A DNA stretch of 64,000 nt from Pagrus major (lineage: Eukaryota; Chordata; Actinopteri; Spariformes; Sparidae): NCBI RefSeq assembly GCF_040436345.1, contig NC_133221.1, positions 30,158,589 through 30,222,588 of the forward strand. Reading direction: 5' to 3'. Shown here in pieces: positions 1 through 64,000 of the stretch; positions within the stretch are counted from its first letter, which is position 1; every line of letters starts with the position of its first letter. Both the position numbers and the translations under genes were made by a program. The notes below the pieces were generated by a model that was given only the letters and a program-made list of their open reading frames with translations, made no database searches and was not told where the DNA came from.

Positions 1-715
1 TGCTGATATAAACAGACATGCAATGCAAAATCCTGTTACACAAGAACCAAATAATCTATAGAAAATATGATCATCTGTTCAAAGGCAACTTGTCATCAGA
101 CATGCTGAATAAAAAGCGCACTGGTGCCACCAATGAAACTGCTTAATTGCACACTGGAGCTAATGAATAGATTATTAATGAATAGAATTAAAACTGAATT
201 AAAAATAATTTTATTAGAGCAATGGTCCTATAAGGCTGACTGTTCACATTGGAGAATTCCCCTTCTTTTATTACAAGAAAATGTCAGCTGACAATTGTTC
301 AGTGAGTATGTCATCCCTTGGAAAAGCAGAAATAAAGGTTTTGTATGTGTTATCCAGATACACATGTGTCTATTTTTGCTCTATTTAGCTCCTAACAGAG
401 GATATGCACATTTCCAGACTGCAAGACATTGAGGCAGGAACATGGTCTACCATATATTCCTTCAGAGTTTATATCTACAGTGGTCAAGTTTAGCCAGTAT
501 GAAAATTTACCTCTTACTATTTCCTTCGAAGCTCATGCTATGTTTTAGTCAGTTTAATAAACCACTTTCTAGGGTGTGCTGAACTGTTTCTTCTTCTCTA
601 GATTCTCTAGATTTCTCAATGTTTTCCACACATCAGTCAGTCATGTATAGGTAGCAGTAGGTGGATTCAAATTTCTTCAAACCCAGAGCCAGTTGCTGCT
701 ACAACCTCAGCTCAC
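1..715 (-). other. Intron of the KIAA2013 orthologue (partial)
   Basis: This stretch lies downstream of the donor at 715 on the minus strand and continues past the window edge. It is AT-rich. I see no conserved exon or recognisable element in it. Confidence 0.6.
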
Positions 716-1673
716 CTGAAATGAAGAGGTCCATCCAGGCCTGCTGGTGATCCACAACCAGTTCGTCCACATCGGCCCTCAGCAGCTCCACCAGCTCCTT
801 TTTGGCTCCATCTCGGAGGATGCTGAAGGTCTCATCCAGCTTGGAGGACTCAATGGGCTCTGAGGTCCACACCACTGACAGGATGTTGTCTGAATACTCA
901 GATTTAGCAGGGACCTGGATCCTGCTGCTCAGCTTCTTGGTGACCACCACCACCAGCACCATCCGGTTATTCTCGACTGGTACTCTGCCAGAGGAGAGCA
1001 CGATCTCTCTGTCCTCCAGTTTCTCCACACTGGTGGAGAACTTGCTACCAAAGGAGGGATTGTCAGAGGAAACATCCATGGATGCGGCCCTGTCAGACGG
1101 GTTGTTGATATGGACTCTCTGGAGATAGACGTTAGGTCTGCTTCTGTGTGCTATGAACTCCTCTCTGACGGTGACACAGTCCCGAGGTGACTGCAGGCCG
1201 GCTGGTGAGGCACAGCGGACCGACAGAACGGCTCCTTTCCGGAACCACAGCATGGTAGCCTGAGTCTCGGCCCGCTTCCCCTCCAGATGGACGCCGACCC
1301 TCGGTGAATATTCAGTCTGGTGGACCGGAGCCGAGCCGGGTTGTAAAGACGACGCTACCCACAGTTTATTAGAGTCAATGTCAATCAGAATATGGCCGTT
1401 ACCTGATACAAAGGGTGTATCTAGTTGTTCCTGAGGTGTGCTGTATATCCCCTCTCCCCGCTCCACCAGAGAGTTCCACCTGTGGATTTCAGCCAGTAGG
1501 CACTGTCCTGCCGCCCCTCCGGGCATGGCCGGGCCGCCGAAGAACCTCAGTCTGCGCTCTGCTCCCAGGTACCAGTAAAAGATGAGGAAGAGCAGCAGTC
1601 CTATGAGGAGTCTTCTCGCCCAGCTGCTTGACAACAAGCCCGGTAGCCCCTTTAGTCTTTGCTGTAGCCACAT
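716..1673 (-). CDS. kiaa2013: KIAA2013 orthologue, first coding exon (partial gene)
   Basis: The reading frame starts at the ATG at 1673-1671 and runs 958 nt to a good GTGAGC donor at 715-710, giving about 319 residues. The protein starts MWLQQRLKGLPGLL and has a hydrophobic segment at about residues 22-36 (LLIGLLLFLIFYWYLG), so it is probably a single-pass type II or signal-anchored membrane protein. The rest is a large non-cytosolic region without a named catalytic motif. I recognise it as the vertebrate KIAA2013 family, whose function is not established. In mammals the gene lies head to head with PLOD1, as here, which supports the assignment. The remaining exons lie left of position 1. There is no frameshift or stop in this exon. 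Confidence 0.9.
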
Positions 1674-2130
1674 TGTGCGTTTAAATAATGGAAGCCCAGC
1701 TATGAGTCGGCGTCTGAAGACTGCACCCAGGGTGCTAATGTTGAATGTACAAGAATCTCACATGGAATTTGCTCGCACTCAAAACATGTTCCCCAGGTCG
1801 AAAGCTGACAAACTGGCTTCGCTAGCTTCCGACTAAGATAGCTTAGCTAGATAGCTAGCGTTGTGAACGAAAGCTGTCTAAAATATATTGTTGTTTCTCG
1901 CATCGTGGTTATCGTCGTGTCCTTCAGCAGGTGTGTATGACAGTCGTAAAGTTGTCGTATCTCAGGCCATTTCGTTTTCTGCTTGTCTTCAGGTGAAAAA
2001 CATCACCTGTGTTTCCAAACAACTCTGCAGCCAGCGGTTGACACTTCTGGTTTGTCACAACTGTCGTAAAGCAAAACGATAAAGCAGCAACCGGAAATGT
2101 CGCAAAATCAGTGACGTATGTAAAATATAT
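1674..2130 (-). promoter_or_regulatory. Likely 5' UTR and promoter of the KIAA2013 orthologue
   Basis: Upstream of the KIAA2013 ATG (minus strand) the sequence is less AT-biased and carries CpGs. An ETS-type site CCGGAAATG lies at 2091-2099 and a CRE-like TGACGTA at 2112-2118, a common pairing in TATA-less housekeeping promoters. The microsatellite block begins just beyond. The start site is inferred, not seen. The stretch also carries GCTAGC/TTAGCT runs near 1838-1860, common in repeats of this genome. Confidence 0.4.
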
Positions 2131-2190
2131 GCGGAGATGGAAAGGGGAAAGGGAGAGATGAAAACATAGCAATAATAAACAGATGAATAA

Positions 2191-2202
2191 TGTGTGTGTG
2201 TG

Positions 2203-2292
<90 letters not shown>

Positions 2293-2422
2293 ATATATAT
2301 AGTAATATATATGTAGGTGTGGGTGTGTGTGTATATATATACACACAATATATATATATACACACAATATATATATAGTAATATATATGTGGGTGTGGGT
2401 GTGTGTGTGTATATATATATAC

Positions 2423-2474
<52 letters not shown>

Positions 2475-2599
2475 ATATATATATAGTAATATATATGTGG
2501 GTGTGGGTGTGGGTGTGTGTGTATATATATATATACACCCACACACCCACATATATTACTCTATTACCTTAAATTATTACCTAATTATTACCTAATACC

Positions 2600-2643
<44 letters not shown>
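2191..2643. repeat. Compound TA/TG/CA microsatellite with a higher-order unit
   Basis: A pure TA run fills about 2205-2280 and another about 2428-2467. Around them a unit containing ACACACAATATATATAG then TAATATATATGTGGGTGTG recurs at about 2285-2340, 2370-2425 and 2466-2530. A pure CA run follows at 2602-2642. Long open frames here are artefacts of the dinucleotide repeat. Confidence 0.95.
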
Positions 2644-2644
<1 letters not shown>

Positions 2645-3194
2645 TACTATATTGCTATATTAGTATATTAAGTAGTGGGAGTACCCGTATTACTGCAAGT
2701 AGCAATGTTACAAACTACACAACTATATCACAGAATTCATTAACTGATTTCAAATACAAAGACTTGTTGTTACATCCAGCCCCACTAGCAGGGTAAGTTG
2801 TAACATAACCTGGGGTAAACTATAACAGTAAGAGTGAAGAATTAAAAAAAATGAGACCACACCCCAAAATATGGATCTGAAGAAGTTCCCCTTCTCATGA
2901 AGCCTGGGAACCAATCAGGACCTGCCATGTCATTATCATCCCATGACTGGTGCTTCATGTTGTACTTAGCTGTAAGTTGATATGCAAAATTCCTGACCTA
3001 GAAAAAGATAAAAACCTGAATACAAACACATAAAAGAATGATGCATACACCGGTAACCACTTCCTATTTAGGTCAGCTTGCTTGCCTTACCTGTCAGATG
3101 CTTAGAACTTGAGTCCAAAATAGAAGTCTGCTGCCTCAGTCAAATAACCAGTCGAGACATCCTCTTGCTGCACATTGAAGACTTTTGGATCCAG

Positions 3195-3380
3195 GAATAT
3201 CAGCTTCAAAATCATGTTGATGGTACAGTGTTTCTTGTAACAGGGTGAATGGTGTCTCTGTCTCTGTCACTTGTTTCTGCACTATGTAACTTCAGTGAGA
3301 GGGTAGGATCACAGCGTTACATACATGTTTACTTCAAGATACAAGTTTTCAACACATAACATTGTTATGGTGTGATGAGT
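3195..3380 (-). repeat. Dispersed repeat family A, copy 1 (inverted)
   Basis: This sequence is the reverse complement of the blocks at about 13920-14100 and 47390-47580. Shared words include the CAACATGATTTTGAAGCTG and TTACATACATGTTTACTT regions and the CATAACATTGTTATG core. It is probably a non-autonomous DNA transposon, because the longer copies have inverted ends resembling TTAAAGCAACTTTATGTA. Confidence 0.7.
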
Positions 3381-3387
3381 ATGTGTC

Positions 3388-3502
3388 GTCCTGCCAGTCG
3401 AGAAGAGTCAATCCCCGAGTGCTACGAAACATGGAGGAGAGTAAAGGTGGAAAGCTCCTAGAGCGTCGCACTCATGGATCGACTCTTCTCGATTGGCAGG
3501 AC
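3388..3502. repeat. Imperfect 39-bp inverted repeat (fold-back)
   Basis: Arm 3388-3426 (beginning GTCCTGCCAGTCGAGAAGAG) and arm 3464-3502 pair at 34 of 39 positions around a 37-bp loop. The arms are GC-rich compared with the flanks, and the right arm runs into a CpG-bearing stretch. No gene is seen in it. Confidence 0.8.
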
Positions 3503-5020
3503 GGCGACGAGCGGAGCAAGCTACTGCTAGCGTGAGTTGTTCAAAAACCTTCTTTTTAGTAAACTCTGTGTACACAAACAATGTTCTCAATGCTCGTGTT
3601 CATGTGTAGAGACCCTGGTGATACTACAAGCAAACTTTCATCTTGTGTCGAGTCTTCTTAGCGTTTTAAAAATAGCGATTTTGATGCTACCATAATGTTG
3701 CCCCTAGCACGCAATTGAAAATGATTTTGACCTGAAAACGAAAGTACGGTAAATCTTAAAATTGGCTTTTTTGTTGTGATTATGCTTTTACACGAAGGTT
3801 TGACTCGGGTTCCTTCACAAAAAAAGCCTAGGTTGCATTTTGGCGAGAGTTTCACTTTAAATCTGACTTATTATTACAGAGCTGGGATTTATATTTACAA
3901 CAGTGGTGTTGCACTCAACAACCAACCACATAAACTGTGGAGCTCGATGTCACATGGAAGTGTATTCTTTTATGACATACCACTGTGTTTCCCCACCTCA
4001 CCTTATCTGATGCAGATTTTAGTGCATGCACACCACTGTCAGTTTTCACCCACTGATCTGGTGTGCTGGTAAAAGGAGCATAATAGAGAAAAAGTGTTTA
4101 GTTGTCATTATGGTGTTAGTTATCCATCCCCACCCATCAGCCATTGTTTAGCTACCTGTAGCAGCACGGTGGTTTCAAATTAGCACAGATGAATGCCTGG
4201 CACGTAACATAAGAGAGGACTGTGTAATGAAATTGGGATCTTACATGAATCCACCTTTAACAGTAGGCTATCCACTCTCATGAAGATATATCATGTTTCC
4301 AAAAAAAACAAACTTTCTTACCTTAAAATCAGTGTTTTGCACTGCATACTTATTCACACAGCTATGAAATTTGATATGAAGGCCAGGGTGGAAGTGGTCA
4401 CACATCAAATTATTCAAGTGGCTCTCGGGTCATCCCCTTGGGCCATCCGTTCTTGGTGAAAGTATTGCCGTTACAACCATCCCTGGTCCCCCTACACTTG
4501 CAGAACGATTGCAGTCTTCAGAAAGGTTCAAATGTCGTTTTGGAGGAAACATTTTGTGCTGGTGTTGAATTGTATTTCCTTAGACAATATTCCTGATATT
4601 TAGTCTGCCTTTAGTAATATGAATGAGGCTCAACATAATATTCTCTTTTCATGTTACAGTGTTGCTCCCAGAAGGTTTCTACTGTGATAAGAATCTGAAT
4701 TTTGACGTTACAGCTGATGAATTTTCACATTTCCAATGAATTTAATACAAGCAGAGGTTCTGTTGTGTGGGGAGTGCAGGCTACGTGCAAGTGCTCATGT
4801 TCACCCAACAGCTGGGTCATCGTTTCCAAACAGCTTTTTTTTTCCCATTTTGGAAGTGGGCGTTGCGGATTGAATGAAGTTTCAACAGGAGACAAATCAG
4901 AGCCTGAAACCTGAGTGACAAAAAGCATTACACGGAACACTTCAATATTTAGTTTTACTACTGCTTTACTACTCTTATTTATTCTCCTGCAGCTGTGTAA
5001 ACTACAGTTTGTTGAATGGG
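3503..5020. other. Intergenic, upstream of plod1
   Basis: No exon, RNA gene or recognised mobile element is seen. The sequence is AT-rich with short unrelated frames on both strands. Confidence 0.5.
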
Positions 5021-5021
5021 A

Positions 5022-5112
5022 AGAGAGAGAGAGACTGAGGGGGGAGAGAGGAAGAGAGAGGGAGAGAGACATAGGCAGACACAGAGAGAGAGAGCGAGAG
5101 AGGGAGGTGGGG
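5022..5112. repeat. Purine (GA)n tract in the plod1 promoter or 5' UTR
   Basis: About 90 bases are almost entirely A and G on the plus strand (GAGAGAGAGA and AGGGAGAG words), ending roughly 120 bases before the plod1 ATG. Such GAGA tracts occur in many vertebrate promoters. It lies in the likely core promoter or 5' UTR. Confidence 0.85.
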
Positions 5113-5232
5113 GCAGCAGGCGGTGCTGGCAGAGTTAATACTGTCCTGCTAAGTTCGCTCCTCGGCTGGGAAAGTTTACAGTTCGTTTTACACCGGGACT
5201 CGTGAAAGGACTGCAACTTTATCTGGGCAAAA

Positions 5233-5323
5233 ATGAGACTTTCGTTCTTGCTGTTGCTCTCAGGGGTTTTTGTCTGTGTACTTTTCCCTCTGACAATATG
5301 CGAAGAGCAGCAAATCCCTAAAG
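5233..5323 (+). CDS. plod1: plod1 coding exon 1, signal peptide
   Basis: The ATG at 5233 opens 30 codons plus one base and ends at a strong GTAAGT donor. The peptide begins [15 protein letters not shown], a typical cleavable signal sequence for entry into the ER, where lysyl hydroxylases act. The next exon (9046) completes an Asp codon and continues [11 protein letters not shown], the conserved start of the mature enzyme. No other in-frame ATG lies nearer to that point. Confidence 0.92.
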
Positions 5324-8300
5324 GTAAGTCAGGAATGTGTCTGTTATGTCTGCTCCCGCCACACCGTGTTATCTACACATTTAGTCTGATAACAGTGCAG
5401 TTTAGGGCACCACGCATGGTGGCGTCTGAACTGAGGGGGTCTCCTCAGCTCCTCATGCGGTCCCGACTCCCCGGTGAAGGAAACCCGGCCTCTCGATAAA
5501 AATGTCTGGTAGAACATTCCAGCAGAAGTTGGTAGTAAATAACTGTTTCACAGAGGAACCGCTAACTGACCGCAGGGTGCTGGAGCCTGTCTCCACTGTG
5601 TACTTTGTGTTAGCTGTAGCAGCAGGCTAAAGTTAAGCCAGCGGTCAGTTACAGTTAGACGAGCTCATCCTGTTGATGTATGTGGATTGTGTTGTGTTGT
5701 GGCGCTGGATGAACGAGTTCATCTACAGTTCGCAAAAAATCTACGCCATTTTGCAACTTATCTCGAGCTTGTGTTCGATTAAAAATACTTTTTTTAAACA
5801 AAGTACAGTGAGTGTTAGACAGCGTGCCCCTCTGTACATGAGAGAAACGGCTGCACGCAGTTAAGGTTAGCGCTAGGTGTTGAGGAGGACCTCCATGTCG
5901 CTGACGTGGACGGGCAGCTATAAGCGCGGCCGGTGGGCTGTCTATTAATACAATAACGTTATAACACAGAGCTGTGCGACTGTAGACAGGATGTTCAGTC
6001 AAGTCTGTGCTGGAAGTATATTTAACTGAAATTAGATTTTTAGTTTATTTTTTAGTTTGGATAGCATATTCTACTAAGCACTCCTAAACAGTCCCTGGTA
6101 ACTGTAGTCTTATACATTTATCTTGAGTATTGAATTATTTTCTTCTTCTTCTTCAGATTTAATGCATAATGGTAGTTGTCTTTAGTTCAGTCACCCTCAG
6201 GGGATATTTAGAAATGACACTTACCAGTGACAAGGTCTTATCTATTGAAATATAGTGAAACTATATAGCTAATGGAGACTTCAGGACTAATTGAATGGGT
6301 GAAGTGAAGATGAGTTTTTCATGTGCCATGTCATTCAGCTGTGCTTCCTTCTTAAAAGTCTTTAATCATAAAGGCAGTCTGACCACAGTGTCAGCAGGAA
6401 CAGGTTGTCAGTGTTTATGGGGTTCGCTCACACTAGCGGTTGGACTCAGTAGACTACCCTTAGACTAAGGAAGATGCTGTCTATAACTTGTGATCTGATC
6501 TGGCAGTTTAATCATTGATTGGAAAAATTAAGAAAGAAATACATTGACAAAAAAGATCTAAAACCATATAAAAACTAGAGCCCGACCGATATATCAGCTG
6601 GCCGATATTATCGGCCGATATTAGGCATTTTCCAAACTATCGGTATCGGCATTTATAATGGCCGATAAATGAATATTTAAAAAATAAAATAAAAACGGAC
6701 AAAACACCCTTCAACCATGTTATGAGTGTTGGCGTTGCATAGTTTGTCCACCAGAGGACACTCAACAACATCCCTGTTGGTAACACTCGTGTTTAGAATG
6801 CCACAAACCGACAACCAGCTGATCCAGCCAGTCGGGCAGAGCGAACCAGTTATCCACGACTGAGCTCATCGTTGAAGTGTGCTCATGGTAAGTTGGCAAC
6901 TGTCACGAGAAATAAATTGCTTGAATAACAATTAAAAGAACATCCCAACAGTTCTCTTAACTCAAATAAGCATGACAAAATTTGTGACTACCATGTCCAG
7001 TTTTGCTGCTGTTACGTGTAAGCCGAGCGTGAAACGGACTTAGCTAGTAATTTTGATGTTCCTCTGTTCTGTTGTGACAATAAAACAAACAAGTTTATTT
7101 TTAAACTGCATTATCATATTATTTCAGTGAGGACTCATAAATAACTACAAATAACTAATGTTACGGAAATCTGTTTATGTTTTGTTACACGTTTCTGGAT
7201 TTATTTTTTTATATATATATATACATCGGCCTATATATTCCGATATATCGGCCGATATATATATATATAAAAAAATCGATATTAAATATTACATATTAAA
7301 TATTAAATCACCAAATATTTGTATCGTATCGGCCTTAAAAATCCTTTATCGGTCGGGCTCTAATAAAAACCAGTGTTCCCTCTAAGATGATAAGTGGTGA
7401 CCTGTCACAAATAGGGTGGCAACAGTATGAGATTTTCAGGGTGTGATAACCATCTTCTATAAAATCATGGTATACATTATTACAGAATTATTATTATTAT
7501 TATTCTTATTATTATTATTATTAACAGTTGTGACCCTTAATGGAATGAAAACAAGGGTTTTATGCTTGAGCCACACTTTATTATAATTTCACTGAATATC
7601 ATATCCTGACAACTTGATATAAACTTAGGTATTTGGAAAATAATGGTTTCTTTATGTGGACAGAGTTTTGCTTCCTTTTGATCAGTTATGTCAGAGATAT
7701 CAAATCCCTAAAAAACACTTCTTTAAATATTTGCAGTTAAAAAGCTACATGTCATCAAAATATGAACAGATTATATGTCTACATCCTTGAAATAATATTT
7801 GCAAAAAGAAGGGAAGGGCCATGTATCTTAATATTACAGCATAGTGTTTGCATAAAGTACTCAATCAACACTTGATAAATGAAAATGGAAAATGGATGTA
7901 CAAGAAGATATTGACGTGATAGATTGCAATGATGCTTGTTCAAAAATTAGGATAAACGTGAGGTTGAAATTACTTAAAGTTAAGTGGTTTTAATGAGAAT
8001 GTACATAACTCCTGTAAAGATAAATATAGGTCTGCTTATATTTCTGATGTTTGTACTAAATGTTTGGATAAGATTTGTCTTTGGGAATATCCAAAGATCT
8101 ATAACTTATGGAAGGATGTTATAAAATGTTTGTATATATTCGGAACACACATAGTTTGGAATTAGGGGGGCTTTGGTATTAAACATCTCTGACAAACATT
8201 TAAGATGTTTAATACCAAAGCCCCCTTAATCGCACTATGTTTGAGGAGTACGGATGCTCTATCATTAATGTCGAGGATAAGGGGATAAGGGACTACACAA

Positions 8301-11300
8301 AAAATAACCCATTAGAACAAGCAAATAAAAAATAACATAAAATAAAATGCTGTCAGTTATCACCAGGGCTGGTATTTCTGGGTCCCTAAACAAAATCTCC
8401 ATACGTAAAAAACTGAGCAGAGAACATTTTTAATTGACTCTTTTGGGCCCTTGTAGCCTTCGCGGCCTGAAGCAAGAGATCCACATGGTAACAATGGCCA
8501 TTTTATGTGTTTGTTACATAGCAATGGTGTAGAGATGGCGGGACACACGAGATTGAGATGAGAAGGTTACTCAGCCAGATCCAAATAGAGAAATCCACTG
8601 CCCAGTATGATAAGTTAATGATGTCATCAACAAATATTTTTTTAACATATGTCATTAAAGCATAATGAATATTTGATTAATATTGAATTTCTTGGGGGAT
8701 TTGTTCCTGTAATGTACTCCACAATATCAACGAAGGTGAACCCTGCATTAATATTTAATCTTGTTTCTCTTTCCTTTAGTGCATGCCTGTGTTAAAGTGT
8801 AGTTTTCTGATCGGGAGAGGGATAGATGGTTATAGATCAATAGATGCTGTATAGATAAAGCTTAACGTTTTTGTTTCTGTTAGTTACTATATGTCAGACT
8901 CCCCCCCTGCACAATCAAGACACACAGTATATTATATTACAGAAACTGTCAGTTGTAGCAGTACCACTGGGTTGCTTCATGCTTGAGGCAAAAGAAAAAA
9001 AGACTCATTGTTCTTCTGATTTTTCCTTAATGTTGTGTCTTCCAGACAACCTTTTAGTCTTGACAGTTGCAACCAAAGAGACTGATGGCTTCAGGCGTTT
9101 CTTGAGGTCGGCTAAACACTTTAACTACACCGTCAAGGTAGGAGCCCTGGAGCAAGTTCCTTTGCTACTCTCTAGCCATGAAAGCCTCTCTGTCATATGC
9201 TTTAAAATAAAACAAATTCATGTTTATTGTGAGTCATAGTTTTGACTCTTATGTAACAATTGTTTTTACATTTAAGACTTTTCAGTGCATTTGGGTCACA
9301 GAAGTAAGCCACCATTTTTGTCAAAAAGAAGTAAAACTTTGATTTTTTTATTGTGGTATCTGTAAGGTTCTGGGACGAGGTCAGAAATGGAAGGGAGGCG
9401 ACTACATGACAGCTCCAGGAGGAGGCCAGAAAGTACGACTCCTGAAAACAGCTCTGGAGGAGATGAAGAAACAGGACAAAATCATCCTATTTATTGAAAG
9501 GTACAGTGTCTTCACTGCAGGTGTTGTGGAATTTCGGCTCTCTTGACCATTCAGGATAGATGAAGAACACTCAGAGACACCGATGACTTAAGTTGAAGTA
9601 GATTATACAAATTTGCAAGGAGGAACAAAATAACAGCACATCTGTCTGCACAGAGTGATGCCATGATAATCCTGACAAGTCTTCCCCAATGTTCAGATTA
9701 TATCTACAGCTCAGGAAGCATCCCTCCCATACATGGTTATCTGTTTAACAACAAGGAAGGTGAAGTTATCGCTGAGCATCTCACCTCTGGCCAAGTGAGG
9801 AATAGGAGTACCATAGATAGATCGAGGCCACCTTACGAGTTTCACACAAACAATCAGCCTTGCTTTGGCTTGGTGTGTCGGACATCTGTGCTGTAGACAT
9901 CTCTGCAGTAGCTTCGAATCACTAAGTTGCAGAGACCATGAGATATAAACTCATAGAGCAGACATCACTATGCCTTTATCCAGACCTTAACATTTACACA
10001 GGATACGTATGACGTCCTATCGTATGAAGACAGAATGTCCTGGGAGAATCATATTTTTCTCCCACAGCAGGCACAGTTTCACATTTGACTGCACCTGTCA
10101 GAAGTGATGGCCAGACTAATACCTTGGTACAGAAGGAGTTTTGGATGAACACTTTCCAAATCACATCAGATGTGTCTCCTAGTCTTCTAGGCCACCATTG
10201 TTTTCCATTCACTGCATTTTAGATGAACTGATTTTTTTTTTTGGGATTGATAAAGTGATTGGGATTGTCTGCAGTTATATATGCCGAATAAGTCAATCAG
10301 TCTTCTTCTGCATTACCAGACAGTATAGTAAGGATTTTTTGATTCAAGTGTAGGAAGAATACTCACACACAGCATTGAGTGACTGTGATTAAATATGTGA
10401 TATCTCTTCATAAAGTTGGTTGTTTTCCTCGTCACATTGACTGTTAGGCTGTGTGTCTGTTTTGTAGTCTGTAGTCTGTAGTTCATTTAAAATCAATTTT
10501 GGGAAATATGCATATACAGTATGTTCAGATAGATCTCAATCTCATGTGTCTGTGTAAAGGGACAGTTAACCCCAATTTTAAAAACACATATTTTTCCTTT
10601 TACCTGTTGTGCTCTTTATCCAATATTGGCTGTAGACATGTCTGCCTTCCGTCGAATATAATGGAACTTTTCAAAAACTTAACACTGATGTCTCTTTCCA
10701 GAAAATCATGACCCGGTTATTTAAGATAATCCCTAGACCTTGTAGTGAGCAATTTAATGTAGGAGCGGTTTTCTTTCTACTATTTTACAGCGCAGAACGA
10801 AGTGTGCATCTGTTCCTGAACAAGATTCTTGTGCACGTGACATTGTGGGATTTAAACACTAATGGCATCCTCTTAGGCCAAGCTGTAATGTTAGCTAGCT
10901 TAGTTAGCCTAGTTAGCTAGCCCCTCGATGCACTCTTTTCTCCTTGCGGTGATACGGTTGGCGGGTGTAGTTCGGTGGAAAGAAAATAGTTCCATTGTAT
11001 TCAAGAGAAGGTTTAGCAACTCACACCAAAGCAATTTAGATCAATAAAAAGCACAAAATGTAAGAGGAAAAATAGACATCAGGATATGGTTAGCCTAGCT
11101 TAGCATAAAGACTCGAATCAGGGGGAAACAGCTAACCTGACTCTGTTCAAAATTCAACTGCCAACAGCTCCAAAGCTCATGGATAAGCATGTTTAATATG
11201 TACACAATGGGAAATGTCAAAAGGATAATATGTTGTTTTAGGCAAATTATGCACTGGAACTATTTCTTGACGAACAATAGTGTTCATTTACCCTGGCTTT

Positions 11301-14300
11301 TTCATTAGCATGCTACCAAACCTGACAACCTCACTGTGAAGGCAGTCCCTGAATTGTTGTTTGCCAAGCGACTGATGTGGTCAGTGATAATGTGATTCAG
11401 TATCAGCTCAGTTTGAAGATTCTCTGTTACATTGGTAGATGGATGAAATGGACAGGGAAAAAAAATATATTACCCAAATTGTTGAACTATATCTTTGATG
11501 CAGCCCTAAAATTACTGTGATAAAAGTCAGATATGGGAGTTTCTGTGAAAAGGCTTAAACATGGGAAACCCACTGATTCCATTCTTAAACACACACATGC
11601 TTTTATCAAGAGAGATTGGATGTGTTTTTTCAGTTCCTTTTATGCCAGTAAACACAACCTCTGGCAACTTAACTCTCCAAATAAAGAATGCTGGCATCTC
11701 ATAAAGTCAACCCCCTCATTTGTTTTAACTATGCCACTGGCTTCACACACCACTGAGCCACACAGTGCAATAAACTTTCTGTCTATTTATACTCCCTCTT
11801 TGACACAGCTACGACGTGGTTTTTGCCTCGGGTCCTAAAGAGCTGTTGAAGAAGTTCCAGCAGACCAGACACAAGGTGGTGTTCTCCTCCGAGAGCCTCA
11901 TCTGGCCCGACAGACACCTGGAGGACAAACACCCCCATGTCAGGGAAGGCAACAGGTTCCTGGGCTCAGGGGGTACGTCCAGCAGTGCTGTCAGTCACAC
12001 AGCTGGGGCAGCCCACATGGCTTCATCTTTTCACATGATGTCACTTTTTCCCCTGAATTTGTTTTTTTCAGGAGGTGCTTACTCTGTCTGTCTGTGCAGT
12101 ACTCCTATAAATCAAATAATTTGTTCAAGGTTTTAGGCAGAGATCAACTGAATACAACAAACCAAAGGTACTCATCCAGTTTAAAGTTTCCATGAAGGCA
12201 AAATTAATGTTTAAGTGCTTTTTGTATGTTTTCACATACTGTTTACTGTGTCCTGATCTCGTCTCACCTATACGCTGGTATAAGGCCCAACAATGGCAAA
12301 AAAAGGGTAATTTTGTAGGGACTCTTGCATTTTAGAGTTCGAAACTTTCTGGAAAATGATTTTTAAAAAAATGTTGACTAGTCATCCTGCACTTGGGGTG
12401 TATATCAGTGTTCAGTCCAAAAACACCTTTTTATGTTGTGTCATGAATATATAAAAGGACGCCACAGATGCAGCTTTGTTGTTAAAGTAACTGATGCTAA
12501 TGCAGCTGCCATTAGGTGCAGCTAGCAGTCCAATTTGCTGACTCAGTCCCAGGATGCCAGGAGCCAAACCCAATAAAAAAACACCTTGGTGCCATATTTC
12601 GTGTTGTCAAAATGGCCACAGTCTTGTCAGAGGCCGTGTTATATAGTCCTGGTCTGGCTGTGTTCACTGTGAGCTGCCAGTCTATAGAATCTGTGGCAGG
12701 GGGGCGTAACTCATATTTAGCTCTACTGACTACTTGAAACATAAATCACTATCTGCGACAAGTCCCTCTACAGCTGCCTGTTCTTACAGGAAACACATAA
12801 CTATGCCAAAGGAAACAGAACTCCAATTGCTGTTCCATGGAAACGACTAAGGCACCCTGTGGAGATTTCACCACCAGTTGCACTACAGAACAATGTCTTG
12901 AGTGGGTCCTTATTTGTTGATGTGGTTATAATGTTTGACCACAGGGGTGATGAGACACAGTCCTGGCAATGGTTGTGTACTATTCCACTGATCTTCAGAT
13001 GGATGTAATGTGCCAGTAAACACAACACAAGCTGCAGTTAGCTGAACAATATTTCATCAATCACCATCATCCCCATTGAAATGATTCTGACTGGATTCCA
13101 AACTAAACTGTCAACAAAGACGCCCCAAAAGCTTTACAACACAATATAGCTTTCTGACATGTACAGAGTGGTTCCGCCTGCTGTAAAGCACCTTATCCGC
13201 CTGAAACATGACAGCAATTCATTGAGCACACAGTTCGCTTAAATTCAGCCTGTGTCTTATTGACAATGTGACAATTATTTAAATGACATTTCACACTTAG
13301 TAGTAAGCAGTTTACCTGTTAGAGCCTCTCAAAGGAAACAACAACAGACAAACTGATTATAAAAGCTGGTTATTGATCACTGAACTTGTGTATAACTTTA
13401 GGTGATTGTTCAAGACCTTATAGTGGTATTGTTACATTATACATCCACCATGTTTTTGTCCCTCCCAGAAACTTTTTCACATCACCTAATGTAACCCCCA
13501 CGACGGGGCAACCATGTGCATCTCTTTATCGTATTCTTTACCTTTGCACACCACATATGATAAAATCTTCACTTGCCCTTAAGACCTTTCTGCTTACACC
13601 ACTCTAACATAAATATCACTATCTGATAGAGAGTGGCAGGGATGACACACCTGGAAGTTTGCCCTGATTACCTCCACAAAAAGGACTTTTAAACTGGATT
13701 TTGGATTCTTGCAGAAAATAAGATCTGTGGTAAACACAAGTTTATGATGCCTGTATGTTTTGATAAGCAAGATAATGTTCCCAGATGAACACTTGCTTAC
13801 TTGACTATGATTTTTGAAGCGCACAGTTTCTGAGTGCAACACCCTGTTGTAAATACAAATCCCAGGTCAGTGACAGTTTGTCAGATGTAACGAAGGTGCT
13901 AACCACGAACAAAACTCATTACGTCATAACAATGTTATGTGTTGAAAACTTGTATGTTGAAGTAAACATGTATGTAACACTGTGATCCTACCCTCTCACT
14001 GAAGTTACATAGTGCAGAAACAAGTGATAGAGACAGAGACACCATTCACCCTGTTACAAGACGCTGTACCATCAACATGATTTTGAAGCTGATATTTTAA
14101 GGTAGAAAAGTTACATAAAGTTGCTTTAAAAACCCGTTCACACTTTTCAATTCAAACATTAGGTATTTACTAACCTATATTATGTTGTAGAATAAGACGT
14201 GACGATATCTGAAGCTTGTGTTAACCACAGACCTCATTTCAGTCATTTAACAGAAAAGTCATTTAAAAACCACTGACTTTGAGACCAGGGATCCAGAAGC

Positions 14301-17300
14301 TCAAAAATGCTAATTTATTACAGTGTTTTCACTCTATACTACCTGTACATCGCTTAACACTGTTATGTTCATGTACACAGCAGGTGCGGCTGTAGATTTT
14401 AGTCTTGTCTTAATGACATGCTTGATGTTTGAAGAAAGGACCGTGGCCTGTTGTTTTTATAGCAGAGAAACAGCAGGTCTGTAGTCAGCCGTCACTGCTG
14501 GGCCGAGCCCATTCAAACCCTGCTGCAGTCATTAGTCAAGGCAATTTGAAACAGAGCACGTTTATTTGAGTTCATCTTTAAGATTATGGAAATGAAAATA
14601 GGTTTGACTTGCATTCTCACTTCCTGTCTGTTTCCTCTGGGTTTGTTTCTATCCTCAGGTTTCATTGGCTACCTTCCCAACATCAAAGAAATGGTTGCTG
14701 ATTGGACAGGAAAAGACAACGACAGTGACCAGCTGTTCTTCACCAAGATTTACATTGATCCAGTCAAAAGAGTGAGATTTATACATCATCTGCTGTGTTG
14801 ACAGCTGTACTTTGATTTATTTCATTTCATTAAATACTTAGTACTAGAGCTACTAATAACAGTAATGGTAGCAATTCATTTTTAACATTGTTATATAATT
14901 CCTCTGGGATATTTTATTATGTGCCATTAATTTATCAAATATTGACCTCAGTTCTACAGAGAACCGGGCCTTTATTTTTAATTATATGTCATCATATTTG
15001 AGTAACAAGTCTTCCCATTTTTTTATTTGTTGCTTTTAATGCAAACTCAACACTTCCTCCATGTCTACCTGTTGTATTGTATTGTTGTGTTCAGTATAAC
15101 GATTATTTCTAAAGAACTGATTTTAACAGAAATTCTGCTTACACAATACAAGTTAATTATTTCCTCCTGTCAATGAGACTCAGCACTTTCTGCACAGATG
15201 TTTCAGATTAAAAGCCAGTAGCTTAGTGGGCTTAATCCCTCCTGTTTCTGGTCAAAGGAAGTGTTGAGTTTTATTGAAGGTAGTTAAACGGTAAAAGAAA
15301 AAATCAACAGTTTAGAAGTGACTGGAATGAACTTGTGAATGAAAACAGTATTAGAGAGAGAAAGTTAGAGCAGCAGGGTGGAGAGTATTACATGACTGTT
15401 GTTGTACTGATGGAAATGGTGCTGTGAAAATGGACATTATACTGAATTTACCATGTTAGCTGAATGCAGGTTATTTCATCCAACCTCAATATTCTTGACC
15501 CAGCCTTCTTTATTTTTGGGCTCAGTTTGACACTCACTAGTTCAATACTGCTTTTATTTGTGAATTAACTACTAATATGAATGCAGCATATCACGCGTAA
15601 ATAATGCATTTCCATGTTTCAGAAATCCATAAATATCACATTGGACAGCAAATGCAGAATGTTCCAGAACCTTCATGGAGCCCTGGGTGAGTACCTGCGA
15701 TTAAGTTTCTTAGTCTGGTAGTGAAATGTATGAAACAAAGACATGCCTCTGAGACACACCGTCTATTTTACTGGCTCCAGAGGTCTGTGCTACAATGTTA
15801 GAAATGTTATGTGCACCTTTCCAATTACACCTTTTAAGAAATTGTATGTTTCTTATCACCTAGAAGGCAGCTGTGCTTCATGCAGTCTACCACATGTGAC
15901 ACTAACCAGCATTCTGTCTTGTAAAGCCAGATACTCGATTTTTGGGGCTGATGCAGATTTATCATGTACACACATCTTTTGTCAGTGATCCCTTAAATGT
16001 ATGCATTATCCTTAAACAATTGCAGCAGATGGGGACTTGATTTAAAACTTTAAAAATGAAAATATATATATGTATATATTTATATTAAAAATGGCTCCAT
16101 AGCTCGTCCGACATAATTCAAGTCTCTGGAAGCCCCAAGATCTCAAATTGATTTCAAAAGAAGTTATTTAAATCCTTTTTTAAAGGAAAATCTCCACTGT
16201 AGCTGCTAAAACGTTAGCATGTGCCCCTCTGAAGCTACAGTTAAGATTTTGGGGGGATTTTGGGGATTGCAGGGTTTTTGCAGGGACTTGGATTATGATA
16301 GATCATTTATACTGATTTTATTTATTTATTTATTTTTATTTTTTACTTCAGTTGTTTAGGAGAATGCTGCAACTCTGTTTTGCTGTGAAGCTCCAAAATG
16401 TTTTGTGGACTACAAAAATTCACCCGACTTTTCATTGGGATGGGGATGTTGACGGATGTTTATAACAGCTGAATTTTAATATTTGGGAGAAAAGTTCATT
16501 TAAGATTTTTTCCTCAGTAGTAACTCTATCCTCAGAGGTTTCACAGCTGAAGGGTTTGCAGTTGCTCTAATTTAGATGGAGCTGCACGTTTAGACTTGAG
16601 CTGAACTCTCAACAGTCTGCAGCATTTTTTCCCTCTGAGGAGGTGGAAGGAATTTGTGAGTTCCATGTGAGATGGATGTGTTAGACAACATGAGTTTACA
16701 GAGTCTGTCTGTAAACTCTTTCATCATCTCCTTTTCCCTGTAAAAAGGTATTTCACAATAGTTTTAACAGTATATTTTTAGTTGTTGTTGTCAGTTGTGT
16801 GTTGAAAACTTGCATCTGTTGGTCTTGGAAGCTGTGTTCAGTCCCACTCTGGTGTCCTGCCGTGTTCATTGGGAGGCAGCTGAGCCCTGTTGGCCAAGGT
16901 GCCTCCGCTTGTAAACCAGGCAGACTTCAGTCAGCTAAGGGGCCACTTAGCACCAAGTCTAACGGTAGCTAGCTACAGTTAAGGTTAGCTAGCAAAGAGC
17001 AGCAGTCGTTGGTTACTCTGGTGATATGCTGCCCTCATATTTTTGGAGTTACCTTGGAATTCTGACAAATTACACCTTAAATCAAATTACCAAATTCCAG
17101 GTGATATGAATATCTGTAGTTTCCAAAACTACAGGAAGTGAACATGTGAAGGCTAAATTTGATGTGTGTGTGTATTTCCAGACGAGGTGGTGCTGAAGTT
17201 TGAGGACAGACGGGTACGAGCCAGAAATTTGCTGTATGATACCCTGCCTGTCATCATCCATGGAAACGGACCAACCAAGGTATTGACCTATCGATCCGTA

Positions 17301-20300
17301 CTGACCAATCACATGTTACACACAGCAGGCTGATAGAGCAAACCATCAGTAACTGTTGCCGAGATGCAGCAGGTGGTGCAGATGTTTAGAAGAGTGAGCT
17401 CCAAGCCTGTTCACAATGTGTAGTCACTTGTTTCAAATGTGAAGTATAAAACCGATACGACACTGCACGATTCCAGCTTGCAAAATGTGTGTTGTCAAGA
17501 CATCTTCCAGCAATGAGCAGCTAAATCAGGCATTTCTCGGACTGTGGACAACAAATTCATGAGTGGAAGGAATGATGAATTAACAGCCTTTAACAATGCA
17601 AGCAGACAGTCAGTGTGGTTCTCCTTAGTCTCTCTGTGAAATATGTTTCAATAGCAACCCCTCTATATTACTGCTGTCCTGTGAACATTGTAACTTCCTA
17701 CAAAACAAAAGGCAGATCTGCTGCATGTCCTCTTTGTTCCTTTAAGAAAAACTCAGTATCCAAGACATGGCATATTTTCAGATGTGTATTCTCTATACTA
17801 GACATTAGACTGAGATGTGATAACCTGCAAAAACACACGTTTGTTTTCCAGCTCCAGATCAACTACTTGGGTAACTACATCCCCAACACGTGGACATTTG
17901 AGAATGGATGCACAGTGTGTCACGAGGACCTCCGCCCACTCAAAGCTCTTAAGGTCTATTCACAGGCAGTTGACTACACTATTGAGAATTATAATAACTG
18001 GGTGCATTTTCCATAAACATTTCTCCAAATAGGTGCCAAATCTATCAGCTAACCTTTCCCTTTGAACTTGAATATGATGCTTGTTTTCTTTTTGCCAACA
18101 GGAGAGTGAATACCCACTGGTGGTGATTGGCATCTTCATTCAGCAGCCCACCCCCTTTGTCGCAGTGTTCTTTGAACGTCTGCTGAAGCTTCAGTATCCC
18201 AAGAACAGGCTCAAACTGTTGATTTTCAACCAGGTAACAGGAGAACATGTAATTCATTAACTTTTTCCTTACATCCCCAAAGGCAAGTGTATTTCTCTGA
18301 ACTGTTACAGCAACAAAATAACTTCACCTGAAAATCAAGCTTATATAAAACAGGTAGACAGGTAGAGATGTGCTGATAACATTTTTTCCTTCTCAATAAC
18401 GATTCTGATACATGAACTTGCGTATCGGCTGATATTGAATACCGATCTGATACCAGTGTGTTTTTAAAAAATGCATAACATTATTATTATTATTATTATT
18501 ATTATTAACAGCTGTAAACTGTCCTGTATGGATGTGACATGATTGCTGTTATTGTTGTACAGCCTGGCTCACCCCTTTTTTTAAAAGATGAACACATACA
18601 TATGTTGAACGATGCTATAGAACTATCTATTATTATCTAGTTTGACAGTCATTACTTAAAAAGAACACAAATATTAACTAATGTAAGTTTGCTGACCTGT
18701 GTTTGAAGTCCCTCTTTTAGGGCTGATAAATTACGTGGTATCAGAATCCTGAAACATTCCTATAAGAGGTAGAGTATTTTTTATTAGACGAAGAAATCAA
18801 AATGTATACATATAAAAATAGAAAACTAACTACCAAGACAAACAATAATGTTTTGGGTTTTATGTTTCATTGATGTCACTCATTTAAGCCCCTTTCACAC
18901 ATGCACTGTAACTCTGGATTTTATTCAGAGTTTACTCGGAGGAGCTGTATGTGTGAACACAAATGTCTGCATTATTTGACTTTACCTTGCCAGGTCACAA
19001 ATCCGAGTGAGCAGAGCGTGAATAGAGCGAGTGGGTGTGTCGACGACTTGTCTTACCCCGTGTTAGGTGCCGGTTTAATCAGCTGTAACACATACTCAAA
19101 CATACACCAGGACATGCGAAAATAGCGTTATACTTCTGCAAAACATCTTGCCTGAATGTTTCTGCGCTCATTCTCTTGCACTTCCATATGGTTCCTTTAC
19201 GCTGCTGCTGGACACAGAATAATTATTTATTATGCTACAGCTTTTTTTCTACGCTGGAATTTTCAATGCACGGAGTGTAGCTGCTCTGCTTGCCTGTATA
19301 TTACATTCCCACTCCTTCATTGATAATGTGAATATGTCCAAATAAATGCAGTATTGATACCAACGGAAAAACAGCCATTGCAGAGAAGTCTGTAGCCTCC
19401 TAGGTGCCGCCCCCCACCCATACATAATATTTCCAACATGTGTGAACACGTCTGACACGGACATTCTCCTGTTGTGTGCTGCATGTGTGGACAAGCAAAT
19501 GTGGACAATATCCTGATCTAAGGTATGAATATAAAAACAGACTTGGAAAAAATAATGAACCCCTCTGAACCCAAATGATGAAACCTTTGTCAAAACCTGA
19601 ACACACATGCAGCATACACACTGCTGAGATCTGTCACTCACTTTTCCCAGTGAATTGGTTTCAGTGCAAACAGGAACTGATGTCTTCTTTTTTTAGGAAC
19701 TGTTAACTTGCTAGCAGCTTATGTAGTATGATGATGGTGCAGATTCACCAAAATGCCAAAGCATGATGGGAATTGTTGCACCAACACTCAGAAGCTTTGT
19801 CCCGATAGGAATGAATTAGAATACAAGCTCTAGGAGTAGGGCTGGGTTTAAAAAATGAATTTTCAGATTTTCAACCCAATCTTCATTTGAATGAACCGAT
19901 ATTGATTCATAAAATCCCCAAATCAATCCTTTAGTATTTGCCTTTTCCTGCAGATACCTGTCAGGGTCTGAAATTAGCACCCGCTAAGCACCACATGCAG
20001 GTAGATTTTCTGTTTGGAAAAGTAAGTAAGTCCTTAAATGCTATTGCCGCACTGACAGATAAATGCTTGTACCAAAACAGTCATGTAATTAGAAGCTATA
20101 TAGAGTCTAGAGAGAGTCTGAGAGTCTGCCTAGTTTTGGTGTACAATACAAATACAAACTGTTTGTATTGGAGTTTCACACTCAGCACAGGGACTTCATG
20201 TGGCATTCCGGTGCACTTTTACTATTTTTTGACCAAGGCGGGTTCAGGTGCTGGTTTGGAGCCAGTGCCTACTCTGAGACCAGTTCTTTGCATTTCATCA

Positions 20301-23300
20301 GCCATAGAACTGACTCCGGCCCAGGGAAACTGGAAACTCTGGTCGAAAAGGGATATTTGTAAACTCAGAAACATTTGCTTGAATGGCCACCATGGTTGTT
20401 TAAAATGGGATTCTTTTTTTTCTTATCCTGAAAATAATGTACAGTACATAGCATGTCTTGCTAAGACTATGTAGTGAGGGACTGTGCCATAAGCCTGTAA
20501 AAAAAGGCAAGTGTTTAACAGATTGATGCTCAAAAGTGGATAAACCTCTTTGCTTTTTAATGCCTCCATTTTGCCACATTATAACACTCAAGCTTGTCAT
20601 CAAAATAAAAGCCCTGCTATTCCACCCCTTGAAAAGCAAACAGAGTTGACTTTCATCTATAGAAAAAGCTACTGGCTGTGCAAACATGCACAATAATAAC
20701 AAGTTTGATCGTTAATCCAATCTCAGTAAGGGCCTGCCTTTTGCTCTATGCGTCAGTAGTAACTCAGACTCTCTGTTATTTGTTCTTCCCCCGCAGGAAG
20801 TTCATCACGAGCGCCATGTCAGCTCTTTCCTGCGTGATCATGGAAACCTTTATCAGGGTGTCAAGTTCATTGGGCCTGAAGAGGGGATGGATGGACCTGC
20901 ATCCCGCAACCTGGCCTTGTGAGTTCCCAGTAACCAGTGGATGACTGGATGACATATCTTGAGTTAGAAATATTTATATTTAATAAGAAACTGAGCTAAC
21001 AAATATGTGTGTTGACATTCATACTGTTTATGCAGAGCATGTGCCAGGACTGGTCTTGGATTTTGTTTAACATTCATCTTGTGTCTTTCCTTCCTCTCAG
21101 TGATATGTGCCGGAAGGACAAGGACTGTGAATATTTCTTCAGCATTGACATTGAAGTGGTCTTAAAGGAGGAGAACACACTCAAAATTCTAATTGAACAA
21201 AACCTGCAAGTATATTTATCAGTATTGAAGTATTAATAATAATCTTGTGCTAGCGGATGCCTTGGCGCTGCTGAAGTCAGGAATCATACATTGAAAATCT
21301 CGGCATTTCTATTTGACTAATCTATTTGCATGAGTTTTGGTTTTACTAACTGTATTTGGCTGGTTATAGAAGGAATATAGTAACACTGCTTTCATTGCTC
21401 TTTAGTCCTATTGTGGCCCCGATGATAACTCGAGTTGGTCGACTGTGGAGCAACTTCTGGGGAGCCCTCAGTGCAGATGGCTACTACGCCAGGTCCGAGG
21501 ACTATGTGGACATAGTTCAAGGCCGCAGAGTGTAAGTTGTTCTCTAACGACTTCACAGGGTCTTTTACCACGAAAGACTTTATATCATTGACAGACGAGA
21601 CTGATGAGCCACTGAATGAACTATTCAGACAGAAGACTGCAGAAATGCACCACATGCTCCGTAGAATTACTGACTACAAACTGCATGTGATTACAAGTCA
21701 TGAGTCTTTTATGTATTAGAAAAATCCTTAACAACATTATTCCACAATCGTAACGTGGTTCTTTTCAGGGCCTTAGTAAAAGATACATTCTGTTGAACTC
21801 ATAACCTACCATCAATTCTTAGATAAAAGCCTGTGTTCATAAAGCCAAACAAATAAGGGCCAGGTAAGAAGACGGAGGGGGGTGAAATTACCCATCACTC
21901 ACATGGTAAATTAAGCAAAATCAGTATAACAGAGTCATGGCAAACTCACCATTCTGCTGTTGTTACTGTCTTTATTTAACAGAACAGTCTTAATTTTGTC
22001 AGCTAGTTTTTCATGTAGTCTTTGCTATTTGAGCTAATCTAGTCCACCTCTTCCTGCTTGTTGTAGTCAACTGAAAAGTCATTTTAGTCTTCAAAGAAAA
22101 CAGTGACAATTTTAGTCTGGTTTTAGTTGATGAAAACTGTTGATATCTCAGTCTTAATAAATCATCAGATTGTATTCAGTCAGATTGTATCAATCTAGTC
22201 TTGGCCAAACCAAACATTTTGTCAGTTCAGACAATTGGACAGCTTATTTGTGTGTTGTAATATACTCACAGAGTAAGTACTTTATGTAGTTTATGCTGGC
22301 ACATTAACTGCAAACAGTTTTTGAGGTATGTTTTTGTCTGTAATTAGTTTTAATAATATATTCAAATTCATTTTGATGGTAATGTGGAGGACAAATTAAC
22401 CCAGCATTTAAGTAAAAGTCACAATATACATGCTAAAATACATCAGTTAGTAAGTTAGCTGCTCAGGTGTTCAGTGCATACTGGGCTGGTGTTTTTGATT
22501 GCAAGGCATACGGCTTTTAGCCAGTTAGCTCGCTAGCACGCTTTAGACCGTAGCTCCTACTGCTGCTTTAAATAAACGTGCAGTCTAAAGGGCACTGAAC
22601 TTAGTCCAGGGCCAAAAGCATTCTTAAAACCTCCCTAGCCCTAGGCGAGGAAGTGTTCACACAAGCTTCTCACTAACATACAATGAAATATTCTTCTAAA
22701 GCAGGAAATTAAGCCTGTCTCTAATACAGACCTGGTTCTGTCTCGCTATATGAGAATTTACAGAACTACTTTACTTTAACTAGATATTTTTTTAACTAGA
22801 TCTTTTCCTTATATATAGATCCTAGGGTCTGTATGTAGATTTTCTAACACTGTCTTGTTTTTTAGGGGTGTGTGGAACATCCCATATGTGTCCAGTGTGT
22901 ACCTGGTGAAGGGCAGCCTCCTTCGGTCAGAGCTCACAGAGTCCAAGCTCTTTAACTCACACATCTTAGACCCTGACATGGCATACTGCCACAACATTCG
23001 CAACAAGGTCAGTGAGAGAAAAGAAGGCTTCCATGTTGACTCAGTAGACTAACTACAGCACCTAAACGACTCAGTCATTTTTTGCTCCTTCTGATACTTT
23101 TTGTCATAAGAGGTCTATTTGGTGTAAGTCCTAATGAAACGTAAATGTTTATAACTGTAAATGTAATATTCTCCATTATAATACTTGACCTGTTGTGAAT
23201 CTTTCTCTCAGGGAATCTTCATGTATGTAAACAACATGCACACTTTCGGTCGCATCCTGTCAACAGAAAACTATCAGACCGTCCATCTTCATAATGATTT

Positions 23301-26300
23301 GTGGCAGATCTTTGAAAACCCAGTGGTGAGAAAACATCTACTTTGCACTGTTATTAGGACTATCTGTCTTAGTATTGGTGATAGGGTCAGTGTGTGGTGC
23401 TCACGCTGATTGTTTTTTATTGCAGTGGCAGTTAATAAGGTCATTGGAGATTAGCTGAGGTGGTGTGTATCAAACCTTTTGGAATGGTCCAAAGCTCTGA
23501 CCTAACGCAGGACTGAGGAGCTTTGTATTAAGAAGCTACAAAAGAGCTTTGATTAAAGTCTACAATTATTATTGTTATTATAATTTGGGCTTTTATACAT
23601 TAAGTTCTTTCTTTGTGTAAAATCACATTGTGTCTGTTTGTCTACATGTACATGTTTATTTGCATACAGAGCAGAGTAGTGAGATCTGATTACAAGTGGT
23701 CACTTGAATCTCATGTTAATGCAGGTGTGAACTGACGGACTCAGAGCTGTCCACTTGTGATCAGGTCACTCGGGACAGATGTTAGGACCAGGTCTGAACA
23801 GCCATTAAGTGTAATTCTTCAGTGTTGACTGTTGTAACCTAAAAAACTACAGTTATGTATTCCCACAATGCCCTCCCTCAGGCACTGAATCAGCCAATAG
23901 CTTGCCTCTAAAAATGACATGTCAGAGCTGCATCACATGGTTGTGATGTTAGATGCAGTTAGAAAGAAATACACTGTGCGATTGTGCTCATTTTCAATTC
24001 TTCCCCTTGTCATGATTCAGATTATTTCATTTTTTCTTGTCTCTGTGATGTAACTGAACAAGGCCAGGAGATCTTTGAGATTTCTGAAATCCTTTAGAAG
24101 CTAAGACCAAATCTTACCACTGTTTATGCACAGCTTTTTTTCTTAGTTCTACTTAATTACTCTTATAATAACACCTACCAGCCTTAGATCATCATTTCAA
24201 CAACAGCTGCAGTAATAGTAGCAGTTGTAGTGGCAGGGTTGTCAGCAGTAGGTTTAACAATAACATAAAAAGAAGCAGAGCAACAGCAGCAAAAATAGTC
24301 ATAATTGTGGTCGTTGTAAAAGTGGTAGTACTGCTGGTGGAGGTAGTATAGTAGTAGCATTGTCTGTCAGTGTAATTAAAATCTATGAAGGTCTTACATG
24401 CAGCATATTAAATACATGAACTGTGTAATAAGGAGACATTGTAAACATGCTCTGTATTTGTGTGCTTTGTTTTTTCAGGACTGGCAGGAGCGTTACATTC
24501 ATGAGAACTACACTTACATCATGAAAGACAAGCTGATTGAAACTGTAAGTTGTAATACCAGTTGACCTACAGACAGACAGATGACATGAGTTGTTTGCAT
24601 TGATATATAGTTAAAATGTAGGCTGGTGTTTTTCAATAGAAAGAACGCAACTCATTTAAACTCCTGTGTCACTGCAGCGGACTGCTGAGTACAAAGTACA
24701 AAGGTTACAAGGTTAATTGTCATTTTTTAAATCACAAGGGTTCAAAAAACAAAACAATGTTTGAGTCCTTTGTGCTACATCTATAAACGCATAATAGTGC
24801 AGTTTTTGTGGAATATTTAATGTCAACAAGAATCATCAAACAATACTTGACTTAGAATCTATTATATATTATACTAACAGTTACACTTTATTATACAATG
24901 CCATACCCATACAGTACCTTATATCTGATATTCTATTCAGGTGTACTCTGTGTTATATTGGCGTACTATTGAGTGCAGCAGGGATGACACATTTTTTTCG
25001 GCTAAGCATCGCCCTGGTTCCTTTGACAAAAGGCCTATAGGATCTTCAAATGGAGTTTGGTTTATTGCACAAAAAAAGCTCTGTGGCAAACACAAGTTTA
25101 TGAGACTTATATGTTTTGTCCGGCAAGACACATTTTGTTCATTCACAGATGGACACCACTTTTATGATTTTTGAAGCGTAGATTAAATTGGCTAAAGTAA
25201 AAGCAAATGGTAGGCTATAAACCAACACACTTGGCTACATATTGATTAATCTACAAATTGTAAAGTGGGATAAGCAAGTAGATGAGTATCTGTATTTGGC
25301 ATGATGAAGTCAAATGTCCCCGACAACTTCTGTTGTTCATTTAGCCACTTGTTAGCAACCGCGTTTTTTTATGACAAGTAAATGCTTTAAAAATGCTCCT
25401 ATATTTTATCTTATCTTATCTTATGTCTCACTGTGGCTTAATTGTGCCATGTCTCCTGCCCCCCAGCCTTGTCCTGATGTGTACTGGTTCCCAATCTTCT
25501 CTGATGTTGCTTGTGACCACATTGTTGAAGAAATGGAAAACTTTGGTGATTGGTCAGGAGGACGCAATACGGTTTGTTATCATATTATTAGTATTTATTT
25601 GTTTGTTTGGGTATTTTGCTGGCAGAATTAGGAGGGTTTGATGTTTAATCACTTGGGATTTATTTCCAAACTGACTCATTTTCTTGTTTGTCAGGACCCC
25701 AGAATCCAAGGTGGCTATGAGAATGTTCCCACAGTCGATATCCACATGAATCAAATCAACTTTGAAAAGAATTGGCACAAATTCTTACTGGAGTACATAG
25801 CTCCAATAACAGAGAAAATGTATCCTGGTTACTATACCAAGGTAAGACTTGTGAACACAGGGGTGGGACCATCATTGTCACACATTCTTATGAGATGGAA
25901 AATTCAAATAATCCCTCTTCTTAAACTGATCCCCTAGGTTGAACATGATTAAGAGGTTTTACTTCCAAAAGTGATGTTTGCCATGAAATGACTGTCCTCA
26001 TTTATCCTACTCACTCCAGCTTTGTTACAGAGTGGACATTGCTGTAGTGCTTGTACTGCCCAGAAGTGCACCTGAAATATGGGAAGGGTTACTAGTCAGT
26101 GTATCATCTGCAGTAGATGACTGTCAGCTCTTCCCCTGTGTGGAGAATCAGCATGGAGCACCGACAGGGAAGCAGAGCATTGTACTGCTAAATGTTACCA
26201 ACAGGAAAACTTTAGTATTTTAGCCACCTGAAAGGTGAGGAAGGAAAGAAAAGGAAGGCAATTCCCTGATGTACGAACACACTGTGGTAGCACCAGCAGT

Positions 26301-29300
26301 GATGTATTTTGGTGCTTTACATTGCCCTCAGACAGCCCTTTCCTTTGGCATAATACAGTGTGCAGCAGCAAAACTGGCTGACGGTAATGTAAAGTGCCAA
26401 AATGTATCACTGCCGGTGCTACCACAGTGTTGTTTGTACATCAGGGAATTGCCTTCCTCAGTCTTCAGCAGTAACTTCTGCTGGTAAGTGTGAGACATTC
26501 ATGTTGCTCATGTCTGCATCTTAACAACCAGTTACAAGTGAGTTTGGTGTCACGCATGTATTGCTCAATGTTTTGCACAGGGAAGGCAACTACAATGAAT
26601 GGTCAAACTTGTGTAAAAATTGCTCTGATATGACAAAATTGCAAGGTTGCGCAGAATTCACAGGGAATAGCTGATTGATCTAGTAGGAAAATGCCAAACA
26701 TTTGTAAGATAAAGCCAGCAGTTCAAAGACAATGTTAACATGTAATGCATTACAGTTAGGAATGGGATCGAAAGATTTTATCGCAGATCGCGATCAAAAC
26801 CACTCATAGTAAGTTGATTGTGGTGAATTTTTGTTATCGGGATGATCATGAATCGAGATGATGCTGAATATCGTCACAAGTGACTTGAAAAAGCTGTCCA
26901 GCCCGGTGACGTACAGTCCTTTGTTGGTTTCTTAATTCATTTGGAGTTGCCTAAGCCTGTCACCATGGCTGAAGGCATGGTTTGCACATTGTATCCCTCA
27001 CAAAAACGAGTTAAATCAGATGTGTGTAAATCAGATGTATTTCATTTTATTTATTTATTTGTTTACTAAACAGGGACAGTGCACAGCCTCTTAGCTCTAC
27101 TAGAGTTAGCTTTAAACTAATTTATATCTGCAGTCCCTGGGCAGGAGACAAGAAAAGACAGAATAAGAAAATAGACATTACAGTGTAAACAGTTACAAGA
27201 CAGCACATATTCACTGTACAAAAACATCATTATGGTGAAAATACAACAGATTCCTAAACGAAACTAAAAAGCAGGAGACGTATTTAAGATTCAATCAAAT
27301 CAATCAAAACTTTATTTATAGAGCACTTTTCATGCAGGGACATGCAACACAAAGTGCTTTACACATGAAAGAAAAAACAATTACAAGGAAAGCCCCACCC
27401 TCCATACTACACACACACACACACCTGCACACTCTCACTACTGACAATAGGGAGACATGGCAATAGGGAGACATGGCATGGCACTGAGGATTGAGAAGCG
27501 CCACCTGTTGGGCCGTCCACACTGGGAGGAGTCGCAGGCTGTGCCACAGGGGGCGCCAGCGCCCAGGCCCCCCGGCCCCGACAGACAACAACCGGCCGGG
27601 CCGAAGGGACCCAAGGACAGCACCCCCAGCAGCAGCCCAGACACAGCTCCCAGTGTGGAGGACCCCCCCTGAGGAAACACTGGAGTTAAACCTAAAAACT
27701 AAAAACATGAGATAGGATAAAAACCCTGACAAAAGATAAGTAAATAGAGTGAACAGTTAAAGGGATAAAAATACATAAGATAATAAATAAAATAGTACCA
27801 ATGATAAATAAAACAAATGAAATTATATAAGATTAATATCGTCTTAAAAAACAAGACAAAAGCAACAACATAAAATAAGATAGAACCACATAAGAACGTA
27901 AGAAGAATTTAAAATATTAGTTAAAAGCCTGATTGAAAAGGTGTGTCTTTAACCTTCCTAACCTAACCTAACCTTTAAGATTGTATGATTGATTCTTTCT
28001 AAATAAAAAAAGAGTTTCCTATCTGTGAGGCAATAGATATACTTAATAAACTACTTAATAAAGTGTTTCTAGATTGTTTTAGTGCAATTTCAAGAGTTTG
28101 AAGAACATTTTTGGATGATTATGAGGATATTATCATGAATCCCAGTTATGTTAGATAGCATAATCTTGAGATGACATTTTCATATCGTCCAATGCCTTAT
28201 TACACATATACTTGATATTCTATAGACTAACTGTATAATCATTTGATGTGTTGACTTATTGAAAATGACAGTAACCATCAGTTGCAGGCTTCTCATTGGC
28301 TCCTGTGCTGCTGCTGTCTGTGTACTCTGCTGATCAACATGTCTTCTCTCATCAGTGTGACACTCCCTTGAACTTTGTGGTGAGGTACAAACCTGACGAG
28401 CAGCCCCTGCTCGTCCCTCACCATGACGCCTCCACATTCACTATTAACATAGCTCTCAACAGCAAAGGCATTGACTATCAGGTAAATGAGGAGGAGCTGG
28501 CAGGTAATAGAAGCTACAGGACATGATGATGCAGGTGATCTGCACTTTCTCTGCTTCTCTGCTCCATCTCTTATCATCGCTGAATGCTGGACAGGGAACC
28601 GAGCTGAGGCTTTTCTTTTTTCAGCAGGAGCTGCGAGGGGCGTGCACACACTCCAGATGAGCAGTGTCTATGCGAATGCTTGCATGACTCCTTTCTGTCT
28701 GTGTGTTTGCAGGCTCAGTTTGACTTGGCCTTTGTAGTTAGATATAAACCAGATGAGCAGCCCTCTTTGAGACCACACCATGACGCCTCCACATTCACTA
28801 TTAACATTGCACTCAATCAGCTGGGCCCTGATTATCAGGTGAGTGTGTTCAGAGGTCGGTAGAAATGTGACTTGTTCAACTTATAGTTCATGGTCACTAC
28901 AGAGCTTACCAGTTGAATTATGTCTTTATTGTGGACTTCTTACCAAGAAAGTTAAAGGAACTTTTTGTTTTTTTAGGAATTTACAGAATTAGTATATAAA
29001 ACATTGAATGTTTTGATAAACATTTTTAGAGCTTCGATCATGTCTGTCAGGAAACACCTGTTTGGCTTTAAGCATCATTGTTCCCAGAATGCTGCATACG
29101 TCAACTAATTATTATTAACATATGAGTTTTTGAATATACTGAGAGTAGCTCAAACAACAGCATAGCACAAAGCATGGTGCTGAAATCAGAATCATGTAAC
29201 TGAAAATGGATGCCATCATATTTCTGGCATGTACATCTACATCCCTGGTGTTTCAAACTTTCCATTTGCGTCATGTCTGTGTTTGTGAGTCTGTCTTCTT

Positions 29301-31301
29301 TGCATGGCACATGGAGCTGAAGCAACGAGCCTTGTTTTTATTGTTGCATCCATGTTGTTTCCCTGCATCTCCAATAAACTGGATTAAACAACCAGCCATT
29401 AGGCCACACTATCAGAGATTTACATATAATTGACGAAGAATACTATTTCTATCGTCTGTGAAGCTATTGCAATGATGTGATATGCAGTGTGTAATTAGTC
29501 GTGCACGGTTTTCGGAGGGTTAAAGCTAACTTTTCTGAATATTTACATTGTTTAGGTATAATAAATGTATAATATTTGATTAATATTTAAATTCTAAAGC
29601 CAGCACCAGTGGTTGTACCTGCAGTATCACAATTAATCACTTAAATTCTCAAATTAAAGCCAGTATTGTGGAGCAGCTCAATTGATTTGAAGAAGGAAAA
29701 ATTGAGTATTTGGATCAATATAATGATATAATGATAATATATGTTATTTGAGCTTATCTGCTCAGGTGGATACATTCAAAAACGTAATTTGCCTTAAACG
29801 TTGACTTTTAGTACATAAGTTTACTGTAAAGTGTCACATTTAATGTTTTAAACCTTTTCTATCATGTTGAGTCATTGTCTATATATCAAATAACTTAGTC
29901 TGATTAAATTCAACTAATGTAGACTTATCCATAGAGCAAAATGTGTTCATTAAATGATTACATGTTATCATCTACATCTACATAACTGTAAGTGTTTATT
30001 ATTCAAGTATTAGACATAAAAGAAATGCACTTATTAAAATAATAATGATAAATAAATCACACATCTTGATTTGTAATTTATACACATGGACTCAACATGA
30101 TAGAAAAAATAAATGTGACCCATTACATTGAACTTCTGTAATGGAATTTAGATGGAAAATTAAGTAGCTGTTTTAGGCTAATTGTTAGTTTTTTGAAGGC
30201 AGATAAAAAAGAATGTAGGGAACTATTGATTTACACTACACACTTTACACATTTTTGTAGTCTCCAAATAATTTCTGGAGCTTCACAGTAAAAAAAGCAT
30301 TCTGACTAAAAAACTGAAGTAGATGGGGACTTGTTTTAAAATGGAAAACAAAAAAAAATCAGGAAACAACCAAAACAAACAAACAAACAAAAAAAGGGCT
30401 CCATACAGCCAACAGACGTTATTTAAACCCTTGTTGTGTGGTCGAGCTCATGCACCCGCTTCAGACTTTACTGAAGTGGGTGACTGAAGCCTTTAATCTA
30501 GCACCCACAGTGATTTCCGTTTAAAAGGGAGTAAACAACATCTTCTTAAAATCAATTTGGGATCTCTGGGCTTCATGAGGATCTGGACGAGCTGTATGGA
30601 GCCATTTTGTGTTTTTTTTATGTTTTAAAACAAGTCCCCATCTACTTCAGGTGTGTAGGAAAATGCTGCAGTGCTGTTTTACTGTGAAGCTCCAGAAATG
30701 TTTTGTGGGAACTTCACCCAACTAGATAATGATGGTTTTATTTCTGGGTAAACCTGTCCTCTAACATGGAAATAGTAGTTTGATAAAATGATCTTGACTC
30801 ATGGTCCACTTACTCACTTTTTCCTGGACTTTCATTCAGCTCTCATGGTCTTTAAAATATTTTATTTATGTAGCACCCTTCACACATAAAATGTGTACTT
30901 GGTGTAAATGCTGCTCCACACAACAAAGCACATGGAGAGCAGAGGAAACAAGCAGAACTATTAATAATCTGGGATCTGGGAAGTTTTTAAAAACTCATTG
31001 TGCCTGTGAAATATGTCCACCCATGGATTAAAAGTTGTTTGAAACACTTTAAATATTTGATTATTTGATTGTTTGAAACACTTTAAAAATGGGGGATGAT
31101 TCCAGCAGGAATTAAACTCATGCCTGCCTCATGTTGTGACTGCAGGGTGGCGGATGCAAGTTCCTCCGCTACGACTGCTCCATCAATGCCCCTCGCAAAG
31201 GCTGGGCCCTCATGCACCCGGGCCGCCTCACTCACTACCACGAGGGCCTACCTACCACCGCTGGTGTCCGCTACATCGCAGTGTCCTTCGTGGATCCCTG
31301 A
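5233..31301 (+). CDS. plod1: Procollagen-lysine 2-oxoglutarate 5-dioxygenase 1 (lysyl hydroxylase 1), complete
   Basis: This ER-lumen enzyme hydroxylates lysines in collagen X-Lys-Gly using Fe(II), 2-oxoglutarate, O2 and ascorbate. Coding exons: 5233-5323, 9046-9137, 9367-9500, 11809-11972, 14659-14771, 15623-15686, 17182-17279, 17852-17953, 18102-18233, 20797-20918, 21101-21205, 21406-21531, 22866-23007, 23212-23325, 24479-24544, 25467-25571, 25695-25841, then 28356-28481 or 28713-28838, then 31146-31301. With one of the two duplicated exons, all junctions stay in phase and give 732 residues (human about 727). Visible features: signal peptide about 1-23; N-terminal glycosyltransferase-like region ([12 protein letters not shown]); NIT and NYT glycosylation sites; C-terminal dioxygenase core with PHHDAST (iron His and Asp), THYHEGLP (third iron His) and [12 protein letters not shown] (2-oxoglutarate Arg). 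One intron is GC-AG. Confidence 0.96.
6576..7362. mobile_element. hAT-type non-autonomous element (MITE) with target-site duplication
   Basis: Perfect 15-bp terminal inverted repeats (TAGAGCCCGACCGAT at 6576-6590 and its complement at 7348-7362) bound a 787-bp element. They are flanked by an identical 8-bp duplication ATAAAAAC at 6568-6575 and 7363-7370. The 8-bp duplication indicates the hAT superfamily. Inside, CGATAT/ATCGGCC words are repeated near both ends. No transposase frame is seen. It lies in plod1 intron 1. Confidence 0.93.
7970..8330 (+). repeat. Retroelement-like fragment with a near-perfect hairpin
   Basis: At 8161-8188 and 8203-8230, 28-base arms pair at 27 of 28 positions around a 14-base loop. 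The left arm translates in one frame to GGFGIKHL, a motif type common near the ends of LINE reverse-transcriptase frames. The hairpin may therefore be an inverted duplication of a LINE piece. It lies in plod1 intron 1. Confidence 0.5.
9046..9500 (+). CDS. plod1: plod1 coding exons 2-3, start of the mature enzyme
   Basis: Exon 2 is 9046-9137 (92 nt) and exon 3 is 9367-9500 (134 nt); the bases between are intron. They encode [19 protein letters not shown] and then [12 protein letters not shown], part of the N-terminal glycosyltransferase-like domain shared by PLOD1-3. Splice sites are TCTTCCAG/acaac, AAG/gtagga, GTAAG/gttct and AAAG/gtacag. Phases are 2 to 0 and 0 to 2, matching their neighbours. 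Confidence 0.92.
9501..10557. other. plod1 intron 3, left part
   Basis: The block at 9520-10210 has the look of old repeat sequence and contains a 77-codon open frame, but I could not assign it to a family. A solo LTR was considered, but no matching target duplication or clear TG...CA ends could be fixed. No exon is seen. Confidence 0.35.
10558..11495. repeat. Dispersed percomorph repeat block (MITE with nested repeat)
   Basis: The block starts with GGGACAGTTAACCCCAATTT and ends near 11470-11495 with ACCCAAATTGTTGAACTAT, which reads as a diverged inverted copy of the start. Inside, GTCGAATATAATGGAAC at about 10652 is mirrored by GTTCCATTGTATTCAAG near 10989. A second known fish motif (CATAAAGACTCGAATCAGGG, AAACAGCTAACCTGACTCTG) is nested at about 11090-11160. 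It fills much of plod1 intron 3. Confidence 0.65.
11809..11972 (+). CDS. plod1: plod1 coding exon 4
   Basis: The exon is 164 nt and encodes [16 protein letters not shown] through [11 protein letters not shown] of the N-terminal domain. The acceptor is GACACAG and the donor GTACGT. It completes a Ser codon begun in exon 3 and leaves one base (G) that forms Gly with exon 5 (GGFIGYLP). The phrase FLGSGGFIGY is strongly conserved in lysyl hydroxylases. Confidence 0.93.
13620..14130 (+). repeat. Dispersed repeat family A, long copy
   Basis: The right part (13815-14125) matches copies at 3195-3380 (inverted) and 47285-47590. The left part (13630-13830) matches 24970-25190, including GTTTATGATGCCTGTATGTTTT and GATTTTTGAAGCG words. 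The right end AAAGTTGCTTTAA is inverted relative to the left end of the 47-kb copy (AAAAGCAACATTATGTAG), which supports a TIR element. It lies in plod1 intron 4. Confidence 0.7.
14659..15686 (+). CDS. plod1: plod1 coding exons 5-6
   Basis: Exon 5 is 14659-14771 and exon 6 is 15623-15686; the rest is intron. They encode [37 protein letters not shown], then [17 protein letters not shown]. The NIT triplet corresponds to a conserved N-glycosylation site of lysyl hydroxylase 1. Donors are GTGAGA and GTGAGT. Confidence 0.92.
16020..16440. repeat. Dispersed repeat family B, copy 1
   Basis: The block begins with GCAGATGGGGACTTGATTT, has ATGGCTCCATAGCTCGTCC inside, and ends in GTGAAGCTCCAAAATGTTTT followed by GTGGACTACAAAAATTCACCC. 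The same words, several inverted, occur at 30255-30720. It is probably a TIR-bearing MITE in plod1 intron 6. Confidence 0.65.
16835..17085 (-). repeat. Dispersed repeat family C, copy 1
   Basis: The block ends with AATTACACCTTAA. In reverse complement it shares words with 61650-61910: a GGTGTAATTTGT end, TAGCTAGCTAC/GTTAGCTA runs and the ACTGAACACAGC region. This suggests one MITE family inserted in opposite orientations in plod1 intron 6 and upstream in the Nudix gene. Confidence 0.6.
17182..18233 (+). CDS. plod1: plod1 coding exons 7-9
   Basis: Exons are 17182-17279, 17852-17953 and 18102-18233. They encode [44 protein letters not shown] with the Cys pair of GCTVCHED, and [20 protein letters not shown]. 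The last phrase lies in the central domain common to the PLOD family. The exon 8 donor (AAG/GTCTATT) is weak, and the intron after it is only 148 nt; the reading frame nevertheless continues exactly. Confidence 0.92.
20797..21531 (+). CDS. plod1: plod1 coding exons 10-12, with a GC-AG intron
   Basis: Exons are 20797-20918, 21101-21205 and 21406-21531. Exon 11 encodes [20 protein letters not shown]. To join to exon 12 ([20 protein letters not shown]) in frame and without extra residues it must end at 21205, so intron 11 starts GCAAGT and ends TTTAG. This is a GC-AG intron with an otherwise consensus donor. A GT at 21210 is phase 0 and would put exon 12 out of frame. Exon 12 carries the conserved [17 protein letters not shown]. 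Confidence 0.92.
22866..23325 (+). CDS. plod1: plod1 coding exons 13-14
   Basis: Exons are 22866-23007 and 23212-23325. They encode [34 protein letters not shown]-like sequence, then [16 protein letters not shown] and [13 protein letters not shown]. These match the conserved PLOD region before the dioxygenase domain. Splice sites are TTTTTTAG/ggg, AAG/gtcagt, TCTCAG/gga and GTG/gtgaga. Confidence 0.92.
23660..23810. repeat. Dispersed repeat family D, copy 1
   Basis: The block contains GAGCTGTCCACTTGTGATCA and ACCAGGTCTGAACA. It resembles 50735-50850 (inverted) and 51590-51660, both in rhoa intron 1. It lies in plod1 intron 14. Confidence 0.6.
24479..25841 (+). CDS. plod1: plod1 coding exons 15-17
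   Basis: Exons are 24479-24544, 25467-25571 and 25695-25841. They encode [16 protein letters not shown] (with a conserved NYT glycosylation site), [20 protein letters not shown], and [20 protein letters not shown] up to MYPGYYTK. This is the start of the Fe(II)/2-oxoglutarate dioxygenase fold. Exon 17 ends in phase 0, which lets either duplicated exon 18 follow. Confidence 0.94.
24965..25190 (+). repeat. Dispersed repeat family A, partial copy
   Basis: The block shares CAGGGATGACACA, CTCTGTGGCAAACACAAGTT and TTTATGATTTTTGAAGCG with 13630-13830. It lies in plod1 intron 15. Confidence 0.6.
26229..26475. repeat. Long inverted repeat (fold-back element)
   Basis: Arm 26253-26326 and arm 26383-26457 are inverted copies of about 75 bases at roughly 90% identity, around a 56-base centre. 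Shared words include AATTCCCTGATGTAC and CTGTGGTAGCACC. Weaker pairing extends outward to about 26229 and 26475. It is in plod1 intron 17 and is probably a MITE. Confidence 0.85.
26755..26900. repeat. hAT-like relic
   Basis: A short block of GGGATCGAAAGATTTTATCG and GATCATGAATCGAGATGA words resembles the TATCG-rich ends of hAT-type elements in fish. No ends or target duplication could be fixed. Confidence 0.3.
27290..27720. repeat. SINE-like dispersed repeat and GC-rich block
   Basis: The segment at 27295-27365 (ACTTTATTTATAGAGCACTT, ACACAAAGTGCTTTACACAT) matches a very common fish repeat tail. It is followed by a CA run at 27410-27425 and a GC-rich stretch at 27500-27665, where all frames stay open because of composition. 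No exon of plod1 lies here. Confidence 0.55.
28356..28481 (+). CDS. plod1: plod1 exon 18a, alternative iron-binding exon
   Basis: This exon has 42 codons, phase 0 at both ends, with acceptor CTCTCATCAG and donor GTAAAT. It encodes [16 protein letters not shown], then [19 protein letters not shown] and SKGIDYQ. The HHD supplies the first two Fe(II) ligands (His and Asp) of lysyl hydroxylase. It is homologous along its whole length to exon 18b, 231 bases downstream, but differs at the start (CDTPLN against AQFDLA), before the iron motif (LLV against SLR) and at the end (SKGI against QLGP). No stop, frameshift or damaged ligand is seen. It joins exons 17 and 19 in frame, so it looks functional. 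Confidence 0.88.
28713..28838 (+). CDS. plod1: plod1 exon 18b, canonical iron-binding exon
   Basis: This exon has 42 codons, phase 0 at both ends, with acceptor TGTTTGCAG and donor GTGAGT. It encodes [16 protein letters not shown], then [19 protein letters not shown] and QLGPDYQ. The [19 protein letters not shown] start matches mammalian PLOD1, so this is the orthologous exon. Use of both exons 18a and 18b would keep the frame but duplicate the strand that carries the His-x-Asp pair, which would probably misfold. Mutually exclusive use is therefore inferred. Confidence 0.94.
30255..30720. repeat. Dispersed repeat family B, copy 2, with long inverted arms
   Basis: The left arm (about 30257-30400) and right arm (about 30590-30715) are inverted copies: TTTCTGGAGCTTCACAGTAA on the left against its complement near 30678-30700, and GAAGTAGATGGGGACTTG on the left against its complement near 30633-30650. 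It matches the block at 16020-16440. It lies in the last plod1 intron. Confidence 0.8.
31146..31301 (+). CDS. plod1: plod1 last coding exon, third iron ligand and 2-oxoglutarate site
   Basis: The acceptor is GACTGCAG and 51 codons run to TGA at 31299-31301. The peptide has [31 protein letters not shown] (the His after THY is the third Fe ligand) and [12 protein letters not shown], whose Arg binds 2-oxoglutarate. The DP terminus matches PLOD1 exactly. Confidence 0.96.
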
Positions 31302-33015
31302 ACACCCAAAGATTGCACACATCACCGGCTAGTCCAGACCAAACACCAGACCATCTCTCTATGCATTACTTTTGCTTTAATGATGTGGTATCTTCCTCGT
31401 TTAAAGAACTCTGTGCAGTTTGTGACTCTGATCCACCTTTATTAGCAGTGCTCTATAATATAATGAACATAAAAAGAAATCCCCTCGTTAGTGCAGAACT
31501 GGGCTAAAAGTAACACTCCATTCAAACCCTCTCACATGAGATCTTTTTAAGTAGAAAATGTTTGTGACAAGCAGCCTGCATATATCTTAGGTCAGCTACA
31601 GCTGTTCTTTGAGACCTACTAAGCATAATGAGTATAAGTTACATGTGAGCAGAACTAGTGTTTTTGGTGTAGTCAGGACTGGATTATCAACAGGCAAAGC
31701 TGACAATGGCCCAGACGTCCAAGTGTTTGACAGGCCTAGATCAACTGTGTGCCAGTGAGTTTATCATACTTTGTGCTGACTGGTTTGGGAATGTGCACCA
31801 CTCCATCACAATATTAACTGAAATGATAAAGGTCCTCTGAAGCAGTGAGTAGTACATCATTTTGAGGCACTTTGTTGTGAAGGAGAGTCCAAATGTAGTT
31901 TAAAGACTTATTTCAGCTGAAGGTGCAATATGTAAGAAATGGCCAGAATGTTTGGTTAAAACATTCAGAAATTTAACGAACATTACAGACAGAATGAGGA
32001 AATATTTGATCATTTTGAATTGGCATTTTAATTTTGATAAATCCAACATTGTGCCTTGGATTGTTTTTGAGGGAAACAGAGTTTTGGAGAAGAAATTCAA
32101 ACTTAGAATTTTAATATTTACAATATTAATGAGGTAATAATAGTAACTCAGAATTCTTTTTTCCATAAGTGAATAAACAAGCTGTTCTCAGAGGAAATAA
32201 GGTCCCAGAACACTGTTTGAAGCTAGAATGGTGGCAGGGTCCGCCACATATAACTAAGTAAAACAGTATAAATTGTGTTGTCCTTTAAGGTCAGTTTGTT
32301 TATTCAGTCATGAAAACAAAGAGAGTTTGTTTATTTAGTTTGTGTAGGCAGAAGAAATGTCTAAAAATGATTCAAATGTCTTCCTGCAAAACTACATAGT
32401 GCACCTTTAATTTCACATATATATTTTATATCAAGACTATATTTCACTCATGCATTGAGCCCTTCACATGATTGCTACAAACTCCCCATCAGTTACCACA
32501 TCATCACATCTTACTGTATAGAGCAGCTCTGACGCCACTGTTTGGTCTGGAGTGTGTGTGTGGTGTGGATCAGTAATCCAGTTGATCCCGTTGTGCCTTG
32601 AGCTGGACTTCTCTCAGGAAGTCACCACAAGTCCAGCTTAGATTTTTTTTTTTCCAAATATTTTTTGGAAAATCTTTATTGTTGAATTTGACTAACATTC
32701 TTTTCTCTATCCAAAGCAGTTATTTTTCAATAGCATCTTGAACTGAGACACTCCAAAGCCTGTTACACCTCTTATTTATTTTTTCTATTTTTGATGAAAA
32801 CAACACTCCCATGTTTTTTTTTTAGCATTTTCAATATTAACCACTTTATGTGGGATTTCATATTAGAACCAGAGCTCACTTTTGTTCTGCTCTCACTGAT
32901 CTTGCTTAGCTGAGTTCATAAATGTGTAACGTACTCACACAGTTGTCATTTCTTACTGCTGAAAACCATCGCTGTGCTTTGAACACAACTTGAATAAAAC
33001 AGTGAACCCAACTGA
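31302..33015 (+). other. plod1: plod1 3' UTR
   Basis: This is untranslated sequence after the stop. A canonical AATAAA lies at 32993-32998, followed by a G/T-rich stretch, so the main end is probably near 33015. A TIR element at about 31920-32407 is inserted in it and carries its own AATAAA (near 32171), which could allow a shorter form. Confidence 0.55.
31920..32407. mobile_element. TIR-bearing MITE (family E) in the plod1 3' UTR
   Basis: The left end AGGTGCAATATGTAAG (31921-31936) and the right end, whose complement reads AGGTGCACTATGTAGT (32391-32406), are inverted repeats. The inner part (TTTTGGAGAAGAAATTCAAA, AATAAACAAGCTGTTCTCAG, GGTGGCAGGGTCCGCCACAT) recurs at 33397-33590. No coding capacity is seen. 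Confidence 0.75.
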
Positions 33016-33396
33016 AGTGTGTCTGAGCTGTGATTAAACTACAGTCACTCTGACATGTCACATGAGGGTCAAACTAATGAACTCCATTATTTATTAGAAA
33101 TAAAACTCACAGGTTTGGAAACAATTACTGAAATACTTCTTATAGGGGAGTGAATCCCTCTTCGTGAAAAGCTCAATACTTGAACTCTGGAACTTCTGTG
33201 TTGTGCTGAATGCTGGTCACTAGTTTATGTTAGCGGACTCCATTTCTAAACTACTGTTAGCTACTGTTGCTCTCTGTTAGCAAAGCGAAAGAGGCGCTGA
33301 CACAAGACACTCAAGAACGTGCATGAATTCACATCCTTCGGGCTGTTGGGGAAAATCCGACATGAGTCCTTCAACAAGAAATCCACACAGCATTAA

Positions 33397-33592
33397 AAGG
33401 GTACTATGTAGTTTTGGAGAAGAAATTCAAAATCAGAATTTTAATTTTTTCAATATTAATGAGGTAATAATACAAACTCAGAAATGTTTGTTCCACAAGT
33501 TAATAAACAAGCTGTTCTCAGAGGAAAATAAGGTCCACAGGACACTGTTTGAAGCTAAAAAGGTGGCAGGGTCCGCCACATATATAGGTACT
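33397..33592 (+). repeat. MITE family E, second copy (truncated)
   Basis: It begins GGTACTATGTAGTTTTGG and shares long blocks with 32080-32260, including ATTAATGAGGTAATAAT and AGGGTCCGCCACATAT. It lies between plod1 and tpx2. Confidence 0.75.
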
Positions 33593-33599
33593 GCAAATT

Positions 33600-34380
33600 C
33601 AGATGCAAACTCAAAAGTATCCAATATTCAAAAATCTATATTAAATGATTCACAGTCAAAAAACTAAATTCAAGTCTCTGCTCAAATAAAATTCAAGTAA
33701 AATTCAAGATTGAAATTCAGACCTGAACATCAGAACACCTGAGCAACACCGTCTGTCCAGGCTGTAAAAAGTTTGAATAGAAACAGAGTGAAGAGGAGCT
33801 CCATTTAGGCTCAACAGCTCATCCAAAAGTTCACGACACAGCAAACTTACCTACAGGTGATGAAGGCTGACTGTTGCGCCTCAAACTGCCCGAGTCTCAT
33901 CCAGAAGCTGCACTTGAACACACTGCAAAGAGGACTGACGGCCAACAAAGACCGAGGCAATACCTTTCTATACCGCCACCACGTGGCATTAATGGGCTGC
34001 CCTACGGATTCTACCTGCTCAATCAGGCAAAAAACAACCACCAATAAGGGTCGACTAGTACCAGTGGTGCAGGACACACCGCAAAAGTGAGGGCCACAGT
34101 CGCAAACAGACAGCCCCTATACTGCCTGATGGCCGTGAAGGCCCAGACACACGTCAGCCTAAAACTGTAGGCAATCAGCTGCAGTCTTTGTGGTGTGTTC
34201 AACTGCAGCTTTTAGGCCAAGACACAGGCGACGCAACAGTCAGGCTTTGACGCCGCCAGTTCTTTGATGTCACTTTGGCCCTTAGCGTTCGAATTTGACC
34301 AAGCCAATTTCAACCACCAAGTGTTTCTTTTTTTTTTGTATTTAAAATGTTATTAATAAGTCAGTCATTCTACATGAAAT
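33600..34380. other. Intergenic, unclassified, possibly an old element
   Basis: The block at 33850-34110 is richer in GC and is open on both strands for about 75 codons. On the minus strand it ends at a GTAAGT-like donor near 33850. I recognise no protein family in either translation. CAGACACACG and CAAGACACAGGCG words at 34140-34260 suggest repeat origin. No supported gene. Confidence 0.3.
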
Positions 34381-34392
34381 CATAGGACTTAT

Positions 34393-34604
34393 GCTGATCA
34401 ACCAAAACATTAAAACCACTAATAGACCAAGTAAATAACACTGATCATGTAGTACAAAGCGATGCTCTGCTGGCTGCTGACCTTGGGTCCTGGCCTTTGT
34501 GTGGATGACACTTGACACACACCATCCACAGATGTGAATCAAGTAAAAACAACCTCACAGCAACCACACTCAACAGCAGCTGGTTTTAATGTTGTGGATG
34601 ATGG
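34393..34604. mobile_element. Internally deleted Tc1-like element
   Basis: The ends are GCTGATCAACCAAAACATTA with AAAACCACTAATAGA on the left, and GCTGGTTTTAATGTTGTGGA on the right; they are inverted repeats typical of a common fish Tc1/mariner family. Between them, CCTTGGGTCCTGGCCTTTGT resembles a remnant of that family's transposase frame. The coding part is mostly deleted. Confidence 0.65.
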
Positions 34605-35714
34605 ATGGATGTTTTATGTTATCAATATTCTAAACAAACATTTTCCTTGAGTAGGTGTAAAATTGATCTTATGGAATTTGAGCATTTTAAGTAGTTCTAG
34701 CTTGAATTTTCTTCCTGAATTAATTAATACGAAAAATATAAAAATAAAGGATACTGAAATTAATTTGTTTTGAAATTTTGTAATTTAAAATTGACTATTG
34801 AAATCCTCAATATTTTGCTTGTAAAACCATTTATCTGAGTTCATGTGGTCTGAATTCCCTTGTTTTAAAGTGCAATGACTGATCAGTAACCTTTTTGGTG
34901 GGCAGCAGAAGCAAGCTGTGAAGCACTATTTAAGTTGATATGGTAAACTTTAACATTCATTTATAGTTTGTGCCCAGCATATGTCCAATATTCACTTTCT
35001 TGTGGCAGTTTTTGGTCTCTTCAAACTCCTGAGGGAAATATCTGGCACTTGAACGGCAACACGTGATGTTGTTTGTGGTCAGCGCACCATCAAGACACGA
35101 AATCTTTGCGTTTGTAACTCCAACAAGAGAAAGTACAATGGAACAACCATTCAAAGTCAGAATTCCTACTTGTAAACTCAGGGCAGGTCCACCCACCCTG
35201 ACTTCATGAAGAAGTCGTCTGATGTCACACTAGCAGAGTGGGAGGATGTACAGTATTTGAGAATGACAGTTATTTGCAGTAGGCTAAAGACTGGAATATT
35301 TAGATACTATTCGAAGTATAAAAAAAAGGTGCCATATAATAAAATGTATAATAGCATCTAGTTTGTTCATATATTCAATGAGGCTGCACTTCTGTGTACA
35401 CTTGCCAAAAAGACATCTTTTTACAGTCACAAGTTTTTTGTTTACATTAAGCGTCTTGCACCTGGAAGGCTTGGAGGTCGGAAAAAAGGAAATTTCAATG
35501 GATTGCAACACAACAAACCTGCTGAAAGGTACAGTGCGATACAAAAACGATGAGTCTCTCATCTTAGTGAATGTGATTTAGTGCAGATGCCAACTGGAAC
35601 TCCAATTCTGTTTTGCATGGCACTGATTTTAAGTTCAGTTGGAGTGTGTTTTACTGCCATCACATATTACTGCCTAGTTAGTTCTTCCAGCACTTCAAAA
35701 TAAAATGTCCATAG
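34605..35714. other. Intergenic between the plod1 and tpx2 tails
   Basis: AT-rich sequence without a recognised gene or element. Short open frames at 34957-35196 and 35284-35581 have no family resemblance that I can see. Confidence 0.45.
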
Positions 35715-36031
35715 TTACTGGTAATATTATAGCCTTTATTTAAAAGAGTTAATATAGCAAAAACAGTGAGGGACAGAAAATAATATACAATGAAAAAGGT
35801 TAAAATCTAAAGCTCAACGTGGAAAAGACAGAAAAAAAACTGAGCTTCAGTCCTTTGTGAATAGAGCTACAATTCAAATTTCATAGCCAGTATTCTGACT
35901 AACAATCTGAAATAGATGCAACATTTAATTTCAAGGGCTTCTGCCCAAAAAAAGAAAAATAATAAAAGTACAAAATAAAAACCTAGTTGGAACCTGGTCA
36001 TTTTACTACCGAGTGGAATGAGGCGAGCTGC
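35715..36031 (-). other. tpx2: tpx2 3' UTR
   Basis: This lies downstream of the tpx2 stop on the minus strand. An AATAAA on the minus strand lies at 35740-35735, so the transcript probably ends near 35715. The end is inferred from the signal alone. Confidence 0.5.
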
Positions 36032-36142
36032 TCACAGGCGGAAGCGGTCAGAGAAGTTTGGTGACTGGGGAACTGTGAGTGGAACTTCACTCTTCTTCAG
36101 TGCAACAGGTTTGTAGTGTCTGATGGGCTGAGCCTTGTGAAC
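36032..36142 (-). CDS. tpx2: tpx2 last coding exon, kinesin-5-binding tail
   Basis: This exon has 36 codons and TGA. The acceptor is CTCTGCAG. The peptide [17 protein letters not shown] continues to [16 protein letters not shown], the highly conserved end of TPX2 that in mammals and frog is needed for interaction with Eg5 (KIF11). Confidence 0.94.
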
Positions 36143-39100
36143 CTGCAGAGGAGGAAGACAAAGTCTATCAGACAAACTGCACTTTATACATCAGGCTAGC
36201 TGCATACACTGACATGCAGTTTTCACAAGGTCTGATCACACACTCACCATTTTACCAAGTTAGAGTCCAATATAATTTACCATAAATCAATGTGATCCAT
36301 AGTTGAGATTAAGGCTAGTAAAGAACATATGTTAATTACTGCCATATGTAATGGCTAGTTAAGAACATAAATTCATGTGGTGGTTACATGGATAAGTATT
36401 ATGCGTCAATGTCCCATGTGTGGGTAGAGTTTTTGGATTTTTACTTTAAGACAGAATTTTTTTCCCCCAGGGAATTAAAAAGGGATATTTCCCATTTTCA
36501 GGTTCTGGAAAAGATGGATTAGAATATCAAGTGAACATTCGCTTTTGATTTCATGCAGGACATGAGCAGAGGTAAATGTATTCCGCTACACTAGACATTC
36601 AGATCTGATCAAAAGTAATATTATCTCACAACAGCACCATAAAAAGCAGGCTACTGTGTACTGGTTCTCCCCCAGACAGACACAAGGCTCTTTTAGTGGA
36701 GCAGCTATCCCAGCTACAATACAGACAACAGTTCTTAAAAACTGCATCCTTGTTCCCTCTCACTTGCTCTGAAATTTGTTTTCAGAGAAATGTGACATTG
36801 AGGGAAAAGCCAGAGCCAGACAGCAGCTGCTCATGGCTGGCTGCCTCTCAGAACCATGCAAGTCACCATTAATGATTCAATGAGCTGTCAGTGTGCTGTC
36901 ACACACTACATAGCTGTAAGGCCAGTCCTCTCAAAAAGGTCTTCGAGACAGTGAGAGCCCCCGATGCATTGTAATTTGGGACTATATAAATATAACTGAC
37001 TTGAATCTACGTAAGTGAACTAACCTGTTCTTGTCGCATCCTGGAAATCTCCTCTTTCTTTCTCTGCTCCTCCTCTCGTCTCTGCTCCTCCTCCATGAAC
37101 GTCCTGAGAGCCTCCTTCTCACTGGCCAGTCGCTCATACTCCTGCCGCTCCCGGGCCCGCCGCTCTGTAGACAGCTCGAAGGCCTCCACAACTGTAGAAG
37201 AATGGAGGAGTTCTGAAGAGTGCCGCGACAGAGGGTGGTGAAAGTGACAGGAACATAGTGAGTTACACAACAATGAAGAACATTTCACCTTCACAGCAGG
37301 AAGCTGAAACACACTTCAAGGTTTGAATAATATCACAGACAGCTGGGTCAGGTCAGGGACAACAAGTCTAACGTGGTTGTATTAGCAGGGAGAAAGTGCA
37401 TAACTCGCTAACCTGCATCAACATATTACCATTGTGTCTTACTGCACATAACTACCCAAGGAAAGGGCAGCAGGACAAATAAATCACAGACAAGTAAAAA
37501 AGCAGCCAAAGAAAAGATCCAGGAATGTGTTTGGGTCAGTGGTGCAGCTCTGCATGTTAGTCTTACCTACTGTAGCCCGGCTCTCCTTTCTGGGCTGGAA
37601 AGGTTCTTTAAGAGTGACCGTGTTGGGCCTGGCTTTGAATACTGTCGCTTCCTCCTGTTGTTTCTGCTCTTCTTTTACCTACAAGGCACAGAGGTTAGGT
37701 TTGAATTCCAAGGACTGTCACTGAGAATAAATCTGTTCCTGTGTGCTCGGTGGAAAATCGTGTCGCACCATCTGCTCCCAGCGACTGCTCCTCACAGCGC
37801 CACGTTCATCTATGAGCAGTCTGAAGGGCTCTGGCTTTGTGGGCTCCAGCTTCTTCTTCTCGGGGAGGTTCACAGTGTCGAAGTCTGGAAGTGGCTGTGC
37901 TTTGAACTGAGGTACCTGGAAAAGTTGGAAACGAGATGTGATTTAGCAAGTTGTCCTTATTCTGGGGTCTAAGGACACAGATTCAGGACGAGTGACTCCA
38001 CCTCCTCATTTCGCTTGTCCTCCAGCCTCTTCTCTTTCAACGCCCTCCTCTCTCGTTCCCTCTCCTCAAAGGAGAAAGGACAGACCTCCACGTGGTGGTG
38101 CTCTGGGAGGCGGGGCTGGAAGGGGAGACCAAAGTGAGGCACTGGGGGGGCCTTGACTGGTGAGGGCTGTTTGACCTGACAAAAAGAAAAGCCCAAGCAG
38201 GTTTAAGGCTGTTAACATGGGGATGGCTGAGGTGGATCTGTATGTTCAGTGAGTGAAGGGGAAGAGAACTGAGCAGTTTTCAAATTCAAGACAAGCAAAA
38301 AAGTGTTCCTTACTTCCACAACCCTGGGCTCCCTATGGACCCTGTTCTTGAGAGCAAAAGCTGGAGATTCTGGCACAGTTGCAGGCAGAACCTTCCTCTC
38401 TGGCAAACCCTGTTGATGGGAAGTATTTTTTACTACAGTCATGATAACAACCTTATTATATTCTCAATAAAAAAAAAGTGTAGTTAGTGTAAACCCTTGT
38501 ATTCAACCCTGAACTGGTCACAGGGTTTAAACTCACCACTACTCCTTCCAGGATCTTTTTGGATAGAGGCTGGGATTTAAACGTGTGCAGCTTCTCTTCT
38601 CCTTCCTGAGGCTTGGTGGCCTGTCTCTCCTGGAGCCTTTTTTCAATCTGCAGCTCGAATCCTTCAGGTACAGTGGGTTCCTTCACTGCAGGCTTCTTTA
38701 GGCCCTCTACGCCCTCTAATATTTTCCTGTTCAGCTCCAGGGCCTTGAATTTAAACCTGTGATTGAAACACAACATTAGCTAAAGGCCCTTAGAATATCA
38801 ACATGTGTTGCTCCGACAGGTAGGCACTGTAAGTTACAGTGTAAATTCCTGGCAGGGGGTCGACTGCACAAGCCTTCCTAAAAAGTCAGTCCAGACAGTT
38901 CAGTGTGTTGGAGCTCTCGTGGCTCTGAAGACTACACTTCCAATTGATTATAACAGCTGCCCCCTCAATAAGATGGAATAATTATAAATTATATAAAAAA
39001 GGAACCCTTTCAAGTCTCTGAAAGTGGACACAACACCTCTGAGCCATCATTCATCAGTAAACATGATGCTTATTTAAAATGCATTTACAGGTGCGTCTTC

Positions 39101-42100
39101 ACATTTCACACCTATGCACATTTGGTCGATTGCTGCAGAAAATGGGCTTGACCGCTAGTTTGAGGAAGTGACATAGCAGGTGACAAACAAGAAGGGGTAA
39201 AGCAAAATGGTCTTACTTGTTAAGTTTTTCCACCTCTTCAGCCTCCAGCTCAGCACTGCTCTTCACAGCAGGTGGCCGGCTTCTCTGGTTGGTTATCAGG
39301 TGTGGAGTGTGAGGGTGGGTGAGCTTAAGGTGGTCGCCCTTCACTGGGGATGGTCCTAACAGACAGTTATAACCCATGTCATTCATTTGTACACTTACAC
39401 CTAAAATGTGTCACTGAATGTTGTAAAAAAAATAAAGACAGACATACACACCTCTCTCTTGACTCTTGCGACTGCGCAAATGGTAGCGGTCAGGGGTTCG
39501 TTTCTGAAACTGCTGTATCTGCTGAGCCATGGGCACATAGGCAGATGGCTCCTCCACCTTTCTCTTGTTACCCTTTGACAGGTTGAAGGGTTTGGGCACT
39601 GTGGCACCTTTCATAGCCTTTGCCTGGAAAAACAAACAAATAAATTACAGCTATAAAAAGGTTAAGGAAAAGGTTTCTTCAAGTGGTCAACATGTTGTAA
39701 GATGTCTTGGATCACTTTCCTCCTTGCTCACGGTTGACATTTCAAGATATCTGCTGTATCTTACACTTAAGTTTCCTCTTTAGCTCTTTTGGGAGTTAAA
39801 GGGAGGTAAATTATTGCTGGTGAAAACCTAACATTTTACAGATTTTGCTCTTAAAATAACTAAATAACAGAGGACTTTTATTGTGAAGAATGCATAGGAA
39901 ATGAAATGTTTATAAACTTATTAGCGGAGCTTTGTGGGCAGCCATTCCTCAATAGTACTAAAGGGGAAGAGTGTATTTCCAGCAACTCCCTTGATCAATA
40001 TTAAAGACAAGTGCATCATCAGTTTAAAGAAAAGGGCACTCCTTCAAGCAGGTAGCCCTGTTGTCGTGCAATAGCGAACTGGGCAGCACTTGGCTGACAT
40101 GAGTCAAACCAGGTCAACCTGAGCCAGCACAACAATGGGAAAAACCCCATTAGTTGGTGGAGCCGACCACATTACTGTTGTTTGGTCCTGTAACGTTGCT
40201 TTGTGGGTTGAAGTGTGGGTCATTTATTTTGTTTGATGAGTGAAGGATCTGTTTAGCTGTCAGACTGAACACCATCCGACCGACACACCCGCCCAGGCGC
40301 TGCCGGCAATTCCATTCACACAGACGCTGTCTCGCCTCTGTTTCCGCTCAGTTACTACTCCGCTGGCAGATCAGAGGTGGAATGAAACTGTCCCCGCAAT
40401 ATCGGCGCAAGACTTCCACCTTAAAAGGGCAGTTTGAAAGGGGCTTGTGTTTACAGCCGTCCTGTCACCTTTACACAATATTAACAACTTTAATATCAAT
40501 CAGGGAGTTTCAGTTGCAGGTTATGTGCATTGTGATTTTGTTGGAGAGCCAGTCTGTGGGAATGTTTTGGGATCCTAGTTGCCTGAATTGCAATTTAACA
40601 CAGTCCAGGGGAACCATTAAGGATCTAGGTTTAACGCTTTAGTCCCACAGACTGCAGTATAGCTTGAAGGTGATTGCATTCATGAAGTACTCACTGGTGA
40701 GGAGGGTTTGCGGAGCTGAGTAATGAAGTCCACTTCCTTGTGAGCAGTGTTGGATGAAGTGGTTGCCTTAGAGCGGGTGTTTGTGTTGAAATGGAATTCT
40801 TTAGGAACTGTTGCCGATAGGACCATCTTCTTTGGTAGTGGATCTAAAACAGTAAACATTGTTTTCAAGTTGTGAGACCAATCTAAACCCCAAATGTGAC
40901 AGTACAGCTTGTAGCCAGGACATGTATTAAAAAAACAACACACACCCAGAGCATTTACTGAGGGTTACAGGTGCACATAAAGTAATATCTACTCACTGCC
41001 AGCCAGAGCAGCTTTGTAGCTGGCCTCATTCTTCTTGCGATGCAGAGCCACTTCCTTCTGGAGGTTCCTGATGCGCTCCAGCTCCTGTTCTTCAGAGCTA
41101 CTTGGCCTATTTGGACACAACCATCAAAAAATTGTAATCAACTGTACCTCGTTTATCCACCTCAGTGTCTGATTATCCGAAAATATCCTATTTAAGTCTT
41201 GCAGAGCTCCACTTTCAATAAAGGGTATTGAAATACTGAAGTTTTGTTCTCGAGTACTCCTTGCCCATCAACCAAGTCTAAGAGAATGACATGGGTTTCA
41301 ACATCAATTGTAGACTCACTCAGTGTTTGTAGTAGTGGAAGCTTCTGCACGGGTCTTGGGTGCAGCCCTGGAATTTAGCTGCCCAGTCCTGCGCGAGACA
41401 CTGCTGCGTTTTGGGGCTGGTCGAGCAACCGGACTCCTTGAACAAAACAGTTAGAATTGAAATCTTGGGGTGGGAAAGGTAACACAAAAGGTGGGATTTT
41501 GTCTGGGTCTTTTACACAACATTTTTCTATAAAAAAAAAAAATGTAAAGAGGAACCAGTCTGTGTTGGTAATGGATTTTTACAGTCTACACAGTGTCCAA
41601 AGGACTTGCTGTAAAGGGCAGGAGATCAGTTTAAGAAAGATTCGACAGGACAGTCAAACTTACTTTTTGTGTTTCTTTGATGGTGGTGCAGCTGGACCGC
41701 TGGTTAGCTCTTTACGTTTGGAAACCCTAAAAATAAACCAAAGAGAAAATTAAAGTCAGAATGAAATTGAATCCAATACAATATACTTTATTGTCCCCTT
41801 GGGGAAATTTTTCTTGGGCTCAGTGCTGCACTGACAGTTATCAAATTGATTACATCTACATAAAAGCTGCAAAGATAGGTTGCTCTTTAATAGCTCACTG
41901 TTCCAACTTACCCAACAGATAGATATAGAGGAATTGGATCAGTTGATTGGTCACATGCTACGTTTTCCTTTGAGTTTTTAATTGCTTGGGTTTAGGATTA
42001 ATGCCACAGTATATTTACATGATGTGCCAGAAACATCGGACATGTACAAATTGTACATGCTTCATTTGATATAATGTGAAGCCTACACCTCTGCCACAGA

Positions 42101-43889
42101 GTGAAACTGTTAAGAGAATTGCCATTGCAAAATCTGTACCTGCATGGTTGGGCAGGGGGTTGATTAGCAGTACTCCTCTTTGGTCGGGCATCAGTCCGAG
42201 CAGGACTTCCAGCACCCCAGGTTGTGACGATGTTGGGAGGTGGAGCCATGGATGTGCTAGGAACTGGAATATTGAGCAGTCCATATGGGTTAACAAGAAC
42301 CAATTAATGAGGATTATTTAGTGGATAACAGAAGACCACATACTAAACTAGAACCACATATGAGTTCAGCCTTGAATAGTTAGTGTATTAATGATGGATC
42401 TAATTCAAAACAAACAAACAAACAAACAAAGGCTACTAACCAGAGTCCACATCTTTGACTTGTGGGGTTACGATGGCTCGTGGCAGGCTGTGCCTATCAC
42501 CTCTCTGAAAGGGTCGGTCAAGTCTCAAAGGTGTTATAAGGTGACCATCTGCTCCCGTGGCCTGTTCGTCTGCATATAAGAGATAGTTTAAAATTAGAAA
42601 GCTGTGGACTCCTTTGCAGATTCTTTGATGGATATTTTAACCTACGTATTGGGTGTGTTCAAAGTCTTTTCACAGCATTTGTAATAACACTTTATTGCAC
42701 AATCAAAACATTTCAAAATGACCCATTATGCCCCATACAGAATTCACAACCTGCTGAAAGCCAAACAGCCAAATACAAACACCTATTGTATTGTTATGAT
42801 GTACAAATGGTACCAAGATCACAAATTTGCTTAATTCTTTGCAATCCTGCACAAAGTGTCACTCATGTCCATTGAAGTATTAAGCAACGCCAAAACATCT
42901 AGTAAGTTGGATGTGAGCATTCTAAAAACAACATCTGTACAGATGTGAAGCCCTGACAGCTCAATAATAAAGCTATTGTCTTGTATTTCTTTCCTCCATG
43001 TTTGATTATTGATGTTTAACTTATGTGGTTTAAGAGGGAGAGGACTGCTCCGCCGATTTATATAGACAGCAGCAATCTGATGTGATGCTGAGAAGTCATG
43101 TAAAAAATGTTGGTTGAACAGAAATCATGGATTGTATGCGTAGCATTTTAATAGGCTACCCTGTCGTAATTAAATGAATTGGAGAGTGTGTACAAACTGA
43201 TGTGTGCCTGATAAGATTTTAATAAATCAGATCCAACAGGATGTGCGTGTTCCTGTGACATCCTATGCAGAAAACTGTACAACTTGACTGCAGCTTTACC
43301 CCCTCTGCCTACTCCTGCTGCCACCTGATCTCATCTGTTTTCCAGGCCAGGCGGAGTTGAGCTCCATCCTAATAGTTAGGGATCCTAAATATTCAAAGAG
43401 CATCTAAACTCACGGACATATAAATAGCAAAACAAGCGCTGATTTACACACTGTTTACATTTATATCTCAGGAAAGTTGGAGGGGTGGGGCTGCACCAAT
43501 GACACTCACTTCCTGTGTGTTAACAGACTTCTCCTAACAAAAACACTCAGAGAATGCGTTTGTTTTTTTGTCCACCTACACCAACTTATATGCAGTGAAG
43601 CCAACAGAGAGACAGAAGCTGGTGACTGTATAAGTGGAGCAGCTCGTCTAAACCAGTTTACCCACATGTGATACAAAATAGAGGATGCAGACAGAATCAG
43701 CAAATGCTTGTTGTGGTCTCACCAATACCTGACTAAACGTATTGTCAGTCAGCTGTAAACGTATAATGGAGACTCACCAAACCACTTGTCGTCGCTTTCA
43801 GCATTTTCCAGTTCTTTCAGGTCGACTACTTGGGATGGGGCATCAAATTCGTAGCGTTCAGAGACATCACCGCAGTCGCTTTCGGCCAT
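36032..43889 (-). CDS. tpx2: TPX2, spindle assembly factor and Aurora-A activator, complete
   Basis: This microtubule-associated nuclear protein is released from importin by RanGTP, nucleates spindle microtubules and activates Aurora-A. Coding exons in gene order (minus strand): 43889-43778, 42569-42441, 42263-42140, 41726-41664, 41436-41320, 41106-40997, 40843-40695, 39623-39452, 39355-39217, 38756-38537, 38409-38314, 38175-38002, 37915-37769, 37678-37567, 37191-37025, 36142-36032. All phases join, giving 713 residues (human 747). Visible features: N-terminal Aurora-A motif (RYEFDAPS, then DKWF); NLS ([10 protein letters not shown]); repeated FKA/PxF TPX2 modules ([44 protein letters not shown]); acidic/basic coiled-coil [15 protein letters not shown]; kinesin-5-binding C-terminus [13 protein letters not shown] ... 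[13 protein letters not shown]. Donors of exons 12 (GTGGAG) and 13 (GTGCGA) are weak. Confidence 0.95.
39452..39623 (-). CDS. tpx2: tpx2 exon 8, nuclear-localisation and conserved central module
   Basis: The exon is 172 nt and encodes [18 protein letters not shown], then [23 protein letters not shown] corresponds to the importin-alpha-binding NLS of TPX2, the switch controlled by RanGTP. Splice sites are TTTTTCCAG and GTGTGT. Confidence 0.9.
43100..43370. repeat. Dispersed repeat family F, copy 1
   Basis: Words such as GTGTGTACAAACTG and the GGATGTG, CTTCCTG/CATCCTA and TTACCCCCT...CTGCTGCC order are shared with 51700-51960. It lies in tpx2 intron 1. Confidence 0.5.
43778..43889 (-). CDS. 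tpx2: tpx2 first coding exon, Aurora-A-binding segment
   Basis: The ATG at 43889-43887 opens 37 codons plus one base and ends at GTGAGT. The RYEFDAPS box (Tyr13, Phe15) corresponds to the YSYDAPS box of mammalian TPX2 (Tyr8, Tyr10), and DKWF (Trp36, Phe37) to the Trp/Phe pair that docks on Aurora-A. An acceptor TTTAG/gtgag at about 43920 upstream fits a non-coding first exon. Confidence 0.9.
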
Positions 43890-44383
43890 TATCTCAAGCT
43901 GTGTTTGTCGACAACTCACCTAAACAAACCAGCAAACACGACAAATTTATATTTGAAAAAGGGTAATCGGAGTAGAGCCTGCGTCGAGTTAATCGTTAAA
44001 GCTAGCGATTTAAGATTGGCCTAAATGTAACGAACGCCAGCTAGATTAGCGTTAACATCTGATTGTTGTACTTTTCAAGGGAAATGCCTGGTCGAATTAC
44101 GTTAACAGACTGCAAAATACATTCACAAGACATGAGTACTTTCTGTATGAGCTGTACTTTCATGTAACGACACCGAGGACAAAACAACAGACTCGCTCGC
44201 GTTAACGCAACATTAGAACACAACAAGTCTTCATTAGCAAACGTTAATAGATAGCATAGCATCACATTAATCAAACTATCAGCTAATTCTAATAAACACG
44301 TTTAGTATTGCTACATTCATGTGGCTATTCTATTAAATATGAAGGTTTCTGCGGTAAATAAGTGAGAATTGTTTGAAACCTTA

Positions 44384-44540
44384 CCGCAGCCGTCTGCTCT
44401 CGCACTCACACGGTTGAAACTGCAGACCGTTAGCGCTCAAAATGCTTACCTTTTGAATCAGCCAATGGCTAACGTCATGTACGTCAGCACGCCGCTTATT
44501 GGCTAGTATAAGCCAACTTTCTGGCATGACCACGTGATCA
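44384..44540 (-). promoter_or_regulatory. tpx2 non-coding first exon and cell-cycle-type promoter
   Basis: On the minus strand a donor GCTGCG/GTAAGG lies at about 44384-44383, fitting a short untranslated exon. Upstream are a CHR-like TTCAAA (44457-44452), two CCAAT boxes in opposite orientation (44466-44462 and 44498-44502, centres 36 bases apart), two TGACGT half-CREs between them, and a CACGTG E-box near 44531. CHR plus paired CCAAT boxes is the known arrangement of G2/M genes driven by NF-Y and MuvB/B-Myb complexes, of which TPX2 is one. The start site is inferred. Confidence 0.6.
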
Positions 44541-45640
44541 AAATACAACTTTTTAAAAAAAACTTTATTTAAGAAAGAACAATTTACAAAGAGTTCAGAT
44601 AAATCAAACAGTACATACAATCACATTGATTAATTATTAGTTATTTTAATATAAATTTGGAAAGCGATCTGGAGAATTTCTGTTTGTGTATAAAGAATTT
44701 AGCATATAGTATGATGAAATTGATCACATACTCAAGATTGCTAATATCTGGATTATTATATTAACAAACAATATCTTTAAGCTTAAGCGAGTAGACAATG
44801 TTAGTAGGTTTTTTAAAAAATGGGACTCTAGGTTTATTAAATATTTCACAATCAAAAAAGAGGTGAGCGATTGCTTTTAGTTTGTTTACAAAATGTACAA
44901 GACATAATAATATCTGTAAATTTAGCAACAACACAGTTAACAGCACAGGTTCAATGTGTATGAACTGAAAAGAATGTCTTACTTCAAACCACTAAAGATA
45001 AACAGACATTGAAATGGATTGGTGACGGCAGAGTTCAGATAATCAACTGGTCAGAGCAGTATGTAAAAGTGTTTCTTTCATCTGAGCCCTTATGTCCCCA
45101 CCACTTTTTCAAACACAACACTGAGAATACCGAGCTACCTTCTTCTTAACTGGGGACCCAGGGAGAGCTGCCGGTGTGGGAGCTCCTATCTTTGTAATGA
45201 TTTCTGGATTGATTTTGTTATATTAAAGTGAGCTAACTAAGTGATTGGGCGAGTGTGTACTTGCTTATACTATATTTAATATTTTTTCCTATTTGACTTT
45301 GTCCTGTACGATTCCTATAGGATAGTCTGATATGACTTTATCCTCTAGGATTGTAGGATTTATCCTAGGACTTTATCCTTCAGGAACATATGGGATTGCT
45401 TCCAAAATAAAGTAGACTTTTCAATTGGAAATTGTCATTAGAAGGCTTTTTGACTGGGGAGGTGAAAAGTTGACCCCATGAAACATGTTGATTTGCTTAA
45501 AGAAACACATATGGAAAAAGAAATAAACGCAGAAAAATAAATACAAATACAGAAATTTGAAAATGGATAACTAAATAAAATGAAAAATTAAATGAGAACA
45601 TAGGTAGATAGATAGATTGATGTGTGTCAGCTACAATGTC
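44541..45640. other. Intergenic between tpx2 and rhoa, left part
   Basis: AT-rich sequence with no supported gene. The stretch at 45290-45400 has several related TATCCT/TTATCC words (CTTTATCCTCTAGGATTG, ATCCTAGGACTTTATCC) that look like a short decayed tandem array. Confidence 0.4.
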
Positions 45641-45654
45641 CATCCATGCTATTT

Positions 45655-45860
45655 TTACTGTATGTAGGGACAACAAAAAGAAAACTGAAAGAGAGAATTG
45701 CTGAACACAAACATGCCATCCAGACCTGAGATAAACTGGAAAAACTGTAACAAAGAGAAACATGTTGGATCTTTAAGTTAAGGACCATTACAAGTCCAGG
45801 CCTGAATGAAGAGCTGAACTATGCTCCATATCTGAGAAGACAAGTTTCTCCACGGGGACA
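45655..45860 (+). pseudogene. GIY-YIG endonuclease relic of a retroelement
   Basis: A short frame from 45661 reads YVGTTKRKLKERIAEHKHAI, the core of a GIY-YIG endonuclease as found in Penelope-like and some other retroelements. It is followed by frame breaks. Similarity further on (about 45760-45845) cannot be followed in one frame. It is a dead fragment. Confidence 0.6.
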
Positions 45861-46254
45861 ATAAAGTATATCGTATTGTATCTGTAATTATATTTGTTGT
45901 GATGCGATGACCTCCTTCACCACTCCTCTTCCCTTTAGTCCCTGTACACTCCCCCTAGTGTCTCCTCATTGCAGAACCAAACATGATAAGACAGAAAAGG
46001 TGATGGAAGGAGAAGGAAATGACAGTATCTGAGAAGTTAGGTGAGACTTAATAATATCATGTCAGTTGCATACATGTCATGAACATGCTGTTGAACATGT
46101 TTTGAACCTAATCCTTTTATTTGTTAACCCTGTTAATGCAGTGACTGTAAAGAGTAGAACAATACTCAATTTATATATATTCTTTAACCTTAATTTATTT
46201 TGGGGGAGTTTCACTGAAAGCAATGCTCTCTTTTTCAGGAACGCCCTGATCACA

Positions 46255-46935
46255 TTCACAAAGTTACCCATTCACACTTGAAAGCTCCTTGGTACAACCA
46301 CCTTGCTCAAGGGCACCTCAATGGTGGTAGAGAGGGAGGGGCAAGTGCTGCCGGTCCGGGGATTAGGCTACCACAGCCACCCAATATGACTTCAGCAACC
46401 TGCGTGTGGCAGGTGTGTGGTTAAGGGGTGCGGGGGCTACTCCTGAAGCCCAATGTCACCTCCACAGTCTTGAGCAGGTTCAGCTCCAGATGGTTCTGAC
46501 CACAACAGAGGGCCAGCTGTTCCACCTCCTGTCTGTATGCAGACTCATCACCGTCCCAGATGAGACCGATGACTGTGATGTCGTCTGCAAACTTCAGGAG
46601 TTCCACAGAAGGGTCCCCTGAAATGCAGTCATTTGTGTAGAGGGAGAGGAGCAGTGGAGAGACACACCCCTGGGCACAGAGAGCTGGGTGAGCTTCTGTT
46701 GGAGGATCTCAGGATCCTTGTGTTGTTCCCTGGGGAGTCGAGGATATATAGGATGTATTGCAGTCCCATGTTAACTGCATCATCCACCGACCTGTTTGTC
46801 CGGTAGGCAAGCTGCAGGGGGTCCAGCAGGGGGCCCAGCAGGGGGGTTGTGATGTCCTTCAGGTGGCTCAATACCAGTCTCTCGAAGTTTTTCAGTTCTG
46901 CCATTGTTTTTTTGGCAGAATTCTCCACTCTGCAC
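46255..46935 (-). pseudogene. Truncated LINE reverse transcriptase relic
   Basis: On the minus strand 46928-46680 encodes FERLVLSHLKDITTPLL and LAYRTNRSVDDAVNMGLQYI, and 46606-46430 encodes ELLKFADDITVIGLIWDGDE and EVEQLALCCGQNHLELN. These are two blocks of a non-LTR reverse transcriptase of the kind common in fish; FADD is the catalytic motif. The part between them is largely deleted and the frames differ, so the copy is inactive. The block at 46290-46390 (TTGCTCAAGGGCACCTCAAT) is another common repeat piece. Confidence 0.8.
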
Positions 46936-47269
46936 CCTGTTGACCATTCAAGAACACCTCAAATCAGGACACATGTCTCTAATTCCTCCGGTCACTCTCT
47001 AGACCTGAGCAACGTAATCAAGGGTCCGGGATGTTAGACACACCTACTGGGCTCAAAACCTCATGCTCCTTGGCCCACGATGCTTGACATGAACATGGTC
47101 AAATTTGTTGAAACTATAGGCTGTAATAGTGTATTATTATTATATAGTAAAAGTAGTATAGTAAAGTAAACTTGATTATCTGCCTCAATCAATTTTCTAA
47201 CCTGTAATCTCTCTCTGTCTCTCAAGATGTAAGGACAGCCTGACGAGACAATAGGTCAGACCACTAAAA

Positions 47270-47595
47270 GCAACATTATGTAGAAAACCCCCACAGTTTC
47301 TGAGTGGAACATAACTGCCATAAATACAAATCACAGGTGTGTATATAACTGGTCAGATGTAATGTAGGTGCTAACTACAATCAAAACTCATCACATCATA
47401 ACAATGTTATGTGTTGAAAACTTTTATCTTTAAGTAAACATGTATGTAACGCTGTGATCCTACTCTCTCACTGAACATACACAGTGCAGAAAGAAGTGAT
47501 GGAGGGGCGGAGTGACTGTGACAGACACCACCCAATACAAGACACTGTGCCATCAACATGGTTTTGAAGCTGTTATATTAAGTTAAAAAAGAGGA
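47270..47595 (+). repeat. Dispersed repeat family A, third full-type copy
   Basis: It starts AAAAGCAACATTATGTAG and matches 13815-14110 along its length (CACAGTTTCTGAGTG, CATAACAATGTTATGTGTTG, AAGTAAACATGTATGTAAC, CCATCAACATGGTTTTGAAG). It lies upstream of rhoa. Confidence 0.75.
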
Positions 47596-48750
47596 GGAAG
47601 GCTCTATAACAGTCTACACAAAGCCAGGGTCAGCAGGCTTCATTTAGTTTTATATTTTATGTTTAGAATAATTATATAAAACCTTCTAGAGCCGAAATCA
47701 AAAAGCTTTAGCGCCCATAATGCTGCGTTCCGGAAGCCTGTATTTCTGAGGTGGTATTCTCGACTTCCAATCTAAATGCGTCCCAGTGTACATGCCAGGG
47801 ATATAAAGGGATGTTTGTATGGAAAGTTTGTGAACTTCACAAGCAACTACAGCAGCTGAATTAACAGATTAGGGCACTTAAAAAGAGACAGGAGGAGTAG
47901 GCTCCCTCCTCATGCTTGCAAAGACTTCTATCAAACATAAAATAAATGGAGTGGAAGTAAAAATGACAACTACAAAGTTGTATTTACTGCACATTTCACA
48001 AAACAAAAACTATAGACAGTATGTAAAGTAAGAAGTGATGAAAAGGTAAAAGGTAATTGTTCACTATGAACGCCGCCATACCGTTGTGATGTCATGTGTG
48101 TTTATGTTGGCATACTCAGGCTATGTTGAGGTTTCCGACTTGGAATTCCAACTTGGATGACCGTTCCATTGCACTTTTCTGTGTTGGAGGTCATTTTTTT
48201 CCTAGTTTCAAGTGCAATGGAACACACCACTAATCCTGGTGGCTCTATCAGATTGCATTATGGGAAGACTAGGAACCAGTTACTTTCAAGCATGACCTAT
48301 TCAAAGACCTTCAGTCTGAATATGCTTTGATTTGAACAATTCCTTTATAATTCTCTCTCCTGCAAGTCTCCAGACTTGTGGGAGTGCAGTATGAAATTGA
48401 TGGCATTCTGTTTTAAGTAAATCCCTTCAAAGCTCAGATCTCTTCACAACCACTGGATACACATTCATGCTTTCTTTCTTTTTGCAAAATGGAGATAAAA
48501 TTAAGGTAGCGTGTCTTCAACTATAATGATTCCTAAATGTGTTGTCAATTGCTGTGTATAAGCAAACCTTGTTGAGATATTCGTCACATTAATTTGAATT
48601 TGAGGAAAACTGAGTGGATCCAGAGGACGAAGGGAAGAAGATGGCAACTTGGCCAACCTTGTTTGAAGTAGGATTCCTATAAAGTGAAGGAGAAACATTA
48701 CTGAGAGGCTTCACCCGGGGCAAAATACTGCTCACACTACTGAAACTGGG
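47596..48750. other. Intergenic, upstream of rhoa
   Basis: I see no exon. A segment at about 47740-48240 contains GACTTCCAA, GACTTGGAATTCCAACTTGG and repeated CAATGGAAC words (near 48190 and 48220) that look like a decayed inverted-repeat element, but its ends could not be fixed. Confidence 0.35.
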
Positions 48751-48754
48751 CGAT

Positions 48755-49000
48755 TTTATAGATGCATTATATTGGTTGGCTAAGTTGCTGTTCACTCATG
48801 ATTTCGCCGTGTCCCATTGGTTAAAAGTGTGTTGTATGGGCGGGAGCAATATTCGTGGCACTGACGGGGGCGGGACTCTTCGGTCCGACAGGAAAACTAA
48901 AGGAAGGCAAGTACATATAATAAAAAGGTTGAAGTTATTACTCTCAATAGGTCGCTGCTTCGTCGCTTTGTATGTCAGGATGGCTGCTAGAATCAAGCAA
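48755..49000 (+). promoter_or_regulatory. Candidate rhoa promoter and 5' UTR
   Basis: The only CpG-bearing, GC-box-rich stretch upstream of the rhoa ATG. ATTGG (inverted CCAAT) boxes occur near 48772 and 48817 and GC boxes GGGCGGGA and GGGGCGGGAC near 48839 and 48868. No clear TATA. It precedes an intron of about 1.5 kb that ends at the acceptor directly before the ATG. The exact start and first donor are not determined. Confidence 0.4.
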
Positions 49001-50401
49001 GAATTTGCGGCCTCAGACTTGTATGTGTCAAAGCTGTACAAAAGGCCAACTGCGCCGAAAACTAAGCAAAGTTAGCAAGCTAATAGTTAGCTTCCCGGGA
49101 TGGAATGGAAACTCCTGCTAACTAGAAGTTAGTTGATACTCGACTAATTCAGTGACAAACATAAGCCAAATAAGAGTATTTATATATAATGAAGGTAGCA
49201 TTATAACGGCAAGTGATCTGTAATGTGAATTCACCGTAGCTTATTTTGACAGATACATGTAGCCATTTCCAGTAGAAGTAAATAGCAGTGAGGAAATGAA
49301 GTTATAATGCGACGTAAACTTGCCAAAGTCTCCAGATACGCCGGGTTTAAGGAGCTTAAACACTTTGCCAACAGTGGTTCACTTCGACCCAGTTGAATCT
49401 CTTGAGCTGCGAATAGTTTGTTACAGAGAGGCTGTATATGATATCTGATTACGAAGAGACCCATCTACTAAATATCCATAGCACAACTTCAATTCTTCCT
49501 TAAATAGTAACCCTCAAGAGAAAACATGCTGAGACTACATTTTTTTGCTTTTGATGAAAAATGGCGACGACACAACCAAATTTAGTCATGCAATTCGATC
49601 AGTAGCTTTCTTTTATTAAATCATCATATGTCAACTTCAAATCAAAGTTATTGTGTTATTATTTAGAACCAAGATGTGTCGATTTAATCATGTTTGATAA
49701 AAGGAATATGATTCTGTTGATTGTGTTCAGATTTACTGTAATGTGTTTAGTAAGTGAATGATCCCCTATATATACTTTCAGGCCTAAATAGTAGTTAGAT
49801 CATAGTCATAGAAATAAATGGCTGCCGCTGTTTTGACTCCCATCATTCAACCCTGATGGATGCTAATATCAGAACACTGCTTTGAATCTAGTCAGCTTCA
49901 GCTTTACTTTAAGGAATGAGGTACCTAAGGTGCTGTGTGAAAAAGTCCCCTCATTCATTGGCACAGTGGTGGCCTCAACATTGAGCAGAGCTGGAATTTG
50001 TAGTTTACACAAATTTTTGAACTTTTCTAAAAATGTATCGAATGAAACTTAAGCTCTACTTGATAAGATTTTAGTAACATGTTTTTGATGAGCATGTGTT
50101 CATTGTTCAAAGGAGACGTTTTAAATTAATTATGAATAGACTTGCTTAAAAAGAGAAAATGTACTATTTTCAGCTTGAATGGTGAAAATATGTCTCAGTC
50201 ATTGCAAAATATTTCACACTGGATGCACCTCAGTACTTGCTGTTGAGCCTTTTCAGGTTAATGGGTCCTTAGTTTGTGTTTTTCATGACAAAATTGTTTA
50301 TACCACTGTCCATGAAATGTTTCTTCATTGGAGCTTTCCACAAACAAAATACCTTAACTCTGTCATAAGTAAGTAATCACTGTGTCATTAAACGTCCCTA
50401 A

Positions 50402-56851
<6,450 letters not shown>

Positions 56852-59140
56852 AGTGTCAGCTCACGCAGGATTGGGAGGGAGGGAAAAGAAAAACAAGCCA
56901 AGAAAAAACATCCCTCCTCTGTCTGCTTTGGCACCAAGGTGGGCACATTTGAATGGGGAGTTACAGGGATGGGGGAGAGAATCAAACCAGGCCAAAGGGG
57001 AAAAAAGGTCACACAAAGGAAAAAGGGAGTATACGCTGAAGTCCAAGGTTATAGCCTTTAGCTTTCAAATACAAGAAAAAATACTGTAATCATGTGTTTA
57101 GGATTCATTTGACCTCAAAATAGAAGATGTGAAGAGAAAGGAACAACACAAGTATTTGGAGGTAGGGCTCCAGTTTCCTTGAGTGGAGTAAAATGGTCTC
57201 AGCTGTCCTTAACTGAAGCTTTGTGGGTTGAGGTTGAGACCAGCTCCAGAGGAGATCAGGGGGCTCAGTGCACCCACAAGTGTGTGCCTGCTTAACTAAC
57301 TGTTGGAAGACTTCCAAGGCTTGCAGTGTGACTGTGCTTGTCTTTCAGTTTTGTCCTATAAGTCTTCTTTCATAAGTTTTTCTTTCTCCATAAGTTCCCA
57401 GTGGAAACATACAGTAGACCAACCTTACGATATGGACATGGGTTTCTGTTTCATGAACTAATATTTGGAACATCTTTCATTCATTTAAATGGATAGAAGT
57501 TTGATTATCAGCATTAGAGCATAAATACATGATGGTAATGAGACCAACTTATTTGAGTGTTTATATGAAAAACTGTCAGAAAACTGGAAGTGACTGAACT
57601 GATTTGGACTGTCAGACACAGTGTATACAGTTGGTATTAAGGGCATGACGAGTTGAGATACGGGGCCTTAACTTACCTGAAATATAGGTTGGACCAGACC
57701 TTTGTGTGAAACGGGGTTATATTAGAGACAAGACTTTAATTTCTGATTTCCTCTGGTTAAAGTTGTTTATTTTAGTAAGAAGCCTCCATGTTTTCTGATC
57801 TGCTCCTGTTCTAATTTGCTATTGTGCAAAATCAACACTTCCTCCATGTTTACCTGTCGTGTTGATATATTCAGTATAATGTGCATTTCTACAGCACTGT
57901 CCCCATCACTACTTAAACAGTCATGTTGTGTCAGTTTCTCCTTTTTAACATAAATACTATTTTAAGTTACAAACTATTTCACCTCAGTTTTGTTGTTTTT
58001 TAAATTGCTGTTGAGAAACCAGAATGGAACGCAGTCTCTCTGTACAGATTTTACTTAAGTGACCTCCCAGCAGCTCATAGGACAAATTTCCTCTTTTTCA
58101 AATTTGAAACATTTGCAGGCAGCATCGAGTTTCATTGGGAAGCAAATGTAAATAATTAGAGAATGAAAACAAGGTAACACTTGAAGGTCCTTGTAATAAG
58201 CGTTAGTTTATAAGGCCAGATGGGTTCAAATAAGATGCTTATTAACAATAAGACAGTATAAGGGTCAATATAAACATGTTTATTGTCAGATGTTAAGACA
58301 TTTCTAAGCACTTGCAAGAAAATACTTACTATGTCATTGTTAAACCTTTACTTAGCTGTTTTGTTGCTTTTTTAAGATTAATACATACTTTACTATGCAT
58401 TTATTAACCGTTAACTCTGCACTTATTAACAGTTAACTTTCAAAAGCAAATTTAAGGTTAACAGATCCTTTATTATGCATTAACACTTTTTTGCATGTCT
58501 TATTATCTAACAATAAACATGTTTATTATGCTATTATTAAGACTTGTATAGCCTGAGTAATGTTAATTAGTATTTTATAAGGACTTAAGAGGGCCATATT
58601 ACCTGATAACACTTAATAAAAGTGAAGTGAAAGTCAGAGGAACAATGTAGTGACTCTGTTGATGGAATAAGAGCAGTGGAAATGTACATTAAATTTTAGT
58701 ATGTAAGATATAACAGTATAATTTCTCCCCTCTTTGTTTTAAACCCAGCTATTATTTGTTGTTTGGCTGTTAGACACTCTTCCATTACTTAAACACCAGC
58801 TTTTATTTTAAAATTGACCTTGTACCTGTACGTCAGGGTGTTAATGGAAGTGTGTTTTGTTTCTACTCATGATGCCACAACTGTTCTTTTTCTGCTTTGT
58901 ATTCTGTTGTATGTTATTTTAACTTTGTGATATTCTACTGGCTTACTTTGTATTATTTGCACACAGTTTAAAACAAAAGGTCAGTGTAGTGCACACTTTG
59001 ACAAAAAAAAATGTCAGCTTATGAAATGCAAGTATTGGTTATTTGTAAGAGGAATATTCTTTTGTACACAAACGTATCCTCATTTTTCTCCAGTCTTTTT
59101 TAATGTATTCTACAGGAAATAAATTGTAACTGATAATGAC
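56852..59140 (+). other. rhoa: rhoa 3' UTR (long)
   Basis: From the TAG to a canonical AATAAA at 59118-59123. The stretch at 58170-58620 holds TTATTAACAATAAGACA-like words repeated several times (GTTAACAGATCC, CATGTTTATTATGC), probably a repeat inserted in the UTR. The length fits the long RHOA 3' UTRs known in vertebrates, but the end is inferred from the signal. Confidence 0.5.
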
Positions 59141-59940
59141 CAAACTCCACCACCATTTCAGTTACTTGTATAAAAGATGCCTTTGTCTGCCACTTACAGG
59201 TGGATCAGTCATCACAAAATTCCTGTTTTTCATGTAGTTCTCTTCTACATTGTAGTAGAGCTCCCAAAGTTTCCAAAGATAGACAATTAGTCACACTGGA
59301 TTTAAAATGCTAAATATTTTCAGTTGATTGTACTGTGCAGCCTTTGGCTTATGGCTGTCATGTAGCTGTAATGAAGAACTTTAATAAATTGAGACAATGT
59401 ATGAAGCCCAGTTTCTGTTGTAAATGTGTTGTCTCAAAACTATTTCCACGAACTCGACACAGCTTCTCCAGTGCAACGGTATATAACTGTTTCCTCAGGC
59501 TCAGTTGGATTCTTAATGCCTATGAAAGGTAAAATCATTGGCGTGCCTCTTCAAGGTTAACTTCACTCAGTGGCTGCATTGCATTGTGGGAAATGTAGGC
59601 ACCAGATCACTGGGCTAGCATTGTACGCCTGTAAAACTGTTGGACTCATCATGGACGGTTGAGAAATGATGAAAACAAATGATCAACATGAATACAGCAG
59701 AACCAGAGATATCATTTTTTATCTCATGCATTCATCTTCCTTTTCGAAACCCAGCACCCACAATGCAATTTAGCCATTGTCTAACATCATTGGAAGAATT
59801 TCAGATTTCTTGCAGCTTCCTCTGGAGCCACAAGAGGCTTCAGATTACTTTTTTCACACAGATCTGTTTAACACACTTTAATGTGTAAAAGTTGAGTTGT
59901 CAGCTGAAATAAAATAGATGAAATATTTTACAAAAGGAAA
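59141..59940. other. Intergenic between the rhoa and Nudix gene tails
   Basis: I see no supported gene or element here. Open frames are short and lack family resemblance. Confidence 0.45.
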
Positions 59941-59944
59941 ATGG

Positions 59945-60267
59945 CAACCTTGAAACAAGTTTAATGATTCCATGTACACTGGTTTTGACACAGGTCCAGT
60001 TTGGGTAACCACAGGTTTTAAGTAGTCCTCTGAAGTGCTTCTGTTCCTTCTCCTTCCCCTCTGTCTTTGTGGGCACGGTCTCAGCCCGATGGTTTAGGGT
60101 TCTGCAACTCCCCTCCAGTTAGTTAGGACTGAAGAAGCCTCTTGGATGAGAGGTGAAACATCTTCAAGAAACTGAAACACATCCAGTTGCCTACGATACA
60201 GCACCTAGAAACAGTGCAACATGCAGTATGTGGTGTCTTGGCCTGACAGCGGGCTCAGTCCTCAGCT
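59945..60267 (-). other. Nudix gene 3' UTR, containing a dispersed repeat
   Basis: This lies downstream of the stop on the minus strand. A variant poly(A) signal ATTAAA lies at 59965-59960. The repeat core GAAGAAGCCTCTTGGATGAG lies at about 60129-60148, and a neighbouring minus-strand piece at about 60000-60110 also looks repeat-derived. Confidence 0.4.
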
Positions 60268-63200
60268 TCATTCTAATGTGTGATGGAGTCCTGCCACAAA
60301 TTCCTGATAACACGGCTCTGAAACAAAGAGCATATGAGACTTTCTTAAAAAAGAGATGTGAATTAGTCGACTGATGTAATCAACAATTTCAACAAAGGAA
60401 ATTATGTAGCTAGCCACAAACCTGTGTCTGGCTCAATAAATGAGTGTCTAATGAGGAAGTCCAAGACCACCATGGCACAGTTGGGTTTGAAGTCTTCAGT
60501 GGCCAACAGGTCCTTCACCTGAAACCAAGACAGAGCCATCACATAGTACCTCTCTCATATTTTCATCACATCTAAATCTCATTTTCTGTTCTTTTAATGT
60601 CAGAAAACTGTCATTTCAGCGATACTAACCTTATCTATGGGCAGGAGGTAGAATTCTTGCACCTCGTTATCCCCAACAATGGGCTTGAAATCCAGAGGCA
60701 GTTCCAAATCAAAGACAAACTGACTTTCTGCATATACCCCCTCTTCATCCTCATAGGTGTAGCTGCAAAATATACTGCATTAGTAAGTGATGGAATCTGG
60801 GACTTTTGTCTTTTTAATATTTATGTCCATCATAGTAACAAGGTTCCTGCAGAACAGAGGGTCACTGCCCATGAAAATGGCTCACCAGAGAACCTGAAGG
60901 GCAGATTCCCATCTCTTCCCCCATTCGCCTCAGCTAAAGACTGTGGTGCTTTCTAACAGATCACCAGTCCCAGTGCCCCTTTTCATTTTCACCCGTTTCT
61001 TAAAATGTAACTCTCTCCACGCTAAAAGTTAAATGTGACTCCTGTGCTGTCACATAATTAGCGTAAGAAGTCTTGAGTTATGGCCAAAAATGTGTTTTGT
61101 GAGTGACCTCTGACCACCAAATTCTAATCTGTTCATCCTTGAGTCCAAGTGGACATTTGGGGCAAATTTGAAGCAATTCCTTCCAGGTGTTCCTGAGATA
61201 TTACGTTTAAAAGAATTGGATGGATGCATGTACATACGAACAACCTGAAAACATAATGCCCCAGGCCATGGCCGGCACATAGGCATAAAAACAACACTCA
61301 ACTTTTTTTATTTTATAAAAGGCCTGATTCATTAAAACAGCCTGGTGGTTGTAGTTTTTAATCAAACAAGAGGAAATTGTGCATTTGTTGGAAACTATTT
61401 TCAGCTGCAGATTAATCCACATTTGGTGCTCTAGTGAGTATTTAGGGCAGCAAGACGGTGTGTGTGTTCATGGTAATGAAGGAACATGTCACTTTCTGCA
61501 ACAATGTGGCACAGTGATTGTTTTTAATCATTTGTGAACAAAGGAACTCTGTGGTACAGAGTAATAAAATATGTATATCAAGCATTAGATGCCCACACAA
61601 TACTTTTCACAATCAGATCCATTCACAATAAATCACAAGATGTCTCCTTTAAAGGTGTAATTTGTAAAATATGGCCATAATCTCAAGGGAAGCTTCATAT
61701 GTCTTCAAATATAAAGGCAACATATCTCCAGAGTAACTGACAACTACAGCTCTTTGCTAGCTATCCTCGGCTGTAGCTAGCTACGGTTAGCTAATTAGCT
61801 CAGTTAGCTGTGGAGCCAGTGGCCCTTTTAGCTCAGATGTCTGAACACGGCTAGACACCAGACTGGGACTGAACACAGCCTCCCAGAACAACAGATGTCA
61901 GTTTGACGAAGAGGATACAGTACAGAGGTGATTTACAATGGCTCTGACCAGGACTATGACTCAGAGGATGAGAAGACCCGACAGGTGGGGACAGCAGAGG
62001 CATGAAGTGGCAGAGGAGACAGACAGTGGGGTATCAGCAGCAGGTGAAAACAATGTGTTGAGGCGAAATATATTCACATCTTACTCTGCTGAAGAGATTT
62101 CCTTTTCTTGACATTTTGTGAGTTTATTTTCTTTATTATGTTGGTATTATGAGACAGGATGGGCTGGGGCTAGCTGGTTAGCATGCTAACTTCAGCAGAC
62201 ATTTCTGCAACACAGTACAAAGACATCTTTAATACCGCTTTTCCACTGGTCAAAAATACAACTTAAACCTGCTAAGATTGGGTATTTGTGGGCAATGGGA
62301 ATGTGTAAACTCTGCATTTACACCTGGGTCAATTGATTCTGCAGTAGACCTTGGCTAACTTCTGGTTTAGCCCCCGGCTAACTTGAAGGGGGATAAAATG
62401 ATTTAATTGTGCGGCTCTTCTAACGTTATTGGACCAAATGGCTCAAATTATGACAGTGAAACGAGTCATTTCACAGGGGTTGTGACGCTCAAAAGAATCT
62501 ATCCACTGTTTTACATACGCCTCTTTCACAATGGCTCTACTGTTGTTTTCTCTTCTGTTACAACTGTTTCCAGCACATCCGTGACATGAAACATGATGTC
62601 AGTGACGTACAATGTGACACTTCAGATAAAAATCAGACGGGCTGCACATAGCATTTACACTGTTGTTTCTTCATATTCAGTTGATAACGTTAGTTTAATT
62701 TTTGAATGTTTTAAACTTAATTCTGACCATATTTTGCACATAGCCTCTTTATCTCCAAAAGATTGTTTTTTTGATGAGTGGTGGTGTTAAGCTCACCTTA
62801 CTGTGTTCACAGGACAAGCCTTCTCAGCAATGGCTGCTGGGATACAAGCTTCCTCCTGACATTCTTTGACCAGAGTTTGTTTGATGCTGGCACCTGCAGC
62901 CAGACCCCCTGCTGCCTTACAAGGTACAAAACAGAAGCATTTTTTGTTTGTACAGCTCTGAATTTTAAGAACTTTGAATTTAAATGTTGAACTATTTTGA
63001 CTGTTTGCTGAATCTACTCAGGCAGCATGTGTAGACAGTGTCAGTTAAAGTTTATACTCACCACATTGTCCAGAAGTCCAGGATATGTCTGCTTAGTAAG
63101 GGAGCGCCGTGCCAGCCACATGCTGACCTCCCCACTGCTACTGACAGTGTAACCATTAAGATGGACTCCATACCGCTTCACCCCAAAAAGACCTGCAGTG

Positions 63201-63341
63201 TCGCGGCACAGTCAGCTCAGTATACACTTATATTGATCAAACTATACATGGCGCTCTCACTGTGTGCCAAAACTTACATGTGGCAGCTCTCTCCATCCAC
63301 ATCAGAGGAGGGTCAGAGAATTTTGGCATCACGCTGTATTT
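60268..63341 (-). CDS. Nudix hydrolase with DUF4743 domain (NUDT20/24-like), 3' part
   Basis: Six exons on the minus strand, in gene order: 63341-63278, 63192-63062, 62915-62797, 60762-60630, 60518-60422, 60317-60268 (TGA). All phases join, giving about 197 residues. Order of motifs: KYSVMPKFSDPPLMWMERAA, FGVKRYGVHLNGYTVSSSG, MWLARRSLTKQTYPGLLDNV, Nudix box AAGGLAAGASIKQTLVKECQ then EEACIP, SYTYEDEEGVYAESQFVFDL, DNEVQEFYLLPIDKVKDLL, FKPNCAMVVLDFLIRHSFIE, and end YQEFVAGLHHTLE. The box keeps the metal-binding EE but has Ala for the first Glu, Lys for Arg and Cys for the final Gly, which I believe is usual for this family. Plant and fungal relatives are called thiamine-pyrophosphokinase-related Nudix proteins; the fish substrate is unknown. 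The N-terminal part lies beyond the right edge. Confidence 0.88.
61650..61910 (+). repeat. Dispersed repeat family C, copy 2
   Basis: It starts AAAGGTGTAATTTGTAAAAT and has TAGCTAGCTACGGTTAGCTA inside. It matches 16835-17085 in reverse complement. It lies in the long intron (60763-62796) of the Nudix gene. Confidence 0.6.
62797..62915 (-). CDS. Nudix exon carrying the Nudix box
   Basis: 119 nt from acceptor CTTGTAAG to donor GTGAGC. The acceptor was chosen because it gives DNV/AAGGLAAG in frame; a CAG three bases further would shorten the protein by one Ala. The helix-loop-helix EE pair that binds Mg2+ is present. Confidence 0.85.
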
Positions 63342-64000
63342 CTGAAAGATAAAGAATGCTTCAAAATGACTGTGATAGATGTGCTTTTATTGAGAACATG
63401 TAGGGTAATATTGTTTATTAGGATGCAAATTTTGCTGTTCTGTTGGACAGTCCAGTATGAGATGGAAGATCCAACTGATTACAAAGAATATCCCTGGAAG
63501 ATTTCATGGTGTCTTGTCTACTATTTTTTAGATCATCTGCCACTGACTGACAGACTGACTGAATCTAGCAGGAGAGAGAAGGCCAAGAATCATCCACAGG
63601 GGACTGTGAAGATCTGCACAAATTGCAAACTGCTGCTCAGCTGCTCAGAGCTGGTCAGGTTGGGTGAAGAGCCAGACTGTCTGGAGGAATAAACACCCAG
63701 AGTCACATCAGATTCTGCTTTTGTCTGGATGAAAGGGAGGGAGGAGAGCTCAGAGATTACTTTTTAAGTGGATTTATCCTCACTGCCATTAATCAATCTG
63801 AGATGACCTCCATTGTCGGGTGGGTGTGTTCTGTCATGTTGACTGCTGACTGGAGCTGGTGTGCTTTACTTCATTATATTACAGAGAGCAGAGGGGTGAA
63901 AGAAGAGAGAGAACCAGAGTCTCTGGTGAGTGCTGAGTTCAATGAGAGGTTGACCTGATTTGAAACATCCAGACACCAGCTTATGGCTAATGTACAGTAC
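63342..64000 (-). other. Nudix gene intron, continuing past the window edge
   Basis: I searched the minus strand for the N-terminal DUF4743 exon and found no matching reading. The plus-strand open frame at 63264-63692 overlaps a real minus-strand exon and has no family resemblance. Confidence 0.45.

Follow-up and report, generated by a model that had tools for sequence, protein, structure and literature searches.

What appears to be the plod1 gene of the fish Pagrus major carries two adjacent copies of the exon for the HxD segment, which provides two out of three Fe(II) ligands in lysyl hydroxylases, enzymes that modify collagen. This arrangement raises the question whether both copies are working exons and whether splicing picks one of them at a time, giving two forms of lysyl hydroxylase 1 that differ around the active site. 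We addressed it in a window of 64,000 nt (GCF_040436345.1, NC_133221.1, 30,158,589-30,222,588 of the forward strand), and all coordinates below count from the first letter of this window.

The plod1 gene and its two copies of exon 18

The following features define the locus:

5233..31301, forward strand: plod1 gene with 19 exon positions, exon 18 being duplicated; 2199-nt CDS for 732 residues with either 18a or 18b
25695..25841, forward strand: exon 17, ending in YPGYYTK, phase 0, donor AAG/GTAAGA
28356..28481, forward strand: exon 18a, 126 nt, phase 0 at both ends, AG and GT borders, 42 residues with HxD
28482..28712, forward strand: intron between 18a and 18b, 231 nt, GT-AG
28713..28838, forward strand: exon 18b, 126 nt, phase 0 at both ends, AG and GT borders, 42 residues with HxD
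31146..31301, forward strand: exon 19, carrying the C-terminal end and the stop
699..1757, reverse strand: fragment of a neighbouring gene with a DUF2152 domain (PF10222, E 3.2e-87), upstream of plod1 and on the opposite strand

A preliminary description of this DNA had placed two open, phase-0 exons of 126 nt with proper borders and a common HxD segment at these positions, and all of these particulars were as described. Either copy, used singly, indeed links exon 17 to exon 19 in frame, and the full reading frame assembled with either one has a single stop, at its end. Exon 1 was picked by eye. Exon 11 ends in an apparent GC donor (CT/GCAAGT, 21206-21207) that would make its intron GC-AG, and this end keeps the frame.

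In the 18b form, the C-terminal 142 residues find matches in human LH3 (E 1.9e-71) and in mimivirus L230 (E 8.4e-39) and show the HxD...H arrangement of the PLOD family within the C-terminal 2OG-Fe(II) domain, and the Pfam model 2OG-FeII_Oxy gives nearly equal scores for the two spliced C-termini (43.7 and 43.4 bits). The DUF2152 neighbour is of the KIAA2013 type, and KIAA2013 adjoins PLOD1 in human; this neighbour and residues of LH1 type point tentatively to plod1 rather than to plod2 or plod3. A search of the window with six short strings for other neighbours, mitofusin among them, gave no downstream mitofusin. Elsewhere in the window, an open frame at 52056-52478 weakly matches a Sleeping Beauty transposase HTH (39 bits, below the Pfam cut-off of 43), and 54921-55289 matches Ras-family GTPases, with a Rho-type gene as our guess.

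The two exons are adjacent, equal in length and phase and, as had been claimed, homologous from end to end, sharing 89 of their 126 bases and 32 of their 42 residues; they thus differ at ten residues rather than at the roughly 12 first estimated. With a tblastn E value of about 5e-18 between them, we judge that their likeness is not due to chance. When the peptides of all exons but the first (2-17, 18a, 18b and 19, i.e., 19 peptides) were searched against the window, neither a third copy of exon 18 nor a duplicate of any other exon appeared at E<0.1. Pattern searches of viral and prokaryote contig collections, which are not meant for fish, returned 68, 45, 52 and 39 matches and not a single confirmed relative. 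Both donors had been called good, and by an approximate matrix, with the exon 11 donor scored at a wrong position, that of 18b ranks second and that of 18a fourth among the 19 donors of the gene. Human LH1 is 18b-like at this point, and 18b would accordingly be the usual exon of LH1, with 18a as the additional copy.

Constraint on exon 18a

Between 18a and 18b, dN is 0.265 and dS 0.974 by the method NG86, and 0.250 and 0.761 by LWL85, values that make the duplication look old and constrained at the protein level. The likeness of the exons is high, with a score of 102 against a maximum of 26 among shuffles, and the flanking 150-nt intron pieces stay within the range of 300 shuffles. LH3 and L230 agree at 21 of the 42 columns, and both fish copies keep 19 of these, while in the other two (670 and 675) 18a and 18b carry the same change. 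All ten residue differences between 18a and 18b, in turn, sit among the 21 columns where LH3 and L230 differ as well (P 2.4e-4), and the same is true of nine out of nine once a gap column is dropped (P 4.8e-4).

In neutral simulations that assume an 18b-like ancestor and let 18a drift (2000 runs per mutation load), we asked how often at least 32 residues stayed identical while at least 12 synonymous changes accumulated. At load 0.2 this joint result was reached by 8 of 2000 runs, and by none of 2000 at each of the loads 0.3, 0.4, 0.6, 0.8 and 1.0; the residue threshold taken singly was reached by 1.2% of the runs at load 0.2 and by none at higher loads. Under a model with constraint (omega 0.2), the joint result appeared in 44% of 1000 runs at load 0.3 and in 53% of 1000 at load 0.4, and in 18%, 4% and 0.6% at loads 0.6, 0.8 and 1.0, respectively. 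The frame stayed open in 19-49% of the neutral runs, and an open frame by itself is therefore weak evidence. Across these tests, which rest on one sequence pair, an assumed ancestor and four proteins, protein-level constraint is apparent on both copies and 18a does not look decayed; the exon pair is real, looks old and is probably functional.

Proposed choice between the two exons

The reading that we favour, and consider rather probable, is that of an old tandem duplication whose copies both still code, are held by purifying selection and normally serve as splicing alternatives. Exon 18b, with its stronger donor and its likeness to LH1, would be the default, and 18a would stand in for it in certain cells or at certain stages. 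The two resulting mRNAs would encode full-length forms of lysyl hydroxylase 1 that are ten residues apart and share the residues for Fe(II), 2-oxoglutarate and the dimer pocket, and the cell could probably make both forms by picking one exon. Alternative use of 18a and 18b is likely on this evidence; 18a would then be included in mRNA, and splicing may, as the preliminary description proposed, choose exactly one copy.

How such exclusivity would be enforced is less evident from the locus. Joint inclusion gives a protein of 774 residues and joint skipping one of 690, both in frame, so that the reading frame does not police the choice, and frame-based NMD is not supported as enforcer. This in-frame joint inclusion and a spacer that permits normal splicing of 18a to 18b agree with 18a being a cassette exon that is sometimes joined with 18b, which would add a 42-residue insertion and a second HxD to a probably misfolded or regulatory LH1. 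We regard this as unlikely, because the constraint pattern is that of a working catalytic exon and because a second copy within the beta-barrel should be hard to fold.

For alternative splicing as we favour it, several further enforcing devices were considered. The AG that most closely precedes the 18b acceptor is at 28663, and the branch point of 18b is thus expected within the next 46 nt, where no YTNAY motif occurs and where A28687 is the sole adenine in a TNA context. This likely branch point lies about 205 nt from the 18a donor, far beyond the steric limit of about 50 nt given in a passage of PMC7969005, which speaks against steric crowding; distant branch points are not supported as enforcer either. 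The splice sites flanking 18a and 18b are GT-AG and by eye of U2 type, and visual inspection of the donors gives no support to a U12 mismatch. An RNA fold across 28300-28900 is no more stable than its shuffles (z 0.43, one fold). In a crude count over 18 exons, the surroundings of 18a come second in the density of PTB-type motifs, a signal that is not strong enough to build on. Frame or NMD, crowding, U2/U12 mismatch (by eye) and docking RNA (by the one fold of 28300-28900) are all without a sign here, and an exon pair can belong to the mutually exclusive class without such a device. Protein factors, rather than frame or crowding, may decide which exon is chosen.

Four features in and between the exons may bear on this choice:

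28377..28424, forward strand: RNA hairpin in 18a with a 9-bp tip stem (GACGAGCAG/CTGCTCGTC) and a 9-bp outer stem, absent from 18b
28380..28385, forward strand: cryptic donor GTG/GTGAGG in the outer stem of the 18a hairpin
28610..28627, forward strand: decoy 3' splice site (CTTTTCTTTTTTCAGCAG), pyrimidine-rich, in the spacer between 18a and 18b
28681..28686, forward strand: UGCAUG, a candidate of Rbfox type that abuts A28687 and is the only TGCATG in 28000-29150

The spacer between the exons has pyrimidine-rich stretches as candidate signals, and joining exon 17 to its decoy 3' splice site would shift the frame into an early stop, yielding an NMD-type product. The hexamer UGCAUG is the motif bound by Rbfox-type proteins. 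Under the general Rbfox rule, a position upstream of an exon represses it and one downstream favours it, so that this site would repress 18b and favour 18a. Rbfox bound beside the 18b branch point might accordingly block 18b and aid the upstream 18a. Around one such hexamer in 18 introns of 231 nt is expected by chance (231/4096), and the window holds fewer copies of TGCATG (38) than its shuffles do on average (54), so the site, a weak candidate for a switch, lies within chance expectation. A point in favour of the Rbfox reading is that PLOD2 splicing is reported to be regulated by RBFOX2, both in a passage of PMC9666651 and in the title of Seth and Yeowell 2010.

The hairpin inside 18a was first noticed in a wider fold and then tested, and the P-values that follow are those of a preselected feature. 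The piece 28376-28425 folds to -28.1 kcal/mol (z -6.6, with none of 200 shuffles as stable), compared to -3.3 for the matching piece of 18b, and the whole of 18a has a z of -2.86 (one of 200 shuffles as stable) against 0.89 for the whole of 18b. Across the 20 exon sequences tested, the longest perfect stem (loop of 3-10) is its 9-bp tip; 9 bp were reached by 0.24% of base shuffles of 18a. Among synonymous encodings of 18a, 7 of 20000 drawn with usage weights and 5 of 20000 drawn uniformly are as stable as the 48-nt piece itself (-27.3), whereas the most stable of 169 overlapping control pieces taken from the same CDS reaches -16.9. By the approximate matrix, the cryptic donor in the outer stem scores 3.85 and the true donor of 18a 5.41; splicing from the cryptic donor would retain 24 nt (8 codons) of 18a. 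By concealing this donor or exonic signals, the hairpin may shield 18a from shortening or tune its inclusion. One arm of the tip stem encodes the LLV of 18a, which is SLR in 18b, and part of the protein difference could hence be a by-product of RNA structure or of a template-switch mutation.

A stable hairpin could also hamper the definition of 18a, and 18b owns the stronger donor and is the LH1-like copy, all of which would suit a relic that is rarely or never spliced and has remained open since it was lost only lately. We consider such a relic improbable given the dN/dS values, the limitation of substitutions to variable columns, the outcome of the neutral simulations and the intact splice sites on both sides, although a very recent loss is conceivable. 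Extending the favoured reading of alternative exons, we tentatively propose, as a possibility only, an old and conserved tissue-specific switch of the LH1 catalytic exon that is tuned by the 18a hairpin over its cryptic donor and by the Rbfox site at the 18b branch point.

Active site, known exon pairs and implications

One stretch of the two exons is free of differences:

28419..28450 and 28776..28807, forward strand: identical block of 32 nt at the HxD core of otherwise diverged exons

Within the block, 10 consecutive codons are identical (P 0.038 by permutation), which is suggestive of gene conversion and no more; either conversion or codon-level constraint is possible. With the core of the block left out (32 codons remaining), dN is 0.373 and dS 2.17, the latter saturated. 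That the second copy was brought in from another plod paralogue by conversion or assembly artefact, to which the block and the human LH3 residues of 18a at 651 and 682 might point, is very improbable, as 18b is likewise LH3-like at 646, 663 and 665, overall closeness to LH3 is about equal (28 of 42 residues for 18a, 29 of 42 for 18b), 18a is flanked by proper splice sites at either end, and 37 of 126 differing bases speak against a duplicated read or haplotype. Bit scores against LH3 are 58.6 for 18a and 57.2 for 18b, and against L230 that of 18b is higher (42.6 versus 36.7). Neither copy, as far as these comparisons go, is clearly the LH3-like one.

In LH3 numbering, the residues that differ between two alternatively spliced forms would be 646-649 and 651, then 663 and 665 near HxD, and finally 681, 682 and 684 after it. 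The His and Asp that the preliminary description had named as Fe(II) ligands (H667 and D669) are kept in both copies, and Y656, T672 and F673 are likewise identical in 18a, 18b and LH3. In the LH3 structure, according to a passage of PMC6082870, H667 and D669 hold the iron, Y656 bounds the 2-oxoglutarate pocket and T672/F673 shape the dimer pocket. Since these residues are the same in both copies, any functional difference between the forms is likely to be fine-tuning, and an altered substrate preference or cofactor affinity is our guess.

Tandem homologous exons that serve as alternatives are well known, mostly ancient and often tissue-specific, as stated in passages of PMC9741552. Like 18a and 18b, the pairs of KHK, OGDH (4a/4b) and FGFR (IIIb/IIIc) are adjacent homologous exons of which either completes the protein, though for the pair described here alternative use is predicted from genomic sequence. 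KHK is the nearest enzyme parallel that we found: its swapped region adjoins the ATP site, and the catalytic arginine is kept in both isoforms (passages of PMC9741552). In OGDH, exclusivity is enforced by branch points that lie 25-41 nt away from the donor of exon 4a (passages of PMC7969005), unlike the distance of about 205 nt to the likely branch point in plod1. The vertebrate tandem pair of U2AF1, exons Ab and 3, resembles ours in that a stem-loop near one copy correlates with inclusion, but this stem-loop lies upstream of the branch points and the fish hairpin inside exon 18a (passages of PMC5224494).

Within the PLOD family, PLOD2 has an alternative exon as well, 13A, which distinguishes LH2a from LH2b. 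Unlike a duplicated catalytic exon, it is included or skipped and encodes 21 residues of the accessory domain near the glucosyltransferase site (passages of PMC8055892), agreeing with the earlier remark that the PLOD2 exon lies elsewhere in the protein. A splicing change in PLOD1 itself is reported upon TDP-43 mutation in mouse and in fibroblasts of ALS patients; it is the skipping of an otherwise included exon, and the passages concerned make no mention of a duplicated one (PMC5983119). Among the matches listed, titles and the opening lines of abstracts describe no duplicated PLOD1 exons, the passages of papers naming PLOD1 or lysyl hydroxylase together with mutually exclusive exons contain no such PLOD1 exons, and 'PLOD' occurs 0 times in the main texts, supplements aside, of PMC9741552, PMC5740500, PMC12159805 and PMC5703972. 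Tandem alternative exons are known as a kind, and a PLOD1 catalytic-exon switch, which the preliminary description did not know to have been described, was found nowhere in print among the matches listed, supplements and subscription journals aside. Annotations of fish genomes may well list two plod1 isoforms already.

Human tandem exon swaps cover 14% of residues and 10.7% of predicted ligand-binding residues, a shortfall blamed mostly on events in protein tails (passages of PMC9741552). Active-site residues are the same across lysyl hydroxylase isoforms, and their specificity may depend on secondary structure in the LH domain (passages of PMC13382579). If the proposed exon choice is true, splicing would swap the segment with two of the three iron ligands, an uncommon and directly testable tuning of an Fe(II)/2-oxoglutarate dioxygenase, and the swap could help to reveal what sets the substrate preference of lysyl hydroxylases.
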